This document shows positions 1-39,155 of a stretch of 39,155 nucleotides of DNA, piece by piece. The translations under genes and the position numbers were made by a program. Origin of the DNA: an uncultured Eubacterium sp. (GTDB lineage Bacteria; Bacillota; Clostridia; Lachnospirales; Lachnospiraceae); assembly GCA_904420085.1 (NCBI GenBank), contig CAJFUA010000024.1, positions 1-39,155 on the forward strand, read 5' to 3'. The notes under the pieces were generated by a model, which saw only the letters and a list, made by a program, of their open reading frames with translations, ran no database searches and was not told where the DNA came from. How positions within the stretch are numbered: position 1 is the stretch's first letter; every line of letters starts with the position of its first letter.

Positions 1-154
1 GACAGCAATACTATAATTCCCAGAAGGAAGCCGCATAGGATACAAAATCCTTGAGGAAAATGTGTCAACTAATCTTGACAAAATCATGTTAAGTTTTCAA
101 GGTACAAATTTATATCAAAGGTCAATAACCTTTTGACACCCTAATCTATTATAG

Positions 155-181
155 AAAAAAAGAGCGGTCCTTAAACCACTC
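155..181 (-). terminator. Rho-independent terminator after the AlbA_2 gene
   Basis: On the minus strand a stem GAGTGGT/ACCGCTC (one G-U pair, six-base loop, 162-181) is followed by seven T. It lies about 420 bases beyond the stop codon of the ATP-binding-protein gene, so that transcript would have a long 3' untranslated part carrying the 11-bp repeats and the possible pseudoknot. Confidence 0.65.
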
Positions 182-302
182 GTTCTCAACTGTATTTTTA
201 TTTAATTTTCTGTTCTTGCATTTTGCGCTGAAAGAGTTTTTGCAAAATACGCATTTTCAGATACAAATATCTGTTTTATTGCCAAATGGTAATCACACGA
301 TA

Positions 303-359
303 CTCATTTTGTACGCACAAACGCCAATTCTTGTTGGTGAAAATGAGCCGCTTGTGCGT
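303..359. other. Possible H-type pseudoknot in the gene-free left flank
   Basis: Two perfect 8-bp pairings interleave: CTCATTTT (303-310) with AAAATGAG (340-347), and ACGCACAA (313-320) with TTGTGCGT (352-359). The order arm1-arm2-arm1'-arm2' is the pseudoknot topology and works on either strand. It lies between the stop codon at 602 and the terminator at 155-181, so it would be in the 3' part of the minus-strand transcript. No known RNA family was recognised. The rest of 1-452 holds no gene that I can support; the first 36 bases may be the end of something outside the window. Confidence 0.35.
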
Positions 360-452
360 TCACGACGCTTCATTTGAAATGAATATGCAAAGGGCAATTT
401 TAGATTTTGAACATTGCCAAACTTCTTGAAACGCAATACGTATGACTTCTAT

Positions 453-560
453 ACTTGCATGTTACTTGTATGATACCTGCATACACTTGAACACACTTGC
501 ACACTACTTGCACACTACTTGCACACTACTTGCACACCACTTGCACACCACTTGTATATA
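453..560. repeat. Ten tandem 11-bp repeats, consensus ACTTGCACACT
   Basis: Units start at 453, 464, 475, 485, 495, 506, 517, 528, 539 and 550. Two units have 10 bases and the rest 11. The middle ones (495-549) are nearly identical, ACTTGCACACT or ACTTGCACACC, and the outer ones degenerate. The block starts about 40 bases downstream of the minus-strand stop codon at 602. On the minus strand the GTGTGCAAGTA form brings TAG into every frame, so it is not coding now. The period is about one helical turn. No replication gene is nearby to make these iterons. Confidence 0.85.
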
Positions 561-601
561 CTCAATCTACAAACTATAACCTAATCCTAAATTTTATAGT
601 A

Positions 602-2074
602 TTACCGTTTTGTATGTTTCACATATTTCTGTTTTGAACTTTGTGGTTTTTCTGGTATTGTCATATCTACAACCCCTGCTTCTATCAACGGGGTAAGAAT
701 ATTCTTTCTGAAATAATCTCTTGACTTATATCCACAAAATTCTTGTACTTCTTTTCTTGCCCTCGGCACGCTTAAAAATTCCATTAATCTTTCATACTCT
801 TTTATATCCAAACCTATTGACACAAACGAATGCTTTAATTCCTCATTTTCTGATTGTTTCTTTTCCAGAACCTCATCTATATCAACCTGCTTAGCATCAT
901 TATGCACTTTTCTGAACATCGTAACCTTAATTCCGTCACCAAATTCTTCAAATAACGGCTCCGGAAGACCATATTCGGCGCTCCTATTATATAATCTCGG
1001 AATTCCAGTTCCCCAAGCCTCAATAATATGCATATAGTGAAATGCTTCTGCAATTGCTTCATTTCTGCATCTGGACTTACCCTTTTTTACTGTAGCTATA
1101 TCAAGACCTCCGTATAACATTCCCGGTGACAATACTTCAATCCTATCATCAAATATGCAAACCTGTACACAAGCTTCATCAAGATAACTTCTATGCACTA
1201 CCGCATTTGCAACCATCTCTCTAACAGCCTTGGTAGGTAATTCATATTCCTCGCTTCTATATACGCCATTTATTTCTGCACCCATATTTATATGTCTTAA
1301 AATGAAATGATACGCATCATCCACCTGTTCATAAATTGGACCTGAAAATTCTTTTTGATCAATAAAAACATCTCTTGTTGTTCCTTTGAATAAGGCACAT
1401 TGAACTTTTGCGTTTCTGTTCTTGTTATCTGTCATAAGGTCAAATGCATTAGTCACACTAAACTTTTTCCCCGTCTTGCTAAGCACTCCAAAATCTTCCA
1501 GTTTTTCGAGTGTCATCTCCTTTACTTCTGCTTTTTCGTCATCAGTTTTACACGCTTCGAGTGCGATCCTTTTCATTTCTTTACACAGATGCAATGCCTT
1601 TTCCTCATTATATTCTTTACCAATACATAACATCTTATCATATGACATATTCTGCCCTTCTATTTCCAATTCCTTCAATCGTCTCGCATCCGCCGGTCTG
1701 CTGGTTCCATTTATTCGGATATAAGAAGTTGTTTCCTTGCCTTTGCTTGCAATATAATATGGTCTAAATTTACCTGGTACAATCTCAACTTCGAGTACCG
1801 TTTTCCCCTCCAACGTACTCATTGTAATATCTGGGTCTATTTGTGGTGTACACGCATCTGAAATCATGTTAGATATATTATCTGATAACTTGAATGGGTT
1901 CTGCTCTCCAATACCGTAAACAATGTTAGTTTCATCTTCAATACCAATAATCACCTTTCCACCAGATGTATTAGAAAAAGCGATAATATCCTTAAGAAAT
2001 TTCTCATGATTACTCGGTATTTCTCTTTTGAATTCTATATTTTTATCTTCACCAAAAAATTCTTTTTCTACCAT
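602..2074 (-). CDS. AlbA_2 domain ATP-binding protein (RecG-like/GHKL C-terminal domain)
   Basis: A 490-residue protein. The N-terminal ~120 residues match the AlbA_2 (Schlafen-like, putative nucleic-acid-binding) domain, with the typical ..EFKRE.. start and the IIAFSNTSGGKVIIGIED segment. Residues ~275-385 resemble the GHKL ATPase-like domain annotated as a RecG-like C-terminal domain: an N-box-like stretch (REMVANAVVHRSY), a SPG turn and a GTGI motif. Residues ~430-490 look like a winged helix with the family's usual EKPQSSKQKY ending. Such genes are widespread in Firmicutes and often sit on islands; regulatory or phage-defence roles have been suggested, but the biochemical role is unsettled. 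The ATG at 2074 follows GGAAAGG; a possible -10 (TATACT, 2097-2102) has no clear -35. The family is convincing; the function is not assigned. Confidence 0.85.
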   Translation of the reverse strand: MVEKEFFGEDKNIEFKREIPSNHEKFLKDIIAFSNTSGGKVIIGIEDETNIVYGIGEQNPFKLSDNISNMISDACTPQIDPDITMSTLEGKTVLEVEIVPGKFRPYYIASKGKETTSYIRINGTSRPADARRLKELEIEGQNMSYDKMLCIGKEYNEEKALHLCKEMKRIALEACKTDDEKAEVKEMTLEKLEDFGVLSKTGKKFSVTNAFDLMTDNKNRNAKVQCALFKGTTRDVFIDQKEFSGPIYEQVDDAYHFILRHINMGAEINGVYRSEEYELPTKAVREMVANAVVHRSYLDEACVQVCIFDDRIEVLSPGMLYGGLDIATVKKGKSRCRNEAIAEAFHYMHIIEAWGTGIPRLYNRSAEYGLPEPLFEEFGDGIKVTMFRKVHNDAKQVDIDEVLEKKQSENEELKHSFVSIGLDIKEYERLMEFLSVPRARKEVQEFCGYKSRDYFRKNILTPLIEAGVVDMTIPEKPQSSKQKYVKHTKR

Positions 2075-2125
2075 ATATCTACCTTTCCTTTATATAAGTA
2101 TATCTAAAGGATACAAAATGGAACT

Positions 2126-2164
2126 TTAAATTAAATCTATAAATTCCTTCTTGTATGTTTCCAT
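2126..2164 (-). pseudogene. Truncated gene start, possible pyrE (orotate phosphoribosyltransferase) remnant
   Basis: An ATG at 2162-2164, preceded by AAAGGAG at good spacing, opens a frame reading METYKKEFIDLI and then stops, six bases before the 12-mer at 2108-2119. A full promoter lies upstream (2273-2301). Clostridial PyrE proteins commonly begin M-E-x-Y-K-K/Q-E/D-F-I-E-F, which this matches over about nine residues. The pyr operon at 30473-34436 lacks pyrE after pyrD, where Lachnospiraceae often carry it. The pyrE identity is inference from a very short match; that a gene start is truncated here is better supported. Confidence 0.4.
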
Positions 2165-2301
2165 TTTACAAATCTCCTTTATTTACAGGCGTTTCTGCCC
2201 TTTTCCGTTTTGTGCCTTACGCCTCTTTTCCAACTATAAAACACTCGGAAAAGAACCACAGAAATATATTTTATCTTACCATGAAAAGCCGTCTTTCACA
2301 A
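2165..2301 (-). promoter_or_regulatory. Promoter and structured leader of the truncated gene
   Basis: On the minus strand TTGTGA (2296-2301), a 17-base spacer and TAAGAT (2273-2278) with an extended TGG form a good promoter. The ~105-base leader contains CTTTTCC, which can pair with either of two downstream GGAAAAG copies, and a separate AGGCGT/ACGCCT stem ending just before the ribosome site. Two alternative pairings suggest an attenuator-like leader. I do not recognise a known riboswitch class or a PyrR binding loop. Confidence 0.45.
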
Positions 2302-2393
2302 TCCGTTAGCGATACGTATTTCATTTATATAGGTATTTCATTTAACATAAAAATGTATATTTCATTTGCAATTACCTTTTAACATTTTTTTGC

Positions 2394-2758
2394 TTTACAT
2401 ATAACAATTATGCTTCCTCGCATTTTCCCATGTATTTTCAATCTTCCCTTCTACATCATCATATCAATTTACATATATATGTTCTCATATTTTTATCACA
2501 GATATGTAATTTATTTTCATTCACCTTAAATTTCAAAACCTTTTACATATAGATTCTCCCTCTAGCAGGCAAAAATATATGTAACTTCTTCTCATTTATC
2601 ATGAATCTTAAAAGATTTTTACATATATATTTGGCAATCTGATAAGAAAATATATGTAATCTATTTTCACTCACCATAAATCTCAAGAACCTTTACATTG
2701 AAATTTCGTAATTTGAGCAAGAAATATATGTAATCCATTCTCGGTTCTCTGGAATTTT
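2394..2758. repeat. Periodic 74-76 bp array of dyad repeats with variable segments
   Basis: TTTACATATA starts at 2394, 2468, 2542 and 2618, with a variant TTTACATTGA at 2692. The inverted box (T/G)ATATGTAA lies at 2501, 2576, 2651 and 2725, with a degenerate copy near 2427. Between each inverted box and the next TTTACATATA is a conserved ~33-base linker (TTTTCA-TCACC-TAAAT-TCAA-AACC, clearest at 2510-2541 and 2660-2691). Each repeat is therefore ~51 bp with inverted ends, separated by variable segments of 23-24 bp (2478-2500, 2552-2575, 2628-2650, 2702-2724). No cas gene is present. Together with the leader at 2165-2301 this fills the gene-free stretch 2075-2818. Confidence 0.8.
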
Positions 2759-2811
2759 CAAAAAAATAAAAACGCCCATGCACCTGCAGCAGCCAGTGCA
2801 TGAACGTTTTT
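2759..2811 (-). terminator. Rho-independent terminator of the 5537-9001/2819-5533 unit
   Basis: On the minus strand the stem AAAAACG..CATGCAC pairs with GTGCATG..CGTTTTT (2768-2811), with a 2x2 internal loop and a GC-containing loop, followed by an ATTTTTTTG tract. It lies seven bases after the stop codon of the GH5 gene and closes that transcription unit. Confidence 0.85.
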
Positions 2812-2818
2812 CAATTAA

Positions 2819-5533
2819 TTATTTTCTAATTACCTTTTTCCGTTTGCTCCATGGTCCGTAAACTCTCTTTCCTTTATAAACGGAATATGCCCGGACTTTG
2901 ATATAGTATTTCTTTTTCCTTACTCTCTTGATTGTGTACTTCAGTTTCTTGGTAATTCTGCTTTTACTCTTTTTAAATTTCTTGGAAACAGAATACCTGA
3001 TCTGATATCCTTTTGCCCCTTTTACCTTTCTGTATTTCAACAATATTTTGTTGTTACGGCATTTGGCTTTTTTTATTTTAACCTTTTGTAGTTTTTTCTT
3101 AGAGGTTATCTTTTTCCTGTTCTCAAAAGTATTTTTCTCGACTTTAGGATTGGAAACTGTAGTGTTTTTCGGTGCGTCTGTCATCCCTGTCGTTTCGTTA
3201 CCAGATAAGGATTCCGGCGTGGTGGTCTGACAGATGGTCTCTGTAATTTCCGGCGCAGTTGTCTGCTGCGCCTCTGTAGTCTCCGGTATTGTGACCTGCT
3301 CCTCTGTGGTTTCTCCGCTTTCTCCTTCTTTGGATAACTGAATATAATCCAGATTTGCCGAGGATGAATTACTGAAATCTCTGTCGTATACCGTAAAGTA
3401 ATTTCCTTCACTGTTCGAATTATCCACAATCGGACCGCTGACTGCTATGGTATTGGCGCCTTCATACAAAAATATTTTCGTAGATATCTGTCCTGTAACA
3501 TTCCAGCCTCCTGTGGCAGGCGCCACATTTCCCATCGTTCCAATTTCATCATCAAACACTTTCCAACTTCCGTTATTCAAGCGATACATAAATTCTGCCT
3601 GTTTTGGACAGCAGTAGGATAAAATCATTCGGTATTCGCCTTCCTCCGGCGCATTGACAGTCCACTGAATATATTTTCGCTCATTGTCAATCCACTCATT
3701 CCCTACGCCTACCACAGCCTGACCGGAACAATCCACATAATATTCTCCCGATTCTATCGAATTTCCGTTCAATTCCTGTGCTGCTTCCGCCTCATGAATT
3801 CCAATTGCCGCCGGATAAACCGACGGGTCTATGGTGATTTCCGGTTCAACTTCTTCCAGTTCAAAATAATCCAAAATAATCCATGAACCTTCTACATCCA
3901 CAGAACCACTCAGACAAATGATATTTTCTCCTCTGTTCAGCCTGATATCCATGGTGGTAACATCCACATCATCCCATGCTTCCGTGGCATTTACCTCCTG
4001 ATAGCACCATGCTTCCTCATTTACTTTTACTGCAAACTTCGTATCTGTGGTGGTTGCATATCCTATCTTTAATTTATACTTTCCTGAACTGCTCATATTC
4101 ACGGAAAATTGAATATACTTTGCATTGTCCATGTCCGAGGAAGAATTATCATTCATGGCTTCCATATATCCGTCATTGGAAAAACGGCTGCCAAAATTCG
4201 TTGTGACCGTGGCAACAGAACCGCCATTGACTTTTTCATCATACAGTTCTGCCTCATATCTTCCACATCCTCCCGATTTTCTAAGAGACGGTTTATTGAA
4301 ATATTCTTTTAGAATATTATATAGCGTTTCGTTTTTACTGCATTCTCCTGCCTTTGACCATTTATCATAAATCGTACTGTAAGAATCATTTTCAATATCT
4401 GCCTCACTGCCGGTGTGGTTGAAAATTCCCCATGAACTGTCTTTATAGGTGGTTTTATAAGTCCATGTGGTATAACTGATTCCATAATCATTCAGCCGCT
4501 GCAGGCAGGCTCTCCACGAACCATAGTTGGAAAAGAAAGAAGTCTCTCCAATATAAGACGGAACATTATAGTCTGCTTTATCAATATTGTTTAATTTTTT
4601 GTTAATGGACGCCAACTGATCTTCTGCTGATATCTGACTGTCATAATTATAACAGTGGTATTCATACATAATATTTTCCCACTGATACTCTGTAGGATTT
4701 GGAAGTCCGGAAGGCTCCCATGTGGCTTCCATGATAATCATATGTTCCGGGTCCACTTCCCTGATTGCATCATAAGCTTTATCATAAAAATCCCATACGG
4801 TGCGGGTAGTAAACGGAATGTTTTCCGATGTATAAGGCTCATTTAACAAATCATATCCAACGACAACCGGATTGCCTTTATAATGTTTTGCTATTTCTAC
4901 CCACAGCCCGAGTGCTGTCCGCTGGTTGTTCTCTGCATTGTCTCCTTGAAAGAAACTGACACCCTGGGTTGTATCTCCGGAATGGTCTCTCCCGTTCTGG
5001 GAACCCGGCACGCCGTGCATATCCAATATGACATACATCCCCCGTTTTCCTGCTTCCTCCACAAACCAGTCGATTCGGTCAAAGGCATCTTCTTTCATCT
5101 GATTGTTGTCATCCAGAAAATTTTTGTACCAGAAAGGCAGTCTGATTACATTCATCCCCAGATCTTTGCAGTTATCAAAATCCGACTCCTGCCAGTATTT
5201 GTCTTCATACAAATCCAGCAATGTCTGATAATTATCAGGAAACCGTTCTTTTAATTTATCAATAATCTGTACCTGACAGCCTACATTATCGGTCTCTTTG
5301 GTCAGTGTCATCCACAGTTCCTGTAAGAGCCAACCTCCTGCATTTGTTCCCTTCAGAACCACTTCTTCTCCGGATATTGTCTTTAATTTTTTCCCTTCTG
5401 CCTTAATAAAATCTTTCTCTGTTATCTGTAAATTGTCATTTGCCAGAGCAGAATTCTGCTCTGGCAAAATCATTGTGCTTATCAAAGATACTATTAAAAC
5501 AAAACTGATAATTGCTTTATTCCAATGTTTCAT
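2819..5533 (-). CDS. Secreted GH5 glycoside hydrolase with two CBM6/35-like modules and basic FnIII-like C-terminus
   Basis: 904 residues. A signal peptide (1-32) is followed by a GH5 catalytic domain (~40-415). The acid/base is probably Glu232 in LLNEPY and the nucleophile Glu330 in YIGETSFF. The DMHGVPGSQNGRDHSG stretch recalls the HGAPGSQNG.DNSG signature of exo-beta-1,3-glucanase-type GH5 (GH5_9), so a beta-glucan substrate is inferred. Two carbohydrate-binding modules with EAE starts follow (~425-560 and ~578-737), then a Thr/Glu-rich linker and a Lys-rich FnIII-like domain (~815-904), probably for wall retention. The start lies three bases after the stop of the upstream gene with only a weak ribosome site, so translation is probably coupled. 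It is a paralogue of the GH5 genes at 9098 and 28266. GH5 is sure, exact specificity is not. Confidence 0.9.
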   Translation of the reverse strand: MKHWNKAIISFVLIVSLISTMILPEQNSALANDNLQITEKDFIKAEGKKLKTISGEEVVLKGTNAGGWLLQELWMTLTKETDNVGCQVQIIDKLKERFPDNYQTLLDLYEDKYWQESDFDNCKDLGMNVIRLPFWYKNFLDDNNQMKEDAFDRIDWFVEEAGKRGMYVILDMHGVPGSQNGRDHSGDTTQGVSFFQGDNAENNQRTALGLWVEIAKHYKGNPVVVGYDLLNEPYTSENIPFTTRTVWDFYDKAYDAIREVDPEHMIIMEATWEPSGLPNPTEYQWENIMYEYHCYNYDSQISAEDQLASINKKLNNIDKADYNVPSYIGETSFFSNYGSWRACLQRLNDYGISYTTWTYKTTYKDSSWGIFNHTGSEADIENDSYSTIYDKWSKAGECSKNETLYNILKEYFNKPSLRKSGGCGRYEAELYDEKVNGGSVATVTTNFGSRFSNDGYMEAMNDNSSSDMDNAKYIQFSVNMSSSGKYKLKIGYATTTDTKFAVKVNEEAWCYQEVNATEAWDDVDVTTMDIRLNRGENIICLSGSVDVEGSWIILDYFELEEVEPEITIDPSVYPAAIGIHEAEAAQELNGNSIESGEYYVDCSGQAVVGVGNEWIDNERKYIQWTVNAPEEGEYRMILSYCCPKQAEFMYRLNNGSWKVFDDEIGTMGNVAPATGGWNVTGQISTKIFLYEGANTIAVSGPIVDNSNSEGNYFTVYDRDFSNSSSANLDYIQLSKEGESGETTEEQVTIPETTEAQQTTAPEITETICQTTTPESLSGNETTGMTDAPKNTTVSNPKVEKNTFENRKKITSKKKLQKVKIKKAKCRNNKILLKYRKVKGAKGYQIRYSVSKKFKKSKSRITKKLKYTIKRVRKKKYYIKVRAYSVYKGKRVYGPWSKRKKVIRK

Positions 5534-5536
5534 ATC

Positions 5537-8500
5537 TTACTTTTTTACCTTTACTCTCTTTGGCTTAGACCATACTTTCAGACCTTTCACTCTGGCTCTG
5601 ATATATAATCTCTTCTTTCCCGCCAGTTTCTTACTCTTAATTGTAACCTTTACTTTTTTTACGGTCTTTCGGATCAGTATCTTTTTAAATTTCTTCGTTG
5701 TCGAAATCTGAATCTGGTATTTTTTCGCTTTCTTTACTTTTTTCAAAGTAAGTTTTATTTTCTTCGCTGAACGCTTTTTCGGCCAGATTTTTTTCACCTG
5801 CGTGTTTTGCACTTTGGTCGTCTTCGGTGCTTTCGTTGTATCAACTGCATTCTTTGAGGTGGTCGGAACCGCTCCGGCTGTGGTCGTCTGCTGTGGTGCC
5901 GTTGATTCCTGTGGTGTTTTATCAGATGTTGTTTCATCTGATGTGCTTACCTCGGAACTGGTCTCCTCTGAGGAACTTGTTTCTGATGTGATTTCTTCTG
6001 ATGATGTCTCGTCCGGCTCGTCTGTTTCTTTTACCAGAGAAATATCCACTCTGTCTACACAGGCATAACCGCCGTTGGTGGTTCCCATCACATCAATGAT
6101 ATTCTCCCCGGCATTTAACTCTGCATCAAAGGCCGTATTGACAGCCACTTTCGCCCAATCGCCGGTATCCTGTATTGTGACTTTCTGCCACGTTCCACCG
6201 TTGACTCTCATACATGTTTCTGTACCGTCCACAGCGCTTGTAGCCAGTCTCAGTGTATAAATTCCTTTTGTCCACGCTTTTACCGGAACAGATACATAAC
6301 TTACATTGGAGCCGTCCTCTGCCGGTGCTTCACCGTTTAAGTTGGTATTTAATCCTTCCACATATCCGTTGTCTGAAAACTTGCTTGCCCATGTGGTAAT
6401 CTGAACTGCCTTTCCTGATGTGCCGTGGATTTCACCGTCTTCTACCTCAAAATGACTGAGTGGAAGCGGATTGTCCACTCCCAGCATCTGGGAGAGCTGT
6501 GCACTGATTAATTCAGACAGATACCGGTGTTCTTCTGCATTCGGATGTCCGCTCTGTCCGTTTACCAAATCCGGAAATGTGACAAAGGCAATATCTTCAT
6601 CGCCGGTCTCCTCTTTGTATTTCTCAATGTTCTGCTTATATAATTCTATAACTTCGTAATTAATATAAGTTCCGTCGTAGTTGTTCGGATAGTTTCCGTA
6701 GGACATGATGATCTTTGCATTTGGATATGTATCTCTCAATTCTTTAATGAACGCCATCATATGTACAAAAACTTCTTCTCTGGAATATCCGTTCTTTAAT
6801 GCGCTCTCGCCGAAATCGTTATTGAAATTGGTAATAATCACATCCGGTACATATGATGCCGGATCATATGCCGTTTCCTTATCCCTAAACCATGACTGGT
6901 ATTTGTATAAATCTTTTAACTGGTTATCCTGAGAGAATTTCCATCCGTCCTCTCCAAGCGTTCCCTGTGTGCATCCTCTTCCCGATACGGAAATCTGCTG
7001 CCATGTAGCATTATAAGCCCGGCTGACTACGGACGGAAATGCCAGATATCCGTCTTCATTTCCCGTCTCGGAATCCATCTGATTTCCACATGTACTGGAA
7101 GCACCCACAACAAGGAATTTATAATCATAATCCATCGGTGTCAGCACGGCATCTTCATCATAAATCATGTAATTCAACTGCGCCAGTCCAGTCATGGCTT
7201 CTTTTGTTTTGTAAACCTTAATGGTATGGTTTCCTTCCGGCAGTTCCTCTGCCAAAATGATTCCTCCGGTTTTGGAATTATGTTTCACATAAGAAACCTG
7301 TCCGTCTACGTCTACAACAAAGGTTTCCGTTGCGGTGGTTGTAATGTTTGCTTTTACCAGTCCGCCGCCATGATAATGAAATTCAAATCCGGAGCCTGTG
7401 TAATCAAAGGTAATCGCATCACCGTTTACCATATTCCGTCCGCGAAATGAAATCAGATTCTCCTGCTGCAATTCAACACCGGTTTTCTTAATCTGACCCT
7501 CCTCCGGCTCATCACTTTCCGGAATTTCTTTCGGATCCGTCGTCATTTCTTCTGTTGTTTTTTCCATATCAAATCTATCCAAAATAATCCATCCCGAATC
7601 CACGGAACCCGTAACATAAATGGTGTTTTCTCCGGCGTTCAGGTGTATTACCACATCTCTGTTTCCGACTGTTGCCCAATTATCTGTCGACTCCACATGA
7701 ATTATCTGCCACGCATCACTGTTGGTTCGCACACCGATTTTTGTATCATCACTGGTAGTTGCATATGCGATATGCATCTTATAGTTGCCTTCCTCCTCTG
7801 CAATCACTCTGTAACTTAAATATTTTTCCAGTTTATTCATGTCACCGTTTAGATTGCCGTTCATCTCCTCTACATATGCTCCACCGGAGAATGCCGGATT
7901 TGTATTAACCGTTCCGTTTACAATAAATTCTGCATCTTCTGCCTCTACGCTGCCCACTGCCGGTGTCGGCTCATATGCCGGTTCTTCCGTTGTTGTTTCA
8001 TTCTGTATTTTTTTCAGTTCAAAATAATCTAAATTAATCCATTCCCAATTCATGCCCTGATAATAGATGTTGCAGGCTCCGGTCACATCGATGGTATTCA
8101 CGCCTTCTGTCAATTCTACTTTCAGCGTAATGGTTCCTGCCACATTCCATGCAGTCACAGGCGCTTCTGTGGAAATCCACTCGCCGTTATTAATTCTTAC
8201 ATCAATATTACATGGATGATTTTCTTCTCCGCCTGCATAACCGATAGTCATTTGATAGGTTCCTGCCTCTGTGGCATTAACTTTTGTGGTGCAGTATGCC
8301 CTTCCATTATTCGGCCATGTATTCATATTTCCCACATACTTTCCACCGGAAAAATTTTCATTTTCACTGATGGATGCCGGATTATCTGCGGAACCCTGCG
8401 TAAATGAGATAGCATTCTCTGCTTCATGTCTTCCCTCGGCAGCCGGATACAGAGCCGGATCTTCCGTGGTAACTTCCACATTTTCTTCTGTAATTTCAAT

Positions 8501-9001
8501 GTAATCAATATTTGTAAATATAGTGGTATCTTCACAGACATTTTCTATTTTAATTGTATTAACGCCCGCCTGTAATTCCAAATTTACTGACATTGTTGAA
8601 AATTTGTTATAATCTTTATTATTTTTTACGGTAAAATCTACCGGCGTACCGGAATTGACCGTGGCTTTCATTGCAATATCCGTCACGGCAGAGCCAAAAG
8701 GATTTGAGTTCGCCGCAAAATTCATCACCACATCATATGTACCTGCTTTTTCCACTGAAACCGTGAAAGTCACATAGTTTCCCGGATAATAACAGATTGC
8801 TGCATTTCCGGAAGCACCGGATAAATCCGTTCTGATTCTGGAATTTGCTTCCGTCACCTTTGTCAGCGTGCAGACACCGGTGTCTTCCGCCTCGTATCTG
8901 GTTGTTCTTGTTCCGGCGTTTACTGACCGGGTCATGGGCATCAGTCCGATGATCATAGCAACCGTCAGTACATACGCCATTATCTTTTTGTACCTTTTCA
9001 T
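5537..9001 (-). CDS. Secreted multimodular CE2/SGNH-like protein with four carbohydrate-binding modules
   Basis: 1154 residues. Signal peptide 1-29; CBM6/35-like modules at ~34-171, 191-331, 352-480 and 850-989; a CE2-type jelly-roll (~505-625) joined to an SGNH hydrolase domain (~628-845); a Ser/Thr/Glu linker; a Lys-rich FnIII-like C-terminus (~1065-1154). CE2 enzymes remove O-acetyl groups from plant and other glycans. Its catalytic blocks are altered: GAS at Ser635 instead of GDS, FNND (726-729) instead of GxND, and SGHP (817-820) instead of DGHP. Ser and His remain, so a Ser-His dyad could still work, but reduced activity or a binding role is possible. The paralogue at 12863 has canonical motifs. 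First gene after the operator-promoter at 9021-9065, with GGAGG before the start. Confidence 0.88.
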   Translation of the reverse strand: MKRYKKIMAYVLTVAMIIGLMPMTRSVNAGTRTTRYEAEDTGVCTLTKVTEANSRIRTDLSGASGNAAICYYPGNYVTFTVSVEKAGTYDVVMNFAANSNPFGSAVTDIAMKATVNSGTPVDFTVKNNKDYNKFSTMSVNLELQAGVNTIKIENVCEDTTIFTNIDYIEITEENVEVTTEDPALYPAAEGRHEAENAISFTQGSADNPASISENENFSGGKYVGNMNTWPNNGRAYCTTKVNATEAGTYQMTIGYAGGEENHPCNIDVRINNGEWISTEAPVTAWNVAGTITLKVELTEGVNTIDVTGACNIYYQGMNWEWINLDYFELKKIQNETTTEEPAYEPTPAVGSVEAEDAEFIVNGTVNTNPAFSGGAYVEEMNGNLNGDMNKLEKYLSYRVIAEEEGNYKMHIAYATTSDDTKIGVRTNSDAWQIIHVESTDNWATVGNRDVVIHLNAGENTIYVTGSVDSGWIILDRFDMEKTTEEMTTDPKEIPESDEPEEGQIKKTGVELQQENLISFRGRNMVNGDAITFDYTGSGFEFHYHGGGLVKANITTTATETFVVDVDGQVSYVKHNSKTGGIILAEELPEGNHTIKVYKTKEAMTGLAQLNYMIYDEDAVLTPMDYDYKFLVVGASSTCGNQMDSETGNEDGYLAFPSVVSRAYNATWQQISVSGRGCTQGTLGEDGWKFSQDNQLKDLYKYQSWFRDKETAYDPASYVPDVIITNFNNDFGESALKNGYSREEVFVHMMAFIKELRDTYPNAKIIMSYGNYPNNYDGTYINYEVIELYKQNIEKYKEETGDEDIAFVTFPDLVNGQSGHPNAEEHRYLSELISAQLSQMLGVDNPLPLSHFEVEDGEIHGTSGKAVQITTWASKFSDNGYVEGLNTNLNGEAPAEDGSNVSYVSVPVKAWTKGIYTLRLATSAVDGTETCMRVNGGTWQKVTIQDTGDWAKVAVNTAFDAELNAGENIIDVMGTTNGGYACVDRVDISLVKETDEPDETSSEEITSETSSSEETSSEVSTSDETTSDKTPQESTAPQQTTTAGAVPTTSKNAVDTTKAPKTTKVQNTQVKKIWPKKRSAKKIKLTLKKVKKAKKYQIQISTTKKFKKILIRKTVKKVKVTIKSKKLAGKKRLYIRARVKGLKVWSKPKRVKVKK

Positions 9002-9020
9002 ATAATACCTCCGTTTTAAA

Positions 9021-9065
9021 ATGTTATCGCTAACATTATTGTATCATAAACCTTTTAATTTTCAA
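9021..9065 (-). promoter_or_regulatory. Promoter with LacI/CcpA-type operator for the second glucan unit
   Basis: On the minus strand TTGAAA (9060-9065), a 16-base spacer and TACAAT (9038-9043) are followed after one base by the dyad ATGTTATCGCTAACAT (plus-strand reading, 9021-9036). The dyad covers the expected transcription start, the usual place for a repressor. Its core fits both a LacI-family operator with a central CG and the general cre consensus TGWNANCGNTNWCA, so the regulator may be the LacI protein at 27297 or CcpA. A near-identical site lies at 30367-30382. Confidence 0.8.
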
Positions 9066-9097
9066 TACAGATTTTAATTAAAAACGATTTCATTCCA

Positions 9098-10372
9098 TTA
9101 TTTTTCATAATATCCGGTATAGTATTTTTCCAGAATTTTTTTTACCTGCTGATTTTCTATTACATTCTGCTGATTGGACCATTTTTCTTTAATTTCTTCG
9201 TAACTGTCCTGTTCCGCATTTACCTTTTCACCCATCGTATTATAGATACCCCAGTTATTATTTCCTGTTCCGGTTACTTTGTAAGTCCATGTGGTATAGC
9301 TGCACTTTCTTCGGTTCATTTCATTCAGACATAATTTCCATGACTCCATGTTACTGAAAAAAGAGGTTTCACCAATCAGATTTGCCACATTGTAATCTGC
9401 ACTGTCAATTAAATCTAATTTCAGTTCAATTCCTTCAAACTGTGCCTGGGGTGTATTTTGATCTCCGTAATTATATTGATGATATTCATACATGATGTTT
9501 TCCCACTGATAAGTGTCCGGATCCGGCAGATTTTCAGGATTCCATTTTGCTTCCATAATAATGATATGCTCTGCATCAATCCTCCGTATTGCCTGATATG
9601 TCCTGTCATAAATGTCCCAGCAGGTTTTTCCTGTATTTTCCGGTAAATCACAATAAGGTTCATTTAACAGATCGTATCCGGCAACAGTCGGATTTCCTTT
9701 GTAGCGGTTTGCAATTTTTTTCCACAGTTCCACATACGCCTTTTGATTTGCCTTCGCATTTTTACCATAAAAGAACGCTGCTCCCTGGGTGGTGTCCCCG
9801 GAATGGTCTTTCTCATTTTGAGAACCTTGCGCGCCATGCATATCCAAAATCACATAAAGTCCCCTCTTTCCTGCCTGATTCACAAACCAGTCTGTCTTTT
9901 CAAAAGCCTCCTCTTTTAGCGTACCGTTCTCCTCCAAAAAATTCATATAAGTAAAGGGCAGACGGATTACATTCATCCCCATCTCTTTACAGTTATCGAA
10001 ATCGGTCTCTGTCCAATAATTCTCCTCATAAATATCAATCAGTTCCTCTGCTTTTTCCTTGCCGAACCGCTCCGTCAATGTCTCTATCAGCTCTTTTTGG
10101 CAGGACACATTCTCTGTCTCTTCCGTAGGACACATCCAAAATTCCTGTACAAGCCAGCCTCCCGCATTGGTTCCCCGCAACACAATTCCTTCTCCCTTTG
10201 TGTTCACGATTTTTTTGTTTTCTACTTTTAAAAAGTCTTCTTTCTGAATCTGCCCCATCTCCCATTTTTCTCCCTTTGTATCTGTTTCTTTCCCTGTCTG
10301 TTCCTGTCCACAGCCCCCGAACATTATCATAAGTGCTGCCAACACAAAACTTATAAAAGTATATTTTCTCAT
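9098..10372 (-). CDS. GH5 glycoside hydrolase, lipoprotein
   Basis: 424 residues from the ATG at 10372. This start is chosen because it begins a lipoprotein signal (hydrophobic stretch, then FGGC with Cys21), whereas the frame upstream runs through the terminator at 10413-10454. The GH5 domain (~45-420) has GTNAGGWLVQEFW, DMHGAQGSQN, acid/base Glu238 in LLNEPY and nucleophile Glu335 in LIGETSFF. It is the simplest of the three GH5 paralogues: no binding module, tethered to the membrane. It probably trims glucan oligosaccharides near the transporter. A TATAAT (10410-10415) inside the preceding terminator's T-tract could be its -10, but no -35 is visible, so it may depend on read-through. No terminator follows before the promoter at 9065. 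Confidence 0.9.
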   Translation of the reverse strand: MRKYTFISFVLAALMIMFGGCGQEQTGKETDTKGEKWEMGQIQKEDFLKVENKKIVNTKGEGIVLRGTNAGGWLVQEFWMCPTEETENVSCQKELIETLTERFGKEKAEELIDIYEENYWTETDFDNCKEMGMNVIRLPFTYMNFLEENGTLKEEAFEKTDWFVNQAGKRGLYVILDMHGAQGSQNEKDHSGDTTQGAAFFYGKNAKANQKAYVELWKKIANRYKGNPTVAGYDLLNEPYCDLPENTGKTCWDIYDRTYQAIRRIDAEHIIIMEAKWNPENLPDPDTYQWENIMYEYHQYNYGDQNTPQAQFEGIELKLDLIDSADYNVANLIGETSFFSNMESWKLCLNEMNRRKCSYTTWTYKVTGTGNNNWGIYNTMGEKVNAEQDSYEEIKEKWSNQQNVIENQQVKKILEKYYTGYYEK

Positions 10373-10412
10373 ACCTGTTTTTTCTCTCTTTCTTCTGATA
10401 ATAAAAAGGATT

Positions 10413-10454
10413 ATAAATGAAAAGCATCCGAGAGAGGGCTGCTCTCCCGAATGC
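10413..10454 (-). terminator. Terminator of the long glucan operon
   Basis: On the minus strand a 13-bp stem (GCATTCGGGAGAG paired with CTCTCTCGGATGC, two G-U pairs, four-base loop; 10424-10454) is followed by TTTTCATTTAT. It stands about 50 bases after the small peptide gene and before the lipoprotein GH5 gene. Confidence 0.75.
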
Positions 10455-10502
10455 TCTGTTTTATTGACTTGATAATATTGTTCTGTCATTTTACCTGAAC
10501 AT

Positions 10503-10643
10503 TTAGTAAAGTCCCGTCCAGCCGTTATCTTCATTTGCTGATTCACCCGTAAATGTATCAAGGATGCTGGGACTTGTTGTAATCACATCTTTCGTGTCAA
10601 ATTCGACTGTTTCAGCCTCCGGGCTGTTATAAAATTTCTTCAT
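10503..10643 (-). CDS. 46-residue peptide of unknown function at operon end
   Basis: The start at 10643 is preceded by AAGGAG at ideal spacing, and this ribosome site overlaps the stop codon of the upstream gene (10654-10656), so the two are translationally linked. The peptide is acidic. It begins MKKFYNSPEAETVEFDTKDV, continues with ITTSP and ends in NGWTGLY. It has no signal peptide or membrane segment. The pattern K-x-Y-x-x-P-E-x-E-x-V-x-F-D-x-x-D-V-I-x-T-S recalls a class of short uncharacterised peptides in Clostridia. No modification enzyme is adjacent, so a RiPP role cannot be claimed. It is the last gene before the terminator at 10413-10454. The upstream in-frame ATG at 10715 is less likely as start because it lies inside the preceding gene without a ribosome site. 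Confidence 0.75.
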   Translation of the reverse strand: MKKFYNSPEAETVEFDTKDVITTSPSILDTFTGESANEDNGWTGLY

Positions 10644-10653
10644 TTTAATCTCC

Positions 10654-12798
10654 TTATTTAATAAATGAATCAATGGTTGACTGGTAGCCGTCTGCAACTC
10701 CTGCATATCCTGCATTTTTTACTGCTGATGCCACCTGACTGATGCTTCTTACCGGTCCCATACTTGAGTAAACCGTCACCGCTTCTCCGTTTTCGTAATT
10801 AACGGTTACATAAGCTCTTGCCGTAAAGTTTCTGATATAGTTTGACTCTACCACATCACAGACAGAACCACAGTATGTTCCAACTGTTCCGTTATACCAC
10901 TTGTTTGTTGAGCTATTTTCTTCTTTTACCGTATTTTCTACATTTATCTTTGTATAATCACAGGTAAGAGTCAGTTCCTCTCCTTTTGCCTCGTAAATAT
11001 CTTTTGCCGTAATCAGTGTTCCCTCCGTAATGGCATCGGATGCCACCGCATCCATGTTGTCAGATAAAATCGTTGACTGGAATCGGATTCCGGCTGAACC
11101 AATATAACGGATTCCGGCTCCATTTGCCATCGTCACGGACAATTCATTGACGGAAGTAAATGCCATATCACCTTCTACTGTAACTTCTGTATTTGGTGCA
11201 TACATCTTTCCGTCACAGAGATATCCGTATGCAGCATTTCCTAAAGTAACTTTATTTTCCGATACCTGTACCGGAAGACCATCTACTGTTACAACCGGTC
11301 CTATCGGTTCTGTGTATTTTGCAATATCAATACAGTCAATGTTTGCCGATGAAATATTATTTATATCCTCTCCATACACCGTAAAAAAGTTTCCTTCTCC
11401 GGTACTGTTGTCCAGAACCGGTCCTGAAACAGAAATGGTATTCACACCCTCTGTCAGTTTCACTTTTGTTTTAATGGATGCCGTAGTGTTCCATGTTCCT
11501 GTTGCCGGGGCAACTTTTCCCACTACATCCATCTCATCATCAAAAGGTACCCAGTCATTATCATTTATTTGAATTAAGAATTCGCTGACTTTCGGCGCAC
11601 AGTAGGATAGTGTAACCTCATACACTCCCGCTTCTTCTGCCTCCACAGCCCACATAATGTATTTTTTATCATTATTAATCCAAGTCCAGCCTACGCCCAC
11701 AACCGCACTATTTGAACATGCTGCATAATAATCTCCTGACTGAACGGAATTTCCACCAAGATTTTGAGCGTTTTCTGCTTCATGCCGGCCAATGGCTTTC
11801 GGGTATTCCACCGGAACTTCTGCCTTTTCTAATTCAAAGTAATCCAGATTGATCCATTCCCATCCCATGCCTTCATACCAGATGTTACATGCTCCGGTTA
11901 CGTCAATCGTATTTATCCCCTCTGTCAGTTCTACTGTCAAGGAAATCGTTCCCACCACATTCCACGCAGTCACTGGAGCTTCTGTGGAAATCCAACTTCC
12001 GTTATTAATTCTTACATCAATATTACATGGGTGATTTTCTTCGCCACCTGCATAACCGATGGTCATTTTATAAGTACCTGCCTCTGATGCATTTACTTTT
12101 GTGGTACAGTATGCTCTTCCGTCATTTGGCCATGTATTCATATTTCCCACATATTTTCCACCAGAGAAATTTTCATTCTCGCTGATGGATGCCGGATTAT
12201 CTGCGGAACCCTGCGTAAATGAAATTGCATCTTCCGCTTCATGCCTTCCAATCGCCTCCGGATACGTAACCGTTATCGGATCGGTAACCTCAATATAATC
12301 AAATGTAATAAATTTGGTTGTAACCGTTGCATCTCCCTCACTGTTATTTTTCAAAACAATCACATTTTCACCCGCTTGAAGTGATAATGTCACTTCCTGG
12401 GTGGCAAAAGTATTCCAGCCGTTTGTCGTGGTGGAAGTTCCCGTATTTGCAAAATCCTGATTCACTACTGACCCTTCATTTACCGTAATTTCTACCGGAA
12501 TAACATCCCAATTCATATTGCTTCCCGTAGCATATCGGATTGGAATGGTATAATCTCCTGCCTCACTTACACTTACAGTCATTGTCAGATACTGGGAAGG
12601 TCTGCATACGACTCCTTTACCTCCTGATGCATTTGTCACACTGGTATTAATACTCTGCGCATGACTGATGTCTCCATCCTCTGCCTCGTATCTTGTAATT
12701 GTATCTGCTTTCGTATCCACTGTCTCCAATACCGGAAGCAATCCTGCTATCATAACGATACAGACAACTACAGACCAGACTTTCTTCATTTGTTTCAT
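10654..12798 (-). CDS. Secreted carbohydrate-binding protein with three CBM6/35-like modules
   Basis: 714 residues. Signal peptide 1-32; three CBM6/35-like modules at ~36-172, 186-325 and 339-494; a C-terminal region (~497-714) with no catalytic motif that I recognise. That region holds a GIRFQSTI motif and a late FTARAYVTV strand resembling an uncharacterised domain found at the C-terminus of other clostridial surface proteins. Module 2 is nearly identical to module 2 of the CE2-like protein at 5537, and module 3 resembles the last module of the GH5 at 2819. It lacks the Lys-rich tail of its neighbours. Probably a non-catalytic glucan-capture protein. Good ribosome site (GGAG); 10 bases separate its stop from the peptide gene. 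Confidence 0.82.
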   Translation of the reverse strand: MKQMKKVWSVVVCIVMIAGLLPVLETVDTKADTITRYEAEDGDISHAQSINTSVTNASGGKGVVCRPSQYLTMTVSVSEAGDYTIPIRYATGSNMNWDVIPVEITVNEGSVVNQDFANTGTSTTTNGWNTFATQEVTLSLQAGENVIVLKNNSEGDATVTTKFITFDYIEVTDPITVTYPEAIGRHEAEDAISFTQGSADNPASISENENFSGGKYVGNMNTWPNDGRAYCTTKVNASEAGTYKMTIGYAGGEENHPCNIDVRINNGSWISTEAPVTAWNVVGTISLTVELTEGINTIDVTGACNIWYEGMGWEWINLDYFELEKAEVPVEYPKAIGRHEAENAQNLGGNSVQSGDYYAACSNSAVVGVGWTWINNDKKYIMWAVEAEEAGVYEVTLSYCAPKVSEFLIQINDNDWVPFDDEMDVVGKVAPATGTWNTTASIKTKVKLTEGVNTISVSGPVLDNSTGEGNFFTVYGEDINNISSANIDCIDIAKYTEPIGPVVTVDGLPVQVSENKVTLGNAAYGYLCDGKMYAPNTEVTVEGDMAFTSVNELSVTMANGAGIRYIGSAGIRFQSTILSDNMDAVASDAITEGTLITAKDIYEAKGEELTLTCDYTKINVENTVKEENSSTNKWYNGTVGTYCGSVCDVVESNYIRNFTARAYVTVNYENGEAVTVYSSMGPVRSISQVASAVKNAGYAGVADGYQSTIDSFIK

Positions 12799-12815
12799 AG
12801 CATCTCTCCTTCTTT

Positions 12816-12851
12816 AAGGGCATTTATACTTTTATCCGGTAAAATGCCCTT
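12816..12851 (-). other. Intergenic hairpin without T-tract
   Basis: AAGGGCATTT (12816-12825) pairs perfectly with AAATGCCCTT (12842-12851) around a 16-base loop, between the CE2 gene and the three-module binding protein. No T-run follows on the minus strand; the next gene's ribosome site does. A role in mRNA processing or stability is more likely than termination. Confidence 0.6.
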
Positions 12852-12862
12852 GTAATAAACTG

Positions 12863-15745
12863 TTATTTCTTAATTCTAACTTTTTTTACCTTACTCCACG
12901 CACCATATCTTTTCGCCTTGCCATTGAGAACATATGCTCTTGCCTTAAAGTAATATGTTTTCTTCTTTTTCAGTTTCTTTATGGTTAATGTGAGCTTCTT
13001 TGTTGTTCTTGTCTTTGCTTTTTTCAGTTTTTTGTTTGTTGCATATTTTACCTGATAACCTTTTGCTCTGGTAATTTTTTTGAAAGTCAGTTTTACTTTT
13101 CTGCCTTTGACATTTTTCGCTTTTTTAATGACAGCCTTTCCGGGTGCTTTCACCTTTCTTTTTGTCGTTGGTGCCTTTGTTGTCGCCTGTGGCTGTTTTG
13201 TCGTCACCGGTGCTTTTGTGGTAACAACTGGATTTGCTGTGGTCTCATCTGCCTCATCAGCTACTTTCGTCAACTCAAAATAGTCAATGTTTACCCACTG
13301 ACCGGCCTGTCCATCGCCGTACCACACCTGACATGCACCTGTAATATCAACAGTATTTTCACCTGCTTTTAAATTAAATTTCAAGGTTACTGTCTGTGTC
13401 TGATCCCATCCTGCCGTTGCAGACACTTTTACGGATTTCCAAGCGCCGTTATTCACTCTGGCATCGATGGTCGGTTCATTTCCGGCTTCACTTCCTGCGT
13501 ATGCGATTGTCAGTTGATAAGTTCCTGCCACATCCACAGAAACTTCCTTTGTGAGATAAGCTCTTCCGTCATCTGCCCATGCATTCATATTTCCCACTGC
13601 TTTTCCGCCGGAGAACTTGTCACTTTCTGCAATCGTATGTTCGCTTCCTACCGCGCCGGTCTCATAACTGTCCGCATCTTCCGCCTCATATCTTACTGCT
13701 CCCGGAAGCGATGAAGATGTTTCCGGCGGTTCTGTCGGATCAGGTTCCGTACCTGCGTCCGGCTCTTCACCTCCCGATACATATTCGATATCAATGCAGT
13801 CCATGTTTGCCCATGCGCCGTTGATTGCTCCTGTCACGGAAATGGTATTTTCACCCGCTTTCAGATATACCGTTGTCTCAAAAGTTCTGGTAGCATTCCA
13901 GTCTGTTCCTACCGTTCCCGTTACTTTCGTCCATTCATAGTTGTTGGATCTGACTGCCATAACCGGATCTGTGGTAGTGGAACCATATGTGACTGTCACT
14001 TTATAATTTCCTGCTTTCTCTGCCGTTACCGGTACTGTTACATATCCTCCGTTGGACGGATGGTCCACGGTAGTATTCATATTGGCTACATATTTGTTTC
14101 CTGAATACACACTGACAAATTCTTCCTCTTTCACTGCCGCCTCTGTTCCATTGGCAGTAATCACTCCGTCTTCCAATTCGTAGTGCGCATCTTTTTCCAT
14201 AGGATTGTCCACATTCAGTTTTGCCGCAATATTTTCTGAAAGCATTTTTGCCATTCTTACATGCTGGATATAATTTGGATGTCCGTCTTTACCGCCTACC
14301 ATCTGCGGATATTTCACGAATCCCATGTTGTCATCACCAAGGCTTTCTATTGCTGCCTGATATTCCTCTGCATAATCGTTATTTAAATAAGTTCCATAAT
14401 TCCATAAAATATATGTATCCGGATATTTTTCTCTTATAGAACTTGCGAACGTTTTTACTTCATCACAGAAGTCATCAATGGTTGTGCCGAACGTCTGCAT
14501 AATATCTTCGCCTAAATCATTGCTGCCCACTCCCATAATCAGCACATCCGGCTGATAACTGTAATCGTATTTCGTCTCGTTGTCTCTAAACCATGACTGA
14601 TATTGAAAGAGATCCTTTAACTGATTGTTCTTGCTTGCCGCCCAGCCTTCTTCTGAATTATATCCTTCCATTAGTCCCCTTCCGGAACAGGATACGGTGC
14701 TCCAGTCCGCACCATAAGCTCTTGAAAGCACGGATGGAAATGCATAATATCCATCTTCATCGCCTGAGTCGGAATTAATCTGATTGCCACAGGTGATGGA
14801 GTCTCCCACAAACTCAAATTTCAGTTGGGATTCCTGTGTGGCTTTGAAGGTTGCTGTTTCATCATAATATCCGATACTGTTTAACTGTGTCAGATATCCT
14901 GCCGCTTCTGTTACCTTATATGCCTTCACAATATATGTTCCCTGCTCCAGTCCTTCTGCAAGGGTTATGTCGGATGTTCCTGCACCAATGGTAACTGTAT
15001 GAATATCTCCGTTGATGTCTACCACCATTTTTGAAGCCTGCTGTGCAGTGAAATTTGCTTCAATGTTTCCCTTTCCCGTAAATTCAAACTGGAATCCGGA
15101 ACAGGAATAATCCATGGATTGGGCTGTATCTTCTGTAAGAGTACGTCCCACCATTCTCATCTGTCCGTTGTCCACCATGGACTTTGCCGTCAGTGATGTT
15201 TTTACTCCGTCTATCTTTTCTAATTCAAAGTAATCAATGTTTACCCATTCCCAGTTCATATCACTATAATAAATATTGCAGGCTCCGGTTACATCAATCA
15301 CGTTTTCTCCTGCATTCAATTCAATATTTAATGATATGGTACTGACAACATCCCATGATGCCGTAGGCTCTGCCAAGGTAGAAATCCATTCCCCTTCATT
15401 GACTCTTACATCAATATTACATGGATGATTTGCTTCACCGCCACCGTAAGCCACAGTCATCTTGTACATGCCTGCTTCTTCCACAGTAACCTTCGTTTCA
15501 CAGTATGCCCTTCCATTCTCCGGCCATGTATCCATATTGCCTATGGCCTTGCCACCGGAATAATTTTCACTTTCTGCAATACTGTATTCATTGCTGGCAG
15601 AACCTTGTACGAAAACATCTGCATCTTCTGCCTCACATCTGATTTTTGTACTGTCTGCCTTTGGATAATACTCATAAACACCGATGCTTGTGCAAATCAT
15701 TGCAACTCCAAGTACCACTGACAGTATTTTTTTACTTAATTTCAT
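12863..15745 (-). CDS. Secreted CE2-type carbohydrate esterase with three carbohydrate-binding modules
   Basis: 960 residues. Signal peptide 1-31; CBM6/35-like module ~36-178; CE2-type jelly-roll ~180-305; SGNH catalytic domain ~308-515; two further modules (~520-656 and ~682-825); a Thr-rich linker; a Lys-rich FnIII-like tail (~870-960). The motifs are canonical: GDS with Ser316 in VGDSITCGN, GSND (407-410) and DGHP with His489. CE2 enzymes use a Ser-His dyad to remove O-acetyl groups, often at O6 of hexoses, and a cellulosomal CE2 also binds beta-glucan. Here it probably deacetylates the target glycan before GH5/GH30 cleavage. AGGAGG precedes the start. It follows the SPQTG protein gene by 15 bases. 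Esterase type is well supported; substrate is inferred. Confidence 0.9.
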   Translation of the reverse strand: MKLSKKILSVVLGVAMICTSIGVYEYYPKADSTKIRCEAEDADVFVQGSASNEYSIAESENYSGGKAIGNMDTWPENGRAYCETKVTVEEAGMYKMTVAYGGGEANHPCNIDVRVNEGEWISTLAEPTASWDVVSTISLNIELNAGENVIDVTGACNIYYSDMNWEWVNIDYFELEKIDGVKTSLTAKSMVDNGQMRMVGRTLTEDTAQSMDYSCSGFQFEFTGKGNIEANFTAQQASKMVVDINGDIHTVTIGAGTSDITLAEGLEQGTYIVKAYKVTEAAGYLTQLNSIGYYDETATFKATQESQLKFEFVGDSITCGNQINSDSGDEDGYYAFPSVLSRAYGADWSTVSCSGRGLMEGYNSEEGWAASKNNQLKDLFQYQSWFRDNETKYDYSYQPDVLIMGVGSNDLGEDIMQTFGTTIDDFCDEVKTFASSIREKYPDTYILWNYGTYLNNDYAEEYQAAIESLGDDNMGFVKYPQMVGGKDGHPNYIQHVRMAKMLSENIAAKLNVDNPMEKDAHYELEDGVITANGTEAAVKEEEFVSVYSGNKYVANMNTTVDHPSNGGYVTVPVTAEKAGNYKVTVTYGSTTTDPVMAVRSNNYEWTKVTGTVGTDWNATRTFETTVYLKAGENTISVTGAINGAWANMDCIDIEYVSGGEEPDAGTEPDPTEPPETSSSLPGAVRYEAEDADSYETGAVGSEHTIAESDKFSGGKAVGNMNAWADDGRAYLTKEVSVDVAGTYQLTIAYAGSEAGNEPTIDARVNNGAWKSVKVSATAGWDQTQTVTLKFNLKAGENTVDITGACQVWYGDGQAGQWVNIDYFELTKVADEADETTANPVVTTKAPVTTKQPQATTKAPTTKRKVKAPGKAVIKKAKNVKGRKVKLTFKKITRAKGYQVKYATNKKLKKAKTRTTKKLTLTIKKLKKKKTYYFKARAYVLNGKAKRYGAWSKVKKVRIKK

Positions 15746-15760
15746 GCACTACCTCCTTTT

Positions 15761-17452
15761 CTACTCCTTTATTTCTTTCTTTTTATACGCAATCGCCAAT
15801 ACAGCCGCTGACAGGCACATCATCACTGTAATGAGCGCAAAGGTAACTCCGGTCTGTGGAGATTTCATAGAATCATTTTCTGTATCCTGTGCATCTGCCT
15901 CATCTCCATCCTCTTCAATGTCCGCATCGGCAGCCGTTTCTTCCGCTTCGGTAACCTTTTCCTCTACTACCTTCTGCTCTTTTGCTGCCTGTCCGTTGTC
16001 TAATAATAACACCGTTTTATTTGTATTAATTTTTCCTTCTTCTTCAAATTCTACATCAATATAATCATAATTTACCCAATCATCTTCCGAAGTCGGTCCT
16101 GTAACCCAAATGTAGTTTTCTCCCTTTTTCAGATAGACATAGGCAGAAGCCTCACCTACATTGCTCCAACTGTCAGTAGAACTTAAATTAACCTTTGACC
16201 ATTCGTAACCAGAGGTTACAAAAACTGCCATATTTGAAGATTCTGTAGCATATCCCAACGTAACTTTATAGTATCCTGCCTGTTTTGCACTTACTTTATA
16301 TTGGATATAACCCACATTGGAACAGTACTCATCAATCCGGGAAGGACTTGAAATATTCGCCGGGGTAAATTCCCCCACATAAGACTTCTTAGACCATGTT
16401 TCATCTTCGCTTTCTGCCCATTTCATTTTTCCACCGGAGATAATATACGCAGCTTCTGCCTCATATCTGTTGCTTTCACGCTGTGCCGTGGTGGTTTCCT
16501 CTACCGTGTTATTCTTCAGTTCTATGTAATACAATCCGACTTTTCCACCGGTGGCGCTTGCCTGTCTGAATTTGATTGTATTTTTCTCTCCCGCCTTAAA
16601 TCCTGCGTCTGTCAGCATCTTCGTGGAGATACTTTTTACAAGTTGTGTATTGACCTTGGTTCCACTTAAATCAACAATTGTTTCCTTTCCACCGTTGATA
16701 CTCATGGCTAACTGGGCTTTTCCGTTCTGATATTCTGAAACATAATATCCCAAATCCATAGACTGAATGTCACTGCCGGCATCGACAGTAAATGTTGCCG
16801 AGCCCTGCCACTCCTCATCACCGGAGTCATATACAATCGGTCCTGTGTACAAGGTGGCTCCCGAATTATGAAATGCGCTGGTTGGTGCCAATTGCACTTC
16901 ATTCAAGGCAGACTCAAAGGCATAGTATTTATTTGCACTGCTTTGTTTCACTACGGAAATACCTTCCGGATAATTGATGTAATCAAAATATCCCCAATTT
17001 ACCCATGCCAGAATCACCGTATTATTTCCCTGTTTGAAAGGTACCGTCACATTCACTGTAGTATAACCGCTTCCGGTCAGCGAAACGTCGTGTGCCGTAC
17101 CGTTTACAAACAGTTTCAACTTAATGGACGAACCGCCGGATTCGTTTTTTGCATGAATCTGTAACGTATAATCTCCTGCCGTCTCTGCGCGGAGAACTGT
17201 TCTTGCAAAGGTAATGTCCGTCAGTTTATCAAAACTGTCCAATACATCCTGCTGCCAGTATACTTCCACATGCTTTCCTGCGGAATCTCCCGAACCGTTC
17301 TTGATTCTCGCTTTGTTGAGCTGCATATCTTCTATTTCCAGTTTCGTATATTGTACGGCTCCTCTGACAGTTTTCTTGTCTGCCACCGAGATAGACGTTA
17401 CAAAAAGAAGTATGATGACTGATATAAAAGCAATTTTGTTGATTCTCTTCAT
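15761..17452 (-). CDS. Sortase-anchored (SPQTG) carbohydrate-binding surface protein
   Basis: 563 residues. N-terminal signal sequence (~1-30); two beta-rich regions (~35-170 and ~175-315); a clear CBM6/35-like module (~330-475); an Asp/Glu/Ala-rich stretch; then SPQTG (531-535), a hydrophobic segment and the tail YKKKEIKE. This is the cell-wall sorting pattern; SPxTG-type motifs are used by class B sortases of Clostridia such as C. difficile. It is the only protein of the locus with a sortase signal, so it is a candidate wall-fixed glucan receptor. No sortase gene lies in the window. GAGAGGAG precedes the start; it lies 18 bases after the cytosolic GH30 gene in the same presumed operon. Confidence 0.85.
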   Translation of the reverse strand: MKRINKIAFISVIILLFVTSISVADKKTVRGAVQYTKLEIEDMQLNKARIKNGSGDSAGKHVEVYWQQDVLDSFDKLTDITFARTVLRAETAGDYTLQIHAKNESGGSSIKLKLFVNGTAHDVSLTGSGYTTVNVTVPFKQGNNTVILAWVNWGYFDYINYPEGISVVKQSSANKYYAFESALNEVQLAPTSAFHNSGATLYTGPIVYDSGDEEWQGSATFTVDAGSDIQSMDLGYYVSEYQNGKAQLAMSINGGKETIVDLSGTKVNTQLVKSISTKMLTDAGFKAGEKNTIKFRQASATGGKVGLYYIELKNNTVEETTTAQRESNRYEAEAAYIISGGKMKWAESEDETWSKKSYVGEFTPANISSPSRIDEYCSNVGYIQYKVSAKQAGYYKVTLGYATESSNMAVFVTSGYEWSKVNLSSTDSWSNVGEASAYVYLKKGENYIWVTGPTSEDDWVNYDYIDVEFEEEGKINTNKTVLLLDNGQAAKEQKVVEEKVTEAEETAADADIEEDGDEADAQDTENDSMKSPQTGVTFALITVMMCLSAAVLAIAYKKKEIKE

Positions 17453-17470
17453 TTTCCATTCTCCTCTCTT

Positions 17471-18829
17471 CTAATGAATGATATAAGTGGTAATGGAATG
17501 TGGCGGTAACTCCACATTTGTTCCTGCACCATCTATCTCAATCGCCATCGGATGTTTATCGTCCGATTCACTTTGAATCACTAGCACAATGGATTCATCC
17601 GGATTTTTATAAGCAACCGTATATATGTCCTGCAACGCCTCATTTCTGCAAAGCAGCCGTTTCGCTCCCGGCTGAATATACTTTGAAAAATGTCCGATAT
17701 AATAATAGGAAAGATTATATACGACCCTGTTGCTGTTTCGGTCAATAATGATTGGCGCCTCACAATAATTTCCCACATAGTTTGGACCGCCCATCTCATC
17801 CAGCACCAGATTCCAGTCAATCCATCCTTCACAATAATGATTGAAATCATTGATAATATTTCTGCCGTAAGTTTCTCCGTGTGACCATGCGCCAATTCCT
17901 TCATTGGAACTGGTGACGCCCGAGTTATTTACAATCTCCACACAGCCTTCTGTAAAAATCAGGTGTTTGTCAGGAAATGCCTCATGCACCATGGCCAGAT
18001 TTTCTGATTTATCTGTCACATACCAGTGATATGCCACACCCCAGACAATTTCCTTTGCATTTTTATATGACAAAGTCTCTCTCACTCGTTTGTAAATATT
18101 ATCCTTATTATGATCCCAGATAATAATTTTCACATCACTAAGCCCGGCATTCTCCAATTCTTTAGAGAGATAATCCACGGCAAAAACTGCCTCCTCGTCT
18201 GCGTCCACAATACAGGATGCCCATGTCTGAACCGCCTCCGGCTCGTTCTGAATACTTACCATGGAAATGTCAATGCCCTGTTCCTTCATGCCCAAAATAT
18301 ATTTGGTCATATACTTTGCCCATGCTCCATAATATTTCTTTTGTAAGTGGCCTCCGTGATTTACATCATGGTTGTCTTTCATAAATGCCGGAGGACTCCA
18401 CGGACTGCACATCAGTGTCAGTCCACCGGACACTTTTTCCGCTTCCCGAACCAGGGGAATCACCCATCGGCTGTCCCTCTCCATATTGAAGGTGTCTAAA
18501 TTGTCATCTCCCTCTTCAATATACATATAAGGTTCCAGTGCAAAATCGCATCCGCCGATGGTAGTTCTTCCTAAATTGTAACCGATGCCTTCGCTTTTGC
18601 TGAAATAAGCCTTTACCACATCTTTTTGGTTCTCTTCTGTCGTGTTTGCCAGCGTGTACGCCGCGGCTTCCGTAAAAGCTCCGCCAAATCCCAAATGGGT
18701 CTGAAAGGTTTTACTGCTGTCCACTCTTACATGGTCCACCCGCGTATCAAATTCTTCTTTCAGACTGATGGGATCCAGTTCCTTCCACATCTGGCCGCTG
18801 CCTTTTGCTGTTTGAATTACTTTTACCAT
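17471..18829 (-). CDS. Cytosolic GH30 glycoside hydrolase
   Basis: 452 residues with no signal peptide or membrane segment, so probably cytoplasmic. GH30 features are clear: GFGGAFTEAAAY near the N-terminus, SPWSPPAFMK, acid/base Glu196 in SIQNEPE and nucleophile Glu294 in IFTEGCVE, with the all-beta side domain made from both ends. GH30 contains beta-glucosylceramidase-type enzymes and beta-1,6-glucanases. With the ABC importer in the same operon, it probably cleaves imported beta-linked oligosaccharides. Start ATG at 18829 behind AGAGGTTAAT. Together with the lipoprotein GH30 at 22539 the operon has one outside and one inside GH30. Family assignment firm, linkage specificity unproven. Confidence 0.9.
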   Translation of the reverse strand: MVKVIQTAKGSGQMWKELDPISLKEEFDTRVDHVRVDSSKTFQTHLGFGGAFTEAAAYTLANTTEENQKDVVKAYFSKSEGIGYNLGRTTIGGCDFALEPYMYIEEGDDNLDTFNMERDSRWVIPLVREAEKVSGGLTLMCSPWSPPAFMKDNHDVNHGGHLQKKYYGAWAKYMTKYILGMKEQGIDISMVSIQNEPEAVQTWASCIVDADEEAVFAVDYLSKELENAGLSDVKIIIWDHNKDNIYKRVRETLSYKNAKEIVWGVAYHWYVTDKSENLAMVHEAFPDKHLIFTEGCVEIVNNSGVTSSNEGIGAWSHGETYGRNIINDFNHYCEGWIDWNLVLDEMGGPNYVGNYCEAPIIIDRNSNRVVYNLSYYYIGHFSKYIQPGAKRLLCRNEALQDIYTVAYKNPDESIVLVIQSESDDKHPMAIEIDGAGTNVELPPHSITTYIIH

Positions 18830-18846
18830 ATTAACCTCTTTAACGA

Positions 18847-21800
18847 TTATTCAAACTCAACTTTCAGTTGAGAGTTCCATTCTTTGAACTGATATTTATA
18901 ACCTTTGTAAGTGTAGTCCGAAGACATGTCTGCTTGTGTAGACGAAAGATTGATTTCCGTATTCTTGCTGTCCACAAACCAATATACATCATACCATGTT
19001 CCTTTTTCCGTCAGTTTGGTCAGGTCCACGATTCCCGCAAATTTACCTGAAGTACCCGACTGGTTCTTCACCTGAATTGTCTTATCACCACTTCTTACAT
19101 TCAATGTAACATCCGTATTCTTTAAGGAACCAATATCCGCAGTCACATTTAACACCGGTTTGCCACCGGAAGATGTGATTTTTGCGTTGACATTTTTGAA
19201 GTTTGCCGCCACTTTGGCTCTGGCCGCCTCCTCTTCTGCGGTGTTGGTGTAGTATACTTTTAAGTCGCCTTCCCAGTCGGCAAACCGATACACATTGTCC
19301 TGATAGGAAACAGATATATCCATGCTGTAAACCGATTTGGTTTTTACATCCACATAAGCGCCGGATTTCTTTTCCATCAGCACCACATCATACCACAGTC
19401 CTGATTTGTCCAGTTTTGTCAAATCAAAATCGAATAAGAATCTTCCTGAAGTGTCCGTCAGATTTCCCACTTTTTTCACCTTATCCTCTGTCCGTATTCC
19501 AAGAGAAAGATTGCCGTTGTCAATTCCTTTCATGGTTCCCTGAACACGCAGGAACGGTTTTCGATTTTTTAAGATGAGCACTGCCTTGATTTCGTCGATG
19601 GACTGTCCTTTTGCCAGCCCTGTTGCCGTGTCATCCTCGAAGTAAACTTTTAATGCTCTGTTCCACTCTGCAAATTTGTATGTTTTATTCCGATATGCAA
19701 CACTTTCCGTCATATCTGCGGAAGATACGGTCACATCCTTATATGTTTTGAAAGTTTTATCGCCGATAATCACATCATACCATACGCCTGCACTGGACAA
19801 TTTTGTTAAGTCAAACGTAAAGTTTAAACGATTTCCTTTTCCCTTATTGGCTGCCCGTTTGATTTTATCTTCCGTTCTGATTCCCAGATACATTTGGGAA
19901 GCATTTTTCATTTTTCCTGTGATTGTTAAAACAGGTTTACCATTTTTACTCTGAATGGACGCCTTCACACCTTTCAAATCTTCTGCCGCTTTGATATAAG
20001 TTATTTTCAAAGCCCTCTCCCAGTTCTGGAAAGAATATACTCTCTTTCCTACTGTCAGGGTCTGTTCCATATCGGCCGCTGCCACGGTCAGATCTCTGTA
20101 TTCATCAGAACCTTTGGTACCGATAATTACATCATACCATGTCTCAGCTTTACTTAATTTTGTCAGGTCAAATTTAAAATAAATGTTATTGTCTTTACCC
20201 TGATTATAAACCTTCATTACCTTGTCTTCTGTTCTGATTCCAAGATATCTGTTTGCCGCATTGCTCATCTTACCTTTGACAATCAGATATGGCTTTTTCC
20301 CTGCTTTCTTAATCTCTGCCTTCACACCTTTAATGTCTGTCAGTGCCTTATCATAATATACTTTTAACTGGCCTTCCCAGTCGGCAAACTTGTATACATG
20401 TTTGCCTGCTTCTACCTTGGTCTCCATATCGGCGGCATCGCTAGAAATATCCGTACTGTCGTTAAACTCTGCGTGTCCCACAATAATATCGTACCATGTT
20501 CCAGATTTTGGAATTACAGACAGCCTTATTGTAAATTTAATATTATTTCCTTTGGCATTGTTTGATACCGTGGTAATAATATTGTCTTCATTACGAAGCG
20601 CCATTTTATAATCAGCTGCATTTTCTGTTGTCTTTCCTGTCACAATCAGGTATGCATCCTTTCCTGATTTCGTGATGACCGCCTTCTGATTGGTTATGGT
20701 AACCGGAGCATCTGCCCGCTGTACTTTCAACTGTTCTTCCCAATTCTGGAAAGTGTATTCTTCTTTTCCCACGGTAAGTTTCTGATCCATATTCGCATTG
20801 GATACACTCAAATCATAATATGCATCGTCATCTTCATAATAAATCAGCACATCATACCATTCATTTTTCTTTTCCATCTGACTCAGATCAACAGATGCCT
20901 GAAAACTTCCGTCTGTTTTTGCACTGTTTGCCTGCTTTATAACTGTATCTCCGGTTCTGATGGCAAGACTTAAATTGTCCGCTTTTGTTTTATCAATGGT
21001 TCCCGTAACCGTCAGCATCGGCCTTCCGTTTACGGAATTCAGTTTCGCCGTCAGACCTTTAAAGTCTTTGACAATCGTATAATTGATTTTCAACAGTCCG
21101 CCATACTCTTCAAAATTGTATTTGTTTTCTCCCACAATAACCGCATCATCCATGTCAGCCACCGTTGCCGGTATGTCATAGTAGGCAATCTCATTTACGC
21201 ATTTTACCTGTATATCATACCAGACTCCCTTGGAATATAACTGTTTCAGCGGGAACTCAAAGGAGAATCTTTTTCCTTCATTCACTTTGTTTTCTGCCAC
21301 ATACTGCTGTCCGTCGGAAACGGCAAGAATCAACTGATAATCCTCTCCTCCGATTCCGTATTTTAACGTTCCTTCTACTTTCAAAACTGCTTTTTTGCCG
21401 GAAGTACCCAGATCCACTTTGATATCATCATAGGCGTCCACCAGTTTTGTGATTTTTAAAGCATTTTCATCGGTCAGTCCATAAGTGGCGTTTCCTGCCT
21501 TCACGGAATATTTACTCAGATCAATCCCCTGAGCATTGATGGACCACTCGCACATGGTTCCGTTTTCTGTAAGGAAAATGCACAGATTGTTTGATGCTTT
21601 CTTTAATTCATCCATCGGAACCACAAACTTAAATGCCGTCTTATCTCCACCCTTATAGGAATTGTCTACCATAAATGTAGATGTAGGATCGTCGCCGTCA
21701 AAGTTTCCTGCTCTAAGCTGCATGACGCGCTCTGCATCTTCCGATATTGCATACAGGTTTCCTTCGATTTCCAAATAAGGTTTATCATCTTTTGCGTACA

Positions 21801-22530
21801 TATTCAGTGTTACCGGCCCCTGTGTTGCCTGATAAAACAATGGTGCGGAAATATAGCGAAACTTTCCGTTCTTTCCATTAAACACAAGATAATAATATGG
21901 CTCTGCCTTTGTGGCATTCTTATCTGAATAGGAGGAGGTGAGAATATCAATATTTTCCTCCATCGCTTTTGCTGTTTCGTCAAAAACCGGGCTGGCGCTT
22001 CTGTAAACATTTTTACCTTCCGGGTCAATGAAAGAACTCCATGAGGTGTTGCCATCCACTTCCATTTCAATGTTTACAATATCGCCGTTCATCCATGTTT
22101 TCGGCGCCATCTTAGGAACGGTAATGGGATAAGTTCCCACTTCTCCGTCTGCCTCCACATACAGGAAGTAATCTCCCGGCTCATAAGTTACTCCTTTGAT
22201 TCCAAAAATATTATTTTCTTTCTTCTCATATACAAGTAAATCTGATTTTTCCTTATCAAAGGTATCATTTTTTGAAAAATAAATATTTAAATTTTCTTTT
22301 GCCGCAAACTTTTCTTCCAAGGTAACATCTAAATCATATGTGTGGATTCCTTTCTGTGTCATGGATACAAAATCAATTCCCACAACCTCATACTTTTCGG
22401 TGGAAAGGCTTCCCAGTTTTCCGCCGCCAAACACACCGGTAAGAAACAATGTTACCACTACGGCTGCAATTACGACAACTGCCACAATTGCCGATATAAG
22501 AATTTTTGCTTTTTTACTTAATTTTTTCAT
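18847..22530 (-). CDS. Large membrane-anchored repeat protein (seven ~120-residue repeats), unknown function
   Basis: 1227 residues from the ATG at 22530, chosen because AGGAGGCAAT lies directly before it; a TTG 15 bases upstream has no ribosome site. A Lys-rich start and one strong hydrophobic segment (~8-35) make a signal anchor with the bulk outside. Residues ~45-346 form a unique domain. Then follow seven repeats, ~347-467, 468-588, 589-709, 710-828, 829-947, 948-1077 and 1078-1209, and a partial eighth. Each opens with a Y-x-F-x-x-W-E-x-x-L-K-V-x-Y pattern, has G-K-P-x-L-x-V-x-G and I-R-T-E-D-K in the middle, and W-Y-D-V near its end. I recognise no named family. Set between the two GH30 genes, a glucan-binding or spacer function is plausible. 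Confidence 0.85.
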   Translation of the reverse strand: MKKLSKKAKILISAIVAVVVIAAVVVTLFLTGVFGGGKLGSLSTEKYEVVGIDFVSMTQKGIHTYDLDVTLEEKFAAKENLNIYFSKNDTFDKEKSDLLVYEKKENNIFGIKGVTYEPGDYFLYVEADGEVGTYPITVPKMAPKTWMNGDIVNIEMEVDGNTSWSSFIDPEGKNVYRSASPVFDETAKAMEENIDILTSSYSDKNATKAEPYYYLVFNGKNGKFRYISAPLFYQATQGPVTLNMYAKDDKPYLEIEGNLYAISEDAERVMQLRAGNFDGDDPTSTFMVDNSYKGGDKTAFKFVVPMDELKKASNNLCIFLTENGTMCEWSINAQGIDLSKYSVKAGNATYGLTDENALKITKLVDAYDDIKVDLGTSGKKAVLKVEGTLKYGIGGEDYQLILAVSDGQQYVAENKVNEGKRFSFEFPLKQLYSKGVWYDIQVKCVNEIAYYDIPATVADMDDAVIVGENKYNFEEYGGLLKINYTIVKDFKGLTAKLNSVNGRPMLTVTGTIDKTKADNLSLAIRTGDTVIKQANSAKTDGSFQASVDLSQMEKKNEWYDVLIYYEDDDAYYDLSVSNANMDQKLTVGKEEYTFQNWEEQLKVQRADAPVTITNQKAVITKSGKDAYLIVTGKTTENAADYKMALRNEDNIITTVSNNAKGNNIKFTIRLSVIPKSGTWYDIIVGHAEFNDSTDISSDAADMETKVEAGKHVYKFADWEGQLKVYYDKALTDIKGVKAEIKKAGKKPYLIVKGKMSNAANRYLGIRTEDKVMKVYNQGKDNNIYFKFDLTKLSKAETWYDVIIGTKGSDEYRDLTVAAADMEQTLTVGKRVYSFQNWERALKITYIKAAEDLKGVKASIQSKNGKPVLTITGKMKNASQMYLGIRTEDKIKRAANKGKGNRLNFTFDLTKLSSAGVWYDVIIGDKTFKTYKDVTVSSADMTESVAYRNKTYKFAEWNRALKVYFEDDTATGLAKGQSIDEIKAVLILKNRKPFLRVQGTMKGIDNGNLSLGIRTEDKVKKVGNLTDTSGRFLFDFDLTKLDKSGLWYDVVLMEKKSGAYVDVKTKSVYSMDISVSYQDNVYRFADWEGDLKVYYTNTAEEEAARAKVAANFKNVNAKITSSGGKPVLNVTADIGSLKNTDVTLNVRSGDKTIQVKNQSGTSGKFAGIVDLTKLTEKGTWYDVYWFVDSKNTEINLSSTQADMSSDYTYKGYKYQFKEWNSQLKVEFE

Positions 22531-22538
22531 ATTGCCTC

Positions 22539-24026
22539 CTACCAAACAAATGTCACCACGCTCTGTGGCTGTATCGTATATGTGAAATCTTTGCCGTCAT
22601 AAGTAACGTCCACACTGTTCTCATACTTATCTGAAAGATTGGTTGCCACACAGACTACATGACCGTCTGCTCTTAAGAATGCGGAAGCCGTGATTTCCGG
22701 ACTATCGCTTTCACAGCCAATCAGATTTGCTTTTCCCTCATCTGTATAAATATATTTCGACACATGTGCCATGGCATAATATGCAGAGTTTTTAGACACG
22801 CTGTTGTCATCTTTCATGATATTTACGATTCCCAGACAGTCATTGGTAGTTTTTGCCGGAGTTCCGTCTTCAAACAATGCCAGATTCCAGTAAACGGCTG
22901 AAGCAGACCCATAATTCATCGGCGTCAGTATCATTTTTTCCAGACTGTAGCTGATATTGGATGCGAAATCCCTGCTCCATATACCTTCCGCAATTTCCGT
23001 CAGGAATGTTCTTGTGTCGTATTTTTCATTATATACCTGAAATCCTACGGCAAACTCATCCGCAGCCTCAAAGGTTCCATATCCGTGAAGCGCCATTCCT
23101 TCCACATACTGCGCCACTTCTTTATCACCTAAAATATTTTCCGCATAATCATCTACTGTGGAATTGATTGTAGGATCATAGTTATGATCGTATGCCAAAA
23201 GTTTTGTTTCCAGTCCGGCATCTTCCAGTTTTTCTCCGGTCAGTTTGATTACCCTCGCCATCTGGTACTCATCCATCGGCATACACGGATACTGCATGTT
23301 GTCCACCAGTGGTTCGTTCTCCACGGACATGTATGTAATGTCGATTCCTTCTTTTTTGTAGGCTTCCACATATTTTACCAGATAGTCTGCATAGCAGGAT
23401 TCATATTCCTGTGCCAGACTGCCTCGATTTAAAACTTTGGATTCCTTCATCCATGCCGGTGCAGACCATGGAGCTGCAATAATTGTTACATCCGGATTAA
23501 TTTCAAGAATCTCTTTTAATACCGGTATCAGTTCCTGCCTGTCATATTCAATGCTGAATTTTTCTAATTTTTCATCTGTCTCACCGTCCGGCAAGTCGTC
23601 ATATGTAAAATAAGTCAGTTCTCCATCAATATATGTGGCGTAATCAGAGGATGCAACCGGCACTCTTACAATGCTGAAAGCCGCACCGTCTTTCCCATAC
23701 ATGGATTCCAATACTTCCCTTCTCTCTGATTCTTCCATCTGATATAAGACATAGGCTGCCGAGTGGGTCAACGCCCCTCCAAATCCTTCAATTTCCTGTC
23801 TCACGTCTTCTTCGTCAATGGTAATTTTTGCATTGACGGATGTGTCATCTACCGCATCAAATGTCAAATCCGATTCTCTGGACATTAATTTGGATTTTGT
23901 TCCCGTGGTTTCATATACCTGAACATATCCTTCATTGGATGCCGTCTTACGTCCGCATCCGCAAATCATTGTGACACTTAATGCTGTTACAAGCGTTATC
24001 GCTGTGATTTTCTTTGTTACTTTCAT
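22539..24026 (-). CDS. GH30 glycoside hydrolase, lipoprotein
   Basis: 495 residues. Lipoprotein signal with ICGC (Cys24) after a hydrophobic stretch, so membrane-anchored outside the cell. GH30 core: EGFGGALTHSAAY, APWSAPAWMK, acid/base Glu238 in SVENEPL, nucleophile Glu344 in FLTEIAEG, and a C-terminal beta domain ending in QPQSVVTFVW. Some GH30 subfamilies are endo-beta-1,6-glucanases and others beta-glucosidase-like; the sequence alone does not settle which. It is the partner of the cytosolic GH30 at 17471. GGAG at seven bases precedes the start. It follows the second permease by 16 bases; the next gene starts eight bases after its stop. Confidence 0.9.
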   Translation of the reverse strand: MKVTKKITAITLVTALSVTMICGCGRKTASNEGYVQVYETTGTKSKLMSRESDLTFDAVDDTSVNAKITIDEEDVRQEIEGFGGALTHSAAYVLYQMEESERREVLESMYGKDGAAFSIVRVPVASSDYATYIDGELTYFTYDDLPDGETDEKLEKFSIEYDRQELIPVLKEILEINPDVTIIAAPWSAPAWMKESKVLNRGSLAQEYESCYADYLVKYVEAYKKEGIDITYMSVENEPLVDNMQYPCMPMDEYQMARVIKLTGEKLEDAGLETKLLAYDHNYDPTINSTVDDYAENILGDKEVAQYVEGMALHGYGTFEAADEFAVGFQVYNEKYDTRTFLTEIAEGIWSRDFASNISYSLEKMILTPMNYGSASAVYWNLALFEDGTPAKTTNDCLGIVNIMKDDNSVSKNSAYYAMAHVSKYIYTDEGKANLIGCESDSPEITASAFLRADGHVVCVATNLSDKYENSVDVTYDGKDFTYTIQPQSVVTFVW

Positions 24027-24042
24027 ATCATTACTCCATACA

Positions 24043-24966
24043 CTACTCTTTTACTGCCCCTGCACTGATTCCTCCAATAATATATTTCTGACATACAAAG
24101 AATAAAATAATCATTGGTACGGAAAGTACAACGGAACCTGCCAGCATCACCGGGTAAATTTCCGGATTGCTGGAACCTGCTGAAATCAGGGAACCAAGTC
24201 CCAGAGCCAATGTTCTGTTCTCTTCTGAAGATGTTGCCACCAGAGGCCACAGGAAATTGTTATAGTTCCACATAAATGTGGTAACACCTGTTACAATCAG
24301 CATTGGTGACGCCATCGGAAGCGCAATTCTGAAAAAGGTCTGCAGTCTTCCTGCTCCGTCAATCATCGCCGCCTCTTCCAGTTCCCTGCTAAAGGAATAA
24401 AAATGCTGTCTCATTAAGAATACATTGTAAATGGACATTGCAAACGGTAACATTAACGCCCACAGGGAATCATAAATTCCCATCTCCCGGCAGATAATCA
24501 GATTCGGAATCATCATGACGGTGCCCGGAATCATCATTGCCAATATAATTATCCGGAATAAAACATTCTTTCCTTTAAAATTGATTCTGGCAAAGGCATA
24601 TCCTGCCATACTGTTAAACACGGTATTGACTACTGTATTCACAGCCGCAACAATCAGTGTGTTTTTCAACAATACCGTTGCATTCAGGTATTCCAGAGCG
24701 TTTTTAAAATTTTCTGTTTTAAAGAATATCTCTCCATCCGCATTACGTGGAATTAAAGTAAATTTCACGTAACTTAACATGCCCTGTCCGTTTCCTGTTT
24801 CTTTGAACGCTGAGGCAACCAGCCACAAAAACGGAAGTATAAAGGAGACTGCCAGAGCCACCAGAATCACATATAAAACAGTTCTGCTGACTGCTCTTTT
24901 CGGTTTCAATTTTTTTCTTCGGATAACGATGCCTGCATCATTATTTCTTTCTGCTCTTGTTGCCAC
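24043..24966 (-). CDS. ABC sugar transporter permease, MalG-type
   Basis: About 307 residues with six membrane helices. The EAA loop EEAAMIDGAGRLQTFFRIALP links it to the ATPase subunit. Start chosen at GTG 24966, nine bases after AAGGAGG; the GTG at 24990 in the same frame lies before that ribosome site. With this start it overlaps the upstream permease gene by 26 bases. It forms the channel with the MalF-type subunit. No ATPase gene is in the locus, so a shared MsmX/UgpC-like ATPase encoded elsewhere is expected, as is usual for Firmicutes oligosaccharide importers. Confidence 0.92.
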   Translation of the reverse strand: MATRAERNNDAGIVIRRKKLKPKRAVSRTVLYVILVALAVSFILPFLWLVASAFKETGNGQGMLSYVKFTLIPRNADGEIFFKTENFKNALEYLNATVLLKNTLIVAAVNTVVNTVFNSMAGYAFARINFKGKNVLFRIIILAMMIPGTVMMIPNLIICREMGIYDSLWALMLPFAMSIYNVFLMRQHFYSFSRELEEAAMIDGAGRLQTFFRIALPMASPMLIVTGVTTFMWNYNNFLWPLVATSSEENRTLALGLGSLISAGSSNPEIYPVMLAGSVVLSVPMIILFFVCQKYIIGGISAGAVKE

Positions 24967-25909
24967 GTCTCTTCTTACCTCCTTCCCCACTGTCCATATT
25001 CTGAGGCTGTACTTTAAACTGAATAAAGGTAATTATCATGATGATGATAAACAGAATATATGACATTGCACAGGCAACGCCCATGTTGTTATATTCAAAA
25101 GCCTGATTGTACAGACCAAGCATATATGTCATTGTCGATTTTTCAGGACCTCCGCCGGTCGTCAGGTACATCTGGTCAAATGCCTGAAACGCACCGATTA
25201 CACTGGTTATGGAAATAAAAAATATAATCGGTGTGACGGAAGGTACGGTAACGTGAAAAAACTTTTTAACCGGTCCTGCGCCGTCAATTTCTGCCGCTTC
25301 GTACAGAGATTCATTAATTCCTTTCATTGCCGAGAGCATAATCAGCGTATTGTATCCCAGTCCTCCCCAGATAGCCATCACTGCCAATGTGTATAGCGCA
25401 GTGCTTTTTGTTGCCAGAAATGAAATATGGGTTCCCAGCAGCTGATTAATCATACCGTGCTGTGGGTCCAGCATGAACATCCAGATGGCCGCAATGGCAA
25501 CACCGGATGTGACGGACGGAATATAAAAGATGGTCTTAAATATTCCCTCTCCCCGTACTTTTGAGTTGAGCAGCGCCGCTACCACCAACACCAGAATGAC
25601 GCTTGGCGGTACGGTCAGCAATATATACTTAATGGTAACAACCAGAGACGGCCAGAAATCATCAAACAGTCCCTGATAGTTGGATAGCAGACGGGTATAA
25701 TTTTGGATTCCCACAAATTTCATCGGGGTTCTCATATTCCATTCGTTCAGCGATATCACGAAAGCGATAATCATCGGCGCCAACTGGAATACCAGAAAAT
25801 ATACAACCAGAGGCAGTACAAACAGCCATCCTGTGATATTTTCCCGAAACTGTTTTGTTTGAAACAACTTTATCTTCCGTTTTTTTGCTGATTTTGTTTT
25901 TGACAACAT
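24941..25909 (-). CDS. ABC sugar transporter permease, MalF-type
   Basis: About 322 residues from the ATG at 25909, which follows GGGGAGGAACCT; the more upstream in-frame start at 25933 would begin in the intergenic hairpin. Six membrane helices, starting with GWLFVLPLVVYFLVFQLAP, and the EAA loop YEAAEIDGAGPVKKFFHVTVP. It pairs with the MalG-type permease and the binding protein at 25976 as a CUT1-family importer. It is separated from the binding-protein gene by a 66-base gap holding a hairpin. Confidence 0.92.
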   Translation of the reverse strand: MLSKTKSAKKRKIKLFQTKQFRENITGWLFVLPLVVYFLVFQLAPMIIAFVISLNEWNMRTPMKFVGIQNYTRLLSNYQGLFDDFWPSLVVTIKYILLTVPPSVILVLVVAALLNSKVRGEGIFKTIFYIPSVTSGVAIAAIWMFMLDPQHGMINQLLGTHISFLATKSTALYTLAVMAIWGGLGYNTLIMLSAMKGINESLYEAAEIDGAGPVKKFFHVTVPSVTPIIFFISITSVIGAFQAFDQMYLTTGGGPEKSTMTYMLGLYNQAFEYNNMGVACAMSYILFIIIMIITFIQFKVQPQNMDSGEGGKKRRGNKSRKK

Positions 25910-25923
25910 AGGTTCCTCCCCAA

Positions 25924-25966
25924 AACCTTGCAAAGACCCGTCTTGTCCAACGTGTCTTTGCAGGTT
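25924..25966 (-). other. Stem-loop between binding-protein and permease genes
   Basis: On the minus strand AACCTGCAAAGAC pairs with GTCTTTGCAAGGTT, with one bulged base, around a ~16-base loop, just after the binding-protein stop codon. Only TTTT follows, so it is at most a leaky terminator. Hairpins in this position commonly stabilise the upstream message and raise binding-protein amounts over permease, as between malE and malF. Confidence 0.7.
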
Positions 25967-25975
25967 CTCTTTCTA

Positions 25976-27226
25976 TTATTTCAATCCCAGTGCCGCTTTT
26001 GAGGTACTTACTGCGTCATCCAGATTTTTCTGAATTTCACCGCCATTTAAAATGGTCTCTAATGCAGACGCCAGATAATTGTCGTTTACTTCCAGCCATC
26101 CGTTAATCTGTGGTCTTGCCACTGCTGTTTCCAACTGTTTCAAAACAACTTCTTTTAACGGATTGTCGGTCTTTGCCAACGCTTTCAGTGATGAGAAGTT
26201 ACCTGTGTACTCAGCAACTTTCTGGCTGTTTTCTTCTTTTGATAAATATTCTATAAACTGAAAAGCTTCATCCTGTTTTGATGAGGTACTGTATACAACC
26301 AGGTTTTCTCCACCGATATTAGAATAGGAAGTTCCTCCTTCTTTCTGAGGTACAACAAGCATTGCCCCAAAATCCAAATCCGGGAAGTTGGTCTGTAAGG
26401 AATCAATATCAGAACCGCCACCCAAGGTGAACGCCACATTGCCGTTACCAAAAGCGGATGTGGAATTTCTGATTTCTTCCGGTGAATAACTGTATAAGTC
26501 TACTAAGAACTGGCATGCATCCACGCCGCTCTGGCTGTTAAAGGTTAAATCCGTCAACTCTTCATTGGTAAAACTTCCGCCTGCGCAGCTTAAAAATGCC
26601 TGATAATACCATGATGCATATCCGCCGCTTCCGATTCCTGCAAAAGCTGCTTTGGTAGGATTTGCCGCTACTTCTTTTGCGATTGCCAGCATATCATCCC
26701 AATCCTTTGGAAGATTGTTCTCATTGACCAGTTTTTTATTGTACAAAAGTACGGATGTGGTAATGGTCAGTGGAACACCGTAAACCTTCTCATCAAGTAA
26801 ACAGGTATCGTAAGCGCTTTCAAAAAACTTATCCTGACTGATGGTTTCCGACTTGTTTACCTTCTCCGTCAAATCCACCAATGTGCCGTCGGAGCCGAAC
26901 TCTGCCATTCTCGGCTGGTCTAAATAGGAAACATCCGGTCCTTTTTTATTTGCCAGTGCACTGTTTAACTTTGTATTGAAACTGTCCTTTGGCACGAAAG
27001 ATACTTTTACTTTAATTCCTGTATCATCCGTAAAGTTCTTAATCAGAGTCTCAAAATCTTTCTTATCCTCTAAAGACTGAGGCTCATATGCCCAGAATGC
27101 CAATTCGTTGGAATCGCTTTCTGATTCTGAATCTCCTCCACAGCCTGTAAGGCCCACCATGGTTGTCACTGCCATTGCTCCTACAAGAGCAACGCTGATT
27201 GCCTTCTTTAAAAATCCCTTTCTCAT
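25976..27226 (-). CDS. ABC transporter sugar-binding lipoprotein (family 1)
   Basis: 416 residues. Lipoprotein signal with LTGC (Cys29) and a Ser/Glu/Asp linker, then an extracellular solute-binding protein fold typical of CUT1 importers: an early LAFWAYEP strand, GPDVSYLDQPRMAEF and a YGVPLTITTSVLLYNKKL segment near the ligand cleft. It would hand glucan-derived oligosaccharides to the two permeases. AAGGAGG precedes the ATG. It lies 70 bases downstream of the lacI-type gene; no terminator separates them. Confidence 0.93.
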   Translation of the reverse strand: MRKGFLKKAISVALVGAMAVTTMVGLTGCGGDSESESDSNELAFWAYEPQSLEDKKDFETLIKNFTDDTGIKVKVSFVPKDSFNTKLNSALANKKGPDVSYLDQPRMAEFGSDGTLVDLTEKVNKSETISQDKFFESAYDTCLLDEKVYGVPLTITTSVLLYNKKLVNENNLPKDWDDMLAIAKEVAANPTKAAFAGIGSGGYASWYYQAFLSCAGGSFTNEELTDLTFNSQSGVDACQFLVDLYSYSPEEIRNSTSAFGNGNVAFTLGGGSDIDSLQTNFPDLDFGAMLVVPQKEGGTSYSNIGGENLVVYSTSSKQDEAFQFIEYLSKEENSQKVAEYTGNFSSLKALAKTDNPLKEVVLKQLETAVARPQINGWLEVNDNYLASALETILNGGEIQKNLDDAVSTSKAALGLK

Positions 27227-27296
27227 GTAATAAATCCTCCTTGGTTTTTTATTCCGAATAGCAGTTTATTTTCAAATCATAATATGACTGCCTTCT

Positions 27297-28253
27297 TTAT
27301 TTCGTTGAACCGTTTACTTTCAATACCGGTTCTATAAACATCTCTGTGGCTGCGTATTCTCCTGATTTCAGCACCTCCACCATACGTTCTGCCAATGCCT
27401 TTCCTGCTTCATATACCGGCTGTTGGATGGTGGACAGATTTGGAGTTACTAATTTTTCATATCCTAAGCCGTCAAATCCCATAACACCCAGTTCATCCGG
27501 CACAGAAATGTCTTTCTCATTTGCATAACGCATGACGCCCAGAGCCAGCACATCACTGGCACATACCAGTCCGTCTACCGTTGCCTGCTTCCATATTTCA
27601 CTTGTGACTCTATATCCGTCTTCCTCGTGGTTTGGAACTTTTACATCTGCGTATTGGGGAATTTCCATTCCGAACTCCTCCATACAGTCAACATATCCCT
27701 GATGTCGTTCAATGGGATATTCCAGTTCATTATCGATTCCGATATACCCTATATTCCTGTAACCACGCTCAATCATATATTTGGTAGCCATATATGTTCC
27801 ATGATAGTTGTTAATATCCACCCAGTTGGAACTGTGACTGCTGTTTCCAAATAAAATAATTGCTTTTTCATGGGAGTGACGTAATAACTCTTTTTCCTGT
27901 TCTATAGACAGTCCCATAGCTATAATTCCGTCACACGTATACTTTTCATACCCTTCTCTGGACAGGAGCATGGAATATCCGTTTTCTCCCAGCTTCTCTC
28001 CGATTCCTGCAATGGTCTGCAATGTGAACGGATGCAGTGGGTCAATATCTCCGGCTATATATACGCATATAATATTTGTTTTCTTCGTTGCCAGCAGCCT
28101 TGCCACCATGTTTGGCTGATATCCTATTTCTTCCACTGCTTTTTTTATTTTTTCGAATGTTTTTGGTTTCAGCTTATCCGGTTCATTAAAATATCTGGAT
28201 ACCGTCATTGCGGAAACTCCTGTTGCCTGTGCAATGTCCTTTATTGTTGCCAT
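27297..28253 (-). CDS. LacI-family transcriptional regulator
   Basis: 318 residues. N-terminal helix-turn-helix IKDIAQATGVSAMTVSRYF (4-22) with the hinge helix region NMVARLLA (~48-55), then a periplasmic-binding-protein-like sugar sensor domain. It is the second gene of the long operon, 12 bases after the first GH5, behind AAAGGATTATT. It is the natural candidate to bind the matching dyads at 9021-9036 and 30367-30382 and respond to a glucan oligosaccharide, which would make the operon autoregulated. Assignment to these sites is inference, because CcpA could also fit them. Confidence 0.93.
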   Translation of the reverse strand: MATIKDIAQATGVSAMTVSRYFNEPDKLKPKTFEKIKKAVEEIGYQPNMVARLLATKKTNIICVYIAGDIDPLHPFTLQTIAGIGEKLGENGYSMLLSREGYEKYTCDGIIAMGLSIEQEKELLRHSHEKAIILFGNSSHSSNWVDINNYHGTYMATKYMIERGYRNIGYIGIDNELEYPIERHQGYVDCMEEFGMEIPQYADVKVPNHEEDGYRVTSEIWKQATVDGLVCASDVLALGVMRYANEKDISVPDELGVMGFDGLGYEKLVTPNLSTIQQPVYEAGKALAERMVEVLKSGEYAATEMFIEPVLKVNGSTK

Positions 28254-28265
28254 AATAATCCTTTC

Positions 28266-30281
28266 TTACTTCACCACAATCTTTTTCACACGGGATTCGG
28301 TTCCATAAATAAATTTTTTCCCGATTTTCATATACCCACATACTTTTATAAAATATGTTCCCTTCTTTTTTAATTTGCAGGTAAATGATTTGGAAGTAAC
28401 CCGTTTGACTGTTTTATATTTACCCTTTCTTTTTCTGCTGACGGATATCCTGTATCCCTTTGCACCCTTTACCTTCTTCCATGACAGTTTTACTTTTTTC
28501 CCTTTCTTTTTTGCCCTTACTTTCACAGCTTTGGTCCGGGTTGCCGTGGTCAGTATCTGACTTTCACCCTCATAAATCTTACCGTCAATTACTTTATACG
28601 GAACGATTTTAAATTTATATCCGGTTCCTGCCTTTAATTTTGAAACTGTACATGTTGTACGGTAAGATTTGAAACTTTTAATCCGCTGATACTTTCCTTT
28701 TTTATATTGATAAATATAATATCCGTCTGCATTAAGATTTTTGAACCATACAAGAGTAATACTTTTTTCTTTCTGCGTAATTTTTTTGTTTCTCAGTTTT
28801 ACTTTCGACGGAACAATTTTAAATGTTATAGTCAGAATTCCATCATAATTTCCTGCCCCTGTAATCACTGCCTGTGCCGTTCCGCACTGGATATTATTGG
28901 TGTATCTTACTGTATAATCTGTTCCTTTTACTAAAACCTTGCCGTTTAATTTCACTGTCAGTGACGGCTTTATTTCTCTTCCTGTGTAGACTTGATTGGG
29001 AACGCTGCTGATTGCAGCGCCACCAATCTTCGTCTGGGAAGGGGAATAAAAAATGAAATTTTCAATAATAGGTTTAATCTCTCTGTTTTCTACGGCATTT
29101 TCCGTATTGCATGCCTGCCATTTTGCCTTGATGGACTCAAAGGATTCTGTGGCAACATCCGCACTGGAAATAGGCATATTATAAATGCCCCAACTGTTGT
29201 CTCCATTGCCGGTTACCTTGTACGTCCACAACGTCCAACTGATATCATGACTGTTTAATTCTGCCAGACATTTTTTCCAAGATTCCGGATTTGAGAAAAA
29301 CGAAGTCTCTCCGATATAAGACGGTACGTTATAATCCATCATCTGAATCGCCTGCATTTTCTTTTTTACCGTGGCTAACTGGTCTTCCGGATTGGTCAGA
29401 CTGTCGTAATTGTAACAATGATATTCATACATGACATTACTCCAGCCGTATCTGTCAGGGTTTGGCAGATTGTAAGGTTCCCATGTTCCCTCCATAATGA
29501 TGACATGGTTTTTATCTATCTTTCTGATGGCATCATAAGTTCTGTCATATAAATCCCAAACTGTGCTGTCTGTATATTCTCCTGCCGCACAATAAGGTTC
29601 ATTTAACAGATCATAGCCTGCCACAATAGGATTTCCATTGTAATGCCGGGCGATCAGTTCCCAAATCTGAATCAGTAAGTTCTGATTGTACACTGCATCC
29701 GGTCCCTGCCATAAACTTTTGTTAGAATTTATGTCGCCGGAATGGTCTCTGTCATTTTGGGAACCCGGTGCGCCATGCATATCTATAATGACATACATGC
29801 CTCTTTTCCCTGCTTCACTGACGAACCAGTCGATTCTGTCAAAAGCATCTTCCCTGACTTCACCATTTCTGTCAATAATATTGTAATACCATATCGGAAG
29901 CCTGAGACAGTTCATTCCCATCTCCTGACAGTTATCAAAGTCTTTGATTGTCCAAAAATTATCATAATATACATTTAAAAGTTCATTTGCCTTTTCCTCA
30001 CCAAATCTGGAAATCAATGTGCTTTCAATGGTCTTCTGATCCTGCACGGTTCCCGTCTCCTGTGTGGGACACATCCACAGTTCCTGAACAAACCATCCGC
30101 CTGCATTGATACCTCTTAGCAAAATACGGTTTCCTGTACCACTCTCATTTCTGAGAGATGTTCCGTTGGCTTTTAAAAAATCTTTATTTGTAATTCCTTC
30201 TGCCTTTACCAGATTCGACATTCCAAGCCCGGCAACCAAAGCAATTAACAAAATTTCAATATATCTCAAAATACGATTCAT
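28266..30281 (-). CDS. Secreted GH5 glycoside hydrolase with Ig-like and FnIII-like domains
   Basis: 671 residues from the ATG at 30281 (GGGAG eight bases before; the in-frame start 15 bases upstream overlaps this ribosome site). Signal peptide 1-27; GH5 domain ~32-405 with DMHGAPGSQNDRDHSG, acid/base Glu228 in LLNEPY and nucleophile Glu324 in YIGETSFF; an Ig-like domain (~412-490) with GTDYTVRYTNN and ITGAGNYDG; an FnIII-like domain (~495-585); and a Lys-rich FnIII-like tail (~590-671). The catalytic domain is close to those at 2819 and 9098, but binding modules are replaced by Ig/FnIII. First gene of the long operon, ~85-110 bases after the operator-promoter. A beta-1,3-glucanase-type activity is inferred from the HGAPGSQN signature. 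Confidence 0.9.
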   Translation of the reverse strand: MNRILRYIEILLIALVAGLGMSNLVKAEGITNKDFLKANGTSLRNESGTGNRILLRGINAGGWFVQELWMCPTQETGTVQDQKTIESTLISRFGEEKANELLNVYYDNFWTIKDFDNCQEMGMNCLRLPIWYYNIIDRNGEVREDAFDRIDWFVSEAGKRGMYVIIDMHGAPGSQNDRDHSGDINSNKSLWQGPDAVYNQNLLIQIWELIARHYNGNPIVAGYDLLNEPYCAAGEYTDSTVWDLYDRTYDAIRKIDKNHVIIMEGTWEPYNLPNPDRYGWSNVMYEYHCYNYDSLTNPEDQLATVKKKMQAIQMMDYNVPSYIGETSFFSNPESWKKCLAELNSHDISWTLWTYKVTGNGDNSWGIYNMPISSADVATESFESIKAKWQACNTENAVENREIKPIIENFIFYSPSQTKIGGAAISSVPNQVYTGREIKPSLTVKLNGKVLVKGTDYTVRYTNNIQCGTAQAVITGAGNYDGILTITFKIVPSKVKLRNKKITQKEKSITLVWFKNLNADGYYIYQYKKGKYQRIKSFKSYRTTCTVSKLKAGTGYKFKIVPYKVIDGKIYEGESQILTTATRTKAVKVRAKKKGKKVKLSWKKVKGAKGYRISVSRKRKGKYKTVKRVTSKSFTCKLKKKGTYFIKVCGYMKIGKKFIYGTESRVKKIVVK

Positions 30282-30366
30282 ATTTTTATCTCCCACTTTT
30301 TACATCACACTTCCCTGTTGATTTTTACTTTGATTCAAGGGATTAGATGTATGAATGTTGTGCAAA

Positions 30367-30417
30367 ATGTTATCGGTAACATGTTTTGATTATAACACCC
30401 GCCTGTTTTTTTGTATA
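30367..30417 (-). promoter_or_regulatory. Promoter with LacI/CcpA-type operator for the long glucan operon
   Basis: On the minus strand an extended -10 TGTTATAAT (hexamer 30389-30394) has TATACA (30412-30417) 17 bases upstream as -35. Six bases downstream of the -10 lies ATGTTATCGGTAACAT (plus-strand reading, 30367-30382), which differs by one base from the site at 9021-9036. The position over the start point suggests repression. The core also fits the cre consensus. Confidence 0.8.
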
Positions 30418-30424
30418 TTGTCAA

Positions 30425-30460
30425 AAAATGCCAAAAATGTTATAACATTTTTGGCATTTT
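30425..30460 (-). terminator. 36-bp perfect palindrome terminating the pyr operon
   Basis: The sequence 30425-30460 is an uninterrupted perfect inverted repeat centred between 30442 and 30443, with core TGCCAAAAATGTTA and its complement and AAAA/TTTT flanks. It follows the pyrD stop by 12 bases, and TTTTTT ends it on the minus strand. It separates the pyr genes from the glucan operon promoter. Confidence 0.85.
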
Positions 30461-30472
30461 GCACATATTTTT

Positions 30473-31375
30473 TTATTTTACCAATCCTATCAAATCCCTG
30501 ATGTCCTCTACCTGATGTCTTCTCATATAATCTTCAATTCCTTCCATCACTTCTATGGTGGTATTCGGATGATTGAAGTTTGCCGTACCTACAGATACCG
30601 CCGTGGCTCCTGCCAGAATAAACTCCATGGCATCCTCTGCGCTGGCGATACCACCCATGCCGATAATTGGAATGTTGACTGTGTTTGCCACCTGATATAC
30701 CATGCGGACCGCCACCGGCTTAATGGCAGGTCCGGACAGTCCTCCGGTTTTGTTTGCCAGTACAAATTTCTGTCTTTCCACATCAATCTGCATACCGGTT
30801 AATGTATTAATCAGAGACAATGCATCTGCACCGCCTGCTTCTGCAGCTCTTGCCATTTCCGTAATGTCCGTCACGTTGGGACTCAGCTTCATGATGACCG
30901 GCTGTTTTGCCACCTGTTTCACTTTCTTTGTAATGTCCTCCACGGCTTTCGGGTCCTGTCCGAAAGCGATACCTCCGTGTTTTACATTGGGACAGGAAAT
31001 ATTAATTTCCAGTAAATCCACGTCTTCATGTCCCAATTTTTCCACCACGTCAATGTAATCTTCCGTGGTTCTTCCGCATACGTTTACAATAATCTTCGTA
31101 TCAAACTTCTGCAGATAAGGAATATCTCTTTTTGCAAACAGATCATATCCCGGATTTTGCAATCCCACGGCATTTAACATACCGCCGTAAGTTTCTGCAA
31201 TACGTGGGGTAGGATTTCCTTCCCACGGTACATTTGCTACTCCTTTGGTGGTAACGGCTCCCAGTCTGTTTAAGTCCACAAAATCTCCATATTCCGCACC
31301 GGAGCCAAAAGTTCCTGAAGCCACGGTAACCGGATTTTTCAATTCTACGCCTGCGATATTTACTTTCGTATTCAT
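30473..31375 (-). CDS. pyrD: Dihydroorotate dehydrogenase B (NAD+), catalytic subunit
   Basis: 300 residues, the usual length for class 1B enzymes. It oxidises dihydroorotate to orotate with FMN. Visible motifs: ASGTFGSG near the N-terminus, NISCPNVKHGG with the catalytic Cys128, and the FMN phosphate-binding IGMGGIASAEDAMEF and GATAVSVGTANF. Its start overlaps the pyrK stop by one base (TAATG), so the two subunits are made together as expected for the PyrD-PyrK complex. Last gene of the pyr cluster; no pyrE follows it, and the palindromic terminator begins 12 bases after the stop. Confidence 0.96.
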   Translation of the reverse strand: MNTKVNIAGVELKNPVTVASGTFGSGAEYGDFVDLNRLGAVTTKGVANVPWEGNPTPRIAETYGGMLNAVGLQNPGYDLFAKRDIPYLQKFDTKIIVNVCGRTTEDYIDVVEKLGHEDVDLLEINISCPNVKHGGIAFGQDPKAVEDITKKVKQVAKQPVIMKLSPNVTDITEMARAAEAGGADALSLINTLTGMQIDVERQKFVLANKTGGLSGPAIKPVAVRMVYQVANTVNIPIIGMGGIASAEDAMEFILAGATAVSVGTANFNHPNTTIEVMEGIEDYMRRHQVEDIRDLIGLVK

Positions 31376-32142
31376 TACAGTTCCACCTCCTGCGCCAAAA
31401 ATACCGGACCGTCTTTACAAATCCGTTTATTATTCACGTTCGTATGGTGGTCTTTGTCCTTGGACTGACACACACATGCCAGACAGGCGCCGATGCCACA
31501 TGCCATCCGTTCCTCCAGAGAAATCTGGCATTCCATCCCTTTTTCAAGGGCATACGCTTTCACGGCTTTCAGCATAGGGGTAGGACCACAGGCATAAATC
31601 ACATCTCCTTCTACCGCCTGCGCTTTCATGGCGTCAATTACCGTTCCTTTTGTCCCCCTGCTTCCGTCTTCCATTGCTATATATAAGGTTCCGTGACTTT
31701 CCAGTTCTTCTGTCAGAAACAGTTCATCCCGGTATCCCGCCACAATCTGTACCGGCGCCTTATCTTTCAGTTCTGCGGCTAACTGTACCATAGGCGGAAT
31801 CCCGATACCGCCACCGATTAAAACGGCCTTCTTACCCTCTCTCTGCATAAAACCGTTTCCCAAAGGTCCGATCAGTTCAATATCATCTCCTGCTTTATAG
31901 GTGGACATTTCTTTCGTACCGCCGCCTACCACACGATAAACAATGCGCAGGGTGCTGTTCTCTTTATGAATTTCGCAAATACTGATTGGTCTTGGAAGAA
32001 GTTTTGTTTTATCTTTGCAGTAGATGGAAATAAACTGTCCGGCTATCGCCTCTTTTGCCGCCTCCGTCTGAATTACCATACTGTAGACGCCTGTTCCAAT
32101 GCATTCCTGACTTACCACTTTTGCAGTCTCTTTTTTTCTCAT
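31375..32142 (-). CDS. pyrK: Dihydroorotate dehydrogenase B, electron transfer subunit
   Basis: 255 residues. Ferredoxin-reductase-type FAD domain with RPISI (51-55), NAD domain with GGGIGIPPM (110-118) and a C-terminal [2Fe-2S] site with Cys215, Cys220, Cys223 and Cys242. It passes electrons from the PyrD flavin to NAD+. GGAG eight bases before the ATG. A 90-base gap with a stem-loop separates it from pyrF. Confidence 0.96.
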   Translation of the reverse strand: MRKKETAKVVSQECIGTGVYSMVIQTEAAKEAIAGQFISIYCKDKTKLLPRPISICEIHKENSTLRIVYRVVGGGTKEMSTYKAGDDIELIGPLGNGFMQREGKKAVLIGGGIGIPPMVQLAAELKDKAPVQIVAGYRDELFLTEELESHGTLYIAMEDGSRGTKGTVIDAMKAQAVEGDVIYACGPTPMLKAVKAYALEKGMECQISLEERMACGIGACLACVCQSKDKDHHTNVNNKRICKDGPVFLAQEVEL

Positions 32143-32174
32143 ATATCTTTCTCCTCATTTTCCGGTTATGATAT

Positions 32175-32207
32175 TTTGACAGGCACAAACACTCTCTGCC
32201 TGCCAAA
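32175..32207 (-). other. Stem-loop between pyrF and pyrK
   Basis: On the minus strand TTTGGCAGGCA pairs with TGCCTGTCAAA (one G-U pair) around an 11-base loop, followed by ATATC rather than a T-run. Probably an mRNA processing or partial termination point inside the pyr operon. Confidence 0.6.
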
Positions 32208-32232
32208 TCTGTCTCTTTGTCTGCACATCACT

Positions 32233-33150
32233 TTAGAATATGGACTGAATATCCTCAATCATATCCAGCACTGCCTGACGTGATGCATCGGCATAGTTTT
32301 CAGCTCCAAATCCTGCATATTTTTCCTGCTGATAAGCACAGATAATCCCCCTGGAGGAATTTACAATGGCTCCCAGACCGTCTTCGTTAAAGTATGGGCG
32401 CAGTCCTTCCGCCGTACCTCCCTGTGCGCCATATCCCGGCACCAGAATATAACTCTTTGGCATAATTTTGCGAAGCACTTTTCCCATTTCCGGATAAGTG
32501 GCGCCTACCACTGCACCGATATAACTGTAGTCATCGCCCATGTGGTCCTCACCCCATTTGGCAACCTGTTCACCAACCCATTCGTATAAAGGTCTCCCCT
32601 CAATGAGCCTGTCCTGAAACTCGCCGCTGGAAGGGTTGGATGTTTTAACCAGTATAAACAATCCCTTCTTCTCATCTTTACACACATCCACAAAAGGTTT
32701 GATTCCGTCTGTTCCCAGATATGGATTCACGGTGGCAAAATCTTCGTCAAACAGAGAATAGGTTTTGCTTCCTACCTGCACCTTTCCAAGATGTGCCGTG
32801 GCATATGCCGCCGATGTGGAACCGATATCTCCCCGCTTTACATCTCCGATGACAACCAAATCTTTTTCCTTTGCATATTTCACGGTTTTATCGAAGGCTG
32901 TCATTCCCGGAATGCCGAACTGTTCATACATAGCTATCTGTGGCTTTACTGCCGGAATCAAATCATAAGTGGCATCAATGATCCCTTTATTGTACTGCCA
33001 GATTGCCTCAGCCACGCCTTCCAGCGTCTCTCCAAAATCCTGAAACGCCTTCTCTGTAATCTGTTTTGGTACATAACTCATCATCGGGTCCAGTCCCACA
33101 ACAATTGGTGCATTTGTCTTTTTGATTTTGTCTACTAACTTGTTAATCAT
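32233..33150 (-). CDS. pyrF: Orotidine 5'-phosphate decarboxylase, type 2
   Basis: 305 residues, the longer form (subfamily 2) usual in Clostridia. It makes UMP from OMP. The catalytic set lies in GDVKRGDIG (Asp103, Lys105, Arg106, Asp108), and GLDPMMSYVP sits at the N-terminus. Its ATG overlaps the pyrC stop as ATGA, so translation is coupled. Confidence 0.96.
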   Translation of the reverse strand: MINKLVDKIKKTNAPIVVGLDPMMSYVPKQITEKAFQDFGETLEGVAEAIWQYNKGIIDATYDLIPAVKPQIAMYEQFGIPGMTAFDKTVKYAKEKDLVVIGDVKRGDIGSTSAAYATAHLGKVQVGSKTYSLFDEDFATVNPYLGTDGIKPFVDVCKDEKKGLFILVKTSNPSSGEFQDRLIEGRPLYEWVGEQVAKWGEDHMGDDYSYIGAVVGATYPEMGKVLRKIMPKSYILVPGYGAQGGTAEGLRPYFNEDGLGAIVNSSRGIICAYQQEKYAGFGAENYADASRQAVLDMIEDIQSIF

Positions 33151-34436
33151 TCTTTTATCCTCTCTCTTTCATAAACTACTTTTCCACCAAGAATGGTATA
33201 CTCCACTGCTCCGCATACCGGATATCCGTCAAACGGTGTGTTCTTTCCTTTAGACACAAATGCCTCTGCATCTATCACATATTCCTTATCCGGATGAATA
33301 ATCGTAACATCTGCTACCGCTCCCTGATTTAAGGTTCCTCTGTCACTTCCTAAAACCTTTGCCGGGTTATAACTCATCTTGGCCGCCATCTGAAGCGGTG
33401 TGATATAACCTTTTTTTACTAAATTAGTTAAGGTTAAAGCGACGGAAGTCTCCAGTCCTACAATGCCAAAAGGTGCATGTTCCAAATCCTTTGCCTTTTC
33501 TTCTGCACTGTGTGGCGCATGGTCGGTGGAAATCACATCCATCACATCCTCACTGAGACCTTGGATTAATGCTTCCATGTCCTCCCGGCTTCTGAGGGGT
33601 GGATTCATTTTAAAATTTCCGTCATTACATGAAATATCATCTGTACATAAAGAAAAATGATGGGGACATACTTCTGCCGTCACCGGAACTCCTTCTGCCT
33701 TTGCCTGTCTGACCATTTCCACGCTGTCCTTTGTGGAGCAGTGGCACAGATGAAGGGTTGCTCCCGTCTCTTTTGCCAGCAGTATATCGCGAAGGGCGAT
33801 AATATCTTCCACTGCATTGCTGATACCTTTCACACCCAGTTCTTCCGACTTATCTCCCAGATTGATTACTCCCCCTTCTACCAGATTAATATCTTCGCAG
33901 TGTGCCATCACAGGAACATTTAGCCGGGCAGCCTCTTTCATTGCCTTTCGATAAACACCGGAGTTCATAACCGACTTTCCGTCTTCACTGATTGCACAGA
34001 TACCGGCTTCTTTTAATTCTTTTATGTCGGTAATTTCCATACCTGCCATTCTTTTTGTCACGGCTCCCACCGGAAGTACATTGGTCAGCCCTACCTGTTT
34101 TGCCTTCTCGATAATATATTTTACTGTCTCTGCACTGTCTACCACCGGATTGGTATTTGGCATACAGCATACCGTGGTAAATCCTCCTTTTGCCGCCGCT
34201 CTGCTTCCGGTCTCAATGTCTTCTTTGTAAGTCTGTCCCGGATCTCTGAAATGCACATGCAGATCAATCAGTCCGGGCATCACGTAACAGCCTTCTGCAT
34301 CAATCATCCGGTCGGCTGACAGATTCAGTTTTTCTCCCTTTTCCACGATTTTTCCATCTTCAATATAAAGGTCCATCACTTTATCCAGATTTTCTGCCGG
34401 ATTTAAAACTCTTCCATTTTTGATTAATAATTTCAA
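33147..34436 (-). CDS. pyrC: Dihydroorotase
   Basis: 429 residues, typical of class I dihydroorotases. It closes N-carbamoyl-aspartate to dihydroorotate. Zinc ligands are seen in DLHVHFRDPG (His60, His62), with further His in MAHCED, LHLCHCST and the ISTDHAPH segment. The start is a TTG at 34436 with GGAAAGG nine bases upstream; the N-terminus MKLLIKNGRVLNP matches the family. It follows the DUF2079 gene by 28 bases without a terminator, so it is probably transcribed from the promoter near 36410. No PyrR-binding leader was found. Confidence 0.95.
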   Translation of the reverse strand: MKLLIKNGRVLNPAENLDKVMDLYIEDGKIVEKGEKLNLSADRMIDAEGCYVMPGLIDLHVHFRDPGQTYKEDIETGSRAAAKGGFTTVCCMPNTNPVVDSAETVKYIIEKAKQVGLTNVLPVGAVTKRMAGMEITDIKELKEAGICAISEDGKSVMNSGVYRKAMKEAARLNVPVMAHCEDINLVEGGVINLGDKSEELGVKGISNAVEDIIALRDILLAKETGATLHLCHCSTKDSVEMVRQAKAEGVPVTAEVCPHHFSLCTDDISCNDGNFKMNPPLRSREDMEALIQGLSEDVMDVISTDHAPHSAEEKAKDLEHAPFGIVGLETSVALTLTNLVKKGYITPLQMAAKMSYNPAKVLGSDRGTLNQGAVADVTIIHPDKEYVIDAEAFVSKGKNTPFDGYPVCGAVEYTILGGKVVYERERIKE

Positions 34437-34464
34437 TTTCTTCGCCCTTTCCTGTTCTAAATGA

Positions 34465-36294
34465 CTATTTTTTACGATATATCTTTATTGCTCCTTCCAC
34501 GGAATAAATCAGCTCATACTGATTGGATGCCAGTATATTGTCAAACTTTTCTTCTTCCGAATATCTGCAATCTACCGCCAGATATTCCGTATATACATCT
34601 GTCTCCAAATGATTCTGATCATAAAGTTCCAGATGATTGGAAAGATGTGGAACCAGAAAACCTGAAGCGGCAACGGACGCATTGTCCGGAATCAGATCCA
34701 GTCCCTGATTCATCTGACTGTACATTGTTTTATTTTCTTTATATTTTTCCGTGTAGTGTCCTAACTTTGGACATACCGCACCCATAAACATCACGCCGGC
34801 ACAGAGAACTGCCACGCCGATTCTTGTCTTTGCTTTTTTCACATTTAAATCTGACAGATTCATAATCAACAGATACATCATCAGTGCAATTGTTCCAAAA
34901 TTATACTGCCATCCGATAGCGTGTAAATACACATAAGATGTAAATACATTCATAATCAGAAACGGTGTTAAAAGAAGATATCTTGCATATTTCTTTCCTG
35001 CCGTAAATATTACCGGCACCATAGGTACAAGCATATAAATCAGGTATTCTATCTTATCCATGTCGTCCAAAGAATAGTTGGCTGCCACCTGTCCGAACAC
35101 ATATGCCGGATTTACAATGATTGTCCGAAGAATCTGTAACATACCGCCTTCTGCATCAAACTGCAGATTTCTGAAAATTGCATTGTTGATATTCAGTGCC
35201 CTGCCGCCAAAAGAATCTACAATATGGAGTGCCAGCACAAAGTAAAGTACGGAAACTGCCATCAGCAGAATTCCCTTTTTCTTATATCTTTTTGAGAACA
35301 GATAATATGCGCCCAGTGCCAAGACATAGATAGCGGCATCTTCCTTCACAAAAAGAGTAAGAACAATAAATATGACTGTCAGAACATTTCTGTTGGTCTC
35401 AACCGCCCATATTGCCATCAGCAGCACAAAGGTCAGGAAACAATTCTCATGAATGTCATAAAATGTACCTGCCGCTGTCGCCGGATATAACGCATACAAC
35501 ACGGTAACCGCCACACACATCCAGTGGGACATTTTATAATGTCTGCATAAAAGAAGAATAGGTATTACCGGAAGCGCCACCATCAGCGCCTGTATCAACT
35601 GAACGGTTACAGGTGAGGAAAATACAAAGTATACGGGAAGCGCTATATAAAAAATAGGCGAGAAATGTCTCCCGAAATGTGAAAAGAGAACATTCGATTC
35701 CACAGTCGTATTGATTTTCCCCGTCTGTTTCATATGTTCAAACATCTGCGCAAATACACCGAAATCAAAGGTAGAGTTACTGTAAGTCAGATATCTCAAC
35801 ACAGTCACACCACCCACAAAAGCAAAAAGAAGGACTCCTGTCACAACCACAAGTGCATTGGCATTCTTTCTGTTGATTTTTGTCTTTTTAAATAATTTGA
35901 AAATATCTTCTTTCACATAATAAAAGGCAAACACCGCCGCCAGACACAGCACACCTGTAAAACATGCCAGTCCTATGGGATTTTTTGTTTTTTCCTCCCA
36001 ATTCATTCCATATCCGTTGGTTGCACACAGAATCAGATATAAATATACCAGTCCAAACATGAGCAGCCTTGCCAAATGATCATGTAACATATATACTCCT
36101 GCCATCGCTGCCGATGCCAGCACAAGCATCAGTATAGTTATGGCAAAGTTAATTTCGCCACAGTATTCTAAATTTCCTATTTCTTTAAAGGAACCGCTGA
36201 TAATCGAACTGAATGCCCAGCCCCCTATAAAGCAGACAGCAAGTCCCTCTATCATTTTTTTCTGATTTTTCCGTAACTCTTTTATTTTTTCCAT
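34465..36294 (-). CDS. DUF2079 family multi-pass membrane protein
   Basis: 609 residues with about 12 or more membrane helices. The segment STFDFGVFAQMFEH, then SHFGRHFSPIFYIALPVYF, marks DUF2079, a family thought to be related to GT-C membrane glycosyltransferases. The C-terminal ~100 residues form an outside domain with a short mixed fold. Substrate unknown. GGGAGCAGG precedes the ATG. It leads the unit that continues into pyrC; a functional tie with pyrimidine synthesis is not obvious. Confidence 0.85.
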   Translation of the reverse strand: MEKIKELRKNQKKMIEGLAVCFIGGWAFSSIISGSFKEIGNLEYCGEINFAITILMLVLASAAMAGVYMLHDHLARLLMFGLVYLYLILCATNGYGMNWEEKTKNPIGLACFTGVLCLAAVFAFYYVKEDIFKLFKKTKINRKNANALVVVTGVLLFAFVGGVTVLRYLTYSNSTFDFGVFAQMFEHMKQTGKINTTVESNVLFSHFGRHFSPIFYIALPVYFVFSSPVTVQLIQALMVALPVIPILLLCRHYKMSHWMCVAVTVLYALYPATAAGTFYDIHENCFLTFVLLMAIWAVETNRNVLTVIFIVLTLFVKEDAAIYVLALGAYYLFSKRYKKKGILLMAVSVLYFVLALHIVDSFGGRALNINNAIFRNLQFDAEGGMLQILRTIIVNPAYVFGQVAANYSLDDMDKIEYLIYMLVPMVPVIFTAGKKYARYLLLTPFLIMNVFTSYVYLHAIGWQYNFGTIALMMYLLIMNLSDLNVKKAKTRIGVAVLCAGVMFMGAVCPKLGHYTEKYKENKTMYSQMNQGLDLIPDNASVAASGFLVPHLSNHLELYDQNHLETDVYTEYLAVDCRYSEEEKFDNILASNQYELIYSVEGAIKIYRKK

Positions 36295-36408
36295 CCTGCT
36301 CCCTTTCTTATTTATAAAATCTTTTTTTCTTTTTATCTATATAAAACTGTCCGTTTCTTTCATCTCCTGACAAATTTTTCTCATTTTCATCAAATTCTAA
36401 TCAGCTAC

Positions 36409-36417
36409 ATTGTACCA
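36409..36417 (-). promoter_or_regulatory. Extended -10 promoter for DUF2079-pyr genes
   Basis: On the minus strand TGGTACAAT forms an extended -10 with only a weak -35 (TTTTAT-like) 17 bases upstream. It lies ~115 bases before the DUF2079 start. The rest of 36295-36508 is very AT-rich with no gene or other signal that I can support. Confidence 0.5.
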
Positions 36418-36508
36418 CAGATTTACCAATAATAAAAACTTTTCCATAAATAAAATCTCATTTAATGCAAATACTTTTTAAACATAAATACTTTTTTCTA
36501 AAACACTA

Positions 36509-36556
36509 TTGAATATTTATATATAAGTGTTATACTTATGTAGTATTCAATACTAC
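36509..36556 (+). promoter_or_regulatory. degV promoter with palindromic operator candidate
   Basis: TTGAAT (36509-36514), a 16-base spacer and TATACT (36531-36536) with extended TGT make a good promoter. Three bases after it lies GTAGTATTCAATACTAC (36540-36556), a perfect 8+1+8 palindrome at the start point, which suggests a repressor site. The regulator is not in view. Confidence 0.65.
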
Positions 36557-36577
36557 GTGAAGGAGTTTTTAAAATCT

Positions 36578-37459
36578 ATGTATCAAATAATCAGTGACAG
36601 TGCATGTGATTTATCATCACAATATATCAAGGAACATAATATTACCATTGTTCCCATTTCCGTTTCTTTTGATGGAGAAACTTACTACAGAGATTCCATT
36701 GACATCTCCAGACAGGAATGTTATCAGAAAATGGTAGATGACCCGAAACTTTTCCCCAAAACTTCACTGCCAAGTGTAGAGAGTTATGCCGATACGTTTC
36801 GTCAATTTACAGATCAGGGGATCCCTGTCATCTGTTTTACTATCTCTTTAGCACTCAGCGGTTCCTACAATTCCGCAAGAACCGCCAAAGAACTGATTGA
36901 AGAAGAAAATCCCAACGCACAAATTACCGTTTTGGATTCACAGCAGAATACGGTTACACAGGCACTGATTTTAGATCAGGTTGTCAGAATGCGGGACGCC
37001 GGAATTTCTTTTGAAAATATGTTAGAGAAAATGGAAAAACTGATGCATTCTGCAAGAATTATTTTTACCGTAGGTTCCCTTGATTATCTCCAAAAGGGCG
37101 GCCGTATCGGAAAAGTAGCGGTTGCCGCTACCGGAAAACTGGGCGTCAAACCAATCATCATTATGAAAGACGGAGAAATCGGATTGGGCGGTATCGGAAG
37201 AAACCGCAATAAATTAAAAAACAGTATTATTCAAGTAACCAAAAAATATCTGGAAGAAAATGGCAAGGATAATTTTGTTGTTTCAGTAGGATACGGCTAT
37301 GATGCCGCTGAAGGCGTGTCTTTTATGAGCGCTGTAGAAGAGGGGCTGGATGTGAAACTGAATTCGGAGACAAACGTGGCTATCGGTATTGTTTCTGCAG
37401 TTCATACAGGTCCTTATGCCATCGGCATTGGAGTCATTCAGAAGTATGAGACTTTATAG
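36578..37459 (+). CDS. DegV family fatty-acid-binding protein
   Basis: 293 residues from the ATG at 36578, preceded by AGGAG at 36561-36565 (12-base spacing, slightly long). The N-terminus MYQIISDSACDLSSQYI, the SLPSVESY loop, SLALSGSYNSARTA and LQKGGRIG are typical of DegV proteins, which bind fatty acids; FakB members feed the FakA fatty acid kinase. Whether this one works with a FakA is unknown. It is the only plus-strand gene, transcribed away from the DUF2079-pyr unit. Confidence 0.92.
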   Translation: MYQIISDSACDLSSQYIKEHNITIVPISVSFDGETYYRDSIDISRQECYQKMVDDPKLFPKTSLPSVESYADTFRQFTDQGIPVICFTISLALSGSYNSARTAKELIEEENPNAQITVLDSQQNTVTQALILDQVVRMRDAGISFENMLEKMEKLMHSARIIFTVGSLDYLQKGGRIGKVAVAATGKLGVKPIIIMKDGEIGLGGIGRNRNKLKNSIIQVTKKYLEENGKDNFVVSVGYGYDAAEGVSFMSAVEEGLDVKLNSETNVAIGIVSAVHTGPYAIGIGVIQKYETL

Positions 37460-37464
37460 TCATT

Positions 37465-37500
37465 CAGGCGGATAACCGATATGGTTTCCGCCTGTTTGTT
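37465..37500 (+). terminator. degV terminator
   Basis: CAGGCGGATAACC pairs with GGTTTCCGCCTG (one bulged base, five-base loop; 37465-37494) and is followed by TTTGTT. It begins five bases after the degV stop and stands between convergent genes. Confidence 0.8.
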
Positions 37501-37512
37501 TCCGTGAAAAAA

Positions 37513-38157
37513 TCACTTATTTTGTTCTTCATCTCCATCTTCCTGATAAACTTCTTCATAGCCGTCATCTGATACAAATGTATTTTTCTCCACCGTCCAG
37601 ACTTTTATTTTTCCCGATACGGTCAGCGTAGTAATCAGATCCACCACTCCCGATACTGCAAACAGTATGCCTGCGCATTGAATCATGAAATCGCCTGCTG
37701 TCTTTGTTCCGTTATCATTATGATCCATCGGCATCATCAGCACCGATATTCCCAACATGATACAGATAACTGCAAATATCATAAGTGGAATCCAGTTATT
37801 TCCCATCCGTTTCAAATCCAGAGAATTTTCTACTTTCATCAGTCCGCTGACAATAATGATAATGGCTATAATATACGTAATCATAGACAATATCATTTTC
37901 ATGCAGCAAAGGACGATAATGCCTCCTAATATCAGTGCAATACCCGCCACCAGTTCATATTTATAAAAGTCACTAATGGCGTTATTTCTCCTGTATTCCA
38001 ACAGATATCTGGCTCCCATAAGAAACAGGATTGCCGCCAGAACAATACATACCGCATTGATAATCTGGCTGGGATAAATAAACATTAAAATTCCTATTGC
38101 AATGCTTGTCAGGGAAAAAAGTACCATTTCCCATTTTAAATTTTTTAAATACTTCAT
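37513..38157 (-). CDS. DUF308/HdeD-like membrane protein
   Basis: 214 residues with six predicted membrane helices arranged as short hydrophobic pairs and an acidic soluble C-terminus (~180-214) ending in DGDEEQNK. The pattern and the GILMFIYPSQI start fit the DUF308 (HdeD-like) family. HdeD is linked to acid resistance in E. coli, but clostridial homologues are uncharacterised. GGAG at seven bases precedes the ATG. It lies 28 bases after the Fic gene and is probably co-transcribed with it. Confidence 0.8.
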   Translation of the reverse strand: MKYLKNLKWEMVLFSLTSIAIGILMFIYPSQIINAVCIVLAAILFLMGARYLLEYRRNNAISDFYKYELVAGIALILGGIIVLCCMKMILSMITYIIAIIIIVSGLMKVENSLDLKRMGNNWIPLMIFAVICIMLGISVLMMPMDHNDNGTKTAGDFMIQCAGILFAVSGVVDLITTLTVSGKIKVWTVEKNTFVSDDGYEEVYQEDGDEEQNK

Positions 38158-38185
38158 AAACTTTCTCCATTCGTTTTCAATTTCA

Positions 38186-38944
38186 TCAATTACTGTTTTT
38201 ACTGCTCTGCTTTTGTTCTAATTTATTCACCCGTTCAATGGCTTCCATTTCTGCCGAACATATAAGATGTACTAAAATTGAAATATCCAAGTTCCTATCG
38301 TATGCTCTAAATGCCTGACGATACTTTGAAGTCTTATCAATCGCTATCGGAAGTAAATCGTTATTGATTAACTGCTGGTTGATTATCATTCTTCCGGTTC
38401 GTCCATTCCCGTCCTGAAACGGATGCACGTGTTCAAACTTTATATGAAACTCAGCTATTTTGTTGATAACTTCTTCTATAGAATCTGTCTCTATGTTTAT
38501 TTCCTTAATCAGCTTATCCATTTCTTCCTGCACTTTTTCAAATGATGTAGGATAATGTATGGCTTCAGTAAGTGTGCCTATATATACATCGCCCGTTCGG
38601 TATTCACCATCATTTCCCATAATCAGAGCATTACATTTTTTCAACCAATCTTCTGTAATCGTTATTTTATCACTGAAAATTTGCTCTGTGGAAGACCGAT
38701 ATAAATTCTTTGCCTCCGTATACTCCTTATATGTGTGACCGCTTTTTACTTCATCATAAAGAATAATGTCTACTGTTTCATCTAAATTTAAGGTATTGCC
38801 TTCCATTGCATTAGAACTCCAGCAAAAACGAAGTTTAAAATCTTCCCAGAACGGTTCAAATATAAGTGCATTCTTTTTGATTTGGGATAACGATTTTTTC
38901 ATCTCTTTTAATTTCTTTATTGTTTCCGTATTATCTACTATCAT
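38186..38944 (-). CDS. Fic domain protein, class II (N-terminal inhibitory motif)
   Basis: 252 residues. The Fic core HPFQDGNGRTGR (174-185) is complete, with catalytic His174, so it should transfer AMP or a related group from a nucleotide to a protein hydroxyl. The N-terminal part holds SNAMEG (44-49), matching the [S/T]xxxE[G/N] inhibitory helix whose Glu blocks the ATP site; Glu48 is present, so the enzyme is expected to be self-inhibited. No separate antitoxin gene is needed or seen. No winged-helix domain is present, so this is a short form. The ribosome site is weak (AGAGAG). Target unknown. Confidence 0.9.
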   Translation of the reverse strand: MIVDNTETIKKLKEMKKSLSQIKKNALIFEPFWEDFKLRFCWSSNAMEGNTLNLDETVDIILYDEVKSGHTYKEYTEAKNLYRSSTEQIFSDKITITEDWLKKCNALIMGNDGEYRTGDVYIGTLTEAIHYPTSFEKVQEEMDKLIKEINIETDSIEEVINKIAEFHIKFEHVHPFQDGNGRTGRMIINQQLINNDLLPIAIDKTSKYRQAFRAYDRNLDISILVHLICSAEMEAIERVNKLEQKQSSKNSN

Positions 38945-38973
38945 TTTTACTCTCTTTTCATATTGATAATATT

Positions 38974-38982
38974 AGTGTATCA
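38974..38982 (-). promoter_or_regulatory. Extended -10 promoter of the Fic gene
   Basis: On the minus strand TGATACACT is an extended -10 about 30 bases before the Fic start. The -35 is weak (TTACTA, 17-base spacer). An imperfect AT-rich dyad lies between it and the start codon. Confidence 0.5.
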
Positions 38983-39020
38983 CAAATAAAGAAAAATAGT
39001 AAGGATATGTAATTGTTTTT

Positions 39021-39090
39021 CGGGCTGCGCCTTCTACCTGCAAAGCCATGCAGCTCAAAACCTTTCGGTTTTTCGCTGCCGGGCTGCGCC
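39021..39090. repeat. Direct repeat CGGGCTGCGCC with GC-rich insert
   Basis: CGGGCTGCGCC occurs at 39021-39031 and 39080-39090, 59 bases apart, inside a GC-richer patch that contrasts with its AT-rich surroundings. I see no gene with a ribosome site here. It may be a remnant of a dispersed or mobile sequence. Confidence 0.5.
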
Positions 39091-39100
39091 CTATATAAAT

Positions 39101-39150
39101 AAAAAAACGAAACTCCTCTTTTGAAAGCAAGCTTTCAACGAGGGGTTTCG
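39101..39150 (-). terminator. Terminator of a minus-strand gene beyond the right edge
   Basis: On the minus strand CGAAACCCCTC pairs with GAGGAGTTTCG (one G-U pair) and the inside holds a second stem TTGAAAGC/GCTTTCAA (39108-39150), followed by seven T. It would end a transcript entering from the right of the window. Confidence 0.8.
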
Positions 39151-39155
39151 CATAC

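Follow-up and report, generated by a model that had tools for sequence, protein, structure and literature searches.

What can a protein made of one repeated domain, matched to no named family, be doing between two GH30 genes in a putative beta-glucan operon? The question arises in the window analysed here, a stretch of 39,155 nucleotides from an uncultured Eubacterium sp. (contig CAJFUA010000024.1). The sequence-only reading of this DNA envisaged a surface rod of binding repeats that could play the role of the SusE/F-like proteins of Bacteroidetes. Our preferred answer, to which we give a probability of about 0.5, is that the protein belongs to a Gram-positive beta-glucan operon as a non-catalytic surface protein anchored in the membrane, a counterpart of the surface glycan-binding proteins (SGBPs) that presumably binds glycan.

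Architecture of the repeat protein

The gene and its parts are as follows:

18847..22530 (-), repeat-protein gene; 1227 residues, ATG at 22530, stop at 18849-18847
22432..22506 (-), sole membrane segment, residues 9-33, predicted from sequence by hydropathy
22111..22413 (-), segment A, residues 40-140; acidic, not a repeat
21826..22110 (-), segment B, residues 141-235; acidic, not a repeat
21445..21825 (-), D0, residues 236-362; divergent eighth copy, acidic
21076..21444 (-), D1, residues 363-485; acidic
20713..21075 (-), D2, residues 486-606; acidic
20350..20712 (-), D3, residues 607-727; acidic
19993..20349 (-), D4, residues 728-846; basic, modelled with D5
19630..19992 (-), D5, residues 847-967; basic, modelled alone and with D4
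19246..19629 (-), D6, residues 968-1095; basic
18850..19245 (-), D7, residues 1096-1227; slightly basic, Y-F-W-LKV block at its end

An AGGAGG lies just 5' of the ATG of the 1227-residue frame; an alternative frame with a TTG start has 1232 residues. Hydropathy of the 1227-residue protein peaks in the 19-residue window at residue 10 (mean 3.19), and no window exceeds 1.6 beyond residue 40. Frame and hydropathy agree with the earlier description of a 1227-residue protein with a single N-terminal segment. No lipobox cysteine was found at this segment, and the protein is not of the surface-lipoprotein type. It is predicted to be membrane-anchored, its ectodomain held otherwise than those of the SGBP lipoproteins.

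The seven divergent repeats of about 120 residues start at residues 350, 471, 592, 713, 832, 951, and 1081, and a closing half-block of the series lies at residue 1213. In a test set made of one repeat plus 999 shuffled versions of it, a profile of the remaining six picked up every repeat at E 3.3e-17 to 2e-42; across the seven runs, no shuffled version did better than E 0.0036. The count of seven held for the repeats originally noted, with two amendments: a divergent eighth domain, D0, lies N-terminal to them (E 7.5e-5, where the top-scoring of 999 shuffles reached 0.08); and the boundaries were moved, because structure prediction makes the Y-x-F-x-x-W-x-x-x-L-K-V block the final hairpin of a domain, which ends, rather than starts, with it. 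The protein thus carries eight domains, D0-D7. Segments A and B (residues 40-235) do not belong to the repeat series (E 26 and 110), and the C-terminus is simply the last repeat, with no other part beyond the eight copies.

Of the sequence blocks said to be shared among the repeats, W-Y-D is invariant (seven of seven repeats); the exact I-R-T-E-D-K occurs in three of seven (R4-R6), and the exact W-E-x-x-L-K-V in three of the eight copies of its block, within which L-K is invariant. Net charge is +1 to +9 per domain in D4-D7; D0-D3 and segments A and B are acidic.

Fold and the search for relatives

The domains are modelled, with good confidence, as Ig-like beta-sandwiches (pLDDT 87-90); the sequence-only reading had suggested a comparison with beta-sandwich carbohydrate-binding modules (CBMs). 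No CBM family is named among the best 50 structural matches listed, and the coherent matches are domains of teichoic-acid enzymes. For the single-domain model, the sole coherent group comprises accessory domains of S. aureus TarS, TarK, and TarL (12 of the best 50 matches listed; TMq 0.42-0.53, E 0.012-0.097, weak values), and no match reached E <= 0.001. The two-domain model, which used only four non-overlapping tandem rows (leaving out the pairs D1-D2, D3-D4, and D5-D6), placed TarS third at TMq 0.31, with TarK and TarL absent among the best 50 matches listed. The viral structure library gave no match at E <= 0.001.

The TarS accessory domains are described as CBMs, and the portion of that account used here treats polymer binding by them as possible, not demonstrated (PMC5156392). 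To judge from these weak matches, the TarS, TarK, and TarL domains may share the Ig-like beta-sandwich with the repeats; they are, however, parts of teichoic-acid-building enzymes, whereas here eight domains stand in a row without an enzyme, and no sequence similarity between the two was found. A proposed resemblance of the W-Y-D and F-D-L-T-K-L motifs to accessory domains of TagF-type enzymes failed when tested by sequence on proteins of this type from the genus, and the structural match alone remains of it: PF04464-type frames (loci L030-L075, both strands) gave no sequence link to the repeats (best domain E 0.086); hhalign of the repeats against five of these frames gave probabilities of 0.1-0.7%; and a profile search of PDB sequences returned no Tar chain up to E 10.

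As the sequence-only reading had it, the repeats fit no named family. No Pfam or NCBIfam model reached cut-off on the protein, the seven repeats, or the N-terminal segments; the Pfam scans of these same sequences matched no known CBM family, the protein has no DUF5016 or other SGBP domain at Pfam and NCBIfam cut-offs, and PDB sequence searches found no match. The best PDB sequence matches included CSK (E 0.31) and, in the profile search, ORF12 (E 0.074), both rejected as chance. Nor did the profile search assign the repeats to a known non-carbohydrate family; neither this outcome nor a set of neighbourhoods without links to GH30/GH5 loci, the two findings that would have told against the proposal, was encountered.

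Four profile searches, covering 144-398 genomes, found no credible relative outside the protein's own genome, and neither did single-sequence and pattern-scan hunts. Three candidates from a search of the order were rejected: one (E 6.1e-4) because the match falls in a loop of a transporter, which we take from its sequence to be of the GPH sugar type; and two (E 0.0035 and 0.007) as partial matches to unrelated-looking proteins.

The operon and comparable systems

The neighbouring genes are these:

28266..30296 (-), GH5 with fn3; nearest solved chain glucan 1,3-beta-glucosidase A
27297..28253 (-), LacI-type regulator
25976..27226 (-), sugar solute-binding protein (SBP), oligosaccharide-type; nearest solved chain Lin1841
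24941-25933 and 24043-24990 (-), two overlapping ABC permease genes
22539..24026 (-), GH30, lipoprotein-type start; nearest solved enzyme BT3312 (5NGK), E 4.3e-57
17471..18829 (-), GH30, no evident signal; nearest solved chains 2WNW and glucosylceramidases
15761-17452 (-), CBM6-like below cut-off; ends in SPQTG plus a membrane segment
12863-15745 (-), CE2_N, GDSL, CBM35, CBM6
10654-12798 (-), CBM6, CBM35; no enzyme domain matched
9098-10561 (-), GH5
5537-9001 (-), CE2_N, CBM35
2819-5533 (-), GH5, CBM35

The repeat gene is co-oriented with 13 other genes from 2819 to 30296, at gaps ranging from an overlap of 50 nt to 96 nt; its own gaps to the adjoining genes are 8 and 17 nt. Its placement was described correctly: a GH30 gene flanks it on either side, and the transporter genes, for the SBP and both permeases, lie upstream. 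A Gram-positive polysaccharide utilisation locus (gpPUL) is defined as a regulator, a polysaccharide-degrading enzyme, and a carbohydrate transport system (PMC10318527, in the portion used here), and the cluster has all three: the LacI-type regulator; GH30 and GH5; and the SBP with two permeases, no ATPase gene having been seen among them. As befits an SGBP gene, the repeat gene has surface enzymes encoded next to it in a locus for glycan use, with GH30 genes on both sides and ABC transporter, GH5, CE2-type, and CBM genes. The host is probably Gram-positive, to which the PF04464 genes and the SPQTG-type end point.

The operon resembles a beta-glucan locus, in line with the glucan operon first proposed. 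The upstream GH30, 8 nt from the repeat gene, has the endo-1,6-beta-glucanase BT3312 as its nearest solved enzyme. The BT3312 model (cut-off 700) gives 274 and 253 bits to the two GH30s here and 231 to a GH30 elsewhere in the genome; on these scores it does not discriminate among this genome's GH30s.

In the parts of the source drawn on, BT3312 is the GH30_3 endo-1,6-beta-glucanase of a Bacteroides thetaiotaomicron 1,6-beta-glucan locus, which also encodes BT3313, a multi-Ig-domain surface glycan-binding protein with measured binding to 1,6-beta-glucan (PMC5481569). BT3313 and the repeat protein are alike in having several Ig-type domains and a locus with GH30, here the one nearest BT3312. They differ in that BT3313, by the same partial account, is an outer-membrane-side lipoprotein with DUF5016, whereas the protein here combines eight domains with a membrane segment and matches nothing in Pfam; and binding, measured for BT3313, is putative here.

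Gram-positive beta-glucan loci are said, in the portion of the account at hand, to be without a separate SGBP and to rely on enzyme-borne CBMs, as with the cell-anchored endo-glucanase of Blautia producta and its four fused CBM4 modules (PMC10318527). The two loci, as far as that source goes, share a Gram-positive setting and beta-glucan (both probable here), a transporter of the SBP type, and glycan binding by several domains at the surface (putative here), but the array here forms a protein of its own, built of unnamed domains. Targeted searches of partly available literature gave nothing usable on Firmicutes glucan binders with Ig domains and a membrane anchor, on TarL or TarK structure, or on Gram-positive GH30_3 loci.

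Ruminococcus bromii is Gram-positive. Its Sas20, a surface starch-binding protein, would share with the putative binder a place on the surface of a Gram-positive bacterium, but is set apart, by its description in the part of the paper used, through a starch ligand and amylosome assembly (PMC9112005); the protein here has no Pfam match.

What the repeats may hold

We infer export, extended shape, glycan binding, and ligand as follows. The N-terminal segment would fix the protein in the membrane, with segments A and B and eight tandem Ig-like domains extending outward. The repeated domains would grip polysaccharide (beta-1,6 and/or beta-1,3 glucan) at many sites simultaneously, the four basic distal domains being perhaps the main holders, and keep it close to the lipoprotein GH30 and the SBP. 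The protein may thus hold polysaccharide at the cell surface, doing the job of the Bacteroides Ig-domain binders.

Several observations argue for this role: the protein has eight copies of one domain, confidently modelled as beta-sandwiches, with nothing further C-terminal; its gene lies 8 nt after the GH30 nearest BT3312, whose locus encodes the 1,6-beta-glucan-binding BT3313; the TarS/TarK/TarL neighbours include domains described as CBMs; and the same cluster contains a GH5 nearest to glucan 1,3-beta-glucosidase and an oligosaccharide-type SBP. The SusE/F-like role originally proposed keeps its beta-sandwich, predicted anchor, and beta-glucan-like locus, but has no known CBM match, and its binding is putative. 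An additional binder is not required, because four operon proteins already bear CBM35 or CBM6 above cut-off, one of them with no matched enzyme domain. The more specific proposal, of a new CBM family with the fold found in wall-teichoic-acid enzymes, here an eightfold, charge-graded, free-standing array capturing beta-1,6-glucan, is tentative and on the doubtful side.

The same structural neighbours, all from wall-teichoic-acid enzymes, could be read differently. It is conceivable, if rather unlikely, that the ligand of the domains is an anionic, teichoic-acid-like polymer of the cell's own wall, and that the protein, embedded in the wall, spaces or positions the operon's surface enzymes and catches no food glycan. 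This reading draws on the four basic distal domains (+1 to +9 each) and on PF04464 matches in all 23 genus genomes searched (four to eight in each), but sits poorly with acidic D0-D3, A, and B, with a gene placed in a catabolic operon, and with the lack of a sequence link to the PF04464-type proteins examined; moreover, polymer binding by the TarS modules is itself treated as possible rather than shown in the part of its source used (PMC5156392).

The domains may also bind no glycan at all, and serve to give length or to dock the operon's enzymes. Stalks are commonly built from Ig-like domains in tandem, and many Ig-type protein-protein domains are among the best structural matches listed. Stalks usually bear something at the tip, however, whereas this C-terminus is only the last repeat, and the W-Y-D core and other columns are kept in all copies, albeit possibly for structural reasons; we regard a stalk or scaffold as unlikely. 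Very improbable is a passenger gene gained with the cluster and functionally unconnected to the operon: the failure to find relatives and the variability of the cluster's interval would suit it, but the gene shares the orientation of 13 others, and only 8 and 17 nt separate it from the adjacent ones.

If the preferred SGBP-like role is correct, a dedicated multi-domain binder in a Gram-positive beta-glucan locus would be a convergent solution for catching fungal-type glucan, and a free-standing SGBP of the kind called missing in the relevant part of a published account (PMC10318527). It would also define a new family of binding domains, in which soluble single domains, each about 120 residues long, allow ligand tests. 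Binding to wall polymer would instead reveal the way in which a cell arranges enzymes of glycan degradation within its wall.

The upstream GH30, used as an anchor for comparing neighbourhoods, yielded no orthologs for the purpose: at E <= 1e-50 it matched in one of 397 family genomes, its own; within the genus, 11 of 23 genomes (its own included) have a match at E <= 1e-20, and identity in the genomes other than its own is 27-32%. The interval that contains the cluster differs among genomes of the genus.

Domain limits and N-terminus of the repeat protein

The repeat protein is encoded on the minus strand (22530..18847) by a frame of 1227 codons, with an ATG start and AGGAGG ahead of it. An alternative frame begins at TTG (1232 aa); the ATG is preferred, given its ribosome-binding site. 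The N-terminus comprises a lysine-rich start followed by a single hydrophobic segment (aa 9-33); past aa 40, no window of 19 residues has a mean hydropathy above 1.6. Inspection of the sequence revealed neither a lipobox nor a C-terminal sortase motif.

The sequence-only reading had described seven divergent repeats (R1-R7), and these proved readily recoverable: a profile built from the other six found each repeat (E 3.3e-17 to 2e-42, n=1000 sequences), the best of the 999 shuffles per run reaching E 0.0036 in the worst of the seven runs. The remaining repeats are 24-32% identical to the first; measured against the fifth, identity is 31-50%. An AlphaFold2 model of R5, built on an alignment of all seven repeats, gave pLDDT 87.4 and pTM 0.77. 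Ten-residue pLDDT means are 89-97 from residue 31 onward and 55-62 earlier; the initial copy of the Y-x-F-x-x-W-x-x-x-L-K-V block lies in the low-confidence part, whereas the terminal copy is confident. By this model, therefore, the block is the closing element of a domain, which also accounts for the protein ending exactly there. With limits shifted accordingly, a model of domains D4-D5 (four-row alignment) reached pLDDT 90.4 across its 242 residues; at a pTM of 0.63, the interdomain angle is uncertain. The new limits also reveal an eighth domain, D0 (aa 236-362; E 7.5e-5, the best of 999 shuffles reaching 0.08), so the count of seven, correct for the repeats, understated a total of eight domains. 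The proximal segments A (aa 40-140) and B (aa 141-235) match the repeat profile at chance level.

One addition to the original observation is that the halves of the protein differ in charge: A, B, and D0-D3 are acidic (pI 4.5-5.3, net -3 to -8 apiece), whereas D4-D7 are basic (pI 8.0-9.7, net +1 to +9). The distal half may have an anionic partner.

Relatives and fold

That the repeats match no named family was upheld. Pfam and NCBIfam yielded no model at cut-off for the whole protein; single repeats reached only E 0.024 and the N-terminal segments only E 0.16 in Pfam; and a PDB sequence search gave at best E 0.31 with a single sequence and 0.074 with a profile. The seven-repeat profile was run on four overlapping genome sets, each including the protein's own genome: 144 relatives, 397 family, 392 order, and 398 phylum genomes. 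Matches at E <= 0.01 occurred in 1, 1, 4, and 1 genomes, respectively, the own genome giving the identical seven matches every time. Marginal matches in the other three order-set genomes were judged chance. No relative of the protein was found by a single-sequence search of the 144 relatives, by pattern scans of limited sensitivity (two of genome contigs, one of viral contigs), or by tblastn of phages and plasmids. By sequence comparison, the repeat family is an orphan within the genomes, viral contigs, phages, and plasmids searched. One of the marginal profile matches (E 6.1e-4) falls in an inserted loop of ~110 residues in the protein encoded at 850-2679 of locus L027, which looks, from our own reading of its sequence, like a GPH-type sugar transporter.

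Structure search with a single domain found no PDB chain at E 0.001. Among the best 50 of 1240 matches (E <= 10), 12 are Staphylococcus aureus TarS, TarK, or TarL chains (TMq 0.42-0.53, probability 0.91-1.00, E 0.012-0.097); the remaining 38 are scattered (TMq 0.24-0.41), many being Ig-type receptor or transcription-factor domains, and human CD160 has the lowest E-value. With the two-domain model, a phospholipase C (TMq 0.22) and an integrin fibronectin pair (TMq 0.24) passed E 0.001; TarS came third (E 1e-3, TMq 0.31), and TarK and TarL were absent among the best 50 matches. The Tar match is a lead, pointing to binding of glycan or wall polymer; it assigns no family. Comparison of the repeats with PF04464-type proteins of the genus (frames of at least 300 aa, loci L030-L075) revealed no sequence link (best domain E 0.086), nor did hhalign against five of them (probabilities 0.1-0.7%). 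PF04464 matches, some partial, number 4-8 in each of 23 genus genomes versus 0-2 in each of 17 others searched.

The operon, its putative substrate, and the proposed role of the repeat protein

Fourteen minus-strand genes run from 30296 to 2819, with spacing from a 50-nt overlap to a 96-nt gap. In order:

28266-30296, minus strand: GH5 with fn3
minus strand: LacI-type regulator
minus strand: SBP
minus strand: two permeases
22539-24026, minus strand: upstream GH30, lipoprotein-type start
18847-22530, minus strand: repeat protein
17471-18829, minus strand: downstream GH30
15761-17452, minus strand: protein with sub-threshold CBM6 similarity (563 aa), ending in SPQTG, a membrane segment, and a positive tail
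minus strand: CE2-type with CBM35 and CBM6
10654-12798, minus strand: CBM6/CBM35 protein (714 aa), both modules above cut-off, no enzyme domain matched
minus strand: GH5
minus strand: CE2-type with CBM35
2819-5533, minus strand: GH5-CBM35

This annotation bears out the placement of the repeat gene between two GH30 genes and downstream of the transporter genes. The 563-aa protein is likely sortase-anchored and would be a second candidate surface binder of the operon; the 714-aa protein is a third candidate. The enzymes at 2819-5533, 5537-9001, 12863-15745, and 28266-30296 have C-termini very rich in lysine and arginine (fn3 was matched only in the last), possible binding sites for the wall or some other anionic surface.

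A beta-glucan is the best guess for the substrate, because of the nearest relatives of the GH30s, GH5, and SBP. The SBP is nearest to PDB chain Lin1841, presumably a beta-glucooligosaccharide binder. The GH5 at 28266-30296, the sole one of three compared with the PDB, has glucan 1,3-beta-glucosidase A as its nearest chain (E 4.3e-26). For both GH30s, the best NCBIfam match is the BT3312 endo-1,6-beta-glucanase model (274 and 253 bits, cut-off 700), which does not discriminate, since another GH30 elsewhere in the genome scores 231 bits. For the downstream enzyme, the nearest PDB chains are 2WNW and glucosylceramidases, which leaves the specificity of this enzyme less clear. The closest PDB chain to the upstream enzyme is 5NGK (E 4.3e-57, ahead of glucosylceramidases at ~4e-38), identified as BT3312 in PMC5481569. 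The pustulan of that study contained ~2% O-acetyl; such acetylation might suit the two CE2-type genes, one of whose products also shows similarity to a xylan/glucomannan deacetylase (79 bits, cut-off 500).

The original observation was right, and its interpretation as a surface glycan binder is reasonable, although unproven. We put glycan capture, the likeliest role, at a probability of about 0.5: a multi-domain array would capture beta-glucan at the surface, next to the SBP and the lipoprotein GH30. In function, the nearest model is BT3313 of the BT3312 locus, which has several DUF5016 (immunoglobulin) domains and binds 1,6-beta-glucan in gels and ITC (PMC5481569). A separate binder would be unusual, since a Blautia producta paper describes such Gram-positive loci as lacking an SGBP, with enzyme-borne CBMs often taking over the role (PMC10318527). 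CBMs above cut-off are already present in four operon proteins, which argues against capture; a Tar-like fold and distal domains that are basic would equally suit binding of a wall polymer, a tentative alternative to which we give distinctly less credence. That the protein acts as a stalk or scaffold is rather unlikely, and that its gene is a passenger, highly improbable.

Genomic setting

The gene adjoining the operon, pyrD, is present in 23/23 genus genomes (66-94% identity in the other 22), which makes this part of the contig consistent with the genus. Completeness of the genome is rated at 95% and contamination at 7.7%. No operon gene was found by tblastn (E <= 1e-10) in eight genus stretches around pyrD, including L104, which extends ~200 bases past pyrD, and L106, which ends with its contig ~5.7 kb past it. 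A pyrE match was located in 6/8 stretches, and the pyrD-pyrE interval ranges from ~15 nt (L100) to ~7.5 kb (L105). The variation concerns window positions 2130-2323 and 30296-30473 and loci L099, L100, L101, L102, L103, L105, and L109; positions 2130-2184 gave a short match to the pyrE start and its upstream region. In this genome the interval seems to hold the 27.5-kb cluster. Given its absence from the eight stretches and the varying interval, the cluster was probably gained at species level. An intact pyrE, 79% identical to that of L100, lies on a separate contig of the same genome.
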